A DNA stretch of 64,000 bases from Slackia faecicanis. GTDB lineage: Bacteria > Actinomycetota > Coriobacteriia > Coriobacteriales > Eggerthellaceae. How positions within the stretch are numbered: the first letter of the stretch is position 1; each line of letters opens with the position of its first letter. The position numbers and the translations under genes were made by a program. The stretch is taken from the NCBI RefSeq assembly GCF_003725295.1, contig NZ_QICB01000001.1, positions 186,001-250,000 of the forward strand, read 5' to 3'. Below are positions 1 to 64,000 of this stretch, piece by piece. The notes beneath the pieces are model-generated. The model ran no database searches, was not told the origin of the DNA, and was given only the letters and a program-made list of their open reading frames with translations.

Positions 1-1
1 C

Positions 2-517
2 AAGGTGGAAACGGCCTTCGGCGACATCAGGAACCGCGTCGAAGACCAGAATTCGGTGTCGAAGATGAATTACCTCGACGCTTCCGAGAAGGAGTTCGTC
101 CGCCAGGTCGAGCAGATCGTTCCCGACGACCAGCCGATCATCAACAGCCCCGACGACGGAAGCATTTTCCTGTACGGATACGAGGGCGTGCGCACGTACT
201 ATCGTTATTTGACGGGTTATTCGCCGGAGTCGAACGAGTCCGAAGACAGCGCCGCGATCAGGCAGGGCCTGTACCGGATCGCCGAAGACGAGCGCGTGCG
301 TCAAGCCGTGGAATCCATCGGGGCCGAATACGTCCTGGTTTTGGACCAGGGCAAAGACCAAGACCTCGGCTCCGACATGGAGCGTCGCCGTTTCGTCCTG
401 AAAGACGATATCGACAACGAGCTATGGAGCGGCATCCGCGCTATCGACGACGCCACGCCCGGCTTCGAAACGGTGCTGAGCGAAGGCGATATGAGGCTGT
501 ATCGCATCGTGGTATAA
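2..517 (+). CDS. C-terminal end of a DUF6541-like membrane protein (5' truncated)
   Basis: The reading frame is open from the window edge, so the true start lies upstream; only about 171 C-terminal residues are visible. They contain no membrane helix and look like the soluble tail of large actinobacterial envelope proteins of the DUF6541 type: an 'INSPDDGSIFLYGYEG' stretch, then a Tyr-rich region, then 'VESIGAEYVLVLDQG' and a short beta-like end. Members of that family are multi-helix membrane proteins, often thought to be glycosyltransferase-like, but no enzymatic activity is shown here. The neighbours are glycosyltransferases and an undecaprenyl-phosphate sugar transferase, so a role in envelope glycan assembly is likely. 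The family assignment is from memory of the domain's appearance and is moderate. Confidence 0.6.
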   Translation, partial: KVETAFGDIRNRVEDQNSVSKMNYLDASEKEFVRQVEQIVPDDQPIINSPDDGSIFLYGYEGVRTYYRYLTGYSPESNESEDSAAIRQGLYRIAEDERVRQAVESIGAEYVLVLDQGKDQDLGSDMERRRFVLKDDIDNELWSGIRAIDDATPGFETVLSEGDMRLYRIVV

Positions 518-542
518 GGTTTTCCGCCCTTGCCGCAAAGCT

Positions 543-588
543 GCGAAGGCCTCCCGCATCAAGCGTGCGGGAGGCCTTCGCGTATCGG
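543..588 (+). terminator. Terminator of the DUF6541-like gene
   Basis: A 16-bp perfect stem (543-558 with 566-581) and a 7-nt loop start 25 nt after the stop codon. The U-tract is poor. It lies between two convergent genes and fits the plus-strand gene. Confidence 0.6.
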
Positions 589-667
589 GTTTCGAACGGG
601 CCGGGGCATTCGTCCGTCGGGCGCTTCGGACGCCGTATTTTCGCGCTTGTACGGATGCGATGCCCTG

Positions 668-718
668 AACGCATGAAGCCCCGCCTTGTCCGGACGTCGT
701 TTGACAAGGCGGGGCTTC
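668..718 (-). terminator. Terminator of the glycosyltransferase operon
   Basis: A 16-bp perfect stem (675-690 with 703-718) with a 12-nt loop lies just downstream of the minus-strand glycosyltransferase stop codon. Confidence 0.6.
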
Positions 719-761
719 GTTTCGATAGCGTATGGTTGCGGGCGTTGCGCCCAGGCGGGCG

Positions 762-1706
762 TTACGCGTGCTTGTGCATGCTTTCCTGCTGGACGCGATA
801 GACTTCCAGCTCCCACATCTTGCGATGGCTTTTGGCCACGGTGTCGAGGATGGCGCCCGCCGTGATCGCGAGCGCGCCGCATGACACAAGGCCCGTCGCG
901 AGCACCGTCGAGGGGAACTTCGGCACGAGGCCCGTTTGGAAGAACTCGAGCACCACGGGAACCCCGACGATCAGGCCGAGCGCGAAGAAGACGAACGCGA
1001 TCCACCCGAAGAAGGCGAAGGGCTTGCTTTCGCGGAACAGCGAGGCGATGGCCATGAGCACCTTCGCGCCGTCTTCGAAGGTGGAAAGCTTGCTTTCGCT
1101 TCCTTCGGGGCGGTCGCGGTACTCGATCGGCACGTCGACGATGCGCCAGCGCTTGTCGACGGCGTGGATGGAAAGCTCCGTTTCGATCTGGAAGCCGGAG
1201 GAAAGGACGGGCATGGTCTTGACGAACGTGCGATTGAAGGCGCGGTAGCCGGTCATGACGTCGTCGAAGGCGTAGCCGTAGATGAATTTGATGAGCCAAC
1301 GCACCAGGTCGTTTCCGAATCCGTGGAAGGCGCGGTCGTTTTCTTCGCCGTAGCTGCCGTTGGACAGGCGGTCGCCGACGGTCATGTCGGCCTCGCCGGC
1401 GATGAGCGGCGCGAGCAGTTCGCGCGCGGCTTCGGCGGGATAGGTGTCGTCGCCGTCTACCATGAGGTAATAGTCGGCTTCGATGTCGCGAAACATCTGG
1501 CGCACGACGTTTCCCTTGCCCTGGCGCGGCTCGCGCTTCACGATGGCGCCGTGCGCACGCGCGATTTCGGCGGTGGCGTCCGTGGAATTGTTGTCGTAGA
1601 CGTAGATCGCGGCCTCGGGCAGCGAACGCTTGAAATCGTCCACCACCTTGGCGATGGTGATTTCTTCGTTGTAGCAGGGAATGAGTACGGCAATGCGGTC
1701 GGTCAT
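762..1706 (-). CDS. Family 2 glycosyltransferase, polyprenyl-phosphate type, with C-terminal membrane segments
   Basis: A 314-residue GT-A glycosyltransferase resembling DPM1/GtrB-like enzymes that move a sugar from a nucleotide donor to a polyprenyl phosphate. The N-terminus has 'VLIPCYNEE', a 'YDNNSTD' donor loop near residues 37-43 and 'VDGDDTYP' near 83-90, where the acidic cluster should bind metal and nucleotide sugar. About residues 230-300 hold two hydrophobic stretches, placing the active site on the cytoplasmic membrane face. It starts 21 nt after the TagO-like gene and probably shares its transcript. The actual sugar cannot be read from the sequence. Confidence 0.85.
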   Translation of the reverse strand: MTDRIAVLIPCYNEEITIAKVVDDFKRSLPEAAIYVYDNNSTDATAEIARAHGAIVKREPRQGKGNVVRQMFRDIEADYYLMVDGDDTYPAEAARELLAPLIAGEADMTVGDRLSNGSYGEENDRAFHGFGNDLVRWLIKFIYGYAFDDVMTGYRAFNRTFVKTMPVLSSGFQIETELSIHAVDKRWRIVDVPIEYRDRPEGSESKLSTFEDGAKVLMAIASLFRESKPFAFFGWIAFVFFALGLIVGVPVVLEFFQTGLVPKFPSTVLATGLVSCGALAITAGAILDTVAKSHRKMWELEVYRVQQESMHKHA

Positions 1707-1727
1707 GGTGTGCTCTCCGTGGGAGGT

Positions 1728-2933
1728 CTAACGACGGGTATCGGATCGGTCGGGGTCGGCTTCGTCTGCGGCTTTATCGGATGCCGCGGCGTTGTCGACG
1801 GCTTTGTTGAACTCTTCGGCGGCGCGTTTCTGGCCCGTTGCCGGGCGCGGCGCGTAATGGTGGCGCAGCACCGGTCCCAGCAGATGCAGGCGCACGACGA
1901 AAAACGCCGATATGCCGAAGGCCAGGGCCATGAACGCAAGGCGCATGACGCCGTGCGTTTCGGTGATGAAGATGGCGGAAACAGCCAGGATGGCGGTCCA
2001 TCCCCACATGATGAGGACCGTTTTGCGCTGGCTGAAGCCTTCGCGCAGCAGCTGGTGGTGGATATGCCCGTTGTCGGCCTGCTGGATGGGCTGGTGGGCG
2101 CGCATGCGGCGGATGATCGCCGAGGCGGTGTCGATGATGGGCACGCCCGCCACGAGGATCGGCACGAGCAGCGATACGAACAGCGCCGAGCGCGTGGTGG
2201 CGAACAGCGACACGATGCCGAGCGACATGCCGAGCAGCAGCGACCCCGAATCGCCCATGAAGATCGACGCGGGGTTGAAGTTGTAGCGCAGAAAGCCCAG
2301 GCAGATGCCGATGAGGCCGACCGCCAGAAACGCCGCGTCGAGACGGAAGGTCAGGGTGGCGAAGATGAACATGGTCAGCGCCGAAATGGCGGTGATGCCC
2401 GATGCCAGGCCGTCCAGGCCGTCGATCAGGTTGATGACGTTCATGAAGGCCACCAGGTAGAAGATGGTGATGGGGTAGGCGAAGATGCCGAAATCGATGT
2501 AGCCTGGGCCCACGGGATTGTGCATGTCGGAAAGCAGCAGGCCCGACGCCGCCACAATGCCCGCCGCCGCGATCTGTCCGAGCAGCTTGGTGCGCGGACG
2601 CAGGTCGAAGATGTCGTCGGCCACGCCCACGAGGAAGATCAAGACCACGCCGATCATGACGCCCGGGTACCAGATATTGCGGCTCACGGGGCTGTGCAGG
2701 GGGTAGTTCCATCCGAAGAACTGCGTGCCGATCCAAATGGCGGCAAGTCCTGCGGCCAGGCCGCCGAACATGGCCACGCCGCCGAAGCGCGCCGTGGGCT
2801 GTTTATTCACACGGCGGGCGTTCGGATAGTCGACGGCATCGACGACGAATGCGAGCTTTTTGACGGAGGGAACGAGCGCCATGGTTACAATGCAGGCGAC
2901 TGCAGTCACTATGACATAATGCAACCAGGTCAA
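1728..2933 (-). CDS. Undecaprenyl-phosphate sugar-1-phosphate transferase (TagO/WecA family)
   Basis: A 401-residue integral membrane enzyme of the MraY/WecA superfamily, expected to link a HexNAc-1-phosphate to undecaprenyl phosphate and so start synthesis of a secondary wall polymer. Family motifs are in order: 'VADDIFDL' near 104-111, 'NLIDGLDGLASG' near 168-179, 'FMGDSGS' near 225-231 and the 'HIHHQLL' loop near 290-296. I chose the TTG start because an ACGGAG ribosome site lies 5-6 nt upstream. The C-terminal tail (about 360-401) is hydrophilic and acidic. It is followed by a polyprenyl-type glycosyltransferase and is divergent from another, forming an envelope glycan cluster. Mur versus teichoic-acid use is unresolved, though the HIHH motif points to WecA/TagO rather than MraY. 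Confidence 0.88.
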   Translation of the reverse strand: MTWLHYVIVTAVACIVTMALVPSVKKLAFVVDAVDYPNARRVNKQPTARFGGVAMFGGLAAGLAAIWIGTQFFGWNYPLHSPVSRNIWYPGVMIGVVLIFLVGVADDIFDLRPRTKLLGQIAAAGIVAASGLLLSDMHNPVGPGYIDFGIFAYPITIFYLVAFMNVINLIDGLDGLASGITAISALTMFIFATLTFRLDAAFLAVGLIGICLGFLRYNFNPASIFMGDSGSLLLGMSLGIVSLFATTRSALFVSLLVPILVAGVPIIDTASAIIRRMRAHQPIQQADNGHIHHQLLREGFSQRKTVLIMWGWTAILAVSAIFITETHGVMRLAFMALAFGISAFFVVRLHLLGPVLRHHYAPRPATGQKRAAEEFNKAVDNAAASDKAADEADPDRSDTRR

Positions 2934-2984
2934 CGTAGCTCCGTTCGATGATGATGAATAAAACCGCGCTGCGAGACGATCGAG

Positions 2985-3015
2985 CGCGTACCAAACTAAT
3001 ATTTTATAATAGATC
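2985..3015. promoter_or_regulatory. AT-rich divergent promoter region
   Basis: An AT-rich island in an otherwise GC-rich stretch lies between the divergent tagO-like and glycosyltransferase genes. It contains a perfect TATAAT (3005-3010) on the plus strand and TATAAA-like sequence on the minus strand. I see no convincing -35 box. Confidence 0.4.
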
Positions 3016-3081
3016 GAACATGGTTTTCGAATTTTATCGAAATAGATTCGTGCGACGCGTTAAATTCCAAGGAGTCTTCCA

Positions 3082-4143
3082 GTGGCGAACAAACCCGGCA
3101 TCAGCGTGATCATTCCCGTCTACAAGGTACAAGACTGGGTGGGGCGCGCCATCGAGTCGATCCAGGCCCAGACGTTCGGCAATTTCGAGTTGCTGCTCGT
3201 CGATGACGGAAGTCCCGACGAAAGCGGCGCGATCTGCGACTCCTACGCCGCGCGCGACGAGCGCATCACGGTGATCCATAAGCCCAACGGCGGCGCGGCA
3301 AGCGCGCGCAACGCTGCTATGGCGCAGGCGAAAGGCGAGTACCTGTTCTTCATGGACGCTGACGACTGGTGCGAGCCCGAAATGCTCGAGCGCATGTACG
3401 AGCGCGCCGAATCGGGCCCGTATGACCTGGTGGTCGCGGGCTTTTACATCGACACCTATCGCAGCGACGACAAATTCTTCCGCGAGACGAAAAGCCTTCC
3501 GTCGAAAACCTACGCGTCGGTTCGCGAGTTCCGCGAAGACGCATACCGCCTGTTCGACCGCAACCTTTTGTATACCCCCTGGAACAAGCTGTTCAGGGCG
3601 TCGTATCTGTTCGAGCGCGATATCGAATTCCCCGACGTATGGTGGGACGACCTGCCGTTCAATCTGGCCGTCCTGCGCGATGTCGAGCGCGTGGCGCTCA
3701 TGGAAGACGCCTTTTATCACTTCCTGCGCGCACGTTCCGAAAGCGAGAACACGAAGTATCGCGCCGGCACGTTCGAGAAGCGCGAAGAGGAAGACGGCTG
3801 GATGCGCGAGCTTTACGAGCATTGGGGCGTAAGCGACGAGGCCTCGCGCGAATTTCTGGCCCGCCGCCACGTCGAGCGTGTGGTGGGCTGCATCGAAACG
3901 GTGACCTGCGCCGATTGCCCGCTTTCGCCGCAGGAGAAAAAGGCGGAGGTCGCGCGCATGGTGCTGGCCCCGTCGGTCCGGCGCGCCGTGGCCGAGGCCC
4001 GTCCCGGTTCTTTGATGATGCGCGCCATGCTTCTGCCGATCCGCTGGCGCAAGCCCGGCCTCATGACGGCGGAAAGCCGGTTCATTTCCTGGGTGAAGCG
4101 CAATTTCGTGGGCGTGTTCGCCTATTTGAAAGCCCATCGATAA
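3082..4143 (+). CDS. Family 2 glycosyltransferase (GT-A, soluble)
   Basis: A 353-residue family 2 glycosyltransferase, probably adding a sugar to a cell-envelope glycan. Visible motifs are 'SVIIPVYKVQDW' at the N-terminus, 'LLVDDGSPDESG' near 38-49 and 'FFMDADDWCEP' near 89-99, the last holding the DxD metal site. There is no membrane helix, so it should be cytoplasmic and peripheral. The GTG start is preceded by AAGGAG 8 nt upstream. It is divergent from the TagO-like gene and ends at a strong terminator. The C-terminal 130 residues are basic and poorly conserved, which is usual for acceptor-binding regions. Donor and acceptor are unknown. Confidence 0.85.
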   Translation: MANKPGISVIIPVYKVQDWVGRAIESIQAQTFGNFELLLVDDGSPDESGAICDSYAARDERITVIHKPNGGAASARNAAMAQAKGEYLFFMDADDWCEPEMLERMYERAESGPYDLVVAGFYIDTYRSDDKFFRETKSLPSKTYASVREFREDAYRLFDRNLLYTPWNKLFRASYLFERDIEFPDVWWDDLPFNLAVLRDVERVALMEDAFYHFLRARSESENTKYRAGTFEKREEEDGWMRELYEHWGVSDEASREFLARRHVERVVGCIETVTCADCPLSPQEKKAEVARMVLAPSVRRAVAEARPGSLMMRAMLLPIRWRKPGLMTAESRFISWVKRNFVGVFAYLKAHR

Positions 4144-4149
4144 GATGCG

Positions 4150-4190
4150 AAGAGGCGGTTCCGTATGCATCGGAACCGCCTCTTGTTTTC
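4150..4190 (+). terminator. Intrinsic terminator of the glycosyltransferase
   Basis: A 14-bp perfect stem (4150-4163 with 4171-4184), a 7-nt loop and a following GTTTTC tract lie 7 nt after the stop codon. Confidence 0.8.
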
Positions 4191-4383
4191 CGGCGCCGAG
4201 CGTTCGGCGCGGCGTCCTTCATTCGAAAGGCATCCGTTCGGCGAATGCAGACATCGTACGACGGGCGTTTTCTGCGTTTCATTCAGGCGGAAGGCGTGCG
4301 ACGAACGTCACGCACGGAGTCCGCCGCCTCGTCGTTGCCGCCGTGGCGGCGAGAAAAGGGGCTCATGCGGTCAATGGGGCGCT

Positions 4384-5823
4384 TTACGCCAGCTCGGCCT
4401 TCGTTCGCCCTGCGCGTCCGATGCGCTCGAAGCGTTCGAGGTCGCTTTCCGACATGCCCTGGGTAGGCGTCTGGCGCTTGGCATGCTGCGGGTCGGCCTC
4501 GTCGTTCCAGATTCGGTCGGCAGCATCCGCCCAGGCTTCGGCGAACGGCCTGCATTTCGCGCACAGCTCCTCGGCGCTTTCGGCGCATTGCAGGTCGGTC
4601 GAGCGGGCATGCGTGCGCGCCACCATGGATTCCAGGCAATCGGGGTTTTCGAGCATGGGGCAGGGGCGCAGCAGATTGTCGTTGAACGGCTGGCCTTCGT
4701 AATAGGCTTTGAAAAGCGGCGATCGCAGCGCCTCGAGCAGGCTTACGTCATGGATGTTGGCGTTCGAATAATGGATGAACACGCAGGGCTCGACATCGCC
4801 CGCGGCGTTGATATGCAGGTAGCGCCTGCCGCCCGCGATGCAGCCGCCCACGAATTCGCCGTCGTTTTGAAAATCGAGCGTGAACAGGGGTTTCTTCGAG
4901 CGCATCGCGCGTACGAATCGGTAGAGATGCTCGCGCTGCTCGACGCTCGGCATCAGTTCGACCGGCGCGTCGGCGCCTACCGGCATGAAGGTGAAGATCC
5001 AGCAGAACAGCGCGCCCGCTTCGATCAGGCGGTCGAAGTATTCCTCGGATGCCACGGCTTCGGCGTTTTGCGAGGTGTAGCATGCGGAAATGCCGAACGG
5101 GAGGCCGTGCTTTTTCAAGAGGGCCATGGCTGCTTCGATGCGGTCGTAGGTTCCCTCGCCGCGGCGCGCGTCGGTAGTTTCGCGCGTGCCTTCGGCGCTG
5201 ATGGCGGGAACGAAGTTCTTCACGCGGATCATATCCTGGCAGAACTCCTCATCGATCAACGTGGCGTTGGTGAAGCAGAGAAACGCGCAGTCGGGGTGCT
5301 TCTCGCACAGGCGGATGACGTCTTTCTTGCGCACGAGCGGTTCGCCGCCCGTGTAGATATAGATGTGGACGCCCAGTTCCTTGCCTTGGCGGATGATCGA
5401 ATCGATGTCGTCGAAGCTCAGGTTGAGCTTGTGGCCGTAGTCGGCGGCCCAGCAGCCGGTGCAGTGCAGGTTGCAGGCGCTGGTGGGGTCGAGCAGGATG
5501 GCCCAGGGAATGTTGCATTCGTATTCCCGGCGCGCCTTCTCCTGTTTCGGCCACGCGAGGAAATTCGCTTCCACCAGGAGGGTTTTCAGAAGGGCCGGCA
5601 CGATTTCCTCGTTGAGATGCAGGGTCTTCATGGCCAGTTCGTACCAGTTGTTCTTCTGTTCGAACGCCGTGCGAAACGCCGCGCGCTGTTCGGGGAACAG
5701 CGATTCGGGCAGCAGAGGCTCGAGCATGTCCATGATCGTGTCGACGTGGCCTTCGGGGTCTTTGACGATGTAGTCGACGAGCTTGTTCAGCGCCAGGCGC
5801 TTCATGTGGTCGGTCGTGTTCAC
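4384..5823 (-). CDS. Radical SAM protein with Cys-rich SPASM-like C-terminus
   Basis: A 479-residue radical SAM enzyme. The canonical CX3CX2C cluster motif is 'CNLHCTGC' at residues 117-124, followed by 'YTGGEP' near 157-162 for SAM binding. The C-terminal third has seven or more cysteines, including those in 'GDVEPC', 'RPCPML' and 'LCAKC', consistent with an auxiliary Fe-S cluster as in SPASM/twitch enzymes. The first 100 residues precede the barrel and are not recognised. I chose the GTG start at 5823 because AAAGGA lies 9 nt upstream; the ATG at 5805 is an alternative. It is divergent from a TetR regulator. No peptide substrate gene lies nearby, so the reaction is unknown. Confidence 0.82.
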   Translation of the reverse strand: MNTTDHMKRLALNKLVDYIVKDPEGHVDTIMDMLEPLLPESLFPEQRAAFRTAFEQKNNWYELAMKTLHLNEEIVPALLKTLLVEANFLAWPKQEKARREYECNIPWAILLDPTSACNLHCTGCWAADYGHKLNLSFDDIDSIIRQGKELGVHIYIYTGGEPLVRKKDVIRLCEKHPDCAFLCFTNATLIDEEFCQDMIRVKNFVPAISAEGTRETTDARRGEGTYDRIEAAMALLKKHGLPFGISACYTSQNAEAVASEEYFDRLIEAGALFCWIFTFMPVGADAPVELMPSVEQREHLYRFVRAMRSKKPLFTLDFQNDGEFVGGCIAGGRRYLHINAAGDVEPCVFIHYSNANIHDVSLLEALRSPLFKAYYEGQPFNDNLLRPCPMLENPDCLESMVARTHARSTDLQCAESAEELCAKCRPFAEAWADAADRIWNDEADPQHAKRQTPTQGMSESDLERFERIGRAGRTKAELA

Positions 5824-5893
5824 GGCAGTCGTCCTTTCAGTGCGGACCTCTGTGGTTTCGTTCCATTCGATGTTGTTTTTTCCACATATGGGG

Positions 5894-5921
5894 ATTATAT
5901 TCTTGGGAACACCGCCGACAA
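5894..5921 (-). promoter_or_regulatory. Promoter of the radical SAM gene
   Basis: On the minus strand a TTGTCG -35 (5916-5921) and a perfect TATAAT -10 (5894-5899) are separated by 16 nt. The -10 lies about 70 nt upstream of the GTG start, in the interval shared with the divergent TetR gene. Confidence 0.6.
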
Positions 5922-5985
5922 TTGCCAATGAAAGGCGTTGTGCGCACTAAGCCGCGCAGCGTTTGAGAACGAGGGGGAACATCAT

Positions 5986-6633
5986 ATGCCGATTGAACGC
6001 ACTATGAAAACGAAGAAGGTCGATCGTCGCGTCCTGAAGACGCGCAAAGCCCTTTTCGAGGCATTCGACCGCCTTTTGTGCACGAAAGATTACGACAAGA
6101 TCACTATTTCCGAGCTTGCACGCGAGGCCGATATCGACCGCAAGACGTTCTATCTGCACTACAGCTCGATCGACGACATGATCGATGACAAGGTTGACGC
6201 CATGGTGGCCGAAATCCTCGACGACGTGGAAGAGGACATGCGCCGCCGAAGCGGGGAGGCGGCGAATGCTTCCGAGCGGGTCGAGCCCGACCTTCACGTG
6301 TTCTTCGCCGGGGTGAACAGGGCCATGATGGCGCATCTGCCCATGAAAGAGCATATTTTCTCCGCCATGCCCGCCACCGTGCTGGCCGACCGTCTTGCCC
6401 GTCCGCTGGCCAAGGAAGTGCGTCTGCGCGCCGCCGACCGCCTCAAGGTGGAAGACGACGTGCTTGAAATCTATATCGCCTCGCTGGTCGGCGGCATCCT
6501 GGGCGCCTACAGCGCCTGGATCGAGCGCGGCATGAAAGTGCCCGACGAGCGCGTGTCCGATATCGCGAGCCGCATGCTCGGCGTGTGCGTGCGCGAATTC
6601 TTCGAGATGAACGGCGAGGTGCTCGGCCGCTAA
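5986..6633 (+). CDS. TetR/AcrR family transcriptional regulator
   Basis: A 215-residue regulator. The N-terminal helix-turn-helix spans about residues 14-60, with 'ITISELAREADIDRKTFYLHYSS' split by the typical TetR recognition-helix motif 'RKTFYLHY'. The remaining 150 residues form the expected helical ligand-binding and dimer domain, with no recognised ligand signature. ATG at 5986 is preceded by GAGGGGG. The divergent arrangement with the radical SAM gene, with only about 160 nt between starts, suggests that it controls that gene and itself. It is convergent with the SNF2 helicase 29 nt downstream. Confidence 0.85.
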   Translation: MPIERTMKTKKVDRRVLKTRKALFEAFDRLLCTKDYDKITISELAREADIDRKTFYLHYSSIDDMIDDKVDAMVAEILDDVEEDMRRRSGEAANASERVEPDLHVFFAGVNRAMMAHLPMKEHIFSAMPATVLADRLARPLAKEVRLRAADRLKVEDDVLEIYIASLVGGILGAYSAWIERGMKVPDERVSDIASRMLGVCVREFFEMNGEVLGR

Positions 6634-6662
6634 AGGCGGCTGCGCGCCTCGCGCGTCGCTCG

Positions 6663-9600
6663 CTATCCCTGGAGCAGCTCGAGCAGCTCGTCGCCGGTCA
6701 GTTTTAGCGACGAGGCGGCGTTTGCGCCGATGACTTTGTCGGCCAGGTCGCTTTTCGCCTGTTGGAGCGCCACGATGCGCTCTTCGATCGTGCCTTTCGC
6801 GATCACCTGGTGCACGTTGACGCAGCGCGTCTGTCCGATGCGATGGGCGCGGTCGGTGGCTTGGGCCTGCGCGGCCGCATTCCACCAGGGGTCGGCGTGG
6901 ATCACGACCGAGGCGCCCGTCAGGTTCAATCCCGTGCCGCCCGCCTTAAGCGACACCAGAAACACCGGCGTGTCGTCGGCATTGAACGCATCGACCAGGT
7001 CGATGCGTTCTTTTTTGGGCGTCGCGCCCGTGATGGTGTAATACGGCATGCCGAGCTTGTCCAGCTCGTCGGCTATCAGCGTAAGAAAGCTCGTGAACTG
7101 TGAGAAGACCAGGGTTTTCTGCCCGTCGTTTTCGGCCGATTCGAGCAGGTCGACGATGGCTGCGATCTTCGCGCCGGGCTCGGGGTAGTCCTGCATGGCC
7201 AGGCGCGGGTCGCAGCAGATCTGGCGCAGGCGCGTCAGCTCGGCGAGCACTTCGACGCCCGGCCCCTTGGCTTCGCCGTCTTTGCTTTTGCGCAGGGCAC
7301 GCTGCGCGGCGAGCGATTCTCTGAGCTGCTGTTCGTAGGCGAGGTAGAGTTTTTCCTGCTTGCGCGTCATGGGGACATGCACCGCCGATTCGATCTTGTC
7401 GGGCAGGTCGTCGAGCACGTCGGCCTTCAGGCGCCTGAGCATGAAGGGGCCCACCAGGGCCTGCAGGCGCGCGGCCGCATCGTCGTTTCCTCCGATGATG
7501 TCGAGCTCGAAGCGCTCGCGAAAGCGCATGTAGGATCCCAGAAGCCCGGGCATCAGGAAGTCGAAGATGCTCCAGATCTCGCTCAGCCTGTTTTCCATGG
7601 GGGTGCCGGTCAGGGCGAACCGGAGTTTCGCGCGCACCCGCTTGACGGCGCGCGCGGTGAGCGTGCCGTGGTTTTTGATGTATTGCGCCTCGTCGAGCGC
7701 GCAGCAGTAGAAATCGCGTGCGGCGTAGTCCTTGACGTCGATGCGTGCGAGGTCGTACGAGGTCACGAACACGTCGACGGCGTCCTCGGCCCGCGCGGCG
7801 ATTCTTTCCTGCTTGGTTCCCGCTACGGCGCGCACGTTCAGCTCGGGCGCGAAGCGCTCGAATTCGGCGGTCCAGTTGTAGACCAGCGAGGCGGGGCAGA
7901 CCACCAGGCTCGGTCCTATGGCGCGCGCCTCGTCGCGGCGGGCGAGCAGAAACGATATGAGCTGCAGCGATTTGCCGAGGCCCATCTCGTCGGCAAGGAT
8001 GCCTCCGAATCCCAGGTCGGCGAGGGAATTCATCCACGAGAACCCTTCGCGCTGATAGGGGCGCAGCGTATTCGCGAGCGTTTCGGGCACCGCGCGTTCG
8101 ACGGTCTTGGCGCCGCGCAGCTTCTGGACGTACGTCTCGAACGCCGCGTCGCGGCGCGCGTCATCGAGCGTTTCGTCCAGATAGACCGCGCGATATGCGG
8201 GCAGCTCGACGGTTCCGGCCGTGAGGGCGGCGGGCGTCAGGTCGAGGTCGCGCGCGAGCTTGTCGAGCTGAGCCAGCTCGAAATCGGCCATATCGAGGAA
8301 GGCGCCCGATTTAAGGCGGTGGTAGCGCTTGCGCGCGCGATAGCTTCCGAGCAGCGCGGCCAGCTCGTCGCGGTCGAGGTCGGTCGCGTGCACGTCGAGG
8401 TCGATCAGGTCGCCCGCGAGCGATATGCCCACGCTGATGCGCGGCTTCTTGTCGGAAACGAGCCGGTCGAACGCGTCGGTGGTATACACCGACCCCTGTT
8501 CGGCGAAGCGGGCCATGCCGCTGAACAGCAGGTCGGCGACGCTTTGGGGGCGCTCGAGCGAAAGGAAATGGCAGCGCGCGCGATCGTCGGCGCTCGCCTT
8601 GCGCGGCGCAGCGTCGTCGAAGTAGGCATGCATCAGCGCATAGGCCGCGCGTTCGAGCTTCTCGTCGGGAAGCGGGCGGGCCTGCGCGTCGTCGCCTTCC
8701 CAGCGCGGACCTTCCATCGTAAGGGCTCTGCGGCTCGCGCCGTATTTCACGACCGCCTCGCACGTGACGGCGGCGTCGATTTTGTCGAAATAGAATTCCA
8801 GCGTTCCTTCGACGGGCCTCCAGGCGTCGAGCTTCTCGGGCGCCGATACCTGCAAGGATCGCTCGATGCGCGGCAGGATCGCCGAACAGAACAGGGCGAG
8901 GTCATCTTCGCTGACGAACAGTTCGTCGCTGTCGGCAGAGTGCAGCATGTGCAGAAACGCCGCGCAGCCGGCGAGTTTTTCGGAACAGCGGTAAAACGTC
9001 TCGTCCTGCCACAGATAGAGGCGCCCGCCGTGCGAGATCGCCACCGCTTCGCATGGCGAAGCGATCGAGATGCCGCCGTCTTCCCAGGTCATATTCACTT
9101 CGATGCGCGGGTCGCAGCATTCGACGTGGGCGACGGTGCGCGATCTTACGCCGTAATCGGCGCCCTCGACGAGAAAGGACGCGTCTTGGCAGGCGTCGAG
9201 GAAGTCGATGAGCTCGAATTCGTTCAGGTCGAGCACGCGGCCCGACGCCTCGCTTCCGCGGATGCCCGTCGCCGCGCGTCGGCGGGCGCAGACGGCGCGG
9301 TCGATCAGTTCGGCCATGGCGCGGCCGTGCGCGGTGAAGGCGTCGAGGGCATGGGTGAACGCGAGCTTTTTGCCGTAGGAGCGCCATGCGCCGCGTTGCA
9401 CGTCGTCGACGAACGCGCCGACGTCTTTCATGACGTATGCGCCGTCGGGGCCGACCACCTTGAACTGCACCGCCCACGAGCGGTAGCCGTATACGAACGT
9501 GGGCTCGATGTCGATACCGCTAACCTCGACGGCCTTCTCGGCCGCATCGGCGCGGCGGATCAGGTCGGCGAGGCATGCGGTGGTTTCGGGCTTGCGATGC

Positions 9601-9926
9601 GCTTTGTAGCCCATGAAGCCCGCGGGCCTGCGGTTGTAGGACAGCGCCAGGGCGAGGCTGTGCTTGCAGGGGCCGTCGTATTGAAGATATGCGGGGCAGG
9701 TGCATGCGTAGTCGATGACGCGGTCGGCGTCTTCATCGAACGAGATGGAACTGCGATAGCAGTCGTTCCATCCGTGGCTCGAGGCGACGAATGCGCTGAG
9801 GTGCGTGCCGCTGCGATCGTAGCGGCATTTCTTCGTGAGGATGTTCTGCTCCGACGAAGCGATCTGGCGCGCCCGCTGCAATGTTTTCGGGGCGCAGTGA
9901 CATGCGAGTTCCTGCTCTGAGATCAT
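6663..9926 (-). CDS. SWIM zinc-finger SNF2 family DNA-dependent ATPase/helicase
   Basis: A 1087-residue SNF2/HepA-like protein. A SWIM-type zinc finger (Cys75-X-Cys77 ... Cys87-X-His89) lies at the N-terminus, followed by about 500 residues of a bacterial SNF2-associated region. The ATPase core has 'ADEMGLGKS' near residue 645 (Walker A), 'DEAQ' near 745 (motif II), 'LTGTPMENR' (motif III) and 'QATDRAHRIGQ' (motif VI). Such proteins remodel protein-DNA or polymerase-DNA complexes rather than unwind DNA. ATG at 9926 was chosen because GGGAGG lies just upstream. No defence genes flank it, so a housekeeping role is more likely than a DISARM-like system. Confidence 0.9.
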   Translation of the reverse strand: MISEQELACHCAPKTLQRARQIASSEQNILTKKCRYDRSGTHLSAFVASSHGWNDCYRSSISFDEDADRVIDYACTCPAYLQYDGPCKHSLALALSYNRRPAGFMGYKAHRKPETTACLADLIRRADAAEKAVEVSGIDIEPTFVYGYRSWAVQFKVVGPDGAYVMKDVGAFVDDVQRGAWRSYGKKLAFTHALDAFTAHGRAMAELIDRAVCARRRAATGIRGSEASGRVLDLNEFELIDFLDACQDASFLVEGADYGVRSRTVAHVECCDPRIEVNMTWEDGGISIASPCEAVAISHGGRLYLWQDETFYRCSEKLAGCAAFLHMLHSADSDELFVSEDDLALFCSAILPRIERSLQVSAPEKLDAWRPVEGTLEFYFDKIDAAVTCEAVVKYGASRRALTMEGPRWEGDDAQARPLPDEKLERAAYALMHAYFDDAAPRKASADDRARCHFLSLERPQSVADLLFSGMARFAEQGSVYTTDAFDRLVSDKKPRISVGISLAGDLIDLDVHATDLDRDELAALLGSYRARKRYHRLKSGAFLDMADFELAQLDKLARDLDLTPAALTAGTVELPAYRAVYLDETLDDARRDAAFETYVQKLRGAKTVERAVPETLANTLRPYQREGFSWMNSLADLGFGGILADEMGLGKSLQLISFLLARRDEARAIGPSLVVCPASLVYNWTAEFERFAPELNVRAVAGTKQERIAARAEDAVDVFVTSYDLARIDVKDYAARDFYCCALDEAQYIKNHGTLTARAVKRVRAKLRFALTGTPMENRLSEIWSIFDFLMPGLLGSYMRFRERFELDIIGGNDDAAARLQALVGPFMLRRLKADVLDDLPDKIESAVHVPMTRKQEKLYLAYEQQLRESLAAQRALRKSKDGEAKGPGVEVLAELTRLRQICCDPRLAMQDYPEPGAKIAAIVDLLESAENDGQKTLVFSQFTSFLTLIADELDKLGMPYYTITGATPKKERIDLVDAFNADDTPVFLVSLKAGGTGLNLTGASVVIHADPWWNAAAQAQATDRAHRIGQTRCVNVHQVIAKGTIEERIVALQQAKSDLADKVIGANAASSLKLTGDELLELLQG

Positions 9927-10085
9927 TCGGCCTCCCTTTCGCCAAACTTTCATGATACGGAAAGGCTTTTGCCCCGACAAGGTCGCTGCAGCGCATGCGT
10001 CAAAGTAAGACAAGGTTTACAACGCTGCTTTTTCCGGTAGCATGAAGTAAGCCATGGCAAACATAAGCCGTGGCTTCTTTTTCGG

Positions 10086-13000
10086 ATGAAAGGACGAAGC
10101 GTGTTCGACAGACGTCTTCTTGCCATGGTTCCTGCGGCGAAGCGCCCCATCGCGGCGAGCGTCGTGCTGCAATGGACCGCCTTGCTCGCCAACGTGGCCC
10201 TGTTCATTGCCGCAGGCAGGTTTTTCGGGCTGATGCTGGAAAGGGAGGCCGACGCGCGGGCTTTGGCATCGTTCGTCGTCGTCGGTCTGTTCGCCATCGT
10301 CGTTCGGTTCCTATGCCAGGCCGCGGCCGTGCGCGCCGGGGCGAAGGCCGCGGATAGGGCGAAGCGCGTCGTCCGCCGCCGCGTGTACGACAAGCTCGTC
10401 GCTTTGGGTCCCGGGTATCGTGAGAACGTATCGACGGCCGCCGCGGTCCAGGTATGCGTCGAAGGGGCCGAGCAGCTGGAAAGCTATTTCGGATCGTATC
10501 TTCCGCAGCTGTTCTACGCGGTGCTCGCTCCGGCGACGCTGTTCGTCTGCCTGGCGCCGCTTTCGCTTCCCGCCGCCGCGGTGCTGCTGGCATGCGTGCC
10601 GCTCATTCCCGTCTCGATCGTCGCCGTTCAAAAGATCGCGAAGCGCACGATGGGCCGCTACTGGGGGTCCTATATCGATCTAGGGGCGTCGTTTCTGGAA
10701 AACGTCCAAGGGCTCACGACGCTGAAAATCTTTTCCGCCGACGGGCGCGCCCATGAGGCGATGAACCGCCAGGCCGAAGGCTTTCGCCGGGCCACGATGC
10801 GCCTGCTTCGCATGCAGCTCAATTCGATCACGGTCATGGACCTATTCGCCTTCGGCGGGGCGGCGGCGGGCATCGCCTGCGCCGTCTGGCAGTATTCGCA
10901 CGGCGCGATAGCGTTTTCATCTGCGTTTTCCATCGTGTTCCTTTCGGCCGAGTTCTTTCTTCCGCTGCGTACGCTGGGATCGTTTTTCCATACGGCGATG
11001 GGAGGCATGGCCGTCGCGGACAAGATGTTTTCCATTCTCGACGCGCCGGAGCCGCCGTATGCTGCAGCGGAAATCCCGGCCGATGCCGCCGATGTGCGCT
11101 GCGAGGGGATCGGATATTCCTACGATGGGTCCCGCTTCGTCCTTTCCGACGTCGATTTCCACGCTACGCGCGGCTCCTTCGTCGGCGTGGTCGGCCCGAG
11201 CGGGTCGGGCAAGTCGACGTTGGCGGGAGTGCTTGCCGGGTCCAACAGGGCTTTCGAAGGAACGGTGAGAATCGGCGGGGTCGATGTCGGAAAGGCTTCG
11301 GCGGCGTCGCTTTCGCGCGCGGTGACCTATGTCTCGTTTTCGAGCCGGCTGTTCGCGGGGACGATCGCCGAGAATCTTCGCCTTGCCGATCCCGATGCCG
11401 ACGACGAAGCCCTCTGGAACGCGCTCGAGCGCTGCCGCCTCGCGGACTTCGTGCGATCGCTCGGCGGGCTCGATGCCGTCGTCGGACCCGATGCGGCGGA
11501 CCTTTCGGGCGGACAGCGTCAACGGCTCGTTTTGGCGCGCGCTCTTCTGCACGATTCGTCCGTCTATATATTCGACGAGGTGACGTCGAATATCGACGTG
11601 CGAAGCGAGCATGCGATCATGGACGTTATCGGCGATCTGGCACGGGAAAAGACGGTCGTCGTGATATCGCATCGTCTGGCCGCTCTTCGTCATGCGGCGC
11701 GGATCTACGTGCTCGACGACGGCCGCGTGGCCCAGGTCGGCACGCACGACGAGCTGGCGGCGGCAGACGGCTGCTATGCCGGCATGTGGAGCGAACAGGA
11801 AAAACTCGAGCGCTTCGCGGAAAACGCCTGCGGCGATGATGCGTGCGAATGCGCTTCGCCGTCGCGTGTGGGCCCGGGGCAGCGCGATCGCGCGAACGGA
11901 CGGGAAAAGCCCGGCGCTTCGAAGCCGCGTTCGAAAGCATCGGTGATGATGGGCCTGGTCGGACTCGTCGGGTCGCTTGCCTTCGTGATGTTTCTGGCGG
12001 TCGTGCTCGGCATCCTCGGTTTTCTCGCCGCGATCGGCTTGACGGTTTTCGCAGCCGCAGCCCTGCTTGCTGCCGCGGGCTTTCCTATGGGTGCGCCCGC
12101 AGGGGCGTTCGTCGCGGCGGCGGGCATATGCGCCGTCGTGCGTGGGCCGTTGCGTTACGGCGAGCAGCTGTGCAATCACTACCTCGCATTCAAGGTGTTG
12201 GCCGATGTGCGCGACAAGGTGTTCGCGCGTCTGCGCGTTCTCGCTCCCGCGAAGCTCGAAGGGCGCGACAAGGGAGACCTGGTGTCGCTTGTCACGTCCG
12301 ACGTCGAACTGCTCGAAGTGTTTTTCGCCCACACGCTTTCGCCCGTTGCGATCGCCGCGGTCGTTTCGGCCGCCATGGTCGCGTTCATCGCCTCGCTCTC
12401 TCCCATGCTCGGCGTCTTCGCCGCCTGCGCGTATCTGACGGTGGGCGCAGCGATTCCCTTCGCGGCTTCGAAGGCCGCAGGCGGTCTCGGGCGCAAGGTG
12501 CGCGACGGCATGGGATGCCTGAATTCCTTCGTGCTCGAAAGCCTGCGCGGCTTGCGCGAAACGCTGCAGTTCGCGGGGCAGGACGCTCGCGCGCGGGATT
12601 TGGATGCGCGCATGGATGAGGTCGGTCGCGACGCCATGCGCCTTAAAAAACGCGCGTCGCTCGCGTTCGCGGGAACAGGAGCGACGGTGCTTGCCTTCGA
12701 CATCGCGATGATCGCGATGTCGTCGGGCCTCGTCATGCAGGGATCGGCGCCGTTCGCGGCAGCCGTCCTCGCAAGCGCGGCCCTGATGTCCTCCTTCGGC
12801 CCGGTTATCGCGCTCGCCGACCTCGGAAGCACGTTGCAAGGCACGCTCGCTGCGGGAGCGCGCGTGCTCGACTTGATGGGAGAGCGCCCTGAGACGCCGG
12901 ATGTATTGGAAGGCGAGCGCCTGGAGGGGTTTTCGGGCGCACGCGTTCGCGCTCTCGATTTCTCCTACGACGGGCGCAGCGTGCTCGAGGGCGTGGATTT

Positions 13001-13580
13001 TTCGATCGCGTGCGGCAGTGTCGTCCAGATAACGGGAAAAAGCGGATCGGGGAAGTCGACGTTGCTCAAGCTGATGATGCGCTTCTGGGATCCCGATTCG
13101 GGCTCGATCGAGATATCGGGCGAGAATATCGCGGAGGCGACCACCGAGAGCCTGCGTGGGATCGAGGGCCTCATGACCCAGGAAACGCATCTGTTCACGG
13201 GAACGGTGCGCGACAACGTGGCGCTTTCCGATCCCGACGTCGACGACGAAGCCGTTCTCGCGGCGCTCGACAAAGCGGCGCTGGGCCAGACCGTCGCGCG
13301 TCTTCCGAACGGCCTCGATACGCAGGTCGGCGAGCTCGGCGCGTCGTTCTCGGGAGGCGAGCGTCAGCGGCTGGGCCTTGCGCGCCTCTTCTTGAGCGAT
13401 GCGGCGCTCATGCTGCTCGATGAGCCGACGAGCAATCTCGATAGCCTCAACGAAGCAGCCGTGCTGCGCGCGCTCGTCGAGAATCGGGGCGATCGCACCG
13501 TCGTCCTGGTGAGCCACCGTCCTTCTGCGGCGTTTTTCGCAGATGCGTCGTATTCCGTGGAGCGGGGCATGGTCTCGTAG
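10086..13580 (+). CDS. Fused double ABC exporter, CydD-like half joined to CydC-like half
   Basis: A single 1164-residue polypeptide holds two complete ABC-exporter halves. Half 1 has a membrane domain (about 20-320) and an ATPase with 'GPSGSGKST' near 371 and 'LSGGQRQR' near 472. A polar, Cys-containing linker (about 575-615) leads to a second membrane domain and an ATPase with 'GKSGSGKST' near 983 and 'FSGGERQR' near 1089. Gene order and sequence style resemble CydDC, which exports cysteine/glutathione for cytochrome bd assembly, but no cydAB lies nearby. In ATPase 1 the Q-loop reads 'YVSFSSRLF', without the usual glutamine; ATPase 2 keeps it ('MTQETHLF'). The substrate is not certain; multidrug export is an alternative. 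Confidence 0.8.
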   Translation: MKGRSVFDRRLLAMVPAAKRPIAASVVLQWTALLANVALFIAAGRFFGLMLEREADARALASFVVVGLFAIVVRFLCQAAAVRAGAKAADRAKRVVRRRVYDKLVALGPGYRENVSTAAAVQVCVEGAEQLESYFGSYLPQLFYAVLAPATLFVCLAPLSLPAAAVLLACVPLIPVSIVAVQKIAKRTMGRYWGSYIDLGASFLENVQGLTTLKIFSADGRAHEAMNRQAEGFRRATMRLLRMQLNSITVMDLFAFGGAAAGIACAVWQYSHGAIAFSSAFSIVFLSAEFFLPLRTLGSFFHTAMGGMAVADKMFSILDAPEPPYAAAEIPADAADVRCEGIGYSYDGSRFVLSDVDFHATRGSFVGVVGPSGSGKSTLAGVLAGSNRAFEGTVRIGGVDVGKASAASLSRAVTYVSFSSRLFAGTIAENLRLADPDADDEALWNALERCRLADFVRSLGGLDAVVGPDAADLSGGQRQRLVLARALLHDSSVYIFDEVTSNIDVRSEHAIMDVIGDLAREKTVVVISHRLAALRHAARIYVLDDGRVAQVGTHDELAAADGCYAGMWSEQEKLERFAENACGDDACECASPSRVGPGQRDRANGREKPGASKPRSKASVMMGLVGLVGSLAFVMFLAVVLGILGFLAAIGLTVFAAAALLAAAGFPMGAPAGAFVAAAGICAVVRGPLRYGEQLCNHYLAFKVLADVRDKVFARLRVLAPAKLEGRDKGDLVSLVTSDVELLEVFFAHTLSPVAIAAVVSAAMVAFIASLSPMLGVFAACAYLTVGAAIPFAASKAAGGLGRKVRDGMGCLNSFVLESLRGLRETLQFAGQDARARDLDARMDEVGRDAMRLKKRASLAFAGTGATVLAFDIAMIAMSSGLVMQGSAPFAAAVLASAALMSSFGPVIALADLGSTLQGTLAAGARVLDLMGERPETPDVLEGERLEGFSGARVRALDFSYDGRSVLEGVDFSIACGSVVQITGKSGSGKSTLLKLMMRFWDPDSGSIEISGENIAEATTESLRGIEGLMTQETHLFTGTVRDNVALSDPDVDDEAVLAALDKAALGQTVARLPNGLDTQVGELGASFSGGERQRLGLARLFLSDAALMLLDEPTSNLDSLNEAAVLRALVENRGDRTVVLVSHRPSAAFFADASYSVERGMVS

Positions 13581-13720
13581 GCTTTCGTTTCCCGAAAGCG
13601 CATCCGATCGGGCCGTCATTCGACGGTTGCCGGATTCTGGGCAAGGCGCCGCCCCGTCGAGGGCAGCGCCTTCGCGTATCTCCGGGAGGAAAGCGGCACC
13701 CGCGCGGTCGCGGCCGGCCG

Positions 13721-13757
13721 AACGCTCCGTCGGCACGTTCGGCGGAGCGTTTCGTTT
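13721..13757 (+). terminator. Terminator of the fused ABC exporter
   Basis: A 9-bp stem (13721-13729 with 13743-13751) is followed by a T-rich tail (TTCGTTTCG), about 140 nt after the stop codon. Confidence 0.5.
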
Positions 13758-13776
13758 CGAATCGTCTCCTGACGCA

Positions 13777-13812
13777 AACGGCCCCGGAACGGATTTTCGT
13801 CCCGGGGCCGTT
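13777..13812 (-). terminator. Terminator of the suf operon
   Basis: An 11-bp perfect stem (13777-13787 with 13802-13812) lies 49 nt past the minus-strand sufU stop codon, with T-rich sequence in the loop. Confidence 0.6.
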
Positions 13813-13860
13813 ATCGAATGGTCGGTTCGCAAGCGCCCTTTCCCAAAGGGCTTCGCGTGC

Positions 13861-14295
13861 TTACGAGGCGTCGTCCGTTTCGTCGAGGAGCGTCTCCAGC
13901 GTGCGCCAGGCCAGCTCGGCGCATTTCACGCGCGCGGGCATGCGCGCGATCGATTCGAGCTGCGCCGCCTCGTCGAGGTCTTCGAAATCGTCGTCGGAAA
14001 GGCTTTCGCCGCGCACCATGGCGATGAACAGCCTGCACAGTCGGCGCGCTTCGTCAACCGATTCGCCGGTGATCAGATCGGCCATGATATCGGCCGACGC
14101 CTGGGAAACGGCGCAGCCGCTGCCCGAAAACGCCGCTTCTTCGACCGTGCCGTCCTCGATGCGCAAAGAAAGCGTCAGCCGGTCGCCGCAGCTCGGGTTG
14201 ACGCCTTCGCGCGCGTGCGTGGCGTCTTCCATATCGTATTTATAGTCGGGGTGCGCATGGTGCTGCATGAGCGCCGCCGTGTAGATGCTAGCCAT
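13861..14295 (-). CDS. sufU: SufU-type Fe-S scaffold / sulfur acceptor
   Basis: A 144-residue SufU/IscU-like protein that accepts sulfur from SufS and passes it to cluster assembly. The conserved Cys36, Asp38, Cys61 and Cys125 match the ligand set of zinc-containing SufU, and the extra insertion between the second and third cysteines, typical of SufU but absent from IscU, is present (about residues 80-120). It is the last gene of the suf operon and overlaps sufS by 8 nt, suggesting translational coupling. Confidence 0.92.
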   Translation of the reverse strand: MASIYTAALMQHHAHPDYKYDMEDATHAREGVNPSCGDRLTLSLRIEDGTVEEAAFSGSGCAVSQASADIMADLITGESVDEARRLCRLFIAMVRGESLSDDDFEDLDEAAQLESIARMPARVKCAELAWRTLETLLDETDDAS

Positions 14296-15541
14296 TGAAG
14301 GTCCTCCAGACCGTTTCGAGCCCGCGCCCGAGCGCGGCGATGTCCGATTCGTCGTTGTAGAAGGCGAGCGACGCGCGGCAGCATGCTCCCGTGCCGAGCC
14401 ATGTCAGAAGCGGCTCTGCGCAGTGGTAACCTGCTCTGATGGCCACGCCCTGCATGTCGAGGATGCTCGCCACGTCGTGCGGGTGGATGCCGTCGACGTT
14501 GAACGACACGACGCCGTGGCGCGCGTCCGGGTCGCTCGGCCCGACGATCGAGACGAAATCGAGCGCGTCGAGCGTCTCGATGCATGCCCGCATGAGGGCC
14601 GCTTCGCGCGCCTGCACGGCCTGCATGCCTACCGACTCGAGATAATCGACCGCCACGCCCGCCGCATGGATGCCGGCGGCGTCTTGGGTGCCCGCTTCGA
14701 ATTTCTCGGGGATGCCTGCCCAGGCGGCGTCTTCGAACGTGACCGATTCAATCATTTCGCCGCCGGTGAGAAACGGGCTGCTCGATTCGAGCAGGGAGCG
14801 CCGTCCCCAGAGCACGCCGATGCCGAAGGGACCGAAGGCCTTGTGGGCCGAAAAGGCGAAGAAGTCGCATTCGAGCGCCGCGACGTCGATGTCCATATGC
14901 GGGACCGATTGCGCCCCGTCGACCACCAGGTATCCGCCGTGCTCATGGACGCGTCGCGCCATGTCGGCGATGGGGTTTTCCACGCCCAAGACGTTGGACA
15001 CGTGCGCGGCCGCCACGATGCGCGTGGAGGGGCCGATTTTGGCATCCATCTCCTCGGCCGTGATGACGTCGTTCTCGTCGGGGAAAAGATACGTCAGCTT
15101 CGCGCCCGTCGCGCGGCAGGCCTGCTGCCACGGGATCAGGTTGCTATGGTGCTCCATGGCGGTGACGCATACCTCGTCGCCTTCGCGCAGGATATCGAGC
15201 GCGAACGAGCCCGCTACGATATTGAGGGCCTCGCTCGTGTTGCGGCAGATGACGACTTCGTCGCGGTCGCGCGCGCCGATGAGGCGGGCCAGCTTGGCGC
15301 GCGCCTCGCCGATCGCGGTCGTGGCCTGGACCGAGAGGTCGTACAGGCCGCGCAAGGCGTTGGCGTTGAGGGTCTCGTAGAAACGCGCCTGCGCGTCGAT
15401 TACGCAGCGAGGGCGCTGCGCGGTGGCCGCGCTGTCGAGAAACGCCAGGTCGTCGCGGGCGGCGAGCAGCGGGAAGTCGGCCTTGTAGGGATTGGTCGAG
15501 ATGTCGCCGGCCTGGGCGGCGCTTAGGGGCAGACGATGCAC
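14288..15541 (-). CDS. sufS: SufS cysteine desulfurase
   Basis: A 417-residue pyridoxal-phosphate enzyme that removes sulfur from cysteine to give alanine and an enzyme persulfide. The PLP lysine is Lys234 in 'SAHKAFGPFGIG', the His-rich 'MEHHSN' lies near 129-134, and the persulfide cysteine is Cys374 in 'RAGYHCAEPL', the group II (SufS) arrangement. Its start overlaps the end of sufD by 19 nt and its end overlaps sufU, so the five suf genes are one tightly coupled unit. Sulfur most likely goes to SufU and then to the SufBCD scaffold. Confidence 0.95.
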   Translation of the reverse strand: MHRLPLSAAQAGDISTNPYKADFPLLAARDDLAFLDSAATAQRPRCVIDAQARFYETLNANALRGLYDLSVQATTAIGEARAKLARLIGARDRDEVVICRNTSEALNIVAGSFALDILREGDEVCVTAMEHHSNLIPWQQACRATGAKLTYLFPDENDVITAEEMDAKIGPSTRIVAAAHVSNVLGVENPIADMARRVHEHGGYLVVDGAQSVPHMDIDVAALECDFFAFSAHKAFGPFGIGVLWGRRSLLESSSPFLTGGEMIESVTFEDAAWAGIPEKFEAGTQDAAGIHAAGVAVDYLESVGMQAVQAREAALMRACIETLDALDFVSIVGPSDPDARHGVVSFNVDGIHPHDVASILDMQGVAIRAGYHCAEPLLTWLGTGACCRASLAFYNDESDIAALGRGLETVWRTFNG

Positions 15542-16758
15542 GGGGCCTCATCCTCCTTCGTTTCGAGGGCGCCGTCGGCGATGCGCCGCACGGCTTCTCG
15601 GCATCGGTCGTCAGGGCAGGCGGCCAGCGCCGACTCGAGCACGGAGCGCGAGAACAGCGCCTCGGCCGCGTCGGGCGAAAGGCCGCGGCTCGCCAGATAG
15701 AACATCCGGTCGGCGTCGATGTGGCCGATCGAGGCGCCGTGGTCGCCCGCCACGTCGTCTTCGCCGCACAGGATCACGGGGCAGCTGCGGTTGTGCGCAT
15801 GCTCGCCCACGATGAGCGCCGACTCCTGCTCGTGGCCGCTTGCGCCCTTGCATCCGCGAATGAAATCGATCGTCGCCTTGAGCGTTTTGACGCTTTCGTC
15901 CGCCAGGACGCCGTCGGCCTGCAAGTCGCTCGTGCTGGCCGCTCCGCGGTGCTCGAAGATGTAGTTGAAGTCCGTCTCGGCCTGTTCGCGGCCGAGGTAG
16001 CGCACGTCCGCGCGCGCCCGGGAGCCGGCCCCGCGCAGGTCGCATGCGAATCCCGTAGAGGAGGCGCCGGTCGAGAGCGCGAAATGCCGCACGTCGACCG
16101 AGGCTTCGTCGGCCAGGACGCAACCCGCGTCGTCGAGGACCGTCGTGCGCGCCCCGCCCGCCTGCAGCGCGGTCAGCGCGAGTTTGCTGCGCGCTCCGCA
16201 GAAGATGCGCAGGACGGAACCGAGAAACGCGTCCGCGGCGCGCGTCGCGTCGAACACCACCGCGACTTCGGCCGCGCTGTCTTCGGCGAGCACGATATCG
16301 AGCGCGTTCGCGCACGCTCCTCCTTCGCCGGCTTCCAGATACACGACGGCGCGGGCGTCGGCGGCGCCGCGGACGGTTTGAAGGACGACGCGCTCCGGCG
16401 CGATCGATTCGACGAATGCGGCGGCGTCGCGTCCGGCGCCCGTCTTGAACGCGCCTGCCGCGTCGCCGATCCGTTCGCGGTTTGCGAGGTCGCTTTGGTA
16501 GCGTGAAAGCGCGCAGGCATCCAGGCCCGCCGCGTCGTCTGCCGCGCCCTCGGCAGGCGCGGCCGCGCACGGCAGCGTTCGCAGAGCCGCGTCGAACGCA
16601 TCGGGCGCGGGGGAGTCCATGAAGCCCGTCGCATCGACGGTCGCGGCGCGCACGGATGCGGCGGGCGCTTTCACGGCGATGTCGGCATGGTTCATGCCGA
16701 GGCGATGCCAGGTGGGGGCGGGCATCGCGTTCGCATGGCGAATGACGGTGTCGAGCAT
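15523..16758 (-). CDS. sufD: SufD, Fe-S cluster assembly scaffold subunit
   Basis: A 411-residue SufD-like protein, partner of SufB in the SufBC2D scaffold. The N-terminal part is variable and Ala-rich; the conserved beta-helix core and C-terminal 'HIDADRMFYLASRGLSPDAAEALF' region, split here by the 'YLASRG' motif, match the family and parallel the same region in SufB. The ATG overlaps the sufB stop codon as TAATG. An upstream extension of this frame is open through sufB but is only a shadow of that gene. Assignment rests on the C-terminal match plus its place between sufB and sufS. Confidence 0.9.
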   Translation of the reverse strand: MLDTVIRHANAMPAPTWHRLGMNHADIAVKAPAASVRAATVDATGFMDSPAPDAFDAALRTLPCAAAPAEGAADDAAGLDACALSRYQSDLANRERIGDAAGAFKTGAGRDAAAFVESIAPERVVLQTVRGAADARAVVYLEAGEGGACANALDIVLAEDSAAEVAVVFDATRAADAFLGSVLRIFCGARSKLALTALQAGGARTTVLDDAGCVLADEASVDVRHFALSTGASSTGFACDLRGAGSRARADVRYLGREQAETDFNYIFEHRGAASTSDLQADGVLADESVKTLKATIDFIRGCKGASGHEQESALIVGEHAHNRSCPVILCGEDDVAGDHGASIGHIDADRMFYLASRGLSPDAAEALFSRSVLESALAACPDDRCREAVRRIADGALETKEDEAPCIVCP

Positions 16759-18167
16759 TATCCGATCGCCCCTTCCATTTCCAACTTGATGAGATTGTTC
16801 ATTTCGACCGCGTACTCGAGCGGCAGCTCTTTGCTGACGGGCTCGGCGAAGCCGTTGACCACCATGGTGCGCGCCTCTTCTTCGGGAATGCCGCGGCTCA
16901 TCAGGTAGAACACGGTGTCGTCGCCGATGCGGCCGATGGTCGCCTCGTGTCCGATGTCCACATGCTTGCAGCGGATGTCCATGGCGGGAATGGTGTCGGC
17001 GCGGCTTTCGTCGTCGAGCATGAGCGACTGGCACGACACGCTCGCGCTTGCGCCGCGCGCGGCTTCGGTCGCCACGATCGACGAGCGGAAGGTGGAGATG
17101 CCGCCCCCCTTCGAAATGGATTTGGTCTGCACCGCGACCGACGTGTTCGGCGCGGCGAGGACCGCCTTGCAGCCGGTATCGAGGTTCTGGGCGGTTCCCG
17201 CGAAGGTGATGCCGGTGAAGGTGCAGGCGGCGTTTTCGCCGGCGAGCACCGACATGGGATAGAGATAGCCCACGTGGCTGCCGAACGATCCGCTGACCCA
17301 ATCGATCGAGCCGCCTTCGCCCACCAGGGCGCGCTTGGTGTTGAGGTTGTACATGTTCTTCGACCAGTTCTCGATCGTGGAATAGCGTAGGCGCGCGCGG
17401 TCGCCCACGAACAGCTCCACGCAGCCGGCGTGCAGGTTCGCCACGTTGTACTTCGGCGCCGAGCATCCCTCGATGAAATGCAGGTCGGCGTCGTCTTCCA
17501 CGATGATGAGCGTGTGCTCGAACTGTCCCGCGCCCTTCGCGTTGAGGCGGAAGTAGCTTTGCAGCGGGAAATCGAGCTTGGCGCCCGCGGGCACGTAGAC
17601 GAAGCTGCCTCCGCTCCATACCGCGCCGTGCAGCGCGGCGAACTTATGGTCGCGCGGCGTGACGAGCGTCATGAACTTCTCACGGATGAGCTCAGCGTAT
17701 TCGCCCTTGAGCGCCTCTTCGATGCCCGAATACACGATGCCCATCTTCGCGGCCGATTCCTGGACGCTGTGATAGACCAGCTCGGAATCGTATTGTGCGC
17801 CGACGCCCGCGAGATAGGCTCGCTCCGCCTCGGGAATGCCGAGGCGCTCGAAGGTGTCCTTGATGTCGGCGGGCACGCTTTCCCAATCGCTTTTCTGCTC
17901 GGTGTCGGGCTTGACGTAGGTGACGATATGGTCCATGTCGAGCCCGTCGAGCGCGGGGCCCCAATCGGGCACGGGCATGCTCAGATAGGTTTCGAGCGAC
18001 TTCAGGCGGAATTCGAGCATCCATGCGGGCTCGTCTTTCTTGCGCGAGATCTCTTCGACGATGGCGGGCGTCAGGCCCGCGTCGACGCGTTCGGCGCCTG
18101 CGTCTTCGAAGCGGAAATCGTACATGCTGCGGTCGATATCGGCGACTTCGGTGCGGTTCTTTGCCAT
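16758..18167 (-). CDS. sufB: SufB, Fe-S cluster assembly scaffold subunit
   Basis: A 469-residue SufB, the main cluster-building subunit of SufBC2D. Family features include 'DWESVPADIKDTFERLGIP' near residue 80, 'AALHGAVWSGGSFVYVPAG' in the middle, 'FEHTLIIVEDDADLHFIEGC' preceding the core beta-helix, and 'GHEATIGRIGDDTVFYLMSRG' near the end, each shown here only in part. The conserved Cys in 'IEGCSAP' is present. It lies 8 nt after sufC and is translationally coupled to sufD. Confidence 0.96.
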   Translation of the reverse strand: MAKNRTEVADIDRSMYDFRFEDAGAERVDAGLTPAIVEEISRKKDEPAWMLEFRLKSLETYLSMPVPDWGPALDGLDMDHIVTYVKPDTEQKSDWESVPADIKDTFERLGIPEAERAYLAGVGAQYDSELVYHSVQESAAKMGIVYSGIEEALKGEYAELIREKFMTLVTPRDHKFAALHGAVWSGGSFVYVPAGAKLDFPLQSYFRLNAKGAGQFEHTLIIVEDDADLHFIEGCSAPKYNVANLHAGCVELFVGDRARLRYSTIENWSKNMYNLNTKRALVGEGGSIDWVSGSFGSHVGYLYPMSVLAGENAACTFTGITFAGTAQNLDTGCKAVLAAPNTSVAVQTKSISKGGGISTFRSSIVATEAARGASASVSCQSLMLDDESRADTIPAMDIRCKHVDIGHEATIGRIGDDTVFYLMSRGIPEEEARTMVVNGFAEPVSKELPLEYAVEMNNLIKLEMEGAIG

Positions 18168-18175
18168 GGCTTCGC

Positions 18176-19030
18176 CTACCGTTCGTCTGCCGCGACGCAG
18201 TGGCCGTCGGTCTTGCCGCCGAGAAGGCCCTCGTCGGCATGGTCGCAGTGAAGCGCGCCGCGCTCGCCGGCAGCCTCTTCGGCATGGCGCGCGAAACGCT
18301 CGAACCCGGCGCGGTCGATTTCTTCCACGAGCGACGCGTCGCCGCTTTCGACCAGCCTTCCGTCCACGATCACATGCACGCAGTCGATCGACAGGTTTTC
18401 GAGGATGCGGGTGTTGTGCGTGATGATGACGAGCGTGCCGTCGCAGGATTCGCGATAGGCGCGGATGCCGCGCGACACCACGCCGAGCGCGTCGACATCG
18501 AGGCCCGAGTCGGTTTCGTCCAGGATGGCCAGGCGCGGCTCGAGCAGCAGCAATTGGAGCATCTCGAGCTTCTTCTTCTCGCCGCCCGAAAAGCCGACGC
18601 CCAGTTCGCGCTCGAGATAGGAAGGGTCCATTTCGAGCTTTTCGGCCAGGTCGGCGATGCGGCGGCGGAAGCGCTTGCCCTTCATCTCGATGCCTTCGCG
18701 GCCTGCGGTTTGGGCGCGAAGGAGGCTTGAGACCGGCACGCCCGGAATCTCCACCGGGGCCTGGAAGCTCAAAAACACGCCGGCGCGGGACCGCTTGTCG
18801 GGGGAGAGGTCGACGATATCGTTTCCTGCGAAGACGATCGATCCTTCGTCGACGTCGTAGGCGGGGTCGCCCATGACGACGTGGCCGAAGGTCGATTTGC
18901 CGGCCCCGTTCGGGCCCATGATGACATGGGTCTGGCCGGCGGGAATGTCGATCGATATATCGCGGAGGATGGGTTTTCCATCGGCGGAGGCGCTAAGGCC
19001 CTGGACAGAAAGCAGGATGTCAGGGTTCAT
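18176..19030 (-). CDS. sufC: SufC, Fe-S cluster assembly ATPase
   Basis: A 284-residue ABC-type ATPase that powers the SufB/SufD scaffold. Walker A is 'GPNGAGKST' at residues 39-47, the signature is 'GFSGGEKKK' near 146-154, and 'LAILDETDSGLDVDALG' is the Walker B/D-loop typical of SufC. The C-terminal 25 residues, including a His/Cys-containing stretch, extend past the usual SufC length of about 250. It is the first gene of the operon, with an AGAAAGG ribosome site and a promoter about 40 nt upstream. Confidence 0.95.
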   Translation of the reverse strand: MNPDILLSVQGLSASADGKPILRDISIDIPAGQTHVIMGPNGAGKSTFGHVVMGDPAYDVDEGSIVFAGNDIVDLSPDKRSRAGVFLSFQAPVEIPGVPVSSLLRAQTAGREGIEMKGKRFRRRIADLAEKLEMDPSYLERELGVGFSGGEKKKLEMLQLLLLEPRLAILDETDSGLDVDALGVVSRGIRAYRESCDGTLVIITHNTRILENLSIDCVHVIVDGRLVESGDASLVEEIDRAGFERFARHAEEAAGERGALHCDHADEGLLGGKTDGHCVAADER

Positions 19031-19041
19031 GGCATGCCTTT

Positions 19042-19070
19042 CTAATCATATTAAATTTCTAGGATTAAAA
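19042..19070. promoter_or_regulatory. Candidate Rrf2/IscR operator, copy 1
   Basis: CTAATCATATTAAA begins an AT-rich segment ending in ATTAAAA. It resembles the segment at 19096-19126 (CTAATTCATACTAAA ... ATTAAAA). The two copies flank the suf promoter, one over the transcribed leader and one upstream of the -35 box. Confidence 0.4.
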
Positions 19071-19094
19071 TACGGCATGCCGACGAGGTGTCAA
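19067..19094 (-). promoter_or_regulatory. suf operon promoter
   Basis: On the minus strand a perfect TTGACA -35 (19089-19094) and a TATTTT -10 (19067-19072) are spaced by 16 nt, about 40 nt upstream of the sufC start. Confidence 0.7.
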
Positions 19095-19095
19095 G

Positions 19096-19126
19096 CTAAT
19101 TCATACTAAAAAGGTATCAATTAAAA
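19096..19126. promoter_or_regulatory. Candidate Rrf2/IscR operator, copy 2
   Basis: This copy contains a near-perfect inverted repeat, ATTCATAC-7 nt-GTATCAAT (19099-19121, one mismatch), just upstream of the suf -35 box, in the interval after the Rrf2 gene. Confidence 0.45.
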
Positions 19127-19161
19127 CAAACGCCGCATCTTCGTGCGGCGCGGGGAAGATC

Positions 19162-19602
19162 TTATGATTCGCCGCCTGTCGCGCAGGCTTCGATCCGATG
19201 GGGGCGGGCCAAATCGTCCAAGGTCACGCCGTCGACGTAGGATTCGATCGCCTCGTCGAGGCCTTGCCAGAACGCGAGCGTGGTGCACGTGCCCATGCGG
19301 GGACAGTCGACGGCCTGCCCGTCGACGCAGGCGACGGGCGCGGTGCTGCCTTCGGCGGAGCGCAGAATGTCGCCCGCCGTCACCGACGACGCCTCGCGGG
19401 CGAGAAGGTAGCCTCCTCGTTGGCCGCGCACGCTCTTGAGCAGGCCGTCACGCGTCAGGGAGCGCACGAGCTGCTCGAGGTATTTGAGCGGCATATGCTC
19501 GCGCTGGGCCACGTCTTTCAGCGACACGGGCGCTTCTTGCGCGTTGACGGCGACATCGACCATGAGCCGCATGGCGTAGCGCCCTTTCGTCGAGATCATC
19601 AT
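19162..19602 (-). CDS. Rrf2 family Fe-S-type regulator (IscR-like) of the suf operon
   Basis: A 146-residue Rrf2 regulator. The winged helix-turn-helix fills residues 1-65 ('KGRYAMRLMVDVA', 'LEQLVRSLTRDGLLKSVRG'), and three cysteines, Cys92, Cys100 and Cys106, have nearly the spacing of the [2Fe-2S] ligands of IscR. It should therefore sense cluster status and repress suf when clusters are abundant, although the sequence does not prove cluster binding. It lies directly upstream of sufC, in the same direction, with a 131-nt interval holding the suf promoter and two similar AT-rich sites. SufR-like and CymR-like functions are alternatives. Confidence 0.85.
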   Translation of the reverse strand: MMISTKGRYAMRLMVDVAVNAQEAPVSLKDVAQREHMPLKYLEQLVRSLTRDGLLKSVRGQRGGYLLAREASSVTAGDILRSAEGSTAPVACVDGQAVDCPRMGTCTTLAFWQGLDEAIESYVDGVTLDDLARPHRIEACATGGES

Positions 19603-19717
19603 GGCCGCTCCTTCGGGTCGTTCAAGCAGGTGCCCTTATAGTAGCACTCGCGATGCGATTGTCGCGCCCGAATGCCGCGGTCCGCCCGCACGGGCCTGCG
19701 GCGGGCGAGCCGTGCAC

Positions 19718-19750
19718 GAAAAAGCCCGGCCTCCGAAGAAGCCGGGCTCG
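19718..19750 (-). terminator. Terminator of the DUF5692-like gene
   Basis: On the minus strand an AGCCCGGC/GCCGGGCT stem (19741-19748 with 19723-19730) is followed by a TTTTTC tract, about 60 nt after the stop codon. Confidence 0.75.
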
Positions 19751-19809
19751 GGTCCGTGTCGCCGGCCGCAGCCGGGTCGGCGGAACGTGCGTGCTCGAAG
19801 CTATCGCCG

Positions 19810-20805
19810 TTAAGCCGTCTCGCCGCTTTCCTCTTCGCGGCGATCCATGGCCTTGACGAAGTCGCGGGTGCCCGTGAACACTTCGTGGGTGTAGGGGTTC
19901 ACGCCGAGCTTCTTGGCGCGGTAGACGATGTATCCGAGGGCCGCGATATTGGCGACCAGCGCGATCACGGAGATGGCCAGGTTGATGTCGGGGTTATTGA
20001 CCGAGTTCACCGCGAACACGCTGTCGTTGGCGAACATGGGGCAGACCTGGCAGAACATGCACCAGATGGCCAGCGTGTAGGCGCGGTTCTGGATCCAGCC
20101 GCCCTTGTTCCAGATCGCATTGGCTACCGTGGGCGCCAGCAGCAGCGCCAGGCCGCAGTACCAGGAGTGCGTGGGCAGGCAGTTGTAGGTGTAGCAGAAG
20201 TTCCACAGGTCGTAGGCGAGGATGAACACCCAGGTCATATCGGGCCAGAGCATGTCCTGCTTCTTCTTGGACACGTAGATGCCCCACCAGCCGGTCATGC
20301 AGAAGATGTTGATGATGCCGGCGATGCCGTTGAACACGTTATGCCAACCGCCGTAGAGGGTGACGCCTTCGGAGGAGACCCAGGTGGTGCCGAAAGCGCG
20401 CACGGCGCTTTCGAAGTCGCTCACCACGGCGATCAGGATATTGATGGCCACGATGACGAAGGGGAAGGCCTTGAACCAATGGCTCTTGCCGATCTTGCCC
20501 CAGCGATATTTCAGGGCCATGAAGCCGATGCAGCCGATGGTCGCCGCATAGAGCTTCGCGTAGTGGAACCAGCTGTTCATATCGGTATAGGTGGGGTTGT
20601 TCAAGGCCCACTGCGCGCCCGCCGCCGCGCTGATGCTGATCGCGATGAAGTACACGGTCAGGATGGCGGGAACGACGAGGAAGCAGATGATGCCGCCCGC
20701 TTTGGTGCGGCGGGCGAATTCGTTCATCAGGATCAGGCCGACGAAGACGACGACCCATCCGACCCATTGGAAGACGGCGGTATCGCCGTATACGTCGAAT
20801 AGCAT
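19810..20805 (-). CDS. DUF5692-like polytopic membrane protein
   Basis: A 331-residue membrane protein with about eight or nine hydrophobic segments, starting at 'VFQWVGWVVVFVGLILMNE' (given in part) and rich in Trp, Asn and Tyr. A loop near residues 265-275 carries two cysteines in 'MFCQVCPMF', and another has 'LPTHSWYCG'. I recall this family as DUF5692, which is common in Eggerthellaceae, but its function is not established. It lies downstream of, and in the same direction as, a TetR regulator that may control it. I see no transporter motif, haem motif or ATPase. The hydrophilic C-terminus (about 305-331) is charged and probably cytoplasmic. Confidence 0.65.
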   Translation of the reverse strand: MLFDVYGDTAVFQWVGWVVVFVGLILMNEFARRTKAGGIICFLVVPAILTVYFIAISISAAAGAQWALNNPTYTDMNSWFHYAKLYAATIGCIGFMALKYRWGKIGKSHWFKAFPFVIVAINILIAVVSDFESAVRAFGTTWVSSEGVTLYGGWHNVFNGIAGIINIFCMTGWWGIYVSKKKQDMLWPDMTWVFILAYDLWNFCYTYNCLPTHSWYCGLALLLAPTVANAIWNKGGWIQNRAYTLAIWCMFCQVCPMFANDSVFAVNSVNNPDINLAISVIALVANIAALGYIVYRAKKLGVNPYTHEVFTGTRDFVKAMDRREEESGETA

Positions 20806-20979
20806 GGTGACTCCTTGGTAATGCGATGGTTGAATGGTTGCGCCGTTGCGCCGTCGCCGTCCTTTCCCGGCCTTCGATGCGCGATTTCGGGCGCTCGAGC
20901 CTGACGCTTCGCGATGGGAAGCGTCGAAGGGAAGCGCCGGGTCGCGGCTTGTTTTTCGATGCGGCCGTGCCGCACTGTT

Positions 20980-21546
20980 CTATACTCGGATGCGCCCTCG
21001 GTCGAGATGCAGGGACTGGGCGACGATGTCTTCGATGACCGCGTCGGGGGCTTCGGGGTGCGACCGCACGTATCCCGCGACGCCGAGGATCAGCACGTAG
21101 AAGGATTCGTAGACGTGCTCGATGCGGACCTCGTGCAGGCGCTCGTAATCTTGCACCGTGGTGGCGACGATGTAGCGCGCCGCCTGGTCCGCCACGCGGT
21201 TGATGAAATCGATGTAGAGCGCGGCGTTTTCGCGCGACGCCAGCGCGCGGCGGAACGAATCGCGTTCGAAGAGCGCGCGGCGCAGCACGGGGACGAGCGT
21301 GTCGAGCGCGCCGTCCACATCGCCTTCCACGCGGCAGTCGTTCCATGCCTTGAGCATGGCGAGGAAGTCTTCGATATACGAGTCGAGCACGGCCGACGTG
21401 ACGGCGTCTTTGTCGGTGAAGTAGTGGTAGAAAAGGCTGCGCGTGACGCCGACCCTGTCGGCGATGTCTTGCACGGACGTTTTGGCGAGGCCCTTTTCTT
21501 CGTAGAGTTCGCGCGTGCAGGCGATGATCTGCTCTCGGCGGCCCAT
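20980..21546 (-). CDS. TetR/AcrR family transcriptional regulator
   Basis: A 188-residue TetR-type regulator. The DNA-binding region is at residues 5-50, with 'TSVQDIADRVGVTRSLFYHYF' (given in part; the key motif is 'RSLFYHYF'). The C-terminal domain shows no recognised ligand site. It precedes the DUF5692-like gene on the same strand by 174 nt and lies 316 nt from the start of the divergent cytochrome operon, so either could be its target. A perfect palindrome about 150 nt upstream is a candidate operator. Confidence 0.85.
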   Translation of the reverse strand: MGRREQIIACTRELYEEKGLAKTSVQDIADRVGVTRSLFYHYFTDKDAVTSAVLDSYIEDFLAMLKAWNDCRVEGDVDGALDTLVPVLRRALFERDSFRRALASRENAALYIDFINRVADQAARYIVATTVQDYERLHEVRIEHVYESFYVLILGVAGYVRSHPEAPDAVIEDIVAQSLHLDRGRIRV

Positions 21547-21697
21547 GGCTCCTCCTTCGGCGCGGATGCGGCGCGCCTTGCGGTTCGCGCGCGTTTCCCC
21601 GCGGCCTTCATGTGTGCGGCGAGGGCGTGAAACGCACGTTCCCCTTTGTGCGCCGTCTCGTCGCGTTCCCCTTGATTTCTGCAGGATACGCTCCTTT

Positions 21698-21712
21698 TTG
21701 ACGCCCCGTCAA
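21698..21712. promoter_or_regulatory. Candidate TetR operator palindrome
   Basis: TTGACGCCCCGTCAA is a perfect 6-3-6 palindrome. A further CGTCAAT lies at 21731-21737, giving repeated TTGACG elements on the minus strand that could also serve as the TetR gene's -35. Confidence 0.4.
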
Positions 21713-21782
21713 TGTACAGTTCCGCGAATCCGTCAATCCGTAAAAAACCAGTACAAAGGCTATTTTCAGGCGAATATACACG

Positions 21783-21791
21783 TGCTATAGT
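21783..21791 (+). promoter_or_regulatory. Extended -10 promoter of the exported-reductase operon
   Basis: TGCTATAGT matches an extended -10 (TGnTATAGT) about 72 nt upstream of the cytochrome start. No clear -35 is seen, as is usual for this promoter type. Confidence 0.5.
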
Positions 21792-21804
21792 TCGCGCCGT
21801 AAAG

Positions 21805-21840
21805 TTCATTGATGTAATGAATTAAAAACTTCAATGAAGT
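21805..21840. promoter_or_regulatory. Two palindromic operator candidates just after the promoter
   Basis: TTCATTGATGTAATGAA (21805-21821, 6-bp arms) and ACTTCAATGAAGT (21828-21840, 6-bp arms) lie directly downstream of the predicted start site, where bound protein would block transcription. The first matches a site upstream of the tandem-MarR gene at 26685-26699 in 12 of 15 positions when read on the minus strand. Confidence 0.6.
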
Positions 21841-21862
21841 AAAAGAACGAGAGGGGGAAAGG

Positions 21863-22498
21863 ATGGGCGAGAAAGAACGGCAGGACGGTTTCGAAGCGCC
21901 GCAGACGCATGGGGAGGATGCGTCCGCCGTCGAGACGTCGGGCGTCGAAGGCCCTCGCGAGCCGCGCGCGAAAAGAAGGTGGCCGATCGTCGTGGGCTGC
22001 GTCGCGCTGGTGCTCGCGCTTGCGGGCGCCGGGCTTTTCGCATGGCATCAGACGCCGGGCTTTTGCAACGCGGTCTGCCACGTGCCGATGGACAACTACG
22101 TGCAGGGGTATTTCGAAGACGAGAGCCTGTGCGCGAACGCGCATTATCGTGCCGGCACGTCGTGCCTCGATTGTCACGAGCCCAAGCTCGAAGAGCAGGT
22201 GGCCGAAGGGCTCGCGTGGGTCCGCGGCGATTTCCGGGTGGACGAGAACGGCGACATCGCCACGGTCGGCGTGACCGCCGACGAGAAGATGTGCACCCAG
22301 GGCGGCTGCCATGACATGAAGGACGTGATCGCGGCCACCGCAGATTGGGGCGGCGAGGCGGGCGTCAATCCGCACGAGTCGCATCAAGGAGCGCCGATCG
22401 ATTGCAGCAACTGCCACGGCGTGCACAAGGTGTCGAACATGTATTGCAACGCGTGCCACGACTACCTGACGCCCGAAGGGTGGACGAATCCCGCATAA
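21863..22498 (+). CDS. Membrane-anchored NapC/NirT-type multihaem cytochrome c
   Basis: A 211-residue quinol-dehydrogenase-like cytochrome. A 40-residue acidic N-terminal tail and basic 'RAKRRW' precede one membrane helix (about 41-61); the rest is extracytoplasmic. Five possible haem c sites follow: CNAVCH (68-73, CX3CH), CLDCH (101-105), CTQGGCH (144-150, CX4CH), CSNCH (181-185) and CNACH (195-199). NapC/NrfH proteins take electrons from menaquinol and pass them to a periplasm-facing reductase. The next genes encode an FMN-binding lipoprotein and a Tat-exported flavoprotein, the probable recipients. The ATG follows a GAGGGGGAAAGG ribosome site. Two spacings are unusual, so the real haem number is uncertain. 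Confidence 0.85.
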   Translation: MGEKERQDGFEAPQTHGEDASAVETSGVEGPREPRAKRRWPIVVGCVALVLALAGAGLFAWHQTPGFCNAVCHVPMDNYVQGYFEDESLCANAHYRAGTSCLDCHEPKLEEQVAEGLAWVRGDFRVDENGDIATVGVTADEKMCTQGGCHDMKDVIAATADWGGEAGVNPHESHQGAPIDCSNCHGVHKVSNMYCNACHDYLTPEGWTNPA

Positions 22499-22562
22499 GG
22501 CTCAGGAGCCGTTGATTCGAAACATGCAGAGGCGGGATCGCCGCTTCTCGAGGGGAGGTTCT

Positions 22563-23057
22563 ATGAAGGGGAAGACGCAGGCGGCGGCAGGGGCCGCGGC
22601 CGCGCTCATGCTTGGCCTGACGGGCTGCGCGGCGTCGTTCGAAGGGTCTGGGTCGAAAGACGCGGCGAGCGCCGAGCAGCTCGCCATGCGCACCGACGAC
22701 CCGTGGGCGGCGGTGCAGACGGAAGCCGTGCGCACGCACGCCGAGAAAACGTATGCCGACGGCGTTTACACCGGCACAGGAACGGCTATGGAGGGCCTGG
22801 TCACTGTCACGCTTTTGGTGGACGGCAACCGCATTTCGTGTTTGGAGGTGACCCAGGAGGGCGAAAGCCAGAGCCGCGGCGGCTACGAAGCGGTGCGCGA
22901 CGGCACGTTCGCCGCCATGATCGAGGCGGCGCAGGGCTCCGATATCGATGCGGTCAGCGGAGCCACCATCACGACGGCCGGCGTGAAGATGGCCGTAAAC
23001 GACGCGTTGGCTCAGGCCGAAACGGCGCAGGGCGACACCGCGGCGGCGGGCGAATAG
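22563..23057 (+). CDS. FMN-binding domain lipoprotein
   Basis: A 164-residue exported electron carrier. The signal peptide ends in the lipobox LTGC with Cys22, so it should be anchored to the outer face of the membrane. The FMN_bind domain covers about residues 65-150 and ends with 'DAVSGATITTAG', matching the motif in which a Thr is covalently flavinylated by ApbE; no apbE gene is in the window. ATG at 22563 follows GAGGGGAGG. It lies between the NapC-type cytochrome and the Tat flavoprotein and probably relays electrons from one to the other. Confidence 0.85.
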   Translation: MKGKTQAAAGAAAALMLGLTGCAASFEGSGSKDAASAEQLAMRTDDPWAAVQTEAVRTHAEKTYADGVYTGTGTAMEGLVTVTLLVDGNRISCLEVTQEGESQSRGGYEAVRDGTFAAMIEAAQGSDIDAVSGATITTAGVKMAVNDALAQAETAQGDTAAAGE

Positions 23058-23063
23058 GGGGTC

Positions 23064-24908
23064 ATGATGAACGATTACATGAACGAAGGGATGTCGCGTC
23101 GCGACTTTCTGGCCCGCGCGGCGGCCGCCGGAGCAGGAGCCGTCGCCGTCGGGGCCTTCGCGGCGCAGCCCGCCCAGGCGGTCGAAGAGGGCTTTATCGG
23201 CGACTGGGCGGCCGACGGGTCGCGCGCGGTCGAGGTTCCTGCAAGCGCGGACACGAATGCGACGGCGCCCGACGGCACGTATCGCGAGCATAACGCAGCG
23301 GCGTTTCCCGCGAACGACGCATCGCCCATTCCTCCGCGCCCGGTTCCCGAAACCTGGGATTACGAGTGCGACATCTGCGTGGTCGGCGCAGGCGGCGGCG
23401 GACTGAACGCGGCCGCGCGCGCCGCCGAGCTGGGCGCTTCGGTGATCTGCGTGGAGGCCGCCGGCCTCCACGGCGGCAACGCCCAAGAGGCGGGCATGTG
23501 CGGCATCCTGGGCGGCTCGAAAATGCAGGAGTCGAAGCGTTTCGCGTTTCCGTCCTATCCGTTCGACGCCAAAGCCCTGACCGATTGGGCCATGGACGAA
23601 TACCATTACGCCGCCGATCCGAAGCTGATCTACAAAATCGCCGAACAGGGCGGCCCGAGCTTGGACTGGATGGCCGAATGCGGCGTGCAATGGCGCTTGG
23701 GCGAAGTGCCCGTGTACGTGGCTCCCAAAAACGCCACGCTCGACCACCACGTGCTCAAGATGAAAGACGCCACCGATGCCATGTTCAACTACGGCCAGCG
23801 CAAAGGCGTCGACTATCGCTTCCAGTGCCCGGCCGTGGCGCTCGTGCAAGACGGCGACGGACGCATCGTAGGCGTCGTGTGCAAGGAAGACTATCAGCAC
23901 GAGGTGTTCATCCATGCCGCGGCGGCCGTCATTCTGACCGCGGGCGGCTTCTGCAACAACAAGGCGCTGCTCGACCGCTATATTCCCACGGCGGCGATGG
24001 GCTGTGCGTCGAGCTATCTCACCTTGGGCGAGACGGGCGAATGCTTCCGCATGGGCCTCGGCGTCGGGGCCGACGTGTCGGGCTTCAACAGCTCGGCGAG
24101 CTTCGACGGCGGCGTGGATTGGGAGGCCGAAGGCGGCCAATGGGCGCGATTCCTCTACGATGGCATGACGCAGCTCTCGCGTCAGCCCTGGCTGACGATC
24201 GACCGCTGCGGCAATCGCTTGCGCTACATGGACAGCCGCGTCGGCGAAGACGGCGCGAACGCGATCTATGCGCTGGGCGACCTCGCCACGATCCAGATGA
24301 CGCCTCCCGGGCACCGCTCCTACATCATCTTCGACGCGAACTACGAGGACCATCTGGCCGGGTTCGCGCAGGAGCACTGCCGCAAGCTCATCACGCCCGA
24401 CCTCGAGCAGATCGAGAAAGTGCCGCCGCATTACCGCGATTGGCACCACGGCGTGCAGGACGCGATCGACGCCGACGTGCTCAAGCGCCGCGACACGCTC
24501 GAAGAGCTCGAAGCCGACCTGGGATTCGCACCCGGCGTGCTGGTCGATGCCGTGGCGAAGTGGAACGAGGCCTGCGAGCGCGGAGAAGACGACTACCTGT
24601 ATCCCATGCCGAAAGAGTGGCTCCATGCGATCGTCGAGCCGCCGTTTTACGGCTGTCGCATCGGCGGCAATCTGTACGGAACCAAGGCGGGCCTGGCGAT
24701 CAACGAGGATATGCAGGTCATGGGTATCGACGGAAGGCCTGTCGCAGGCCTGTACGCAGGCTGGCACACCGCGGGCGGCGCCTGCGGCGAGAACAGCTAT
24801 GTGGGCGACCCCATCCTCGGGTCGCTGATGGGCGATGTGGGCCTGGCGTTTTGCGGAGGATATCTGTGCGGCACGTCGGCCGTCGAGCACGAGTTGGACC
24901 GCGCCTAG
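23064..24908 (+). CDS. Tat-exported FAD-dependent reductase (fumarate-reductase flavoprotein family)
   Basis: A 614-residue flavoprotein with a Tat signal ('SRRDFLARAA', residues 11-20, cleavage near AQA-V40). The FAD-binding 'VVGAGGGGLNAA' lies at 106-117 and the second FAD region is 'GLYAGWHTAGGACGENSY' near 565-582. Family relatives reduce fumarate, urocanate or cardiac glycosides outside the membrane. Here the segment that in fumarate reductases carries the proton-donor Arg (HGxNRLGG-like) reads 'CGENSYVGDPILG', and the upstream His of the 'HxTxGG' segment is replaced in 'LYGTKAGLAIN', so it is probably not a fumarate reductase. Substrate unknown. Electrons probably come from the two preceding gene products. 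Confidence 0.85.
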   Translation: MMNDYMNEGMSRRDFLARAAAAGAGAVAVGAFAAQPAQAVEEGFIGDWAADGSRAVEVPASADTNATAPDGTYREHNAAAFPANDASPIPPRPVPETWDYECDICVVGAGGGGLNAAARAAELGASVICVEAAGLHGGNAQEAGMCGILGGSKMQESKRFAFPSYPFDAKALTDWAMDEYHYAADPKLIYKIAEQGGPSLDWMAECGVQWRLGEVPVYVAPKNATLDHHVLKMKDATDAMFNYGQRKGVDYRFQCPAVALVQDGDGRIVGVVCKEDYQHEVFIHAAAAVILTAGGFCNNKALLDRYIPTAAMGCASSYLTLGETGECFRMGLGVGADVSGFNSSASFDGGVDWEAEGGQWARFLYDGMTQLSRQPWLTIDRCGNRLRYMDSRVGEDGANAIYALGDLATIQMTPPGHRSYIIFDANYEDHLAGFAQEHCRKLITPDLEQIEKVPPHYRDWHHGVQDAIDADVLKRRDTLEELEADLGFAPGVLVDAVAKWNEACERGEDDYLYPMPKEWLHAIVEPPFYGCRIGGNLYGTKAGLAINEDMQVMGIDGRPVAGLYAGWHTAGGACGENSYVGDPILGSLMGDVGLAFCGGYLCGTSAVEHELDRA

Positions 24909-24929
24909 AGGCGCCGCTGGGAGGTTGAG

Positions 24930-25661
24930 ATGGCTACATTGATGAAAGATATGGCGCGCCCGTACGCCGGGCTGTTCGCCATCGCGCTCGTGGTGGCGCT
25001 TTTGGCCAGGATGGGCCTGTGGGTCATGGACATGACAGGCACGATCGCCTACGACTATATTTCCGCGTCGGGCGTGGCCGTTTTGGACGTGATCTGCTCC
25101 ATCCTCACCGGTTCGGCGTTCGTCGCGTTCGTATTCGCGGGATCGCTGGCCCTGACGCTTTCGACGGCGGGCGTGGCGCTTTACGGCTATCTGACGCGCC
25201 GAGATGCGATTCCCGCCCATCCGGGCACCGCGTTTTTGTGGGGCTGGGCCACGGCGCTCGTGGCGATCGCGTGCCTGGGCATCGTGGCGAGCGGCATCCT
25301 GAGCGGCGTGCAGGTCGCGTCGATGAGCTCGAAGCTGCCGGGAACGCTCGCGCTGATCGCGGCGGTCGCGGTGTTCGCGGCGTTCATCGGCACGCTGCTG
25401 ATGGCGGCGTCGCTGGTCGTGCATGCGTGCATCGTGCGCGCGGAATCGCCGTGCGCGCTGGCGAAGAACCTGGTCGTCGCCACGGCGGCGTGCGGCGTCG
25501 TGGTAATGCTGCTGACGGTGGGCACGTTCGCCTCGATCGATACGGTTTCGATCAACCTCGCGCGCGCAGGCGGATGGTTCGTCGCCGACATCGCGGCGAA
25601 TGCGGCCATGGCGGCGATCGCATGGCGCATGGCGAAAAACGCCCGGCCGACCGCGGCATAG
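24930..25661 (+). CDS. Hypothetical polytopic membrane protein of the exported-reductase operon
   Basis: A 243-residue protein with about six hydrophobic helices (near 15-35, 45-80, 100-125, 135-165, 178-200, 208-230) and short loops. I do not recognise a family: no haem, Fe-S, ATPase or transporter motif is evident. It starts 21 nt after the flavoprotein with a GGGAGG ribosome site and ends at a strong terminator, so it is the last gene of the operon. Possible roles include substrate uptake or membrane attachment of the reductase, but nothing in the sequence decides this. Confidence 0.75.
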   Translation: MATLMKDMARPYAGLFAIALVVALLARMGLWVMDMTGTIAYDYISASGVAVLDVICSILTGSAFVAFVFAGSLALTLSTAGVALYGYLTRRDAIPAHPGTAFLWGWATALVAIACLGIVASGILSGVQVASMSSKLPGTLALIAAVAVFAAFIGTLLMAASLVVHACIVRAESPCALAKNLVVATAACGVVVMLLTVGTFASIDTVSINLARAGGWFVADIAANAAMAAIAWRMAKNARPTAA

Positions 25662-25683
25662 ATAATAGATAAAGAACCGCAGA

Positions 25684-25718
25684 CGAAGACGGCCCCACGA
25701 GGGGCCGTCTTCGCTTTA
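25684..25718. terminator. Bidirectional terminator between the reductase operon and the MarR gene
   Basis: A 13-bp perfect stem (25684-25696 with 25701-25713) with an ACGA tetraloop is followed by CTTTA on the plus strand. The convergent MarR gene ends 20 nt away and could also use it. Confidence 0.75.
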
Positions 25719-25732
25719 TGAACCGTTTTCGC

Positions 25733-26659
25733 CTAGCCGATCGGCCGCAGGTTCTCCGACGCGGAAAGGCCCTTGCGCCGCTCGCGCTCGCGCAGGCCCT
25801 CGATCACCGTGTCGGTCACGGCGCGGATGGCGTCGCGCTGCGGGCGGGACAGATGCTTCCAGAGCAGCTTGCGGCCCAGGTCGTCCACCGTGCGCGCGAT
25901 GACGCGCTGCTGGGCGGCGCCTGCTTCGGTGACCTCGACGAACACCGCCTTGCGATCGTGTTCGGCGCCCATGCGCCGCACCCATGCGCGTCCTGCGAGC
26001 CTGTCTACGGCCCGGGCCACGTTGACGGGCGAGAGCTGCAGCTGCGCGGCGATGTCGCCGATGCGCATGGGGCGGCCCGTTTCGGCGAGCCGTTGCATCA
26101 CGCGGCATTCGTTATACGTGGCGCCGCATGCCGCGCGCAGCCCCGCTTCGATGGCCGAGCGGAATCGCTCGAGCGAAGCCAGGGCGCGCGAAGCCGGATA
26201 GCAGGAGGTTTCGCGTTCTGAAACGGGCGGGTCGATGAAAGCGCCCGCCGCGATCGAGGTTTCCAAGATCGCGCGCCAGGCGGCGTCTTCGGTGGGGAAG
26301 AGCTCGTAGAGCTGGGCCACGATCGACTCGTTGGCGGCGGCCACGTGCGCGATTCCCTTTTCGGTGGCGGCCACGGTGCGCGAACGGCTGTCGGCGCGGC
26401 CCACCTCGCGCTTGGCGAAGCCCGCGGATTCGAGGGCGTTGGCCGCCTGGGTGACCACGTTGGGGCGCAGGTCCAGCATCCGAGAAAGCTCTCCTTGGGC
26501 GATGCTTCCGCCCGCGGCTGCCAGCTTGACGAGCATGCGGTATTGGGTGATGTTCAGCTCGCTTGCAGCCCGCAAGCCGCGCTTGAGGGCGTCGTGGGTC
26601 ATTTCGAACGCGACGAAATAGGCCGAATCGAGGGAGAGGTTTTCTTTGCGAGGGCTCAT
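25733..26659 (-). CDS. Regulator with two MarR domains in one chain
   Basis: A 308-residue protein made of two consecutive MarR-type winged helix domains. The first spans about residues 10-145, with 'ITQYRMLVKLAAAGGSIAQG' leading into 'LSRMLDLRPNVVTQAANAL' (both in part) and the wing 'REVGRADSRSRTVAATEKG'. The second spans about 165-295, with 'IGDIAAQLQLSPVNVARAVD' and the wing 'RRMGAEHDRKAVFVEVTEAG'. MarR proteins normally act as dimers of single domains, so this one may form an internal dimer or bind two half-sites. It faces the exported-reductase operon tail to tail, and a sequence before its start resembles the palindrome in that operon's promoter, suggesting that it controls both. Confidence 0.85.
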   Translation of the reverse strand: MSPRKENLSLDSAYFVAFEMTHDALKRGLRAASELNITQYRMLVKLAAAGGSIAQGELSRMLDLRPNVVTQAANALESAGFAKREVGRADSRSRTVAATEKGIAHVAAANESIVAQLYELFPTEDAAWRAILETSIAAGAFIDPPVSERETSCYPASRALASLERFRSAIEAGLRAACGATYNECRVMQRLAETGRPMRIGDIAAQLQLSPVNVARAVDRLAGRAWVRRMGAEHDRKAVFVEVTEAGAAQQRVIARTVDDLGRKLLWKHLSRPQRDAIRAVTDTVIEGLRERERRKGLSASENLRPIG

Positions 26660-26684
26660 GCGGGCTTTCTACGATACGAGATAT

Positions 26685-26699
26685 TTCAACGATGTAACG
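26685..26699. promoter_or_regulatory. Candidate operator before the tandem-MarR gene
   Basis: The minus strand reads CGTTACATCGTTGAA here, matching CATTACATCAATGAA from the cytochrome promoter palindrome in 12 of 15 positions. It overlaps a possible -35 (GTTACA, spaced 16 nt from TATCGT), compatible with autoregulation. Confidence 0.5.
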
Positions 26700-26821
26700 A
26701 TATGGTAGCGTCCGCGAACCTTCGCGATCCGGCGGATCGTCCCTCGCCGCAAACTCTCCATGCCGCCCGTCGTTTCTCCGAGCCCGTTCATCGCGGCGGG
26801 TTCGGGCCGCACGATAGAGGA

Positions 26822-26906
26822 AAGGCCCCGTCTCTGCGAATCGTCTTCCATTCTTTTCTCTTATCCGAGAAACGGGAGACGATTCGCGATCGAGAGACGG
26901 GGCCTT
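26822..26906 (-). terminator. Long three-tier hairpin after ldh
   Basis: Outer arms 26822-26835 and 26893-26906 (14 bp) and inner arms 26836-26846 and 26877-26887 (11 bp) pair perfectly, interrupted only by a 5-nt bulge. The loop itself contains a TTTCTC/GAGAAA stem. It lies 33 nt after the ldh stop codon and probably terminates it, but it is unusually long. Confidence 0.6.
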
Positions 26907-26938
26907 CGATGGTCGAAGCGGGTCCGCGGAGCTTCGAG

Positions 26939-27907
26939 TTAGGCGTCCATGCCGGGAAGCTCGAGCTCGTCGATCACCGCGCGCAGGGCCGCGGCCGACT
27001 CTTCGAGCTTGCGCTGCTCTTCGTCGCTCAAGCTGATCGGCACCTTCTGTTCCATGCCGCCGCGGCCGATAATCGCGGGCATGCTCAGCACCACGTCGTC
27101 CAGGCCGTAATCGCCCTCCATCAGATTCGACACGGGCAGGACCGATTTCTCGTCGCGCACAATCGCCTCGCACAGGCGCTTGACCGTCATGGCGATGCCG
27201 TAGTAGGTCGCGTTCTTCTTCTCGATGATTTCGTAGGCGCTGTTCTTCACGCCTTCGGCGATGCGACGCATCGAAGCCTCGTGGTCGTAGAATCCGCGCA
27301 GCTCGCAGAAGGAATTGATCGGCACGCCGCCGACGTTCGCCGTGCTCCAGACGGCGATTTCGCTATCGCCGTGCTCGCCGACGATGCGGGCGTGCACCGT
27401 GCGCGGGTCCACGCCGAGATGCTGGCCGATCGCATACTTGAAACGCGCCGTATCGAGAACCGTGCCCGAACCGAGCACGCGGCCGAGCGGCAGCCCCGAA
27501 AGCTTGATGGTGACGTAGGTGAGCACGTCGACGGGGTTGGAGACCACCAGGATGATGCCCTGGTAGTCGCGCGCCGCTATTTCGGGGATGATGGTCTTGA
27601 AGATCTCGACGTTTTTCTTCACCAGGTCGAGGCGCGTTTCGCCCGGCTTCTGGTTGGCGCCCGCCGTGATCACCGTGATCGCGGCGTCGGCGGCGTCGTC
27701 GTAATCGCCCGCATAGATGTTCATGGGACGCGCGAAGGGCAGGCCGTGGCTGATGTCGAGCGCTTCGCCTTCGGCTCGGTCGCGGTCGACGTCGATGAGG
27801 ACCATTTCGGTGAACAGCCCGCTTTGCATCAGAGCGAACGCCGACGAAGATCCGACGAATCCGCATCCGACGATGGCTACTTTCCTGTCGTTCACCGATT
27901 TTGCCAT
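26939..27907 (-). CDS. ldh: L-lactate dehydrogenase
   Basis: A 322-residue NAD-dependent lactate/malate dehydrogenase-family enzyme. The nucleotide fold has 'GCGFVG' at residues 14-19 and Asp39 for the adenosine ribose; 'GETRLDLVKKN' carries the substrate-binding Arg region; 'NPVDVLTY' and the catalytic 'IVGEHGDSE' His are present, and the surroundings match L-lactate rather than malate dehydrogenases. It would interconvert pyruvate and lactate, regenerating NAD+ in fermentation. ATG at 27907 follows AGGAGGAAGC. It has its own promoter and a long terminator, so it is probably monocistronic. Confidence 0.88.
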   Translation of the reverse strand: MAKSVNDRKVAIVGCGFVGSSSAFALMQSGLFTEMVLIDVDRDRAEGEALDISHGLPFARPMNIYAGDYDDAADAAITVITAGANQKPGETRLDLVKKNVEIFKTIIPEIAARDYQGIILVVSNPVDVLTYVTIKLSGLPLGRVLGSGTVLDTARFKYAIGQHLGVDPRTVHARIVGEHGDSEIAVWSTANVGGVPINSFCELRGFYDHEASMRRIAEGVKNSAYEIIEKKNATYYGIAMTVKRLCEAIVRDEKSVLPVSNLMEGDYGLDDVVLSMPAIIGRGGMEQKVPISLSDEEQRKLEESAAALRAVIDELELPGMDA

Positions 27908-27957
27908 GCTTCCTCCTGAAATAGATATGTGTTTGTGCACTGCGGTATCGGCGGGAC

Positions 27958-27984
27958 TTTATACGAGCACGCGCGCGCCGTCAA
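27958..27984 (-). promoter_or_regulatory. ldh promoter
   Basis: A minus-strand TTGACG -35 (27979-27984) and TATAAA -10 (27958-27963) are separated by 15 nt, slightly short, about 50 nt upstream of the start codon. Confidence 0.5.
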
Positions 27985-28067
27985 GGAGAGGCGCTGGGAG
28001 AGTAGTACAATGCATCAGGCACGAAAGCTCTATCGAGCCTCGCAAGGGGCGCGCAGAAAGGAACACC

Positions 28068-28601
28068 ATGGCCGCATACGATTTCGAGCGTCTGATCGTC
28101 GACATTCCCGATTATCCCGAGCCGGGAGTCGTGTTCAAAGACATCACGCCCTTGTTCGCCGATCCCGAAGGCTTCGATGCGGTGGTCGAGTCCATCGCCG
28201 CCCGCTTCGCCGACGCGGGAGTCACCAAGGTCATCGGCGCCGAGGCCCGCGGTTTCATGGTGGGCGCCCCCGTGGCGCATCGGCTCGGCGCAGGCTTCGT
28301 GCCCGCCCGCAAGCCCGGCAAGCTTCCCCGCGAAACGGCGAGCGAGAGCTACGCGCTCGAATACGGCACCGATTCCCTCGAGATCCATCTCGATGCCATC
28401 TCTTCCGACGACGTGGTGCTGATCGTCGACGACCTGGTGGCCACCGGTGGCACCGCGGTCGCGCAGGCGCGCCTGGTCGAGCGCTTCGGCGCCCGTCTGG
28501 CGGGCATGGGCTTTCTGATGGAGCTCGCGTTCCTCGATCCGCGCAAGGCCATCGCCGAAGCCACCGATGCCGAAGTGTTCTCGCTGGTCAAAGTAGGCTA
28601 A
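28068..28601 (+). CDS. apt: Adenine phosphoribosyltransferase
   Basis: A 177-residue purine-salvage enzyme that makes AMP from adenine and PRPP. The N-terminal 'IPDYPEPGVVFKDITPLF' is diagnostic of Apt, and the PRPP-binding loop is 'VLIVDDLVATGGTA' near residues 121-134. The flexible 'RKPGKLP' loop is also present. ATG at 28068 follows AGAAAGGAACACC; longer upstream frames lack a ribosome site. It is divergent from ldh and ends at a good terminator. Confidence 0.95.
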   Translation: MAAYDFERLIVDIPDYPEPGVVFKDITPLFADPEGFDAVVESIAARFADAGVTKVIGAEARGFMVGAPVAHRLGAGFVPARKPGKLPRETASESYALEYGTDSLEIHLDAISSDDVVLIVDDLVATGGTAVAQARLVERFGARLAGMGFLMELAFLDPRKAIAEATDAEVFSLVKVG

Positions 28602-28646
28602 CCCCGAATCAAAACGCTTTTGCGGGCTCGATGCGGGTCCGCCTCC

Positions 28647-28680
28647 GAAGTCTCCGCCGCCTGCGGGGGCTTCTTTTATA
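28647..28680 (+). terminator. apt terminator
   Basis: An 11-bp stem including two G-U pairs (28647-28657 with 28663-28673) and a 5-nt loop is followed by TTTTAT, about 45 nt after the stop codon. Confidence 0.7.
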
Positions 28681-28842
28681 GAAGGGTAGAAGGAGAGGGG
28701 CGCGCGAATCGGATGCGGAAGGGATCGCCTCGGTATTTGTTATTCGTTCTGTAACATATCGACTATATATCCTACAAAAACGGTAGGTATTATGACGCGC
28801 AAATACCGAGAGGGAAAGCCCTCGTCAGAAAGGAGCGATACC

Positions 28843-30327
28843 ATGCAGTATCCCGTTTCCGATTCCTACAAGCTTTTCATCGGCGGCCGCTGGGTCGAGG
28901 CATCCGACGGCGCCGTGCTCGACACCTACTGCCCCGCCAACGGCGAGCGCATCGCAAGCATCGCCGATGCGACGCGCGAAGACGTGGACGCGGCCGTCGA
29001 TGCCGCCCATAAGGCCTTCGTCTTCTGGGGCCGCACGGATAAAGCCGAGCGTGCGCGCATCCTGAACGCCGTCGCCGACATCATCGACGAGAACGCCGAG
29101 CATCTGGCGCTCGTCGAATCGATCGACAACGGCAAGCCGATCCGCGAAACCCGCGCGATCGACGTGGCCTACTCCGCCGAGCACTTCCGCTACTTCGCAG
29201 GCGTCCTGCTCGCCGAAACCGGCGAGGCCGATATGGTGACGCCGCAGATGATGTCGATCGTGCTGCATGAGCCGATTGGCGTGGTGGGCCAGATCGTGCC
29301 GTGGAACTTCCCGCTGCTCATGGCCGCATGGAAGCTCGCGCCGGTGCTTGCCGCGGGCGATTGCACCGTTCTCAAGCCGTCCTCTTCCACCTCGCTTTCG
29401 GTTCTCGAGCTGGCGCGCCTGACCCAAGACGTCATTCCTGCGGGCGTGTTCAACGTGGTCACGGGACGCGGGTCGAAATCGGGGCAGTACCTGCTCGAGA
29501 ACGAAAGGCTCGCCAAGCTGGCGTTCACAGGCTCTACCGAGGTCGGCCGCGAAGTGGCCCGCGCCGCCGCAGACCGCCTGATCCCCGCCACGCTCGAGCT
29601 GGGCGGCAAGTCGGCCAATATCGTGTTCCCCGACGCCAAGCGCGACATGGCGATCGACGGCATCCAGCTGGGAATCCTGTTCAACCAGGGTCAGGTGTGC
29701 TGCGCCGGCAGCCGCATCTTCGTCCACGAGGACATCTACGACGAATTCGTCGCCGAAGCGGTGGAGGCGTTCAAGAAGGTCAAAGTGGGCCTGCCATGGG
29801 ACGAAGACACCCAGATGGGCAGCCAGATCGACCGCCGCCAGGCCGACAAGATCCTCGAATACGTCGAAATCGCCAAGCAAGAGGGAGGCCGCGTGCTGGT
29901 CGGCGGCGAACGCGCGACGGAAGGCGAGCTTGCCAAGGGCGCCTTCCTCAAGCCGACCCTGCTCGAGGTCCCGAGCAATTCCTGCCGCGTCGCCCAAGAA
30001 GAGATCTTCGGTCCCGTGGCCGTGGTGATGAAGTTCAAAGACGAGCAGGAGGTCATCGACCTGGCCAACGATTCGGTCTACGGCCTGGGCGGGGCGGTAT
30101 GGACGCGCGACATCAACCGCGCCTTCCGCGTGGCCCGCGGCATCCAGACCGGCCGCATGTGGGTGAACACCTACAACCAGATTCCCGCAGGCGCCCCGTT
30201 CGGCGGCTATAAGGAATCGGGCATCGGCCGCGAAACCCACAAGGTGATGCTGGAGCATTATTGCCAGACGAAAAACATCCTGGTGAACCTGTCCGAAGAG
30301 CCTTCGGGATTCTACCCGGCGCAGTAA
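28843..30327 (+). CDS. NAD(P)-dependent aldehyde dehydrogenase
   Basis: A 494-residue member of the aldehyde dehydrogenase superfamily, converting an aldehyde to its acid. The active-site Cys is in 'GQVCCAGSR' near residue 288, the general-base Glu in 'LELGGKSANI' near 252, and 'VPWNFPL' and 'FTGSTEVG' form the coenzyme site. Overall it resembles acetaldehyde/aminoaldehyde-type enzymes (AldA/ExaC-like), but specificity cannot be fixed. ATG at 28843 follows AAAGGAG. It is alone between two terminators. The leader is AT-rich with TATATAT around 28765, a possible -10 element. Confidence 0.9.
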   Translation: MQYPVSDSYKLFIGGRWVEASDGAVLDTYCPANGERIASIADATREDVDAAVDAAHKAFVFWGRTDKAERARILNAVADIIDENAEHLALVESIDNGKPIRETRAIDVAYSAEHFRYFAGVLLAETGEADMVTPQMMSIVLHEPIGVVGQIVPWNFPLLMAAWKLAPVLAAGDCTVLKPSSSTSLSVLELARLTQDVIPAGVFNVVTGRGSKSGQYLLENERLAKLAFTGSTEVGREVARAAADRLIPATLELGGKSANIVFPDAKRDMAIDGIQLGILFNQGQVCCAGSRIFVHEDIYDEFVAEAVEAFKKVKVGLPWDEDTQMGSQIDRRQADKILEYVEIAKQEGGRVLVGGERATEGELAKGAFLKPTLLEVPSNSCRVAQEEIFGPVAVVMKFKDEQEVIDLANDSVYGLGGAVWTRDINRAFRVARGIQTGRMWVNTYNQIPAGAPFGGYKESGIGRETHKVMLEHYCQTKNILVNLSEEPSGFYPAQ

Positions 30328-30372
30328 CCGCCTCGAGAAAAACGATGCGCCGTCCGCGTGCGGCGCGCGATC

Positions 30373-30403
30373 GCGGGCCCGTCTCTTGCCGAGGCGGGCC
30401 CGC
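30373..30403. terminator. Terminator between aldehyde dehydrogenase and the nitroreductase remnant
   Basis: GCGGGCCCG (30373-30381) pairs with CGGGCCCGC (30395-30403), with a further CTC/GAG pairing inside. It separates convergent genes. Confidence 0.6.
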
Positions 30404-30405
30404 TG

Positions 30406-31079
30406 CTATTCCCAGTTCCAATCGGGCCGCACGCTTCGCGCCCCCAGCTCGAAGTGGCGCTTCACGATGCCCAGGTCGATGCTCGAGCACGGCCCCGCAA
30501 GCGCTTCGGCGCGGACGGCGCCGTTTTCGAGGACGATCAGGAACCGCTGCTGGTTCAGGGCCGTCGGGGCGAGCCGCGCCGCCTCGATACCCGCTTCGAA
30601 CCAATCGGGCATGGGGTCGCAGTCGCTGCGGCAGAGCTTTTCGACAGGCTTCGTCTTATGAGTAAAGCCCTGGTTCGACCCGTGCCCGACAGCGAGGACG
30701 CAAGGACAGGCTTCGCTATCTGCGACCGTCGCGGCAAGGACCTTCTTGCGATACGTCAGCGCGACCCAACAGGTATTGAGCCCCGCCATCTGCGCTTCGA
30801 GGGCCACGAGCTCGCCGTAATAGCCGACCCGTTCTTCGAGCGTCGGGCCTTTTCGCCGACGAGCGCCACGTAATTGCGCACGCCTTCGAACATGCCGCAT
30901 GTGGCCAAGCGCGACGCGAAGGGGTCGGGGTGCTCGAGGCAGAGCTGGAAACGAAGCCCGCCCTCAACGTTGCACCGCTCGATGACGCGCCTCAGCCGAT
31001 CGATGGCCGCGGCGCCGATCGGCTCGTCCGAATACTTTCGCACGGAATGGCGTGCCGCTATCGCCTGTATGATGTCCAT
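30406..31079 (-). pseudogene. Nitroreductase-family gene broken by a one-base frameshift
   Basis: The start at 31079, after AAGGAGG, opens 'MDIIQAIAARHSVRKY', typical of the FMN-dependent nitroreductase family, and runs to 'VRNYVALVGEK'. The frame then changes at the run of four Ts at 30850-30853 (plus strand); the other frame continues 'GPTLEERVGYYGELV', 'GLNTCWVALTY' and on to the stop at 30406. One extra T in that run would restore a continuous protein of about 224 residues with the family's normal motif order. It is therefore a recent pseudogene or a sequencing/assembly error in a homopolymer. Both halves otherwise look intact. Confidence 0.8.
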
Positions 31080-31159
31080 GGCGCATGCCTCCTTCTTCGA
31101 ACTACGGCCCGAAGCGACGATGCACACGCAGGGCCGATGACAGAATTGTAGGGGTTCTC

Positions 31160-31186
31160 GCCCCGCGCGTCATCGGCGCGCGGGGC
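31160..31186. repeat. GC-rich inverted repeat
   Basis: GCCCCGCGCG (31160-31169) and CGCGCGGGGC (31177-31186) form a 10-bp stem with a 7-nt loop between the nitroreductase remnant and the DUF523 gene. No T-tract follows. Confidence 0.4.
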
Positions 31187-31291
31187 CGCGTCGCACGGCG
31201 CGAAGCGCGCCTGCACTGCGCTATCATGGTCTCGGCAAAACCGCGTCGCGCCCTGCGACGCGTACAAAGCATCGAAAATGAGGAGCGTCGC

Positions 31292-31768
31292 ATGAATGTC
31301 TTGGTGAGCGCCTGCCTTCTTGGCGAGCCGTGCCGCTACGACGGAAAGGCGAAATGCGCCGCCGGGCTCGAAGAGACGCTTGCCGCGCACGGCTGCGACA
31401 TCGTGCGCATATGCCCCGAACGAGACGGCGGTCTGCCGTGTCCGCGGCCCGCAAGCGAGATAGCGCCCGACGGCGCGCGCGTGGTGAATGAAGCAGGGGA
31501 AGACGTGACCGACGCGTTCGAGCGCGGCGCGCGGATCGCCGTCGAAACCGCGCGCGAACACGGCTGCCGCCTGGCGGTGCTCAAGGCGAAAAGCCCTTCA
31601 TGCGGCGCAGGGTCGGTCTATGACGGCACGTTCACGGGCCGCTTGACGGAAGGGGACGGCTTCGCCGTTCGCGCATTGCGGGCCGCCGGCGTGCGCGTGG
31701 TGGACGAGCGCCGTTTCCTCGAAGACCCGCAGGCTGCGTTGCGCTTCTCGGCTCCTGAGAAACAGTGA
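31292..31768 (+). CDS. DUF523 family protein
   Basis: A 158-residue cytoplasmic protein of the DUF523 family. The N-terminal 'MNVLVSACLLGEPCRYDG' carries conserved Cys8 and Cys14, and 'ICPERDGGLPCPRP' and 'KSPSCGAGSVYDGTF' are the other family blocks. The conserved cysteines suggest metal or Fe-S binding, but no reaction is established. The ATG follows AGGAG; longer frames upstream lack a ribosome site. Confidence 0.88.
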   Translation: MNVLVSACLLGEPCRYDGKAKCAAGLEETLAAHGCDIVRICPERDGGLPCPRPASEIAPDGARVVNEAGEDVTDAFERGARIAVETAREHGCRLAVLKAKSPSCGAGSVYDGTFTGRLTEGDGFAVRALRAAGVRVVDERRFLEDPQAALRFSAPEKQ

Positions 31769-31810
31769 CGCGCGGATCCGTTTCTTCTTTCGCGAACGGC
31801 GGCCCCATGC

Positions 31811-31862
31811 TTGCTTTACGAACAAACATTCGCTATTATGAAACAAGTACAAATGTTCGTAA
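31811..31862 (+). promoter_or_regulatory. Promoter and inverted-repeat operator of the GHKL-ATPase-like gene
   Basis: A TTGCTT -35 (31811-31816) and TATTAT -10 (31834-31839) are spaced by 17 nt. A perfect 9-bp inverted repeat, TTACGAACA (31816-31824) and TGTTCGTAA (31854-31862), brackets the -10 and likely start site. Confidence 0.6.
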
Positions 31863-31919
31863 CGGTTGGTTCAGCCTAACTTCACGCGAAGGACAGCCGC
31901 TTCCTGGAAGGGGGCTGTC

Positions 31920-32750
31920 ATGTTCGCGCCGTACGCCTATCCCAATATCCGCCACCTGTCGCAGCTTGATCGCGCAGAATGTATTTCCTGCGAAAAAGAG
32001 CCGTGGGACATGCGCGCAAGCGGAATCTCCGTTCAAGAAGCCGATCCGTTCGGCGTGATGCTCGCCATGCAGCAAGGGTTCGCCGCGCGTCGCATTCCGT
32101 TTTTCTGCGACGATGCGCCGTCGGCCCTGACGAATCTCGGCTTATCGCGCGGCGGCATGCTGACGAATGCCGCCGCGCTCTTGTTCCATCGCTTCGAAGA
32201 CGCCCTTATCCTGTGCCGGGCATACGATTCCCCCCGATGCGACGTGCTGATCGAAGGGGCCGATTGCTCGGGGTCCTTTTCGACCGCGCTCGAGGAAGCG
32301 CGGGCGTTTCTCGAGCGCCACGCGCCGCGCGCGCTCGCCATACAGCGGGAAAACGCGCATGAAAAAGAATCGTGCATCGCCTGCGCGCTCGGGGAGGCGC
32401 TCGTCAATGCGCTTGCGCATCGCGATTACGAAATCGCAGAACCCGTACGGGCGGTCGTTTCGCCCGGGTGCGTGCGCATATCGTCGCCCGGGCCCTATCT
32501 TTTCGACGTATACGTTCCTTCTCCGCGGAAGGAAGGCGCCGCCGAGACGCTTCGCGATCGGCCGGCCGCAGGCGCCATGCCTACGCGCAACGCTTTGCTG
32601 GTACAGGCGCTTTATCGGTTCGGGGGCGTCGACGCACGAGGGTCCGGGATGCCGCTCATCGTTTCGACATGCTCGTATTGCGGCCTTCGCGTTTCGTGGT
32701 CGAACGAAAACGGCCATGCCGTCATCGCATTCGAGCCTGCCGATGAATAG
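31920..32750 (+). CDS. ATP-binding (GHKL-like) protein related to COG2865 regulators, lacking the AlbA domain
   Basis: A 276-residue protein. The centre and C-terminus ('SCIACALGEALVNALAHRDY', 'VRISSPG', 'DARGSGMPLI') match the GHKL ATPase-like part of COG2865/AlbA_2 'ATP-binding transcriptional regulator' proteins, including the Asn-containing N-box. The usual N-terminal AlbA_2 DNA-binding domain is not visible; instead there are about 100 residues with several cysteines ('DRAECISCEKE'). The ATG follows GGAAGGGGG. Its promoter has an inverted repeat that may bind this or another regulator. Function unknown. Its end overlaps the opposing isochorismatase-family gene by 29 nt. Confidence 0.7.
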   Translation: MFAPYAYPNIRHLSQLDRAECISCEKEPWDMRASGISVQEADPFGVMLAMQQGFAARRIPFFCDDAPSALTNLGLSRGGMLTNAAALLFHRFEDALILCRAYDSPRCDVLIEGADCSGSFSTALEEARAFLERHAPRALAIQRENAHEKESCIACALGEALVNALAHRDYEIAEPVRAVVSPGCVRISSPGPYLFDVYVPSPRKEGAAETLRDRPAAGAMPTRNALLVQALYRFGGVDARGSGMPLIVSTCSYCGLRVSWSNENGHAVIAFEPADE

Positions 32751-33375
32751 CCTCGCGCACCCGTCCGGCCGTATCGTCCATATCCGCGAGCAAACGTTCG
32801 CAAAACGCGTCGCTCGAAAGCACGGAAGCGCCGATGAAGGCCATGTCGGCTATGTTGGCGCGCTGGACGTCTTCCGTGCGCGACGAGGTGGCGTCTTCTA
32901 CAACGGCTACGTTGTAGCCGTACGAAAGGGCGTCGTAGCAGGTGCTGCGAATGCAGTTCGGCGTCGTGGTTCCCGTCAGCACCACGGTGCGAATGCCGGC
33001 GGCTTTCAATGTTTCGTGCAGCTGCGTTCCGAAGAATGCGGAGAAGCTCGGCTTCACGATGACCAGGTCGGAATCGATCGGCGCCAGCTCGGCCGGCTCG
33101 CGGTCGTCGATCGAAGGGTCGCAGCTTGCAGAAAGGGGCTTGCCGCGAAGCCATGCGTCATAGCGGCACGGCTCCACGTCGGATCCGTCGGCGGCATAGC
33201 TTCGCACGGCATGCACGATAGTCATGCCGCTGCGCCGAGCGGCTTCGAGCACGCGGGCGCACGCGCCGATCGTCGCGCGGGCTCCTGCGATATGGAGCGG
33301 AGAGCGTTCGTGTATGAAGCCGTTTTGCATGTCTATCATCACGACGGCTGTCTTTTCGGGTTCGATCATGGGCAT
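32722..33375 (-). CDS. Isochorismatase-family cysteine hydrolase
   Basis: A 217-residue alpha/beta hydrolase of the isochorismatase/nicotinamidase superfamily. The triad is visible as Asp15 in 'VVMIDMQNGF', a Lys in 'IVKPSFSAFFGT' near residue 107 and Cys near 139 in 'TTTPNCIRSTCYDA'. Such enzymes hydrolyse amides or ureas; the substrate here is unknown, and the nicotinamidase metal site (DxHxxxH) is not evident. It ends inside the 3' end of the ATPase-like gene (29-nt convergent overlap) and is divergent from the glycolipid synthase-like gene. Confidence 0.88.
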   Translation of the reverse strand: MPMIEPEKTAVVMIDMQNGFIHERSPLHIAGARATIGACARVLEAARRSGMTIVHAVRSYAADGSDVEPCRYDAWLRGKPLSASCDPSIDDREPAELAPIDSDLVIVKPSFSAFFGTQLHETLKAAGIRTVVLTGTTTPNCIRSTCYDALSYGYNVAVVEDATSSRTEDVQRANIADMAFIGASVLSSDAFCERLLADMDDTAGRVREAIHRQARMR

Positions 33376-33441
33376 CCTCCTCGCGTCAACGGCTCGGTTT
33401 CATCGATACCGCTCTTTTCGTGAGCATATGATAAATAAGCT

Positions 33442-34842
33442 ATGCTTCTTCAAGCCGAGCCTTTCGGGGCGGGCGGCATGAATCAGCATGAAGACGACAG
33501 GGGGCATCCGGTGGCCGAATCCGATCTTACCCGCGAACAGAAAAGCGGCGCAGGGGAAAGCCCGATCGGCCGTTTCGGCTGCGATGCCATGCAGCAAGAC
33601 GAAGGCGTTGCGGCGGCCGAGCCGTTCGTCGTGTTCGTGATGCACGCTTCGGTAGGGTCGGGACACCGAAGCGCCGCGCTGGCCGTGGCAGAAGCGTTCG
33701 AGGCGCTGAAAGCCTCGGGCGACGAGCGCGTTCCCTCCGATGCCGAGATAGAGGTCATCGATATCCTCGATTACGGCCGCGTTCCGATCGACGGCGACAA
33801 AACCGCCTCCATGTTCACGGGCCCCACAAGGCCGATCTACGACATCACATGGCGCTACACGCTTACCGGCAGGCTTCTCTGGGGCGGCGGAACGGCGTGG
33901 TCGCACATCATGTTCGGAAAGCTCACCGAATACGTCGAGCGACGCAAGCCGTCCGTGGTCGTCTGCACGCATATCACCGCGGCGAACGCCGTCGTAGGCG
34001 CGCGCATGCTCACGGGCCAGCGTTTTCCCATCGTCTGCGTGCCGACCGATTACGAAATCGAGGGCTTGTGGCCCCATAAAGAAACCGATTTGTTCTGCGT
34101 GGCCACCGAAGCCATGGCAGAAACCCTGCGTCCGCGCAAAGTGCCCGAGCACAAGATGGAAATAACCGGCATCCCGGTGCGCGGCGGGCTGGGGGAGGAA
34201 TACGACATCGCGGCCGTCCGCGCCGAACTCGGGCTTCCGCTCGACAAGACCCTCGTGCTCGTCATGGCAGGCGCCCACCTGCCGCAACCGTATGTTCGCT
34301 TCCGCGCCACGATGGACGAAACGCTTTCGTATCTCAAGGGCCTGCCCGGCATGCACTTCGTCTTCCTTCCCGGAAGAGACGAAGAATACGCCGTGCATCT
34401 CGAACGCCAACGCGAAGCCATGTCGATCGACAACATGAGCATCCTCGGCTACGTCGACAAGATGCCTGCGCTCATGGCGGCCAGCGACCTCGCCATCTGC
34501 AAGTCGGGAGGGCTGACGGTCACCGAATGCCTGTGCGCCCGCCTGCCCATGGTGCTTCTCGGCCATTCGTACGGCCAGGAGAAAGCCAATACCCGCATGC
34601 TCACGTCGCTCGGCGTCGGCATGCACGTCACCACGGCGCGCGAACTGCTCGGTGCCCTGCGGCACCTGCACGCCAATCCTTCGAGCCTGCATGCCATGCT
34701 CGTCAACGGAGAAATCCTGAGGCGTCCGAATGCCGCCTTCGATATCGCCGACGCGTCGTTGCGTTTGATCGGCTCGGTCGATGAGCCCAAGAAGCACTTC
34801 ATCGAGCTGTACTGGGGAGGAAAGCCCGCCCACACGCGCTAG
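33442..34842 (+). CDS. Diacylglycerol glucosyltransferase / MGDG synthase-like GT28 family protein
   Basis: Up to 466 residues. 'HASVGSGHRSAALAVAEAF' is the N-terminal motif of MGDG synthases and processive diacylglycerol glucosyltransferases (UgtP-like), followed by 'CVPTDYEIEGLW' and a C-terminal GT-B donor site ('CKSGGLTVTECL', 'PMVLLGHSYGQEKANT'). It should build membrane glycolipids at the inner membrane face. The start is uncertain: ATG 33442 has no ribosome site, ATG 33478 has GGGGCGGGCGGC, and GTG 33511 has AGGGGG 6 nt upstream and is the best by spacing. All begin before the conserved domain. Confidence 0.85.
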   Translation: MLLQAEPFGAGGMNQHEDDRGHPVAESDLTREQKSGAGESPIGRFGCDAMQQDEGVAAAEPFVVFVMHASVGSGHRSAALAVAEAFEALKASGDERVPSDAEIEVIDILDYGRVPIDGDKTASMFTGPTRPIYDITWRYTLTGRLLWGGGTAWSHIMFGKLTEYVERRKPSVVVCTHITAANAVVGARMLTGQRFPIVCVPTDYEIEGLWPHKETDLFCVATEAMAETLRPRKVPEHKMEITGIPVRGGLGEEYDIAAVRAELGLPLDKTLVLVMAGAHLPQPYVRFRATMDETLSYLKGLPGMHFVFLPGRDEEYAVHLERQREAMSIDNMSILGYVDKMPALMAASDLAICKSGGLTVTECLCARLPMVLLGHSYGQEKANTRMLTSLGVGMHVTTARELLGALRHLHANPSSLHAMLVNGEILRRPNAAFDIADASLRLIGSVDEPKKHFIELYWGGKPAHTR

Positions 34843-34920
34843 CATCCGCCCATCGACAGCGCCGTCGCGCTGCGCTACCGTGAATGGCCGACCGATGATC
34901 GTTTCAAGAAAGGACGAGCC

Positions 34921-35298
34921 ATGATGTTTTTCGAACGAATCGGCGCCCGTTTCACGGAGTGCGAGAAAGACCGCTTCGTGATGGTCGCCCCCGTCGTCGA
35001 CGAAATGCTGCAACCCCAGGGCATCATCCACGGAGGCATGAGCGCATATCTCGCCGAAACTGTGGCGAGCGCCGCCGCGGGCTTCGCGCTCGACGACGAC
35101 CGATGCCACGTGGTCGGGCTCGATCTGACCAGCACGCATCTTCTGCCGGTCGCGGCGGGAGACACGGTGCGCAGCGTCGCGACGCCCGTACGGCGCGGCG
35201 GCCGCATCCAGGTTTGGAAGGTCGAGCAATTCAGGGAAAGCGACGGCGAGATGTTCAACGTCTCCCAACTCACGACCTACACCAAGCGCCCGCGATAG
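34921..35298 (+). CDS. PaaI-type hotdog-fold thioesterase
   Basis: A 125-residue acyl-CoA thioesterase-like protein. 'PQGIIHGGMSAYLAETVAS' (residues 32-50) has the hotdog-family HGG motif and the catalytic Glu/Asp position on the long helix. PaaI relatives hydrolyse aryl-acetyl-CoA or DHNA-CoA; aryl-CoA genes and a menA-like gene are elsewhere in this window but not adjacent. The ATG follows AAAGGACGAGCC. It lies upstream of the hydrogenase operon in the same direction, separated by 174 nt with a promoter-like element and hairpin. Confidence 0.85.
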   Translation: MMFFERIGARFTECEKDRFVMVAPVVDEMLQPQGIIHGGMSAYLAETVASAAAGFALDDDRCHVVGLDLTSTHLLPVAAGDTVRSVATPVRRGGRIQVWKVEQFRESDGEMFNVSQLTTYTKRPR

Positions 35299-35400
35299 CC
35301 TCCTGATCGCCGGCGCCGTCGACACGGCATCCATTCGCCGATAAGCATCGACCCCAAACGTGATCGAATCGGTGGCACTTCGTACACGGATGATCCACTT

Positions 35401-35409
35401 TGATAGAGT
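35401..35409 (+). promoter_or_regulatory. Possible extended -10 for the ech operon
   Basis: TGATAGAGT fits TGnTAnnnT and lies about 65 nt upstream of the first ech start codon, immediately before a hairpin. Confidence 0.35.
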
Positions 35410-35412
35410 ACC

Positions 35413-35440
35413 GAGCGGCGAGGTCTTCTCGCCGCTTTTC
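35413..35440 (+). terminator. Hairpin with T-tract in the ech leader
   Basis: GCGGCGA (35415-35421) pairs with TCGCCGC (35429-35435) and is followed by TTTTCGTT. It is either the terminator of the thioesterase gene or, if transcription starts at the -10 just upstream, an attenuator of the hydrogenase operon. Confidence 0.55.
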
Positions 35441-35472
35441 GTTGTACCGTCCGTGCGAAGGAGGAGGAACCG

Positions 35473-38334
35473 ATGGAGTTGATTGTTTCCCTCGTGGGCG
35501 TGCCCTGTCTCGCGGCGCTGCTGATGCTGGCAGTGCGCTGCGACAAGGCTCGAAACGTATTGGCCGTGGCGTCCGTCGCGGCGATCGGCTTGCTGTCAGT
35601 CGTGTTCGCGGTTCGCTATCTGGGCGAAAGCCCCGTGTATTTCGTGCTTCCCGAATCGACTGCCGGCGTATTGGGAATCGTCAATTTCTTGATCGAGATT
35701 GCCGTCGGGGCCTTCATTCTCGCCTACGCGATCCGCTACAAGCGCATGCTGGCGCTCGGATTGGCGCTGGTGCAGCTCGTCATGGCCGTCTGGATCGAGG
35801 TGTCGGTCCTTGCGGGCCACGAGTTCTCCACCCAGATGCGCGTCGACCAGCTCTCGGTCATCATGGCCCTCATCATCGGCATCGTGGGCTCCGGCATCTG
35901 CGTCTACGCCCTTGGATACATGAAGGATTTCCAGGAGCACCATCCCGAGCAGAAGGACCGCCGCCCGTGGTTCTTCGCGCTCATGTTCGCGTTCCTCGCG
36001 GCCATGTTCAATATCGTCTTCAGCGACAACATGGCATGGATCTATACCGCATGGGAAGTCACCACGCTGTGCTCGTTCCTGCTCATCGGCTTCACCAAGA
36101 CCGACGAAGCCATCAATAACGCATTCCGCCAGATCGTGATGAACATGCTCGGCGGCGTGGCGTTCCAGGTCGCCATCGCGTTCGCGGCGCTCAACGGATT
36201 GCCGCTCGTGTTCAGCGAATTCCTCATGGCGGGCGCCATGTCGGCCGGCACGGCCGCTGCCGCCCTGTTCGCCGTTCCCGTGGTGCTGCTCGCCTTCGCG
36301 GGCATGACCAAGGCGGCCCAGATGCCGTTCCATACGTGGCTTCTCGGAGCCATGGTCGCTCCTACGCCCACGAGCGCCCTGCTGCACTCCTCCACGATGG
36401 TGAAGGCGGGCGTGTTCCTGCTGATCAAGCTGTCGCCGCTGTTCCTGGTCTTTCCGATCGCATCGGGCATGGTCGTCATCGTGGGCGGCCTGACCTTCCT
36501 GTTCTGCTCGTTCTTGGCCATCTCGCAGAGCAACGCCAAGCGCGTGCTCGCATACTCGACGATCGCCAACCTGGGCCTGATCACCGCCTGCGCGGGTGTC
36601 GGCACGCCTGAGGCGATCTGGGCCGCGATCTTCTTGGTGGTCTTCCATGCCGTGGCGAAAAGCCTGCTGTTCCTGTGCGTCGGCACCGCCGAGCACCATA
36701 TCGGCAGCCGCAACATCGAAGACATGGACGAGCTCTTCGAGCGCATGCCGCGTCTGGCTCGCTTCATGATGCTCGGCATCATGACCATGTTCATCGCTCC
36801 CTTCGGCATGCTGGTCTCCAAGTGGGCGACGCTCGTTTCGTTCGCCACCACCGGCCAGGTGCTCCTGCTGGTCCTGCTGGCATTCGGCAGCGCGGCCACC
36901 TTCATGTTCTGGGGCAAGTGGCTCGGCAAGCTCGCCGGCATCGCCGCGCATCGCGAAAGCGAGGAGGTCACGGTCAACAAGACCGAGTGGAGCGCGATCA
37001 TTTTGATGGCCGTCCTGGTCGTGGCCTGCTGCGTCGGCATGCCCTTCATCTCCTCCGCGTTCGTCGAGCCGTACCTGGCAGGCGTCTACGGCATGGCCCC
37101 GCTCGCCATCGGCTTCGACAACATGGCGATCATGGCGATCATCGTGGCCTTCATCGTCGTGGTGCTGTTCGGCACGCTCGGCAAGGCTAAGAAAAAGGTT
37201 GTTCCCGTCTACATGGCAGGCATCACCGTCGACTCTTCGAAGCGCGTCTTCAAGGGCGCCCTCGGCGGCGAGCGCGAGGCCACCTCGCGCAACTGGTACC
37301 TCGAAGGCATCTTCGGCGAGAAACGCCTCGACAAGCCCGCCACCATCGTCACCGCAGCCGTGCTCGTCGTCTGCCTCGTCGCGAGCATCTTCGCGGGCGG
37401 CACGCTCGGCTCCGTCTCGCTGCCCATGTATCTGCAGACCGCTTCGCTGAACGAAAGCGTGTTCTCCACGCTGATCGGCATCGTCGTGTTTCTCGTCGTC
37501 GGCCCCGTTCTCGGATGCCTGCTGGCGGGCCTCGACCGCATCATCAGCGCCCGCATGCAGGGCCGTGTCGGCCCTCCGCTGCTGCAGCCGTATTACGACG
37601 TGCGCAAGCTCATCGCCAAAGATGACGTGAGCGTCAACACGGTCGAAGGCACCTACATCACCATGGCGCTCATCTTCACGCTGATCGCCGGCGGCGTGTT
37701 CTTCGGCGGCGGCAACTTCCTGATGTGCGTGTTCCTGGTCACGTTGTCGGCTTTGTTCTTCATCCTGGCAGCCTACTCGTCGCGCTCGCCGTATGCCGAA
37801 ATCGGCGCCGACCGCGAAATCCTGCAGGTCATGTCCTACGAGCCCATGATCTTGTTCGTCGCGGTGGGCATGCTGCTCACCATGGGCACCTTCGATGTGG
37901 CGGGCCTGTTCCACGGCAGCGCCCCGATGATCGTCGCCGCATGGCCAATCTTCATCGGACTGCTTTTCGTGCTGACCATCAAGCTGCGCAAATCGCCGTT
38001 CGACCTTTCGTATTCGCACCATGCCCACCAGGAGCTCGTCAAAGGCGTGACCACCGAGATGTCCGGCCGCACGCTCGCCAAGGTGGAAGTGATGCACTGG
38101 TGCGAGAACGTGTTGTTCATGGCCTGGGTCGCGATGTTCTTCGTCTGGTCTAACCCGGCATCCATCGCCCTCGCCGTGGTCGTGGCCGCAGCGGTCTATT
38201 TCCTCGAGATCTGGATCGACAACAACTTCGCGCGCGTGAAGTGGCAGTCCTGCCTGAAGTGGGCCTGGATCGTCTCGCTCGTCGCGGGCCTCGTCAATAT
38301 CCTCGGTCTCGTGCTGTACATCATCTTCGCGTAG
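35473..38334 (+). CDS. Fused EchA-EchB membrane subunit of an Ech-type hydrogenase
   Basis: A 953-residue membrane protein combining two subunits that are normally separate. Residues 1 to about 570 are an antiporter-like NuoL/EchA module ('AWEVTTLCSF' and the 'KAAQMPFHTWLLGAMVAPTP' Lys/His region). A hydrophilic stretch (about 570-615) leads to a NuoH/EchB module with 'ISARMQGRVGPPLLQPYYD' near 688 and 'SPYAEIGADREI' near 775. Together they should couple ferredoxin-driven H2 formation to ion pumping. The frame is continuous with no internal ribosome site needed. It is the first gene of a five-gene operon and follows GGAGGAGG. EchA/EchB identity rests on motifs and on the following genes. Confidence 0.88.
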   Translation: MELIVSLVGVPCLAALLMLAVRCDKARNVLAVASVAAIGLLSVVFAVRYLGESPVYFVLPESTAGVLGIVNFLIEIAVGAFILAYAIRYKRMLALGLALVQLVMAVWIEVSVLAGHEFSTQMRVDQLSVIMALIIGIVGSGICVYALGYMKDFQEHHPEQKDRRPWFFALMFAFLAAMFNIVFSDNMAWIYTAWEVTTLCSFLLIGFTKTDEAINNAFRQIVMNMLGGVAFQVAIAFAALNGLPLVFSEFLMAGAMSAGTAAAALFAVPVVLLAFAGMTKAAQMPFHTWLLGAMVAPTPTSALLHSSTMVKAGVFLLIKLSPLFLVFPIASGMVVIVGGLTFLFCSFLAISQSNAKRVLAYSTIANLGLITACAGVGTPEAIWAAIFLVVFHAVAKSLLFLCVGTAEHHIGSRNIEDMDELFERMPRLARFMMLGIMTMFIAPFGMLVSKWATLVSFATTGQVLLLVLLAFGSAATFMFWGKWLGKLAGIAAHRESEEVTVNKTEWSAIILMAVLVVACCVGMPFISSAFVEPYLAGVYGMAPLAIGFDNMAIMAIIVAFIVVVLFGTLGKAKKKVVPVYMAGITVDSSKRVFKGALGGEREATSRNWYLEGIFGEKRLDKPATIVTAAVLVVCLVASIFAGGTLGSVSLPMYLQTASLNESVFSTLIGIVVFLVVGPVLGCLLAGLDRIISARMQGRVGPPLLQPYYDVRKLIAKDDVSVNTVEGTYITMALIFTLIAGGVFFGGGNFLMCVFLVTLSALFFILAAYSSRSPYAEIGADREILQVMSYEPMILFVAVGMLLTMGTFDVAGLFHGSAPMIVAAWPIFIGLLFVLTIKLRKSPFDLSYSHHAHQELVKGVTTEMSGRTLAKVEVMHWCENVLFMAWVAMFFVWSNPASIALAVVVAAAVYFLEIWIDNNFARVKWQSCLKWAWIVSLVAGLVNILGLVLYIIFA

Positions 38335-38343
38335 GAGCCAATC

Positions 38344-38790
38344 ATGAGCAGTGTTTCCAAATCGCCCTGGGTCATCCATTACGATGGCAGCAGCTGTAAC
38401 GGCTGCGATATCGAAGTGCTCGCCGCATTGACGCCGCTCTACGACGTCGAACGGTTCGGCATCATCAACACCGGCAACCCCAAGCACGCCGACATCTTCC
38501 TCGTCACCGGGTCGGTGAACGAGCAGAACATCGACGTGGTCAAAGAGATCTATGACCAGATGGTCGAGCCGAAGGTCGTCGTGGCATGCGGCATCTGCGC
38601 ATGCTCGGCGGGCATCTTCCACGACTGCTACAACATCATCGGCGGCGTGGACAAGGCCATCCCGGTCGATGTTTACGTGCCGGGATGCGCGGTGCGCCCC
38701 GAAGCGATCATCGACGGCGTCGTGCAGGGCCTCGGCATCCTTGAAGAAAAATCGAAGGCGCTCGCGGCCTCGAAGAAGAAAGGGGAGTAG
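38344..38790 (+). CDS. echC: Ech hydrogenase small subunit (EchC/NuoB-like)
   Basis: A 148-residue NuoB-family protein holding the proximal [4Fe-4S] cluster next to the [NiFe] site. 'GSSCNGCDIE' supplies Cys18 and Cys21; 'VVACGICACS' (Cys82, 85, 87) and 'PGCAVRPEAI' (Cys115) supply the other ligands. This is the compact form found in group 4 hydrogenases. It starts 9 nt after the EchAB fusion gene. The last 20 residues are Lys/Ala-rich. Confidence 0.9.
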   Translation: MSSVSKSPWVIHYDGSSCNGCDIEVLAALTPLYDVERFGIINTGNPKHADIFLVTGSVNEQNIDVVKEIYDQMVEPKVVVACGICACSAGIFHDCYNIIGGVDKAIPVDVYVPGCAVRPEAIIDGVVQGLGILEEKSKALAASKKKGE

Positions 38791-38793
38791 ACC

Positions 38794-39456
38794 ATGGCCT
38801 TGCATACCACGTTCGAAACCATCCAGACGGCCGACCTGCTCGCGCTCGCCGAAAAGAAGCGCGATGAAGGCTATCGCTTCGTCCAGATGCTGTGCGTCAA
38901 CACGGAGCAGGGCATCGACGCCCTCTACGCCTTCATGAAAGATGACCGCCTGGAGAACTACACCATCTGCGGCATCGATACGGCCGTCGAAACCGTTCCG
39001 TCGGTCACGGGCTTCTTCCTCGCCGCCTTCCCGTTCGAAAACGAGGCGCACGACCTATTCGGCCTGAACGTCACCGACATCGCCATCGATTTCGCCGGCA
39101 ACTTCTACAAGGTGGCCATGGACAAGCCTATGACCGTCATCTCGCCGGCGCAGAAGGCGGCACGTGAAAAGGCTGCTAAAATCGCGGCCGCCAAGGCCGC
39201 GAAGGCCGCCGGCAAAGACAAGCCGGCCGACGATATCGAAGCCAAACTCGCGGGCATGGACCCCGAGAAAGCGGCCAAGGTGCGCGCCGCCATGGAGGCG
39301 AAGGCGGCCAAGGAAAAAGCCGCGGCGGAAAGCGCGAAGCGCGACGAGCTCGAAGCGAAGCTCGCAGGCATGGACCCGGAAAAGGCCGCCAAAGTGCGCG
39401 CGGCCATGGAAGCGAAGGCGGCGCGCGTTGCCGCCGAGAAGAAAGGCGGCGAATAG
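38794..39456 (+). CDS. echD: Ech hydrogenase EchD/NuoC-like subunit with repeated helical tail
   Basis: A 220-residue protein. Residues 1 to about 115 are a NuoC-like domain ('ENEAHDLFGLNVTDIAIDF' is the family end motif). The remainder is an Ala/Lys/Glu-rich helical tail containing two copies of a 24-residue unit beginning 'EAKLAGMDPEKAAKVRAAM' (residues 149-172 and 187-210), separated by a charged spacer. Typical EchD proteins lack this tail. It probably forms a long helix or coiled coil; the partner is unknown. The gene lies 3 nt after echC and 1 nt before echE. Confidence 0.88.
   Translation: MALHTTFETIQTADLLALAEKKRDEGYRFVQMLCVNTEQGIDALYAFMKDDRLENYTICGIDTAVETVPSVTGFFLAAFPFENEAHDLFGLNVTDIAIDFAGNFYKVAMDKPMTVISPAQKAAREKAAKIAAAKAAKAAGKDKPADDIEAKLAGMDPEKAAKVRAAMEAKAAKEKAAAESAKRDELEAKLAGMDPEKAAKVRAAMEAKAARVAAEKKGGE
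39238..39423 (+). repeat. Two-copy 72-nt repeat in the echD 3' end
   Basis: Units 39238-39309 and 39352-39423 encode the same 24 residues but differ at many third codon positions, so the peptide rather than the DNA is conserved. Start-to-start distance is 114 nt (38 codons). Confidence 0.85.
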
Positions 39457-39457
39457 C

Positions 39458-40546
39458 ATGGGCAAAGCGACGGTCATCCCCTTCGGCCCGCAGCACCCGG
39501 TGCTGCCCGAGCCGCTCCATCTCGACCTGGTGGTGGAAGACGAGCGCGTCATCGAGGCCATCCCTCAGATCGGCTTCATCCACCGCGGTCTCGAAAAGCT
39601 CGTGGAAACGCGCGACATCCATCAGTTCATCTATGTCGCCGAACGCATCTGCGGCATCTGCAGCTTCGGCCATTCGCTTGGTTACGCCGAAACGGTCGAA
39701 GACCTCATGGGCGTCGAGGTTCCCAAGCGCGCCGAATACATCCGCGTGATCTTGCACGAGCTTTCGCGCATGCACTCCCATTTGCTGTGGATGGGACTTG
39801 CGGCCGACGCCTTCGGCTTCGAGAGCCTGTTCATGCACTGCTGGCGTCTGCGCGAGCGCGTGCTCGACATCTTCGAGGCCACTACGGGCGGCCGCGTCAT
39901 CCTGTCGGCCGTCTGCATCGGCGGCGTGAACCGCGATATCGACGACGTCATGATGAAGGCTATCATCGACAAGATCGACAGCATCGAGTCCGAATACAAA
40001 GAGATCACGGACACCTTCCTGAAAGACTCCTCTGTGAAAAGCAGGCTCGTCGGAGTGGGCCACATCTCCAAAGAAGAGGCCGAAGCCCTGTGCATGGTCG
40101 GCCCGTTCGCCCGCGCCTCCAACGTGGCCTACGACGCGCGCATGCTCGGACGCGGCGGCTACGGCGACCTGGAAGGCTTCGAGCCCATCCTTTCCGACGA
40201 AGGCGACTGCTACGCCCGCTGCAAAGTGCGCGCCCTGGAAGTGAACCAGTCGATCGCCATCATCAAAGAGCTGGCCGCCAAGATGCCCCACGACGGCATC
40301 GGCGAGAAGAGCAAGCTCACGCCTCCTGCGGGCTCGCAGGCAGCAAGCGTGCTCGAACAGCCGCGCGGCGAATGCTACTACTACGCGCGCGGCAACGGCT
40401 CCAAGAACCTCGACCGCATGCGTATGCGCACGCCCACCAGCCAGAACCTCGCCGGCATGGTGAAGGCGCTCGAAGGATGCGACCTGGCCGACGTGCCCAT
40501 GGTCATCCTGACTATCGATCCGTGTATCAGCTGCTCTGAAAGGTAG
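39458..40546 (+). CDS. echE: Ech-type [NiFe] hydrogenase large subunit (EchE)
   Basis: A 362-residue catalytic subunit. All four nickel ligands are visible: Cys65 and Cys68 in 'ERICGICSFGHS', and Cys356 and Cys359 in 'IDPCISCSER'. These set it apart from the related NuoD, which lacks them. The protein ends three residues after the last cysteine, so no removable C-terminal peptide is present, as reported for some membrane-bound hydrogenases. It should reduce protons to H2 with electrons from EchF/EchC. No maturation (hyp) genes are in the window. Confidence 0.93.
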   Translation: MGKATVIPFGPQHPVLPEPLHLDLVVEDERVIEAIPQIGFIHRGLEKLVETRDIHQFIYVAERICGICSFGHSLGYAETVEDLMGVEVPKRAEYIRVILHELSRMHSHLLWMGLAADAFGFESLFMHCWRLRERVLDIFEATTGGRVILSAVCIGGVNRDIDDVMMKAIIDKIDSIESEYKEITDTFLKDSSVKSRLVGVGHISKEEAEALCMVGPFARASNVAYDARMLGRGGYGDLEGFEPILSDEGDCYARCKVRALEVNQSIAIIKELAAKMPHDGIGEKSKLTPPAGSQAASVLEQPRGECYYYARGNGSKNLDRMRMRTPTSQNLAGMVKALEGCDLADVPMVILTIDPCISCSER

Positions 40547-40553
40547 GAACGCG

Positions 40554-41003
40554 ATGGGAAACTTCAAACTGGGGAAGATGACCCTGCGTTCGCTGTTCAA
40601 GAAGCCGGAAACCATCATGTATCCGGCGCAGACGCGCTATCAGCCCGAGGGTCTCAAGGGCCAGGTGCTCAACGATATCGACGCGTGCATCCTGTGCGGC
40701 ATCTGCGAAAAGCGCTGCCCGACCGACGCCATCAAGGTGGCTAAGAAAGACGGCTGCTGGCAGATCGATCGTTTCAGGTGCGTCCAGTGCGGAACCTGCG
40801 TGCGCGAGTGCCCGAAGGATTCCTTGACGATGGATCCGAATTACCCGGCGCCCGCTGCGCAGAAGAGCATCGATGCGCTGCATAAGCCCGAGCCTTCCGA
40901 GGACGAAAAGGCGGTCGTTGCCGCCAAGGAGGCCGAAAAGGCCGCGCGGATCGAAGCCGCGCTCGCCGCGAAAGCCGCCCGAGAGGCGGCCGGCGAACAA
41001 TAA
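40554..41003 (+). CDS. echF: Ech hydrogenase ferredoxin-like subunit (EchF)
   Basis: A 149-residue protein with two [4Fe-4S] motifs: 'CILCGICEKRCP' (Cys45, 48, 51, 55) and 'CVQCGTCVRECP' (Cys76, 79, 82, 86). It should accept electrons from soluble ferredoxin and hand them to EchC. The last 40 residues are Ala/Glu/Lys-rich ('AALAAKAAREAAGEQ'), similar in composition to the EchD tail but without the repeat. It is the last gene of the operon and ends 10 nt before a strong terminator. Confidence 0.92.
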   Translation: MGNFKLGKMTLRSLFKKPETIMYPAQTRYQPEGLKGQVLNDIDACILCGICEKRCPTDAIKVAKKDGCWQIDRFRCVQCGTCVRECPKDSLTMDPNYPAPAAQKSIDALHKPEPSEDEKAVVAAKEAEKAARIEAALAAKAAREAAGEQ

Positions 41004-41013
41004 GCCCGACCAG

Positions 41014-41056
41014 CGGGGCCCGATGCGCGATATGGCGCATCGGGCCCCGTTTGTTT
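41014..41056 (+). terminator. ech operon terminator
   Basis: A 15-bp perfect stem (41014-41028 with 41035-41049) and a 6-nt loop are followed by TTTGTTT. Confidence 0.85.
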
Positions 41057-41268
41057 CGGCGAGCGATGCCGGCACTTACACGAAAGGCGGGCCGCGATGC
41101 GCGACGCCGTCGTTTCGTGCATTGTTTCTCAACTTTTCTCAACGGCTCCGTGACGGTATCGCGAATATGGCCGACATAGGTTCTTCACGTACGAAAAGCC
41201 TGATACAATCGACAGCCGTTTGCCCGAAAGCGGCAGACGTCGTTCGGTTCGTTTTGAAAGAGATTTCC

Positions 41269-41895
41269 ATGGGGCAGCAGGAACAAGTCAGTAATAGAAT
41301 ATTCACGCTCGCGAACGTGATTTCGTTCATCAGGCTGTGTATGGTGCCTGCGTATCTCGTATTCCTCCTCGAAGGCCACGATATCCTCGCGACGTTCCTT
41401 TTCGCGTTGGCTGCGTCGACCGATTTCGTCGACGGCCAGCTCGCTCGCCGCACCCATACCGTTTCGCGTCTCGGCCAGCTGCTCGACCCTGCGGTCGACC
41501 GCATCCTCATGATCGCAGGCGTGGTGGGATTGCTGCTTGTGGGTCGTCTGCCTCTGTGGGTCATCGTCGTCGTAATCGCCCGCGACCTCTTTCTCCTGAT
41601 CGGCGGTGCGTGTCTACTGCGTTACAAGAAGCGTATCGCCGTGGTGTTTCCCGGCAAGGTGGCAACGACGCTTCTCTTTATCGGCTTCGCCGGCCTTTTG
41701 CTGAATTGGCCGATGATTCCCGGCCTCGGTCTTTGCGATTTCGCATGGCTTCCCGGCTTCAACGGGGAAGCCGTTTCGTGGGGCATCTGGTTCGTCTACG
41801 CGGGCCTCGTCACGGCCCTTGCCACGACGGCGGTCTATATCCATCGCGGCTGGCTTGCCCTGCAAGAAGTCCGGGCAGGAATCGCGGAGCGCTGA
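41269..41895 (+). CDS. CDP-alcohol phosphatidyltransferase (PgsA-like)
   Basis: A 208-residue membrane enzyme of phospholipid synthesis. The family signature D-X2-D-G-X2-A-R-X8-G-X3-D-X3-D is complete in 'TDFVDGQLARR' followed by 'RLGQLLDPAVDRI'. Most likely it joins CDP-diacylglycerol to glycerol-3-phosphate (PgsA), but inositol phosphate or other acceptors are possible in actinobacteria. Several hydrophobic segments follow. The start at 41269 has AAAGAGA upstream; a TACAAT element around 41203-41208 may be its -10. Longer upstream in-frame starts lack ribosome sites. Confidence 0.85.
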   Translation: MGQQEQVSNRIFTLANVISFIRLCMVPAYLVFLLEGHDILATFLFALAASTDFVDGQLARRTHTVSRLGQLLDPAVDRILMIAGVVGLLLVGRLPLWVIVVVIARDLFLLIGGACLLRYKKRIAVVFPGKVATTLLFIGFAGLLLNWPMIPGLGLCDFAWLPGFNGEAVSWGIWFVYAGLVTALATTAVYIHRGWLALQEVRAGIAER

Positions 41896-42048
41896 TTCGC
41901 GCCACGATTTCTCCGGTTTATACGCATTCGTGCAAAATCAGGTCAATTCACGCGATTTTAACTTCACGAATCCACTCTACTAGACTAGAGTATAAAAGCG
42001 GCGGGCGACACGTCGTCCGCTGTGTACGTGAAGAGAAAGGAATCGCCG

Positions 42049-43353
42049 ATGTATTACCAGGAGGAAATCGAATGCATGCCTCGCGCCGAGCTCGAAAAGC
42101 TGCAGCTCGAGCGTTTGCGATGGGCCGTCGTCCATGCGTATGAAAACGTTCCCCTTTACAAAGAGCGATTCGACGCCGCAGGCCTCGACCCCTACGACAT
42201 CGAATCGCTTGACGATATCGCGCGATTCCCCTTTGTCGTCAAGCAGGACATGCGCGACGCCTATCCGTTCGGTCTGTTCGCGGTCGATCGCAAAGAGGTC
42301 AAGCGCCTGCACGCGTCTTCCGGCACGACCGGCCAGGCCACCGTTGTGGGCTACACCGAAAACGACCTGAAGAACTGGGGGCAGTGCTTCGCGCGCGGCA
42401 TCGCCATGGTGGGCGGCAACGCCGATTCCACGATGCAGGTTTCGTACGGATACGGCCTGTTCACGGGAGGCCTGGGAGCCCACATGGGCGGCGAGACCGC
42501 CGGGTGCACGGTGGTTCCCACCTCGACCGGCAACACGAAGCGCCAGATTCAGGTCATGAAGGATTTCGGGGTCGACATTTTGTGCGCCACTCCTTCCTAC
42601 GCCTTGCTCATCGCCGATACCGCGATCGAAATGGGATACGACCCGGCCAAAGACTTCAACCTTTCCGGAGCCATCCTGGGCGCCGAGCCGGCCTCCGAGC
42701 ACATGCGCGACGAAATCCGCCGCAAACTGGGCGTGCAGTACTGCGACGTGTACGGCCTTTCCGAGATCATGGGGCCGGGCGTGGCCATGGAGTGCTCCGA
42801 AGGATGCGGCCTGCATGTGGCAGAAGACCAGTTCCTCGTCGAAATCGTCGATCCCGAAACGCTCGAGCCCGTGCCCGACGGCCAGCTCGGCGAACTGGTG
42901 ATCACCACGCTGACGCGCGAATGCAGCCCCTTGATCCGCTACCGCACGCGCGACCTGACGCGCATCATCTCCGAGCCGTGCGCTTGCGGACGCACTCACC
43001 GCAAGATCGACCGCATCCTCGGCCGCACCGACGACATGCTCATCATCAGAGGCGTCAACGTGTTCCCGTCCCAGATCGAGCAGGTCATCACGGCGTTCCC
43101 CGAAGTCGTTCCCCATTACCAGATCGTACTCACCACCAGGGGCAAGCTCGACCATGTGGAATTGCGCGTCGAAACGGCGTCCGATTTCCCATTCGACGAG
43201 ATTCGCGCCCTCGAAGACTTGCGACGCCGCCTCGCAGGCGAGCTTAAGAGCAACCTGCAAATCGCCGTCGATATCAAGATCGTCGAACCCAAAACGATCG
43301 AACGAAGCGAAGGCAAGGCGAAACGCGTCTTGGACCTGCGCGACAAAGACTAG
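42049..43353 (+). CDS. Phenylacetate-CoA ligase family protein (first copy)
   Basis: A 434-residue adenylate-forming enzyme of the PaaK type. 'LHASSGTTGQATVVGY' is the nucleotide-binding P-loop-like motif, 'DVYGLSEIMGPG' the adenylate-binding block and 'YRTRDLTRI' the hinge region; the C-terminal domain with 'RGVNVFPSQIE' is typical of PaaK. It joins aryl acetates to CoA or, in reverse with an ioR partner, can yield ATP from aryl-acetyl-CoA. It starts the cluster, after AGAAAGG. A second paralogue lies at the end. The two flank iorAB, dacA-like and FHA genes. Confidence 0.88.
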   Translation: MYYQEEIECMPRAELEKLQLERLRWAVVHAYENVPLYKERFDAAGLDPYDIESLDDIARFPFVVKQDMRDAYPFGLFAVDRKEVKRLHASSGTTGQATVVGYTENDLKNWGQCFARGIAMVGGNADSTMQVSYGYGLFTGGLGAHMGGETAGCTVVPTSTGNTKRQIQVMKDFGVDILCATPSYALLIADTAIEMGYDPAKDFNLSGAILGAEPASEHMRDEIRRKLGVQYCDVYGLSEIMGPGVAMECSEGCGLHVAEDQFLVEIVDPETLEPVPDGQLGELVITTLTRECSPLIRYRTRDLTRIISEPCACGRTHRKIDRILGRTDDMLIIRGVNVFPSQIEQVITAFPEVVPHYQIVLTTRGKLDHVELRVETASDFPFDEIRALEDLRRRLAGELKSNLQIAVDIKIVEPKTIERSEGKAKRVLDLRDKD

Positions 43354-43388
43354 CCGCCGGCATCGCGACATCGGGAAAAGGAGACATC

Positions 43389-43817
43389 ATGATCGAACAG
43401 CTTACCGTTTTGCTTCAGAACGAAAAGGGCCGCCTTTCGCAGTTGTGCCGCGACATGGCCGATGCCGACATCAACATGCACGACCTCTTCGTGGCCGACA
43501 CGTCCGATTTCGGCATCGTGCGCATTTTCTGCGACACGCCGCGCCGCGCGGCCGCCATGCTTGAAGAGCGAGGCTATCGCGCCCGCGTAGTCGACGTCCT
43601 GGCCGTGCGCGTGCCCAACGTCGCCGGCGGCCTCGCAACGCTTCTGGAGGCGATCGAGGATGAGGAATGCAACATCGAGTATGGCTACTGTTTTTCTCGC
43701 GGCGAACAGACGGCGATTGACGTTTTGAAGGTCGGCGACGCGAGCATCGAGAGTAAACTGTCGGAAGCAGGATTCGATATCGTAGAAGCTCAGGAGGTTT
43801 ACGAGCTCGATGAATAG
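43389..43817 (+). CDS. Tandem ACT-domain protein (first copy)
   Basis: A 142-residue protein of two ACT domains, small ligand-binding modules that usually sense amino acids. The first runs 'LTVLLQNEKGRLSQLCRDMA' to about residue 65 and the second from 'VRVPNVAGGLATLLEAIE' on. ACT-ACT proteins commonly sit beside PaaK and Ior genes and may sense an aromatic amino acid. It lies 35 nt after the first ligase and overlaps the next gene by 8 nt. Confidence 0.85.
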   Translation: MIEQLTVLLQNEKGRLSQLCRDMADADINMHDLFVADTSDFGIVRIFCDTPRRAAAMLEERGYRARVVDVLAVRVPNVAGGLATLLEAIEDEECNIEYGYCFSRGEQTAIDVLKVGDASIESKLSEAGFDIVEAQEVYELDE

Positions 43818-45231
43818 CTCGACTTCGATATGGTCGAATGAATTCGACGCGCGGCAGGGCGGGGGAAGGCCCTGCCGCATCGGAATGCCGGCGCGCATCG
43901 GCACCGGACTGGTGTCGTGCGCGCTGGCGGCCGCGCTTTGCAGCGTCCCGGGCGAGCAGGCCTTCGGCGTCGTGCTGCAAAACGACGAAGTGCTTTCGCA
44001 AAGCGTAGCGCAGCGAGGTCTTGCCGACTCGGCATGCCCCGACATAGAGGCCCGAAACGCCTTGCTCGTATCGCGCGATGGAACGGTCTATTTCGCCCGC
44101 GGCGCGCACGAGCCTGTCAAGATCGCGTCTATCACCAAGGTCATGACCGCCGTAGTGGCGCTCGAAAACGCTCCGCTCGATACAAAGGTGACGGTCGACG
44201 CCGAAGCGGCCGAAGTTGGCGAGTCGTCGGCCGGATTGCTCGAGGGCGACTCCATGGACCTCGAAACGGCGCTTTACGCGCTCATGGTGCCGTCGGGCAA
44301 CGACGCCGCCATCGCCATCGCCAAAAGCGTCGGGGCGCTTCTGCCGGAATACGACGGCGCCGACCCGCAGGCCGCATTCGTCGCCGCCATGAATGCCAAG
44401 GCGCAAGAGCTGGGCTGCGAGGATACCGTCTACACCAATCCGCACGGCCTCGATGCCGGAGCGTTCGAAAGCGACAGCCGCTCCACGGCGGCAGACGTGG
44501 GAATCGTGGTTTCCCACGCCATGCGCAACGACACGTTCCGCTCCGTGGTCGATGCGGGCGACACGTCGATCGAGGTCTCGTCGGCTGACGGGTCATCGCG
44601 CTTTCTCCGGCTCGTTTCGACCGATGAACTCATCGGCGTCTACGACGGCGTCTGCGGCGTGAAGACGGGCACCACCGATGCTGCGGGGTATTGCTTCGCA
44701 GGCGCCGTCTCGCGCGAAGAAGGAGAGTTCTACAGCGTTGTCCTGGGAAGCCCCGAGCCTGACGTGCGTTTCGCCGATACCGTGGCGCTTTTCGACTGGA
44801 CGTATGGCAATATCGTACAGAAACGCTTGATCAACAGCATGGAACACATCGAGGTCGATGGCATCCGCCAGCCGCTCGTCGCCAAAGTGGCCCATACGCA
44901 GTGGCCCGACTGCACGATCGACGCTGCGGCCTCCGACCCCGATCTCGCCGTCGAAGTCTTTGACCTGGCCGGCCCTATCGAGCAGCAGGTCTCGTTCGTC
45001 GACGTGAAAGGCGACGTTTCCGAAGGAGACGTCGTCGGTCATCTGACATTCACCCAGGCAGGCGAAAAGATTGCAGAATGCGACCTGCTCGCCGCCGAAA
45101 ACCAGGCCGCGCCCGGCTTCTTCCAGAAAATCGGCGTGTGGATCGACTGCTTCGTCCGCGGCCTGCAGAATCAGCCCACGATGGCGACGTCGGTCTGCCT
45201 GAACGACCCGGCCGCCATCGCCGACATGTAA
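43810..45231 (+). CDS. Serine-type D-Ala-D-Ala carboxypeptidase (peptidase S11)
   Basis: A 473-residue exported penicillin-binding-type enzyme. The three active-site motifs are present: SITK (SxxK) in 'KIASITKVM', SGN in 'MVPSGNDAA' and KTG in 'CGVKTGTTDA'. An N-terminal hydrophobic stretch (about 28-53) acts as signal peptide or anchor. The C-terminal domain ends with 'GFFQKIGVWIDCFVRG', a possible amphipathic membrane anchor. It trims pentapeptide side chains of peptidoglycan. It overlaps the first ACT gene by 8 nt, so it is transcribed with aryl-CoA genes despite its unrelated role. Confidence 0.88.
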   Translation: MNSSTSIWSNEFDARQGGGRPCRIGMPARIGTGLVSCALAAALCSVPGEQAFGVVLQNDEVLSQSVAQRGLADSACPDIEARNALLVSRDGTVYFARGAHEPVKIASITKVMTAVVALENAPLDTKVTVDAEAAEVGESSAGLLEGDSMDLETALYALMVPSGNDAAIAIAKSVGALLPEYDGADPQAAFVAAMNAKAQELGCEDTVYTNPHGLDAGAFESDSRSTAADVGIVVSHAMRNDTFRSVVDAGDTSIEVSSADGSSRFLRLVSTDELIGVYDGVCGVKTGTTDAAGYCFAGAVSREEGEFYSVVLGSPEPDVRFADTVALFDWTYGNIVQKRLINSMEHIEVDGIRQPLVAKVAHTQWPDCTIDAAASDPDLAVEVFDLAGPIEQQVSFVDVKGDVSEGDVVGHLTFTQAGEKIAECDLLAAENQAAPGFFQKIGVWIDCFVRGLQNQPTMATSVCLNDPAAIADM

Positions 45232-45292
45232 CCGTCGCGGCCTTATTCGATACCTATCCGGAGCATTGCTCTCCGTTCGAGAAAGGAACATC

Positions 45293-45742
45293 ATGGCAAC
45301 CGTATGCCCCGTTTGCAACGCGCCGCTCCCTGAGGGCGCCAATGCCTGCCCTACCTGCGGATTCAAGCTCCTCGGCCAGACGCAGGCCTTTTCTCCGATC
45401 GCCGTGCAGCCCAACGCCAACACGGCGCCTGCCTCCATTCTCGAGGAGTGCACCCTGAGCATCGTGAAGGGCCCCCAGGTCGGAAACGTGTTCCGCCTGT
45501 CCTCCGACGCCATCACCATCGGCCGAAGCCCTCAGTGCGACATCTTCCTCAACGACATGACCGTATCGCGCATGCATGCCACGCTCAAGCGCGTGCGGGG
45601 CGGCTATGAAATCGTCGATGCCGATTCGTTCAACGGGCTGTGGGTGAACAACCTCAATGTCAAAGAAGCGGCTCTCAAAGACGGGGACGTCGTCCAAATC
45701 GGCACGTTCTGCCTGGTCTATCAGTCCATGCCCAGCATGTAG
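45293..45742 (+). CDS. Zinc-ribbon and FHA-domain protein
   Basis: A 149-residue cytoplasmic protein. The N-terminal zinc ribbon uses 'CPVCNAPL' and 'ACPTCGFK'; a flexible linker follows; and residues about 60-145 form an FHA domain with 'ITIGRSPQCDIFLND' and 'VSRMHATL', which binds phosphothreonine. It should report the state of a Ser/Thr kinase, none of which is in the window. The preceding gene is a D,D-carboxypeptidase, and FHA proteins often regulate cell-wall growth in actinobacteria. The ATG at 45293 follows GAAAGGAA. Confidence 0.88.
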   Translation: MATVCPVCNAPLPEGANACPTCGFKLLGQTQAFSPIAVQPNANTAPASILEECTLSIVKGPQVGNVFRLSSDAITIGRSPQCDIFLNDMTVSRMHATLKRVRGGYEIVDADSFNGLWVNNLNVKEAALKDGDVVQIGTFCLVYQSMPSM

Positions 45743-45780
45743 AAGCGGTTTCGCAACGACGTTTGATAGGATGTGACCCT

Positions 45781-47523
45781 ATGGAATTGATATCCGGTAA
45801 CGAGGCGATTGCGCGCGGCGCTTGGGAAGCGGGCGCTTCGATCGGCGTCGCCTATCCCGGCACCCCTTCGACCGAAACGATGGAAAACTTCGCCAAGATG
45901 CCAGGCGTCTATGCCGAATGGTGCCCGAACGAGAAAGTCGCCGTCGAGGTGGGTCTCGGCGCATCGGCCGCAGGCAAGCGTGTGCTTTCCACGATGAAGC
46001 ATGTCGGCGTGAACGTGGCGGCCGACCCTCTGTTCACGGCCGCCTATACCGGCGTCGGCGGCGGCTTCGTGGTGCTTGCGGCCGACGACCCCGGCATGCA
46101 CTCCTCGCAAAACGAGCAGGATTCCCGCTATTACGCCATGGCCGCGCACATTCCCATGCTCGACCCCGCCGATAGCGCCGAGGCCCTAGCCTTTACCAAA
46201 GAGGCGTTCGTGATTTCGGAGCGTTTCGACATTCCCGTGTTCATCCGCTCCACCGTGCGCGTATCGCATACCAAATGCGCCGTGGAAACGGGGGAGCGCG
46301 TCGAGACGGCGCCCGTCCCGTATGAAAAGAACCAGCCGAAATGGGTCATGATGCCGCTTTATGCCAAGCCGCGCAGGCTCGACCTCGACGAGCGCATCGA
46401 GCGGTTGCGCGCGTATGCCGAAACCTGCCCGTTCAACCGCGTCGAGCGCCGTGGCGACGCGGTCGGCGTCATCTGCACGGGCGCCACGTACCAGCACGTG
46501 GTCGAGGCGCTTCCCGAGGCAAGCGTGCTCAAGCTGGGCATGTCCTGGCCGCTGCCTGCGCAGACCATCGCCGATTTCGCCGCGAGCGTCGATGAGGTCT
46601 ACGTGGTCGAAGAGGCGTCCGTGTATCTGTCCGACCAGGTGAAGGCGTTGGGCGTGAAGCTTTCCCAGCCCGCTCGCCCGCTTTCTCCGGCAGGCGAGCT
46701 CACGCCGCAGGCGATCGCCTGCGCATTCGGCGCCGACGAGGCTCCGCACGCCGATACCCCTGCGAATCTTCCGCCGCGCCCGCCCGCGCTGTGCCCGGGA
46801 TGCCCGCACAGGCTCGTATTCCGCGAGCTCGCGCGCATGAAGGCCATCGTGACCGGCGACATCGGATGCTACACCCTCGGCGCCCTCGCGCCGCTTTCCG
46901 CCGTGGACACCTGCGTCGACATGGGCGCGTCCATCTCGATGGCGCACGGCTTCGAACTGGGCCTCGAAGGCGAGAAGCATCGTCCTGTGGTCGCCGTCAT
47001 CGGCGATTCGACGTTCGCGCATTCCGGCATCACGTCGCTTCTCAACACCGTCTACAACTGCGGAACCGGCACCGTGTGCATCCTCGACAACCGTACCACC
47101 GCCATGACGGGCCATCAGGGCAATCCCGTCAACGGCATCACGCTGCAGCACCGTCCGAGCCGCGAGCTCGACCTTCCCGCGCTCGTGCGCGCCCTCGGCG
47201 TGGACGACGTGCGCACCGTCGATCCGATGGACATGAAGGCCGTGCGCGCCGCGCTGAAGGAAGCCGCGTCCAACGACGAGCTGAGCGTCATCGTGTTCGA
47301 GTCGCCGTGCGTGCTGCTGACCAAGGAGCGCAACGCCCCCTACGAGGTGAAAAGCGACTGCCGCGCCTGCGGCACGTGCTCGCTGATCGGATGCCCCGCC
47401 ATTTCGTGCGACCCCGAGACGAAGGTCGCCTTCATCGACGCAAGCCTGTGCGTCGGTTGTTCCCAGTGCTCGCAGGCGTGTCCGTACGGCTGCATCGTGT
47501 CGACAGGAGGAAGCCATGCCTAG
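45781..47523 (+). CDS. iorA: Indolepyruvate:ferredoxin oxidoreductase, alpha subunit
   Basis: A 580-residue thiamine-diphosphate enzyme subunit that oxidatively decarboxylates aryl pyruvates to aryl-acetyl-CoA and reduces ferredoxin. The N-terminal 'AYPGTPSTETME' belongs to the pyrimidine-binding domain, 'GDIGCYTLG' and 'GDSTFAHSGIT' to the TPP domain, and the C-terminus carries an Fe-S module ('CRACGTCSLIGCP', 'CVGCSQCSQACP'). It overlaps iorB by 8 nt. Flanking PaaK-type ligases could use or produce the CoA ester. The ATG at 45781 follows AGGATG; the longer upstream frame has no support. Confidence 0.93.
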   Translation: MELISGNEAIARGAWEAGASIGVAYPGTPSTETMENFAKMPGVYAEWCPNEKVAVEVGLGASAAGKRVLSTMKHVGVNVAADPLFTAAYTGVGGGFVVLAADDPGMHSSQNEQDSRYYAMAAHIPMLDPADSAEALAFTKEAFVISERFDIPVFIRSTVRVSHTKCAVETGERVETAPVPYEKNQPKWVMMPLYAKPRRLDLDERIERLRAYAETCPFNRVERRGDAVGVICTGATYQHVVEALPEASVLKLGMSWPLPAQTIADFAASVDEVYVVEEASVYLSDQVKALGVKLSQPARPLSPAGELTPQAIACAFGADEAPHADTPANLPPRPPALCPGCPHRLVFRELARMKAIVTGDIGCYTLGALAPLSAVDTCVDMGASISMAHGFELGLEGEKHRPVVAVIGDSTFAHSGITSLLNTVYNCGTGTVCILDNRTTAMTGHQGNPVNGITLQHRPSRELDLPALVRALGVDDVRTVDPMDMKAVRAALKEAASNDELSVIVFESPCVLLTKERNAPYEVKSDCRACGTCSLIGCPAISCDPETKVAFIDASLCVGCSQCSQACPYGCIVSTGGSHA

Positions 47524-48115
47524 CAATGCGACCACCGTACTTCTGTGCGGCGTGGGAGGGCAGGGCGCCCTTCTGGCCGCCGACATCCTCGCCCGCTGCG
47601 CCATGGCATGCGGCCAGGACGTGAAGCTTTCCGAAATCCACGGCATGGCCCAGCGCGGCGGCGCGGTCACCACGGTCGTGCGCCTCGGCGAGAAGGTCTC
47701 GTCCATGGTGGCCGACCAAGGCTGCGTCGATTACCTCGTGTCGTTCGAGACCACCGAGGCCTTGCGCAACATCTCGTATCTGCGCGAAGGCGGCGTGGCC
47801 ATCGTCAGCGACGAATCGATCAAACCGCTGCCCGTCCTGACGGGCAAGCTCGCCATGCCCAAGGGCGCCCGCAAGCAGCTCGCCGCCCATCAGGCGCAGG
47901 TGATCCCCGCAGAACTTCTGGCGAAGCAGGCCGGCAGCGTCAAAGCCGTCAACGTGGTTCTGCTCGGCGCCCTGTCCACCTACCTTCCGTACCCGAAAGA
48001 CGTCTGGCTGCGCGTCATCGAAGAGCGCGTGCCCGCGAAATTCAAAGACGTCAACATTACGGCATTCGAATCGGCGCGCGCCTGGGCCGAGCGCAACGCC
48101 GCGAAGGAGGCATAG
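47516..48115 (+). CDS. iorB: Indolepyruvate:ferredoxin oxidoreductase, beta subunit
   Basis: A 199-residue gamma-type subunit of the 2-oxoacid:ferredoxin oxidoreductases. 'LLCGVGGQGALLAADILA' is the diagnostic glycine-rich N-terminus and 'IHGMAQRGGAVTT' the second family block. It pairs with iorA, whose stop it overlaps by 8 nt. The second ACT gene follows 2 nt later. Confidence 0.93.
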   Translation: MPSNATTVLLCGVGGQGALLAADILARCAMACGQDVKLSEIHGMAQRGGAVTTVVRLGEKVSSMVADQGCVDYLVSFETTEALRNISYLREGGVAIVSDESIKPLPVLTGKLAMPKGARKQLAAHQAQVIPAELLAKQAGSVKAVNVVLLGALSTYLPYPKDVWLRVIEERVPAKFKDVNITAFESARAWAERNAAKEA

Positions 48116-48117
48116 CC

Positions 48118-48561
48118 GTGAGCGTATCCCAGATCAGCGTCTTCGTGGAAAGCCGCCCCGGGCATATGGCCCGCGTCCTGGAGGCCTTCCAGCGCGCCAG
48201 CGTCAACGTGCGCGGCTATAGCGCGTCCGACACGGGCGATTACGGCATCGTGCGCTTCATCGTGGACGACCCCGACAAGGCCCTCGAGGTCCTGAAAGAC
48301 ATGGGCGCGGCCGCCGTGAAAACCGAAGTTCTGTGCGCCCTTCTGCCCGACACGCCGGGCGAGCTCGCGCGCATCATGGCGATCATGGCGCGCTGCGGCA
48401 TCAACGTCGAATACAGCTATTCGCTCATCTCGACGTTCATCGCCATATCCGTCAAAGACCTCGACGCGGCCCAGCGTGCGCTTGAGGGCGAATCTATCGA
48501 ACTGATCGACCAGAACGACCTCGTCGACTTCGACCGAACGCCGACGAAAGAAAAGGAGTAG
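48118..48561 (+). CDS. Tandem ACT-domain protein (second copy)
   Basis: A 147-residue paralogue of the ACT-ACT protein at 43389, with domains starting at 'ISVFVESRPGHMARVLEAF' and 'ALLPDTPGELARIMAIMA'. The GTG start at 48118 follows GGAGG at good spacing and lies 2 nt after iorB. The pairing of one ACT-ACT gene with each PaaK copy suggests that each ligase has its own sensor. The ligand is unknown; aromatic amino acids are likely from context. Confidence 0.87.
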   Translation: MSVSQISVFVESRPGHMARVLEAFQRASVNVRGYSASDTGDYGIVRFIVDDPDKALEVLKDMGAAAVKTEVLCALLPDTPGELARIMAIMARCGINVEYSYSLISTFIAISVKDLDAAQRALEGESIELIDQNDLVDFDRTPTKEKE

Positions 48562-48566
48562 CCGCC

Positions 48567-49934
48567 GTGGCCGATATGACCGTCAAAGGTGCGGCGCTGG
48601 AAGCCGCGGCGCATGGGCGCTTCGACGAACTGCCCATACATAATCCCTCGATCGAGTGCGCGAGCCGCGAACGCATCGAGGCCATTCAGCTCGCACGCCT
48701 GATCGACCAGGTCGAATGGGCCTATGACCGCGTTGCCTGGTACCGCGAGCGCATGGACGCCGCAGGCGTTTCCCCCTCCGACATCAAAACACTCGCCGAC
48801 ATCCGCAAGCTTCCGTTCACCGACAAGCAAGCGCTGCGCGAAACGTTTCCGTACGGCATGTTCGCCGTGCCCCTCGACGAAGTGGTCGAACTGCATGCGT
48901 CCTCGGGCACCACGGGAAAGCCGATCGTGGTCGGATACGATAAGGGCGATATGGACCTGTGGGCCGATTGCATCATGCGCCTCGTGCAGATGGCGGGCGT
49001 CGTGCCGAGCGACCGCGTGCAGATGGCGTTCGGCTACGGCATGTTCACCGGCGGCTTCGGGCTGCATTACGGCCTGCAGCGCCTGGGCTGCATGATGATT
49101 CCCGCGGGCTCGGGCAACACCGAGCGCCAGATCCAGATGATCCAGGACTACGGCTCCACCGTGCTCGTGTCCACGCCGTCGTATGCGCTGCATGTCTGCG
49201 AAGTGGGCGAGAAGATGGGCATCGACTGGGCGAAAAGCACCCTGCGCGTCGGCCTGTTCGGCGGCGAGCCGTGCACGCCCGCCCTCAAGGCCGAAATCGA
49301 GCGCCGCATGCATATCGTCTGCACTGACAACTACGGCCTCACCGAGGTCATGGGGCCGGGCGTTTCGGGCGAATGCCTGGCCGAACGCGACATGCAGCAT
49401 ATCGCGGAAGACCACTTCGTCTGGGAAGTGGTCGACCCCGAGACGGGCGAGCCGGTCGCCGAGGGAGAGATGGGCGAGCTCGTCTTGACTCCGCTCGGCA
49501 AACACGCCATCCCCGTGCTGCGCTATCGCACGCACGACCTCACGCGCGTGGTGACCGAGCGCTGCGCGTGCGGACGCACCACGGCGCGCATGCAGAAAGT
49601 GCGCTCCCGCTCCGACGACATGCTCATCATCCGCGGCACGAACGTGTTCCCGAGCCAGGTGGAAGACGTGCTTTCGGGCATCGACGGCGTGACGCCGCAC
49701 TACCGCATCGTCGTCGACAACGAAACCGGCCTCGACCGCATGACGGTGCATGTCGAGCTCAAACCCGAGGCGTTCTCCGACTCCTTCGAGCAGATGGATG
49801 CCTTCCGCCGAGCCATCGAGGAAAAGCTCAAGGGCGTCTTGCTGGTTTCTTCGAAAGTCAAGCTGGTCGAGCCGGGCGGCATCGAGCGCAGCACGGGCAA
49901 GACCAAGCACGTGCAGGATCTACGAAAGATGTAA
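48567..49934 (+). CDS. Phenylacetate-CoA ligase family protein (second copy)
   Basis: A 455-residue paralogue of the ligase at 42049, with 'LHASSGTTGKPIVVGY' (the canonical Lys in place of Gln in copy one), 'TDNYGLTEVMGPGVS', 'YRTHDLTRV' and 'RGTNVFPSQVE'. It has a longer N-terminus (about 20 residues). The GTG start follows AAAAGGAG. It ends the aryl-CoA operon just before a terminator. Whether the two copies differ in substrate or in direction of use is not clear from sequence. Confidence 0.88.
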   Translation: MADMTVKGAALEAAAHGRFDELPIHNPSIECASRERIEAIQLARLIDQVEWAYDRVAWYRERMDAAGVSPSDIKTLADIRKLPFTDKQALRETFPYGMFAVPLDEVVELHASSGTTGKPIVVGYDKGDMDLWADCIMRLVQMAGVVPSDRVQMAFGYGMFTGGFGLHYGLQRLGCMMIPAGSGNTERQIQMIQDYGSTVLVSTPSYALHVCEVGEKMGIDWAKSTLRVGLFGGEPCTPALKAEIERRMHIVCTDNYGLTEVMGPGVSGECLAERDMQHIAEDHFVWEVVDPETGEPVAEGEMGELVLTPLGKHAIPVLRYRTHDLTRVVTERCACGRTTARMQKVRSRSDDMLIIRGTNVFPSQVEDVLSGIDGVTPHYRIVVDNETGLDRMTVHVELKPEAFSDSFEQMDAFRRAIEEKLKGVLLVSSKVKLVEPGGIERSTGKTKHVQDLRKM

Positions 49935-49976
49935 GATACGGTTCGGGCGTGTTTCGCGCCGCTTGAACCGATGCGA

Positions 49977-50024
49977 GGCGCGGTCCGGATTCGTCTTCGA
50001 CGCTTTCCGGGCCGCGCCCTTTTC
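49977..50024 (+). terminator. Terminator of the aryl-CoA operon
   Basis: A 13-bp stem with one G-U pair (49977-49989 with 50006-50018) and a 16-nt loop are followed by CTTTTC. Confidence 0.7.
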
Positions 50025-50053
50025 ATGACGAAGAGCAGGGAAGAAGGCTTTCG

Positions 50054-51007
50054 ATGCAAGACCGCCGCACACCGTCCGAATACGCCGTGCCGTTGAAGGG
50101 GCGCTTCGCTCCGTCGCCGACCGGGCGCATGCATGCCGGCAATGTGTTTTCGGCGCTCGTCGCGTGGCTCACCGCGAAGGCGAGCGGAGGCACCATCGTG
50201 CTGCGCATCGAAGACCTGGACAAAGAACGTTCGAAAGCCTGCTTCATCGACGACGTGCAGCGCGATTTCGAAAGACTCGGCCTGTACTGGGATGAAGGTC
50301 CGTACTTCCAACACGGCCGCGACGAGGCCTATGCCGCGGCGTTCGAAGAGCTGCGCCGTCGCGACCTGATTTATCCGTGCTTCTGCACGCGTGCGGACCT
50401 CCATGCGGCCTCCGCGCCGCATCATGGCGAAAAGTTCGTCTATCCTGGCACGTGTCGCGGCCTCGACGAGGCGATGCGAGCCGCGCGGGCCGCATCGCGC
50501 ACGCCCGCCCAGCGCCTGGCGGTTCCGGACGAAGCCGTTTCGTTCATCGACGGCATCCAAGGCCCCTATGAGCAGAATCTTGCACGCGAATGCGGCGATT
50601 TTCTGGTAAGGCGTTCGGACGGCGCGTTCGCCTATCAGCTGGCCGTGGTGGTCGACGATGCGGAGCAAGGCGTGACGTCGGTCGTGCGCGGAGTCGACCT
50701 GCTTTGCTCGACTCCGCAGCAGATGTATTTGCAGTCGTTGCTCGGCCTGAAGCATCCGGCATACGCACATGTGCCCCTGATCGTGGCCGAACACGACCGA
50801 CGCCTTTCCAAGCGCGATAAGGACGCGGCCCTCGACGCGCTGCTCGAGCGGTTCGGCAGCCCGCGCGCCCTTATCGGACATATCGCCGGCATCACGGGCC
50901 TGGCTCCCACGTGCGAGCCGGCATCGCCCGAAGAGCTGCTCGAGACTTTCCACCCCGAAGCCCTGCCGCGCACGCTCGTCGAGCTCGAACAGATCCGCTG
51001 GCGATAG
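50054..51007 (+). CDS. gluQ: Glutamyl-Q tRNA(Asp) synthetase-like protein
   Basis: A 317-residue truncated glutamyl-tRNA synthetase. It has the class I motif 'RFAPSPTGRMHAGN', 'LRIEDLDKERS', the 'RLSKRDKD' equivalent of KMSKS, and Cys residues in 'YPCFCTRADL' and 'YPGTCRG' for zinc. It lacks the anticodon-binding domains of full GltX. GluQ attaches glutamate to queuosine in tRNA(Asp). Family length (about 300) agrees. It is convergent with the menA-like gene 17 nt downstream. Confidence 0.9.
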   Translation: MQDRRTPSEYAVPLKGRFAPSPTGRMHAGNVFSALVAWLTAKASGGTIVLRIEDLDKERSKACFIDDVQRDFERLGLYWDEGPYFQHGRDEAYAAAFEELRRRDLIYPCFCTRADLHAASAPHHGEKFVYPGTCRGLDEAMRAARAASRTPAQRLAVPDEAVSFIDGIQGPYEQNLARECGDFLVRRSDGAFAYQLAVVVDDAEQGVTSVVRGVDLLCSTPQQMYLQSLLGLKHPAYAHVPLIVAEHDRRLSKRDKDAALDALLERFGSPRALIGHIAGITGLAPTCEPASPEELLETFHPEALPRTLVELEQIRWR

Positions 51008-51024
51008 CGCGGCGCGCGTCGGCG

Positions 51025-51957
51025 CTACAGATGCAGCACGGCGCCCTGCGCGATGATGCAGGCGGCGTAAAACGCCCCGAGCGCGATGTTCACGCTGCAG
51101 ATCTGAGCCATGCCGCCGATGCGCGAAGCGGGAACGAGGGGATTGGCGACGAGCGCTTTCACGGGGGGATACGCGGCGAGCGCCATGAAGGGCAAGACGA
51201 CGGCGCCGTTCGGGAAAAACACCGCGCACAGCACCGCGACGGCGGCGATCCATACACCGAGGGCGACGTGATAGAGCGTGCGCGCCTTATCGCGGCCGAT
51301 CAGCACGGGAAGCGTCCTTCGGCCCGCTTCGATATCCTTTTCGATATCGCACGTGTTGTTGGTCAGCATGATCAGCCCCACGCCGATGACCTCGGGCACG
51401 GCCCACAGCAGCATGATCCAGTTCATATCGCCGGTCAGCGCCTGATAGCAGGCAAGCGGAATAAGGCCGCCCATCACCACGCCGCTGACCGCCTCGCCCA
51501 AAGGAAGATAGGACAGGGGCGTCTTGCCGGCGGAATACACCACGACGAAAAACGCGCCGACCACGCCGATGGCCAAAGGAATCCATCCCGCGTGATAGAT
51601 CACGTACGCTCCCAGGACGAACGCCGCCGCCAGAAATCCGATGCCCAGACGCAACGCCGATCGAGGATTCACATTGTTGTACACCAGCGTGGCGTCGCTT
51701 TCCTCGACGTCGTCATCGGCGGAATCGGACCCCTTCACGAAGTCGTAATAGTCGTTGAAGGTGTTCACGGACGATTGCATGAGCACGCATATGGCAAGCA
51801 GCACGCATGCCATGACGACGGACGCGCCCGACGGGGAAACGGCCGCCGCGCATACGGCGACGAGACAGGGAAGAACCGCCGCGGGCCAGGTATGGGGCGC
51901 GGCGAGCTGAAGCGCCATGCGGGGGGTGAAGCGGGCATAAGACGGCGATGAGGCCAT
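51025..51957 (-). CDS. menA: UbiA-family prenyltransferase, MenA-like
   Basis: A 310-residue membrane enzyme of the UbiA family with about eight helices. The first Asp-rich motif is 'NTFNDYYDFVKGSD' near 65-78 and the second 'NNTCDIEKDIEAGRRTLP' near 199-216, the pair that binds prenyl diphosphate through magnesium; the wording resembles MenA, which attaches the side chain to 1,4-dihydroxy-2-naphthoate in menaquinone synthesis. No other men genes are near, so a related aromatic acceptor cannot be excluded. AAAGGACC precedes the ATG. Confidence 0.82.
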   Translation of the reverse strand: MASSPSYARFTPRMALQLAAPHTWPAAVLPCLVAVCAAAVSPSGASVVMACVLLAICVLMQSSVNTFNDYYDFVKGSDSADDDVEESDATLVYNNVNPRSALRLGIGFLAAAFVLGAYVIYHAGWIPLAIGVVGAFFVVVYSAGKTPLSYLPLGEAVSGVVMGGLIPLACYQALTGDMNWIMLLWAVPEVIGVGLIMLTNNTCDIEKDIEAGRRTLPVLIGRDKARTLYHVALGVWIAAVAVLCAVFFPNGAVVLPFMALAAYPPVKALVANPLVPASRIGGMAQICSVNIALGAFYAACIIAQGAVLHL

Positions 51958-52036
51958 GAGAGGTCCTTTCTAAGGCATGGAAACGCGCCGCAACAGGCGG
52001 CAGGGTTCGCGTCGGGCGGAAAGAGCGCGCCGAGCG

Positions 52037-53311
52037 CTATCGTCCGCCGGGCATGGCGACGGCCGCATCGCGCATGCGCGCGGCAAGGCGCTTGAGGCGC
52101 TCGCGCACCGTGGCGTTGGTCACCGTGGCCAGATTGCGGATGGTGTGCGCGATGATCTCTTTGGTTTCCGCGTCGAGATTGCGCCCGTCGCGCAAGACGC
52201 CCGCCACGGTTCCGACCACGCCGCCTTCCCAGAACTCCTGCCACGTGTTGGAGTCGGTGGTCGAGGCGATCAGGTCGTAGAAGGTGTCGATGAAGCGCTC
52301 GCGCTGTTCGGGCGTCACGCTTTTCAGCCAGCGATCGAGCGTTTCGTCGAACAGCGCCGCGCTTGCATTGAGGCCTTCCTGATAAAGGAAGTCGGTATCG
52401 TCGACAAGCCAGGTGAACGGATTATGCTGGAAGATTCCCGTGGCATCCGATTGCACCACCGCGTAATCGTCGCGATGCTCGAGCACCATGCCGAAAATCG
52501 ACGACTCGGGCACGGTCTTGGACAGCTTGTCTTTGAAGTGCTGTTCGGCGATACGCGGCGAAGGGGCGGCAAGAAAGCTCGGGCCGTCGTGATTGAAGAC
52601 GCGCTCGACGCGGTCGTAGCTCGCCTCGTCCATCGTGGCAACGGCGAATTCGGCGAGGTTGCCGCCCTTCGAATGGCCGCCGACGAACACCCGCGCATCG
52701 CGCGGCAGGGCCGAAAGCACGCCCGAGACATAGCGCTCGGCCGAGCGCTGCGAGGGGATGATCTTGCGATAGCTCAGGTTGAAATCTTCCTTCCATCCCG
52801 CGAACGTCCCGTCGGTTCCCTGGAAAGCGATGTAGTAGGTCTTGCCGCCGTCGAAGCCGAACGTGCACGCGGCGAATTGCTTCTCGATCACCACCGCGTT
52901 CTCGTTGACGTGATACGACACCGTCAGGTCGGCGAACCGATGACAGCGCACGAGGGCGTCCAGAAACACCGGGAGGTCTTTCGACGCCCTGATCCAACCG
53001 CCCGTAAGCATCGTGTCCAAATCGGTGAAACGGAGGATGTCGATGAGGGGCACCTGCTGCGCGCCTCCGACGTCGCCGTAAGGATACGCGCTGAAATCGA
53101 GGTAGGCCAGCGCGGAAAGCACCAGGCTGTCGACGGGGGAGAAGGGGGTTTCATCGAACCCTTCGTGATGGCGGCGCAGATAGTCGCTCATCGTGGAATC
53201 GGCGAGCTTGGAGGCGACCGCCGATGAAAAAGAAGGATGATGCGGATTCTCAGGGGAAGGCCCCGAGGCCTCGCGTTCTCGGTCTTCCTTGCGTTCGATA
53301 TCCTCCGACAT
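52037..53311 (-). CDS. DUF2974/Mbeg1-like serine hydrolase
   Basis: A 424-residue lipase-like protein. The nucleophile elbow is 'VGGHSKGGNLAEF' (GxSxG), and 'YYIAFQGTDGTFAGWKEDF' is the typical preceding block of DUF2974 proteins, given only in part. A conserved 'FNHDGPSF' follows. The C-terminal 100 residues include a hydrophobic/charged alternating region and no clear membrane helix. Substrate unknown. The gene follows the menA-like gene's upstream side with an 80-nt gap, so an operon is possible. Confidence 0.82.
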   Translation of the reverse strand: MSEDIERKEDREREASGPSPENPHHPSFSSAVASKLADSTMSDYLRRHHEGFDETPFSPVDSLVLSALAYLDFSAYPYGDVGGAQQVPLIDILRFTDLDTMLTGGWIRASKDLPVFLDALVRCHRFADLTVSYHVNENAVVIEKQFAACTFGFDGGKTYYIAFQGTDGTFAGWKEDFNLSYRKIIPSQRSAERYVSGVLSALPRDARVFVGGHSKGGNLAEFAVATMDEASYDRVERVFNHDGPSFLAAPSPRIAEQHFKDKLSKTVPESSIFGMVLEHRDDYAVVQSDATGIFQHNPFTWLVDDTDFLYQEGLNASAALFDETLDRWLKSVTPEQRERFIDTFYDLIASTTDSNTWQEFWEGGVVGTVAGVLRDGRNLDAETKEIIAHTIRNLATVTNATVRERLKRLAARMRDAAVAMPGGR

Positions 53312-53376
53312 GCCTCGTCGCCTTCTTTCCTACGATTTGTTCCGAGGTATTGTAGCGCAGAGGGATAACCGTTCTT

Positions 53377-53382
53377 TATAAT
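53377..53382 (+). promoter_or_regulatory. Possible crcB -10 box
   Basis: A perfect TATAAT lies 56 nt upstream of the crcB start. No -35 at normal spacing and no fluoride-riboswitch consensus could be recognised. Confidence 0.35.
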
Positions 53383-53437
53383 TCCCCATACCGTACGCAT
53401 TCGACGGGCCCTTCGAAGCCGAGAAAGGAAGCCGACC

Positions 53438-53848
53438 ATGTTCATGCAGCTGTGCGCCGTCGCCGCAGGCGGAGCGATCGGCGCCGCGGGGCGCTACCTC
53501 GTCGGCCTCGGCGTGCCGGCCGTCGCGGCGTCCCTTCATGTGCCGGGCGATTTTCCCGCCGCCACATTCGCGGCGAACTTCATCGGATGCTTCGTCATCG
53601 GCGTTCTTTCGGTGCTTTTCGACGGCGGGCCGTGGAACGGCGAGGCCGGCTGGCGCGCGTTCGCCGTCACGGGCGTGCTCGGCGGGTTCACCACGTTTTC
53701 GACGTTCGGCCTGGAAACCGTTTCCCTCATCGAACGCGGCGCCGCAGGGATGGCGACCCTCAACGCGGGCCTGAGCCTCGGCGCATGCCTCGCCGGCGTC
53801 ATGGCGGGACGCGCCCTCGCGCGCGCCCTTTTCGTCGCGCAACCCTGA
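53438..53848 (+). CDS. crcB: Fluoride channel CrcB/Fluc
   Basis: A 136-residue protein with four membrane helices that forms a dual-topology dimer exporting fluoride. 'AAGGAIGAAGRYLVG' is the family's N-terminal motif and 'GVLGGFTTFSTFGLE' holds the conserved Phe-rich channel segment. Only one crcB copy is present here, so homodimers are expected unless a second is elsewhere. AGAAAGGAAG precedes the ATG. It is convergent with the LuxR regulator. Confidence 0.93.
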   Translation: MFMQLCAVAAGGAIGAAGRYLVGLGVPAVAASLHVPGDFPAATFAANFIGCFVIGVLSVLFDGGPWNGEAGWRAFAVTGVLGGFTTFSTFGLETVSLIERGAAGMATLNAGLSLGACLAGVMAGRALARALFVAQP

Positions 53849-53865
53849 CCAGCGCGACCGCAGGC

Positions 53866-55308
53866 CTAACCGCGCGGCCGGGCGCTGCGCACCAGATTCT
53901 CGCCGTAATCGATCAGTTCCTGGCGCGAATGGACGCCCGCTTTCGAATAGATGCGCCTCAAATGAGTGTCCACGGTGCTTTTCGCCACGACGAGCTCTTG
54001 CGCGATGCGCTCGTTCGTCCTGCCGCGCAAGGCGAGTGCGAGCACTTCGGCCTCGCGCTTGGAGAGCCCCGCCTGCTCGACGATCGCGTCATGCATCGCG
54101 TCTTCGGCGCTTCCCGCATCGACGATCGCCGACAGCGCCCTGAAGTCGCTTTCCGTGAAAAGGAAGAGATAGGCGATGAGCGCCGCAAGCCCCGCGAATG
54201 CGAGCATGCCGTGCTGCACGGCCACATTGGCTCCGAAGCCGTCGATCACGTTGCCCGCGGCGATGCCGGCCGCTTCGCCCAGGTACAAGGCCCCGAAGCC
54301 GCGGCAGAACGCCAACGCCGAATCTATGCCGCGCAATACGGACACGGCTATGAAAAGCGCGATGAACGACGCCATCAGGCCGAGGCATCCCGCAAGCACG
54401 ATCGCCTCTCCGGGAACGCCGCTTTCATACAATGCCGGCGTGAACAGAAAACCCGCCATCATGACGAGGATCGCGATGCGGTAGGTGTTGCCGAGCGAGC
54501 GCTCTTCCGCGCCGCCGCGCAACGACTGAAGCGCCGCCGCGCAGAAAAGCGAAAGGATCAGCAGGGTTGCGGGAAGCGTAGGCGTGCTCGACGCGCCCGG
54601 ATTCGAACGGAAGGTCTCCATAAGGCCCGCCGCCAAGCCGAACATGACGGCGCCGACCAGCATCCTGCGGGAAAGCGCCGCCACGCCCGATCCGCCGCGT
54701 TCGTCGAATGCCCCGGGACGTGACGCGCTTTCCAAGCCGCGCTGGCTCGCCGCGCTGCCTACGCCTGCAACCAGCAGGACGCCGGCGCTCGCCGCAGGCA
54801 GGGCGGCGGCAAGTACGACCGAAGCGCCTTCGCCGAAAAACGACGCGATGAAGCAGGCCGCCGCCGCGATGCCGGTCGATGCGAATATCTCGCACGCGGC
54901 CACACGGGGGGAGGACAGGCCCAAAACCCTGCCCCACGCCACGAGCAGCACCGCCATGGGAAGGCCGACGAGAAACGCCTCCAAGCCGGCGCCTGCAATA
55001 TCGAGCGACCCCGAAAGGCGCGGCGCGAAGGCGCCCGCCGTCAACATGGCCGCGCAGGCTGCGATCGCGGCGTCGCTTGCAAGGACTCTGCCCGCAAGGC
55101 GCGGAAGGGCCGTCATGACGCAAAACGCCGCCACCATGCCGAAGAGCGTCGCCAAAAGGTCGGCGCGCTCGATCGCGACGCCCCCGAGGGCGAACGCCTT
55201 GTTCGCGCCCATGTAGAACACGGCGTAGATGAAGCCTTGATAGCATGAGAATCCCAGGATGCGCCGCAAAGACGGCGCGCTTCGGGACAGGGTTGTCGAT
55301 TCGCTCAC
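53866..55308 (-). CDS. LuxR-type regulator fused to a polytopic membrane domain
   Basis: A 480-residue protein. Residues 15 to about 400 are strongly hydrophobic with about twelve helices; the C-terminal 65 residues hold a LuxR/GerE helix-turn-helix ('LSKREAEVLALALRGRTNER', 'VVAKSTVDTHLRRIYSKAGV', motif intact). There is no receiver domain, so it seems to sense something in the membrane or act as a transporter-like sensor. Such proteins are very numerous in Eggerthellaceae, often next to reductase genes. Here its neighbours are crcB and tatA, so no target is evident. Tat export of reductases may be a link, but that is speculation. Confidence 0.88.
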   Translation of the reverse strand: MSESTTLSRSAPSLRRILGFSCYQGFIYAVFYMGANKAFALGGVAIERADLLATLFGMVAAFCVMTALPRLAGRVLASDAAIAACAAMLTAGAFAPRLSGSLDIAGAGLEAFLVGLPMAVLLVAWGRVLGLSSPRVAACEIFASTGIAAAACFIASFFGEGASVVLAAALPAASAGVLLVAGVGSAASQRGLESASRPGAFDERGGSGVAALSRRMLVGAVMFGLAAGLMETFRSNPGASSTPTLPATLLILSLFCAAALQSLRGGAEERSLGNTYRIAILVMMAGFLFTPALYESGVPGEAIVLAGCLGLMASFIALFIAVSVLRGIDSALAFCRGFGALYLGEAAGIAAGNVIDGFGANVAVQHGMLAFAGLAALIAYLFLFTESDFRALSAIVDAGSAEDAMHDAIVEQAGLSKREAEVLALALRGRTNERIAQELVVAKSTVDTHLRRIYSKAGVHSRQELIDYGENLVRSARPRG

Positions 55309-55353
55309 TCGATGCTCCTTTGTCGAATGACCATCATAGCAAACGCGCCCATG

Positions 55354-55381
55354 AAAAAACGAAACCCCCGCGGGGGTTTCG
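55354..55381 (-). terminator. tatA terminator
   Basis: A perfect 22-bp palindrome (55360-55381) is followed on the minus strand by TTTTTT (55354-55359), about 30 nt after the tatA stop codon. Confidence 0.85.
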
Positions 55382-55412
55382 CAGGGGTTTCGATACAGGG
55401 CGCGACGCTCGA

Positions 55413-55697
55413 TTAGGAGGCTGTGACAGCCGTCTCTTCCTCGACGACGACCTCTTCGTCCTTGGCGGCCTCGATGCGCTTGACGGCCTTCTTCTTACGC
55501 TTGGGGGCGGGCTCTTCTTCCTCTTCCTCGGCGGTCTTTTTGATCATGCCGTCGCCGGAATTGAATCCGTCGCGCAGGTTCTTGATCGTCTTGCCCAAAG
55601 CGCTGCCGAGCTTGGGAAGGTGCTTGGGGCCGAAGATGAGAAGCGCGACGCCCAGGATGATGAGAAGTTCCGGCATGCCGAGACCGAAGATTTTCAT
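55413..55697 (-). CDS. tatA: Twin-arginine translocase subunit TatA/TatE
   Basis: A 94-residue Tat component. An N-terminal membrane helix, '[17 protein letters not shown]', is followed by the hinge '[15 protein letters not shown]' and an amphipathic helix, and the C-terminal tail is strongly charged (a five-Glu run then basic 'KRKKKAVKR'). It exports folded, cofactor-bearing proteins such as the Tat flavoprotein in this window. tatC is not present here. It is transcribed alone. Confidence 0.93.
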
Positions 55698-56089
55698 GAA
55701 TGCCTCCTATTGAGTGGATATCGGCTGTGTATCCGCGATGCCCTTGTTCGTAAGCCATGCGGACGAATCGACGCACCCCACAATAGCCGAACAGGTCGTG
55801 CAGGCTATCGTGCAAATGGATTATTTCAGGGAAATACGTCATGCATCATGTCATGTAAATAGAGGATATTTACAAAACGCCAGATGAAAACGATGCCTTG
55901 AAAAATGAGGCGAACACGGCCCGACAGACGGCCAGACGCAACGACAAGAGGCGCGCCCGCTGTAGCATCCATCGAAAATAGACGGGCCGTCGATGCCCTT
56001 CAAAGGTGGAAATGTTAGAATTCCGTTACCTTGCTCGAAAGAGAGGGAATTGTCGCATATCCACGAATCGAAGGAGGAGGACTTTCTCG
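55698..56089. other. 392-nt intergenic region between tatA and the purine permease
   Basis: No gene is visible. It contains an AT-rich inverted repeat (55854-55874), a nearby series of CATG repeats (about 55839-55855), an extended -10-like TGTTAGAAT (56013-56021) and the strong AAGGAGGAGG ribosome site of the permease. I could not fit a purine riboswitch. Confidence 0.7.
55854..55874. promoter_or_regulatory. AT-rich inverted repeat upstream of tatA
   Basis: TGTAAATA (55854-55861) and TATTTACA (55867-55874) form a perfect 8-bp inverted repeat with a 5-nt spacer, about 160 nt upstream of tatA. It is a candidate operator. Confidence 0.4.
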
Positions 56090-57409
56090 GTGGATAAGTT
56101 CTTTAAGATTTCCGAGCGCAACTCGACGATCGGAAACGAAATCATCGGCGGCTTGACGACCTTTCTGGCCATGGCCTACATCATCGCCGTCAATCCGTCT
56201 CTTCTGGAGGCTGCGGGCATTCCGTTCGATGCCGCGCTGACGGCAACCTGCCTCGGCGCCGCCGTCATGACCGTTGCCATGGGCCTTATCGCCAACAGGC
56301 CGATCGCCCTCGCTTCGGGCATGGGCATCAACGCCATCGTGGCCTACACGTTGTGCCTGGGCGAAACCGCAGTCGACTGGCGCGTTGCCATGGCGATCGT
56401 CTTCCTCGAGGGCATCGTCATTCTGGTCCTGGTTCTGTGCGGTCTGCGCAAAGCCATCATGGACGCCATCCCGGCAAGCCTGCGCCACGCGATCGGCATC
56501 GGCATCGGCCTGTTCATCGCCTTCATCGGCCTGAAGGGCGGCGGCCTGATCGTCCCCGACGAGGCCACCATCCTGGCATTCGGCGACCTTTCGTCCCCGA
56601 TCGTCCTCGTTTCTCTCGTCTCCATTCTTCTGGCCGTCGTGCTGCAGGCCCTCAATGTGAAAGGCGGCCTGCTCATCTCGATCGTAGTGGCCACGATCGT
56701 CGGCATTCCCATGGGAGTCACGCCGCTGCCCACCGAGTGGAACTTCGGCCTTGACTTCTCCGCCTTCGCCGCGCCCTTCCAGACGGTTCCCGGCACCGAT
56801 ACGATGGCCATCGTCCAGGTGTTCCTGCAGCCCGCGCTGCTGCTGTTCGTCTTCTCCCTTCTGATGAGCGACTTCTTCGACACCATGGGCACCGTTGTGG
56901 CCGTGGGCGAGCAGGGCAAGTTCGTCGATAAAGACGGCAACGTCGAAGACATCCAGCCCATCCTGGCCGTCGACTCGGTCGCCGCTGCCGCAGGCGGCTT
57001 CTTCGGCGCAAGCTCCATCACGAGCTTCGTCGAGTCCACCTCCGGCGCCGCGGCAGGCGCCCGCACCGGCCTTTCCAACATCGTAGTCGGCATCCTCTTC
57101 GTCGTCTTCGCGTTCTTCGCGCCAGTCATCGGCATGGTGTCTGCTTCGGCGACGTGCGGCGCATTGGTCGTCGTAGGTTATCTGATGCTTTCCGACGTGA
57201 CGAGCATCGACTGGTCCAAGATCGAGCATGCGTTCCCCGCGTTCATCACGATTCTCGGCATTCCGCTGACCTACTCGATCACCAACGGCATCGGCTTCGG
57301 CTTCATCTCCTACTGCATCATCAAAGTGGTGCAGGGCAAGGCGTGCGAAGTCAAGCCGCTCATGTGGATCGCCGCCGTCGCATTCATGGTCATGTTCATC
57401 GTCGGCTAG
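56090..57409 (+). CDS. NCS2 family purine permease (AzgA-like)
   Basis: A 439-residue transporter with about 12-14 helices, likely for adenine, guanine or hypoxanthine uptake. 'IIGGLTTFLAMAYIIAVNPS' near the N-terminus and 'MGINAIVAYTLC' resemble the AzgA/PbuG subgroup. GTG at 56090 was chosen because AAGGAGGAGG lies 9 nt upstream; the longer frame from 56006 adds a polar, non-conserved start. It has an extended -10-like promoter and a strong terminator. apt, elsewhere in the window, could use imported adenine. Confidence 0.88.
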   Translation: MDKFFKISERNSTIGNEIIGGLTTFLAMAYIIAVNPSLLEAAGIPFDAALTATCLGAAVMTVAMGLIANRPIALASGMGINAIVAYTLCLGETAVDWRVAMAIVFLEGIVILVLVLCGLRKAIMDAIPASLRHAIGIGIGLFIAFIGLKGGGLIVPDEATILAFGDLSSPIVLVSLVSILLAVVLQALNVKGGLLISIVVATIVGIPMGVTPLPTEWNFGLDFSAFAAPFQTVPGTDTMAIVQVFLQPALLLFVFSLLMSDFFDTMGTVVAVGEQGKFVDKDGNVEDIQPILAVDSVAAAAGGFFGASSITSFVESTSGAAAGARTGLSNIVVGILFVVFAFFAPVIGMVSASATCGALVVVGYLMLSDVTSIDWSKIEHAFPAFITILGIPLTYSITNGIGFGFISYCIIKVVQGKACEVKPLMWIAAVAFMVMFIVG

Positions 57410-57435
57410 CTTCGGCATCGGCATATAGCAAACGA

Positions 57436-57463
57436 AAGAAGGGGCCGCGGCCCCTTCTTTTTT
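57436..57463 (+). terminator. Purine permease terminator
   Basis: An 11-bp perfect stem (57436-57446 with 57449-57459) merges into a run of Ts (57457-57463). The true loop would open the innermost pairs. Confidence 0.85.
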
Positions 57464-57596
57464 GCATGCACATATCGGCATCGCCTTGCATGCCGCTCCG
57501 CAAACGAGCGGCATGCGGTTCGAAAGACAGTCGATTTCGTTGGCTCGACCACACCGATCGCTTTCCGACGACATTCAGAAACGATCGACCCGCCCG

Positions 57597-58115
57597 TTAT
57601 GCGTCAATCATTTCGACCGTCCGAAACGCCCCGTTCTCGTAGATGCCGTAGCTGTGCGAGCCGTCCTTAGGGATTGATACGCTTCCCGGGTTGGCGAATA
57701 GCAGGCCGTCTTTTTCGTCGTTCGTCTTGATATGCGTATGGCCCGACAGCACCACGGAGCCGGCGGGCAAGGGCGGCACGTTGTCGGGGCCGAACACGTG
57801 CCCATGCGTCGCGAACAGCGTACGCTCGCCGTCGAGCACGAAAGCGTAATCGCCCATGCAGGGAAAATCGAGCAGCATCTGATCGACTTCCGAGTCGCAA
57901 TTACCCCGCACCGCCACGATTCGCTCGGCAATGCTATTGAGCATCGCAGCCACATCCTGCGGAGCGTAACCGTCCGGCAGGGGGTTGCGCGGCCCGTGGT
58001 TGAGCACGTCGCCCAGAAGAATCACCTTGTCGGGAGCCTCCGCCTCGATGCACTTCATCAGCGCGGCGCACCAATACGCCGATCCGTGAATATCCGATGC
58101 TATAAGAAACTTCAT
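57597..58115 (-). CDS. YfcE-type metallophosphoesterase
   Basis: A 172-residue calcineurin-like phosphodiesterase. Metal-ligand motifs are in order: 'ASDIHGS', 'LLGDVLNHGPRNP', 'RGNCDSEVD', 'THGHVFG' and 'SGHTHI'. E. coli YfcE hydrolyses artificial phosphodiesters, and its true substrate is uncertain, as here. ATG at 58115 follows AAAGGAATC. It is transcribed alone toward the permease terminator. Confidence 0.9.
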   Translation of the reverse strand: MKFLIASDIHGSAYWCAALMKCIEAEAPDKVILLGDVLNHGPRNPLPDGYAPQDVAAMLNSIAERIVAVRGNCDSEVDQMLLDFPCMGDYAFVLDGERTLFATHGHVFGPDNVPPLPAGSVVLSGHTHIKTNDEKDGLLFANPGSVSIPKDGSHSYGIYENGAFRTVEMIDA

Positions 58116-58394
58116 ATTGATTCCTTTCGCGTTCCGGCGCATCCGAGCCGAACCGCCGCGGTTGCCTTATCGGCCGTAGCCTATCACAGCGAATACGCGC
58201 CCGCGCACGGCCCGATACGCCGGCGGTCAGCGAGCGGCGACTCGTCCGAATCCCGCTTTCATCATGAGGCAGCCGGCGCGCCCGAAGACCGATGCGCCAG
58301 CCGTGCTCTTTCAAAATAAAACCGCTCGAAGCCGCCGTGTCGATCCCAAGTCAGGCGGGAAAGGACCGTGGTCGATTCGGCGATCCACCCTGCG

Positions 58395-59435
58395 CTATTC
58401 GTCTTCGACAAACGCATTCACGGCAAGCGACACAATGCCGCAGCACAGACCGCCGACGACCCATGCCATCCAGAAGAGATTCGACTTCCAATCGACATCG
58501 TCGGGGTCAATCCCCTGGGCAAGCGGCAAGAACAGCATCACAAGACCGGCGATGCTGGCGACGATCATGATGATGCCGCACAAATTGCCCGTCAGGCGCT
58601 GCTTGCGCGTCTTGATTCCGTGAGCTGCGAGCAGCGCCTTCTTACGCTCTTCGTCAACGGCGGCTTTCGTGATGTCTTCGAGCTCCAATTCGTCAATCGC
58701 ATTCTGGTTATATTCGGTTAGATTCGTTCGCGAATACATCATGCTCGTATTCACGATGACCCATACTGCAACGGCCACGAGCGCAGTCAGGACCGCTGCG
58801 CCCACATTTTCATATCCGGTCTTATCGGTAGAAATCATAATCAGCACGCCGAGGAATATGATGCCGACGCTTGCGACGATGGAAATGCCGCACCGCTGTC
58901 TTGCTTGGGTTTTCTGCTCGACGGTGTAGAAATCCTCGATATAAGGGTGCGCTTTCACGAAAGATGAATGACGCATTCCCGCGGGAACCAAGAAGGCAAG
59001 TCCCGCCAGGATACCGGCGAACAGCCCTGCGATCGAAAGCACGTCGCCATCGCGCAAGACGCCCGTAGGGCCTCCGTCGAAAAAGACGGTCCAGGCGACG
59101 CCGAGCACGATGCATGCGATGCCCGTAGGAACCTGCACGGAAAACGCACGCATATGATCGTCGTAACCGCAAACGTCGGTCGTCGGGCCGCATGGCATCA
59201 CGGCCGGCATTGCGGCATCCGATTCGCAGCGTGAGGACAAATCGCCCTGCACCAAATCATCGAGCGTGCATTCGAACAGCGCGCACATTTTCAAAAGCTT
59301 GTCCATTTCGGGATAGCTTCTCTCGGATTCCCACTTCGTGACCGACTGACGCGATACGCCGAGCAGCATAGCAAGCTGCTCCTGGGTCATATTGCGCGAG
59401 GCGCGCAAATAAAGAAGGTTGTCTCGAAAACTCAT
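58395..59435 (-). CDS. XRE-family regulator with C-terminal membrane domain
   Basis: A 346-residue protein. Residues 1-60 are a Cro/XRE helix-turn-helix ('RNMTQEQLAMLLGVSRQSVT' then 'WESERSYPEMDKL'), and the rest has about six to seven hydrophobic helices separated by a charged segment near 260-290. This layout is common in Firmicutes and Coriobacteria for regulators controlling nearby transport genes. It is divergent from the AEC transporter across 323 nt. The signal sensed is unknown. The ATG at 59435 follows GGAAAGG. Confidence 0.85.
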   Translation of the reverse strand: MSFRDNLLYLRASRNMTQEQLAMLLGVSRQSVTKWESERSYPEMDKLLKMCALFECTLDDLVQGDLSSRCESDAAMPAVMPCGPTTDVCGYDDHMRAFSVQVPTGIACIVLGVAWTVFFDGGPTGVLRDGDVLSIAGLFAGILAGLAFLVPAGMRHSSFVKAHPYIEDFYTVEQKTQARQRCGISIVASVGIIFLGVLIMISTDKTGYENVGAAVLTALVAVAVWVIVNTSMMYSRTNLTEYNQNAIDELELEDITKAAVDEERKKALLAAHGIKTRKQRLTGNLCGIIMIVASIAGLVMLFLPLAQGIDPDDVDWKSNLFWMAWVVGGLCCGIVSLAVNAFVEDE

Positions 59436-59758
59436 AGCGATGCCTTTCCTGAATGTCGGCGAAGCATTTTGCATGCATCGAACGCTTCGGATTGAAAATG
59501 CCTTGCAAGACGTCTTACGGGAGCGAATATACGATGGCATCATGTCGCAATCCACCAACCAGCGGCTTCATTTTACGGCATCGCAATGCGCCTTATGGTT
59601 GCAAATCGCAGGTCAGAAAGGTATGCAAGAAGATTATCGGATACAAGCCCGTTCGCAAGGCTTCTGTGGAAATAGGGAAGACCGCCACGGCGGTGCTATG
59701 ATAGAAAGCCGCTTTGCGCCGATTGGCGCACATCGAAGCATCCGGCCGAAAGGAATCC
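59436..59758. other. 323-nt divergent intergenic region, XRE regulator / AEC transporter
   Basis: No gene is visible. Inverted arms GCATTTT (59464-59470) and AAAATGC (59495-59501) lie near the XRE start, and a palindrome plus extended -10 (59681-59702) lies near the transporter. Confidence 0.65.
59681..59702 (+). promoter_or_regulatory. AEC transporter promoter with embedded palindrome
   Basis: TGCTATGAT (59694-59702) is an extended -10. The preceding ACCGCCACGGCGGT (59681-59694) is a perfect 6-2-6 palindrome placed in the spacer, where a regulator could act. Confidence 0.45.
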
Positions 59759-60712
59759 GTGGAAAACCTCGCATTCAGCCTCAACGCGACGATGCCGGTA
59801 TTCCTGCTTATGGTCCTCGGCATGGTCTTGCGTCGCATGCGCGTGATCGACGACGCGTTCGCGGCGCGCCTCAACGCATTCGTGTTCCACGTGGCGCTGC
59901 CCGTCCTTTTGTTCAGCGACATGGCCGCGATCGATTTCGACGGAGGATGGAACGGCTCGTTCGTCGCATCCTGCTTCGCGTTGACGGTCGCATGCATCGC
60001 CGTTTCGGTCATCCTGTCGTTTTTCGTTCCGCACAAGCCTGATCGCGGCGAATTCGTCCAGGCGTCGTATCGCAGCAGCGCCGCCTTGCTCGGCATCGCG
60101 CTCATGCAGAACATGTACGGCTCGTCTTCGATGGCCGCGCTCATGATCGTCGGCGCCGTGCCGCTCTACAACGTGGCCGCCGTCATCGCTCTCGTATTCA
60201 CGGCTCCGCATCCAGGCGAAGAAAGCGCCTCGATGCGTACACGCCTGGCAGGATCTTTGCGCGGCATAATCACCAACCCTATCATCATCGGCATCGCCGC
60301 AGGCTTTCTCTGGGCGGCGCTTCGCCTACCCATGCCGCAGATCGCGGCGAACGTGATCGGCAGCGTCGGCGGGCTCGCTGCGCCGCTCGGACTCATGGCC
60401 ATGGGGGCCATGTTCGACCTGCGCCGCGCTTCGGGGCGTCTGCGTCCGGCGTTCGGCGCCAGCGCCGTCAAGCTCATCGGCCTCGCGGCATTGCTGCTTC
60501 CCGTCGCCGCCGCGATGGGCATGCGCGGAGAGGAGCTGGCCACCGTCGCGGTCATGCTCGGTTCGCCTACCACGGTCAGCTGCTTCGTCATGGCGCGCTC
60601 GATGGGCCATGACGGCGTGCTTTCCTCGACGGCCGTCATGGCGACGACCCTCGGCAGCGCCTTCACGCTCACGGCATGGCTTTTCGTCCTGAAGACGATG
60701 GGGCTGATATAG
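59759..60712 (+). CDS. AEC (auxin efflux carrier) family transporter
   Basis: A 317-residue membrane protein with about ten helices in two halves, like bacterial AEC proteins that move malate or other organic acids. 'MPVFLLMVLGMVLRRMRVID' is the usual N-terminus, and 'PLGLMAMGAMFDLR' and 'GSPTTVSCFVMARSMG' are typical second-half blocks. The GTG start at 59759 follows GAAAGGAA. It is divergent from the XRE membrane regulator, which may control it. Substrate is not predictable. Confidence 0.87.
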   Translation: MENLAFSLNATMPVFLLMVLGMVLRRMRVIDDAFAARLNAFVFHVALPVLLFSDMAAIDFDGGWNGSFVASCFALTVACIAVSVILSFFVPHKPDRGEFVQASYRSSAALLGIALMQNMYGSSSMAALMIVGAVPLYNVAAVIALVFTAPHPGEESASMRTRLAGSLRGIITNPIIIGIAAGFLWAALRLPMPQIAANVIGSVGGLAAPLGLMAMGAMFDLRRASGRLRPAFGASAVKLIGLAALLLPVAAAMGMRGEELATVAVMLGSPTTVSCFVMARSMGHDGVLSSTAVMATTLGSAFTLTAWLFVLKTMGLI

Positions 60713-60907
60713 AGTGCGAGATGACAGCGCAAACGAAGTCGCCTCTTACGGCTTCGGCATAGCGGAGCCTGTCCCTTTCGGACCCCTTGAAGCGCCTTTC
60801 GGAACGCATCGAATCGCCCATCAGGGAATACGCGGCGGAACGATCTTTTCCCGCGAATCAAGCCTTGAAAACCAAAAAAGAGCCATCTTTATTGCTGACC
60901 TGCACAA

Positions 60908-60953
60908 ATACTATTTCTAGTTCGATTCAATAAGAATTCACAATATCTTGTGC
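60908..60953 (+). promoter_or_regulatory. Tandem NrdR-box candidates upstream of nrdD
   Basis: TCACAATATCTTGTGC (60938-60953) matches the NrdR-box consensus ACACwATATATwGTGT in 13 of 16 positions. A weaker copy, ATACTATTTCTAGTTC (60908-60923), lies 30 nt upstream, near the three-helical-turn spacing usual for NrdR. Confidence 0.65.
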
Positions 60954-60991
60954 CTAAATGGCGTATCATGGATGAACCAATCACAACGGCA

Positions 60992-61031
60992 TGTTCGGCG
61001 CCGGGCCTTATCGAAGACCCGGCGCCGAACA
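60992..61031 (+). promoter_or_regulatory. Strong hairpin in the nrdD leader
   Basis: A 14-bp perfect GC-rich stem (60992-61005 with 61018-61031) and a 12-nt loop end 45 nt before the nrdD start. No T-tract follows, so a regulatory or stability element fits better than a terminator. Confidence 0.5.
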
Positions 61032-61076
61032 TTGCATAGAGGAAATATTGGCCATCGCAGAGAGGGAATCGCACCG

Positions 61077-63299
61077 ATGAAGATCATCAAGCGCAGCGGG
61101 TCGGAAGCCGTCTTCGACATCGAGAAAATCATCAACGCCATCAAGGGCGCCAATGCCGACGTCGCCGAGGGCGAACGCATGACCGATGTCGAAATCGCCG
61201 AAGCCGCCGCTCGCGTCGAAGCCCTGTGCGAAGCCGCCGGCCATGCCGTCTCCGTCGAGGAGATCCAGGACATGGTGGAAAACGAAATCATGGCCCTTGG
61301 TCGATTCTCGCTCGCCCGCGCCTACATCATCTACCGTTACGTGCAAAGCCTCAAACGCGTCGCCAACACGACCGACGACAAGATCTTGTCGCTGATCGAA
61401 TGCAATAACGAGGAAGTGAAGCAGGAGAACTCCAACAAGAACCCCACCGTGAACTCCGTGCAACGCGACTACATGGCGGGCGAGGTGTCCAAAGACCTCG
61501 CCATGCGCATTTTGCTGCCGCAAGACGTCGTAAAGGCCCACGAAGAGGGTATCATCCACTTCCACGACTCCGATTACTTCGCCCAGCACATGCACAACTG
61601 CGACCTGGTGAACCTCGAAGACATGCTGCAGAACGGCACGGTCATCTCCGGCACGCTGATCGAGCGCCCGCACAGCTTCAGCACCGCCTGCAATATCGCC
61701 ACGCAGATCATCGCCCAGGTCGCGTCCTGCCAGTACGGCGGACAGTCCATCTCGCTGACGCACCTGGCGCCGTTCGTCGACGTCAGCCGCCAGAAGATCC
61801 GCCGCCAGGTGGTCGCCGAGCTCAATGCCGTCGGCGTCGAGCCTTCCCCCGAGCAGCTGGCCGAAATCGTCGAGAACCGCTTGCGCGACGAAATCCGCCG
61901 CGGCGTGCAGACCATCCAGTACCAGGTGGTCACGCTCATGACCACGAACGGCCAGGCTCCGTTCGTCACCGTGTTCATGTATCTCAACGAGGCGCGCTCC
62001 GAGGCCGAGAAGCACGACCTGGCCATGGTGGTCGAAGAGGTCCTGCGTCAGCGCTACGAAGGCGTCAAGAACGAAGCCGGCGTCTGGATCACGCCCGCAT
62101 TCCCCAAGCTGATCTACGTGCTCGAAGAGGACAACATCACCGAAGACGCTCCGTATTACTACCTCACCAAGCTCGCCGCCAAGTGCACGGCGAAGCGCAT
62201 GGTGCCCGATTACATCTCCGAGAAGAAGATGCGCGAGCTCAAGCTTTCCAAGGGCGAAGAGCCCGGCCAGGGCGATTGCTACACCTGCATGGGCTGCCGC
62301 AGCTTCCTCACGCCCGACCGTTCCGGCAACGGCTTCGACAACGTGGCCAACGCGGGCAACTACGAGCCCGACAAGCCGAAGTACTACGGCCGCTTCAACC
62401 AGGGTGTCGTGACCATCAACCTGGTGGACGTAGCGTGCTCGTCCGGAAAGGACGAAGAGAAGTTCTGGCGGATCTTCGACGAACGCCTCGAGCTGTGCCA
62501 CAAGGCCCTGATGTGCCGCCACGACCGCCTGAAAGGCACCTTGTCCGACGCCGCCCCCATCCTGTGGCAGTACGGCGCGCTGGCGCGCCTCGAAAAGGGC
62601 GAGCCGATCGACAAGCTGCTCTACGGCGGCTATTCCACCATTTCGCTCGGCTACGCGGGCCTGTACGAGTGCGTCAAGTACATGACGGGCAAAAGCCACA
62701 CCGACGCGGCGGCGACTCCGTTCGCCATGGCGGTCATGCAGCACATGAACGACAAGTGCGCCGAATGGAAGGCCGAAAGCGATATCGACTTCTCGCTCTA
62801 CGGCACGCCGCTCGAATCCACCACGTACAAGTTCTCGAAAGCGCTGCAGCGCCGCTTCGGCCTGATCGAGGGCATCACCGACAAGGGCTATATCACCAAT
62901 AGCTACCATGTCCACGTCAGCGAGGAGATCGACGCCTTCACGAAGCTGAAGTTCGAAAGCGAGTTCCAGCGCCTTTCGCCGGGCGGCGCCATCTCCTACG
63001 TCGAGGTGCCCAACATGCAGGACAACCTGCAGGCCGTCATTCGCGTGCTTCAGTACATCTACGACAACATCATGTACGCGGAGCTCAATACGAAGAGCGA
63101 CTACTGCCAGAAGTGCGGATTCGACGGCGAAATAAAGATCGTCGACGATGACAACAAGCTGGTTTGGGAGTGCCCGCACTGCGGAAATCGCGACCAGGAC
63201 ACGCTCAACGTCGCCCGCCGCACCTGCGGCTACATCGGAACGCAGTTCTGGAACCAGGGCCGCACCGAGGAAATCCGCGACCGCGTCCTGCATCTGTAG
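61077..63299 (+). CDS. nrdD: Anaerobic ribonucleoside-triphosphate reductase
   Basis: A 740-residue glycyl-radical enzyme making deoxyribonucleotides without oxygen. The N-terminal ATP-cone ('MKIIKRSGSEAVFDIEKI', about 1-90) binds allosteric nucleotides. The catalytic core follows, then a C-terminal zinc site with Cys pairs 'CQKCG' and 'CPHCG' near 678-702, and the glycyl-radical loop 'RRTCGYIGTQ' near 714-723. NrdG, partly visible downstream, creates the radical. ATG at 61077 follows AGAGAGGGAATC; upstream in-frame codons run through a hairpin and are unlikely. Confidence 0.96.
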   Translation: MKIIKRSGSEAVFDIEKIINAIKGANADVAEGERMTDVEIAEAAARVEALCEAAGHAVSVEEIQDMVENEIMALGRFSLARAYIIYRYVQSLKRVANTTDDKILSLIECNNEEVKQENSNKNPTVNSVQRDYMAGEVSKDLAMRILLPQDVVKAHEEGIIHFHDSDYFAQHMHNCDLVNLEDMLQNGTVISGTLIERPHSFSTACNIATQIIAQVASCQYGGQSISLTHLAPFVDVSRQKIRRQVVAELNAVGVEPSPEQLAEIVENRLRDEIRRGVQTIQYQVVTLMTTNGQAPFVTVFMYLNEARSEAEKHDLAMVVEEVLRQRYEGVKNEAGVWITPAFPKLIYVLEEDNITEDAPYYYLTKLAAKCTAKRMVPDYISEKKMRELKLSKGEEPGQGDCYTCMGCRSFLTPDRSGNGFDNVANAGNYEPDKPKYYGRFNQGVVTINLVDVACSSGKDEEKFWRIFDERLELCHKALMCRHDRLKGTLSDAAPILWQYGALARLEKGEPIDKLLYGGYSTISLGYAGLYECVKYMTGKSHTDAAATPFAMAVMQHMNDKCAEWKAESDIDFSLYGTPLESTTYKFSKALQRRFGLIEGITDKGYITNSYHVHVSEEIDAFTKLKFESEFQRLSPGGAISYVEVPNMQDNLQAVIRVLQYIYDNIMYAELNTKSDYCQKCGFDGEIKIVDDDNKLVWECPHCGNRDQDTLNVARRTCGYIGTQFWNQGRTEEIRDRVLHL

Positions 63300-63308
63300 G
63301 CCATAATC

Positions 63309-63391
63309 CCGGTGCACGGCGGCACCGGCGAAAACCCGCCGACCATACCGAACCAACTATGCAGAAAGCCACGTTCAGTGGCTTTCTGCAT
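63309..63391. promoter_or_regulatory. Two intercistronic hairpins between nrdD and nrdG
   Basis: CCGGTGC/GCACCGG (63309-63315 with 63322-63328) and a 14-bp perfect stem (63359-63372 with 63378-63391, 5-nt loop) occupy the nrdD-nrdG gap. Neither has a T-tract on the plus strand. They may limit read-through or protect the upstream mRNA. Confidence 0.5.
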
Positions 63392-63488
63392 GTGCGTGAC
63401 CGCAGCTGCCTACAAACGAAAAGCTCGGCCTTGCCCGAACATGCATCGGGGTCTTCTGCAGAACCATCTGCCCGAAAGAGGTTGTAAA

Positions 63489-64000
63489 GTGAATTACTCG
63501 ACGATCAAATACTGCGATATCGCCAACGGCGAAGGAGTGCGCACGACCCTGTTCGTCTCCGGCTGCCGCAGGCGCTGCCCGTTCTGCTTCAACGAGGAGG
63601 CGTGGAGCTTCGCCGCCGGCAGGCTTTTCGACGACGAGACGCAAAATGCCATTCTCGCAAGCCTCGAACCCGCCTATATCGACGGCCTTTCCGTGCTCGG
63701 CGGCGAACCCATGGAGCCCGAAAACCAGCGCGGACTCGTTTCGTTTCTCGAAACCGTGAAAGCGCGCTATCCCGAAAAAAGCATCTGGTGCTACACGGGC
63801 GATACCTACGAAGAACTCGTATCGGGACCCAAGCGCACCGAAGATACCGAGCGCCTGCTCGCATCCATCGATGTCCTCGTGGACGGTCCGTTCATCCAGG
63901 AACTCAAAGACATCACGCTGCGCTTTCGCGGCTCGTCCAATCAGCGCATCATCGACATGGCCGCGACGCGGGCGGCGGGCAAGGTGGTCCTGTGGGCCGA
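63489..64000 (+). CDS. nrdG: Anaerobic ribonucleotide reductase activating protein (3' truncated by window end)
   Basis: About 170 N-terminal residues are visible before the window ends. The GTG start follows AGAGG. 'VSGCRRRCPFC' has the CX3CX2C radical SAM cluster motif, and 'LSVLGGEPMEPEN' is the SAM-binding GGEP block. NrdG uses SAM to generate the glycyl radical on NrdD, whose gene ends 189 nt upstream. That gap is wide for nrdDG and contains two hairpins. Confidence 0.93.
   Translation, partial: MNYSTIKYCDIANGEGVRTTLFVSGCRRRCPFCFNEEAWSFAAGRLFDDETQNAILASLEPAYIDGLSVLGGEPMEPENQRGLVSFLETVKARYPEKSIWCYTGDTYEELVSGPKRTEDTERLLASIDVLVDGPFIQELKDITLRFRGSSNQRIIDMAATRAAGKVVLWA

Follow-up and report, generated by a model that had tools for sequence, protein, structure and literature searches.

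The window analysed here is a 64,000-nt stretch of the Slackia faecicanis genome (GCF_003725295.1, contig NZ_QICB01000001.1, positions 186,001-250,000, forward strand), and all coordinates are relative to it. The locus contains the following genes and signals:

19810..20805, minus strand: DUF5692 integral membrane protein, 331 aa (PF18948, 8e-139)
20980..21546, minus strand: TetR-family regulator, 188 aa, divergent from the operon (PF00440, 3.5e-14)
21698..21736, no strand: TetR-type operator region, TTGACGCCCCGTCAA palindrome (21698-21712) plus a second, imperfect copy with GTCAA at its end (21723-21736)
21763..21791, plus strand: operon promoter, -35 TTTTCA, 17 nt, extended -10 TGCTATAGT
21805..21845, no strand: two MarR-operator-like sites just 3' of the -10, TTCATTGATGTAATGA (21805-21820) and TTCAATGAAGTA (21830-21841)
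21863..22498, plus strand: membrane-anchored five-haem cytochrome c, Cgr1-like (PF14537, 5.5e-10; NF051471, 3e-43, below cut-off; haem motifs)
22563..23057, plus strand: FMN-binding lipoprotein with lipobox and flavinylation motif SGATIT (PF04205, 6e-11)
23064..24908, plus strand: Tat-exported FAD reductase of the fumarate-reductase superfamily (PF00890, 5e-30; SRRDFL Tat motif)
24930..25661, plus strand: six-helix membrane protein, family unnamed in databases (no match in Pfam or NCBIfam)
25682..25717, no strand: hairpin between convergent transcripts, 13-bp stem, about -30 kcal/mol, probably a bidirectional terminator
25733..26659, minus strand: tandem-MarR regulator, 308 aa, two MarR domains
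26685..26700, no strand: MarR-operator-like site in the marR promoter, TTCAACGATGTAACGA

The initial annotation had picked out five of these genes, from the cytochrome to the tandem MarR, and all five are confirmed as open reading frames. The set was incomplete: the module also takes in the TetR and DUF5692 genes upstream, which had been overlooked. The cytochrome, lipoprotein, FAD reductase and membrane protein genes had been assigned to one operon; this assignment is supported, with intergenic gaps of 64, 6 and 21 nt and the hairpin placed between the operon and the convergent marR gene.

Conservation was counted over 51 loci with an orthologue of the FAD reductase. The FMN lipoprotein is present in 47 of these, the cytochrome in 38 and tetR in 36; the six-helix protein is present in 48, a count biased by the collection of most loci via this very protein. 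The double-MarR gene occurs in 39 loci, always downstream and convergent, and DUF5692 lies within the locus in 45, in three different arrangements. As a control, the flanking LDH gene was found in only 3 of the 51. About 20 genera of Eggerthellaceae, and a sister group of family rank, maintain the gene order but not the adjoining LDH gene, which places the conservation far beyond chance. Lack of joint conservation of the five genes had been named beforehand as a refutation of the proposed system; they are conserved together. The FAD reductase forms a single-copy orthologue group found in 48 of 299 genomes of the order at 1097 bits or more, the next homologue scoring at most 526 bits, and no orthologue was found outside the order in the phylum sample. 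Strict peptide patterns limited a contig scan to two Adlercreutzia loci. A search of the open-licence literature, which may miss subscription work on Eggerthella reductases, found no published study of the locus.

The cytochrome contains five haem-binding motifs, all conserved (three CXXCH, one CX3CH and one CX4CH). It is classed as Cgr1-like by its PF14537 domain and by a match to the Cgr1 model NF051471 that, at 147.8 bits, falls below the cut-off of 340. The FMN lipoprotein had been described as the extra part of the system; that description is wrong, since the lipoprotein is present wherever its position is readable, while at least 8 operons lack the cytochrome and retain the FMN, FAD and membrane genes. 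The lipoprotein is thus the constant electron carrier and the cytochrome the dispensable part. Cytochrome paralogues are found elsewhere in those cytochrome-less genomes that were examined. Every intact FMN protein has the lipobox and flavinylation motif. The protein shows the features of an ApbE-type extracytosolic carrier, namely a PF04205 domain, a [S/T]GA[S/T]-type motif (SGATIT), export, and an ApbE encoded in the genome (a single one, PF02424, 1.3e-79), and its FMN would be covalently bound.

A Pfam search with 29 homologues of the six-helix protein gave no match above threshold; its AF2 model (pLDDT 83.5) has six long helices, and a PDB fold search with it returned nothing significant. 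A haem-b role was considered and rejected, as there is no histidine among the invariant or nearly invariant columns. The AF2 model of DUF5692 is only moderate (pLDDT 73), and the PDB fold search made with it likewise gave nothing significant; DUF5692 is a possible transporter or membrane sensor.

That the operon is under its own MarR, as originally proposed, is supported by a predicted operator, TTCA-N4-TGAA, which the promoters of the operon and of marR have in common throughout the family. The strict operator occurs in 16 of 37 marR promoters and 19 of 45 operon promoters against 0.2 expected in each, although, the loci being related by descent, these and the following promoter counts are not independent events. 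A matrix built from marR promoters only, with its threshold at the 99th percentile of shuffles, scored above threshold in 24 of 35 operon promoters of loci with MarR, in none of the 10 without MarR, and in 0 of 47 and 1 of 40 controls. The window's marR-promoter site and second operon site are one or two bases off the consensus, and a search of the Slackia faecicanis genome for sites with at most one mismatch gave no third one. The MarR domains, together with predicted sites common to its own and the neighbouring promoter, fit a local regulator. MarR is not the sole regulator, however. TetR, with operator-like sites of its own, is present in 36 of the 51 loci and is the regulator left where MarR is missing. 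Its sites, which occur only in tetR loci, are perfect palindromes that often come in pairs, one starting 24 bp from the other; in the window, the palindrome region shares bases with the -35 hexamer of a promoter-like element directed towards tetR.

The kinship to Eggerthella cytochrome/flavoprotein pairs suggested in the initial annotation is borne out. As in the inducible cgr1-cgr2 system of Eggerthella lenta, for which electron flow from the quinone pool has been proposed, a PF14537 membrane-anchored multihaem cytochrome adjoins a Tat-exported PF00890 FAD reductase (PMC5953540). Cgr is a two-gene operon of some strains only, whereas the present module is conserved across genera, adds the FMN lipoprotein, the new membrane protein, the tandem MarR, TetR and DUF5692, and has a cytochrome below the Cgr1 equivalog cut-off. 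No Cgr2-named model was among the best 25 of the 45 matches of the FAD protein. Cgr2 contains a [4Fe-4S] cluster and reduces cardenolides. The module also resembles flavinylated extracytosolic systems, in which an ApbE-type FMN-binding protein serves an exported PF00890 enzyme (PMC8238504). In those systems a flavin carrier is described as the alternative to a haem carrier, whereas here both occur in one operon, only the flavin carrier being constant. The six-helix protein matches no Pfam family, that of the membrane partners described there (MsrQ-like, PF01794) included.

The locus is best explained, with reasonable confidence, as a dedicated, inducible extracytoplasmic reductase module, linked to menaquinol, induced via MarR/TetR and serving one conserved substrate. 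At the sequence level this explanation draws on the gene set, the export and lipidation signals, the haem and flavinylation motifs, the long conservation and the shared operators. We infer an order of electron transfer in which menaquinol would reduce the five-haem cytochrome or, where the cytochrome is missing, another quinol-side donor such as a cytochrome paralogue or the six-helix protein. The lipoprotein, by way of its covalently attached FMN, would then hand the electrons on to the Tat-exported FAD enzyme. This enzyme would use them outside the cell to reduce an activated C=C bond in one particular, conserved substrate. The C=C chemistry is suggested by the enzyme's superfamily, which also includes ketosteroid dehydrogenases; the module would serve respiration, and its substrate may derive from diet or host. 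The tandem MarR would repress the operon and itself through the TTCA-N4-TGAA sites, those of the operon lying just 3' of its -10, and for TetR the points of action would be TTGAC-N5-GTCAA palindromes in the interval that separates tetR from the operon. The inducer, presumably the substrate or product, would relieve MarR, TetR or both. In the weakest step, a guess, DUF5692 would transport the substrate compound or sense it at the membrane.

It is unlikely that the module instead serves detoxification or redox balancing, with MarR and TetR sensing a harmful compound that the exported enzyme neutralizes with no energy gain. MarR and TetR proteins are frequent sensors of toxic small molecules, and here two repressors guard one operon. 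However, the complete route that leads from cytochrome via FMN to FAD seems designed to draw on the quinol pool continuously, and nothing about either regulator points directly to the sensing of a toxic compound.

A second alternative, also rather improbable, comes from the IsrA-type enzymes (putative isoprene reductases). Their clusters have DUF5692 and TetR neighbours (in 40% and 21% of IsrA-homologue neighbourhoods, respectively) and nothing else in common with the module; IsrA itself, an Fe-S flavoenzyme that is linked to NADH and accompanied by the nickel chaperones HypA/HypB (PMC10134865), is unrelated to the module enzyme, which is exported, belongs to PF00890 and not to the PF14691/PF07992 type, and has FMN and haem carriers to feed it. 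The two unrelated reductases, one exported and one cytosolic, would act on the same substrate class, with DUF5692-TetR as their common pair for uptake or sensing. In the 299 genomes of the order, counted for the close DUF5692 group, DUF5692 is present in 45 of 48 genomes with the FAD enzyme (adjacent in 41) and in 75 of 98 with an IsrA-like enzyme (adjacent in 43). The IsrA-like neighbour has the IsrA domains PF07992 and PF14691 with flanking ferredoxin motifs, and HypB lies nearby. DUF5692 accompanies neither enzyme in only 14 genomes; still, these lone DUF5692-TetR pairs led us to reject the pair as an obligate reductase partner. The two enzymes occur together in 3 genomes against 15.7 expected if independent, an exclusivity confounded by phylogeny as they are mostly in different families. 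In many genomes of one group (f2) DUF5692 is distant from the IsrA-like gene, and the substrate of IsrA is itself putative. Oleate hydratase, a fatty-acid clue from Acetobacterium, was discarded: it is no consistent neighbour and is missing from the Slackia faecicanis genome. The shared DUF5692-TetR pair is a hint at the substrate only. It is a long shot that the module is the quinol-linked, exported counterpart of IsrA, both hydrogenating the same class of unactivated or conjugated C=C bonds, the Eggerthellaceae by respiration and their fermentative relatives in the cytosol, with the unnamed membrane protein as cofactor-free quinol-side partner of the flavinylated lipoprotein.

Proof that the locus encodes a plain fumarate reductase had also been named beforehand as a refutation; the enzyme fails the tests for one. 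The FAD enzyme, whose SRRDFL Tat motif is conserved among orthologues, shares the superfamily fold of Shewanella UrdA and FccA. The jobs of the UrdA FMN domain and the FccA tetrahaem domain would fall to separate polypeptides in the module, PF04205 being on a protein of its own. The FccA carboxylate ligands His504 and Arg544, both kept in the UrdA chain examined, align with Tyr538 and Ser578, each at least 90% conserved among the orthologues. HMMER left the region of the FccA catalytic Arg402 unaligned; Arg392 could match by eye with a one-residue gap. With Tyr and Ser in place of this His and Arg, the enzyme is probably neither a fumarate nor a urocanate reductase. The one conserved substrate of the module is probably no dicarboxylate, and small carboxylates such as fumarate and urocanate are improbable. 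The reading as a plain fumarate reductase, or as a urocanate- or methacrylate-like carboxylate reductase whose FMN domain was split off as a lipoprotein, is a very poor candidate, despite the PF00890 domain, flavocytochrome c fumarate reductases among the best PDB relatives and the common association of FMN domains with such enzymes (PMC8238504), given the ligand replacements, a score of 130.7 bits against the 285.45 cut-off of TIGR01813 (fumarate reductase, flavocytochrome c type), and several further superfamily members in the genome that could serve for fumarate.

The Eggerthellaceae have many exported reductases without an assigned substrate; the one in the present module is single-copy and strongly conserved across genera. 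As regulators and operators of its own come with the module, a simple induction screen could reveal both inducer and substrate. It is a case of flavin and haem carriers serving one enzyme, only the flavin carrier being kept when parts are lost. It also draws attention to a family of membrane proteins that has no name, and places DUF5692 in a functional setting. The cluster, which is intact in many Eggerthellaceae gut bacteria, probably lets the cell respire a compound from outside, one that is unlikely to be fumarate.

The five genes described in the initial annotation, encoding a multihaem cytochrome, an FMN lipoprotein, a Tat-signal FAD reductase, a six-helix membrane protein and, convergently, a double MarR protein, are all present in the window. 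The claim of a single operon is also supported: the intergenic gaps are 64, 6 and 21 nt, the ribosome-binding sites are purine-rich, an extended -10 promoter serves the operon, and a strong hairpin separates it from marR; together these features support one predicted transcript. The annotation's observation can be extended by two genes that it lacked, DUF5692 and tetR, which sit upstream and divergently; its interpretation stands only in part. These genes and two other gene runs recognized by eye from translations are:

19810-20805, minus strand: DUF5692 protein
20980-21546, minus strand: TetR regulator
13861-19602: operon of Suf-type iron-sulfur assembly genes that includes an Rrf2-like regulator, just past DUF5692
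35473-41003: run resembling a membrane-bound hydrogenase (Ech or formate-hydrogenlyase type)

When the family was searched for the membrane protein, 52/138 genomes proved to have it, essentially one copy per genome. The neighbourhoods of the loci were retrieved and each module protein was then used as a query against them. Joint conservation of the five genes, as originally proposed, was checked in the 51 loci having a FAD-reductase orthologue: the FMN lipoprotein is found in 47 (contig ends or masked bases account for the other four), the membrane protein in 48 (a biased count, since most loci were gathered through it), MarR in 39 and the cytochrome in 38. DUF5692 is found in 45 and TetR in 36; the control, the flanking LDH gene that is next in the window, is retained in only 3. 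Identity of the FAD orthologues to the window protein ranges over 65-93% (an additional row at 75% has a frame that is damaged). They occur in 48 of the 299 genomes of the order at 1097 bits or more, one per genome, and the best homologue outside the group in these genomes scores at most 526 bits; by these scores they form a clearly delimited group. No orthologue was found beyond the order in a phylum sample.

Some loci depart from this pattern. At L089 (genome G097) the membrane protein is reduced to a C-terminal piece next to DUF5692, and no FAD orthologue is left; this copy of the module seems to have decayed. L117 and L088 carry divergent versions (FAD 69%, DUF5692 40% identical) in which the membrane protein is weak or undetected. 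At L123:1737-9266 (G055) two paralogous units stand in tandem, each with a double MarR (35%), an FMN protein and a FAD reductase (41-43%), which suggests that reductase units of this MarR-FMN-FAD make-up form a broader family.

The palindrome TTCA-N4-TGAA occurs in 16/37 marR promoters and 19/45 operon promoters, against 0.2 expected in each from dinucleotide shuffles. With a weight matrix trained solely on marR promoters, 24/35 operon promoters from loci that have MarR exceed the 99th percentile of shuffles, compared with 0/10 from loci without MarR and with 0/47 and 1/40 control regions. In the 2.0 Mb assembly of the window's genome, TTCAWYGATGTAAYGA, a pattern derived from the two window sites themselves, matches with fewer than two mismatches at just two places, in the promoters of the operon and of marR; five more sites match with two. 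A second palindrome, TTGAC-N5-GTCAA, is restricted to loci with tetR and is often paired, with start points 24 bp apart; in the window, one copy shares bases with the -35 of a promoter-like site oriented toward tetR. Every MarR-less locus has TetR and every TetR-less locus has MarR, the one exception being cut by a contig end.

The FAD enzyme falls in the fumarate-reductase superfamily by Pfam and by sequence comparison with solved structures, and may thus reduce an activated C=C bond. For the window protein, the best-matching NCBIfam models all score below their cut-offs. His504 and Arg544 of FccA, the Shewanella flavocytochrome c fumarate reductase, have established roles. Profile alignment sets FccA V-H504-H505-T-M-G-G against L537-Y538-G539-T-K-A-G, and G-A-N-R544 against G-E-N-S578. 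Because these ligand residues are replaced, and the replacements at the H504 and R544 positions are at least 90% conserved among orthologues, a small dicarboxylate is an unlikely substrate. The nearest solved relative by profile is delta4-(5alpha)-ketosteroid dehydrogenase (1.5e-32; a fumarate reductase, 5e-29), at most a hint of bulkier neutral substrates.

The FMN lipoprotein carries a lipobox, its flavinylation motif is conserved, and the window's genome has one ApbE. Two of the five cytochrome haem motifs are oddly spaced (CX3CH, CX4CH), and intact copies keep them. Since eight operons lacking the cytochrome still carry the FMN gene, and those genomes tested have cytochrome paralogues elsewhere, the lipoprotein is likely the direct electron donor to the FAD enzyme, and the cytochrome would be an interchangeable quinol-side part. 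A broader electron-transfer or docking role was proposed for Cgr1, the cytochrome of the E. lenta Cgr operon (PMC5953540). In earlier work flavin and haem carriers are alternatives for such enzymes (PMC8238504), whereas the window module has both.

The membrane protein has no family match and no PDB fold match, and is confidently predicted as six long helices. The charge pattern suggests that both termini are inside; its two conserved loops, roughly at residues 36-60 and 122-138, would then be outside, facing the lipoprotein and reductase. A haem-b role is unlikely because no histidine is conserved; our favoured guess is that the protein serves for docking, as a platform, or offers a cofactor-free quinol site.

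Rearranged loci keep DUF5692, upstream and co-directional in L083-L086, downstream and co-directional in L079. Three loci of a sister family-level group keep DUF5692 and MarR, with no TetR seen nearby. The window's genome has two more DUF5692 genes (L119 and L120; G000:C2 ~124500 and ~286600), each beside its own TetR and without a neighbouring reductase; the one at C2:124500 is split over frames. In other Coriobacteriia families DUF5692 often adjoins TetR, HypB and a ~930-residue enzyme with the domain order of IsrA, a putative isoprene reductase; it is called IsrA-like on the basis of its domains. The same neighbours were reported around IsrA homologues generally (PMC10134865). Of the 299 genomes, 45/48 with the FAD enzyme and 75/98 with the IsrA-like enzyme carry a member of the close DUF5692 group, as do 14 with neither; the two enzymes coincide in only 3. 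A common substrate class for the two is suggested, but their exclusivity is confounded by phylogeny and DUF5692-TetR pairs also occur alone. The module belongs with the exported flavin/haem reductase modules as a variant of its own, strongly conserved and with a clear regulatory logic.
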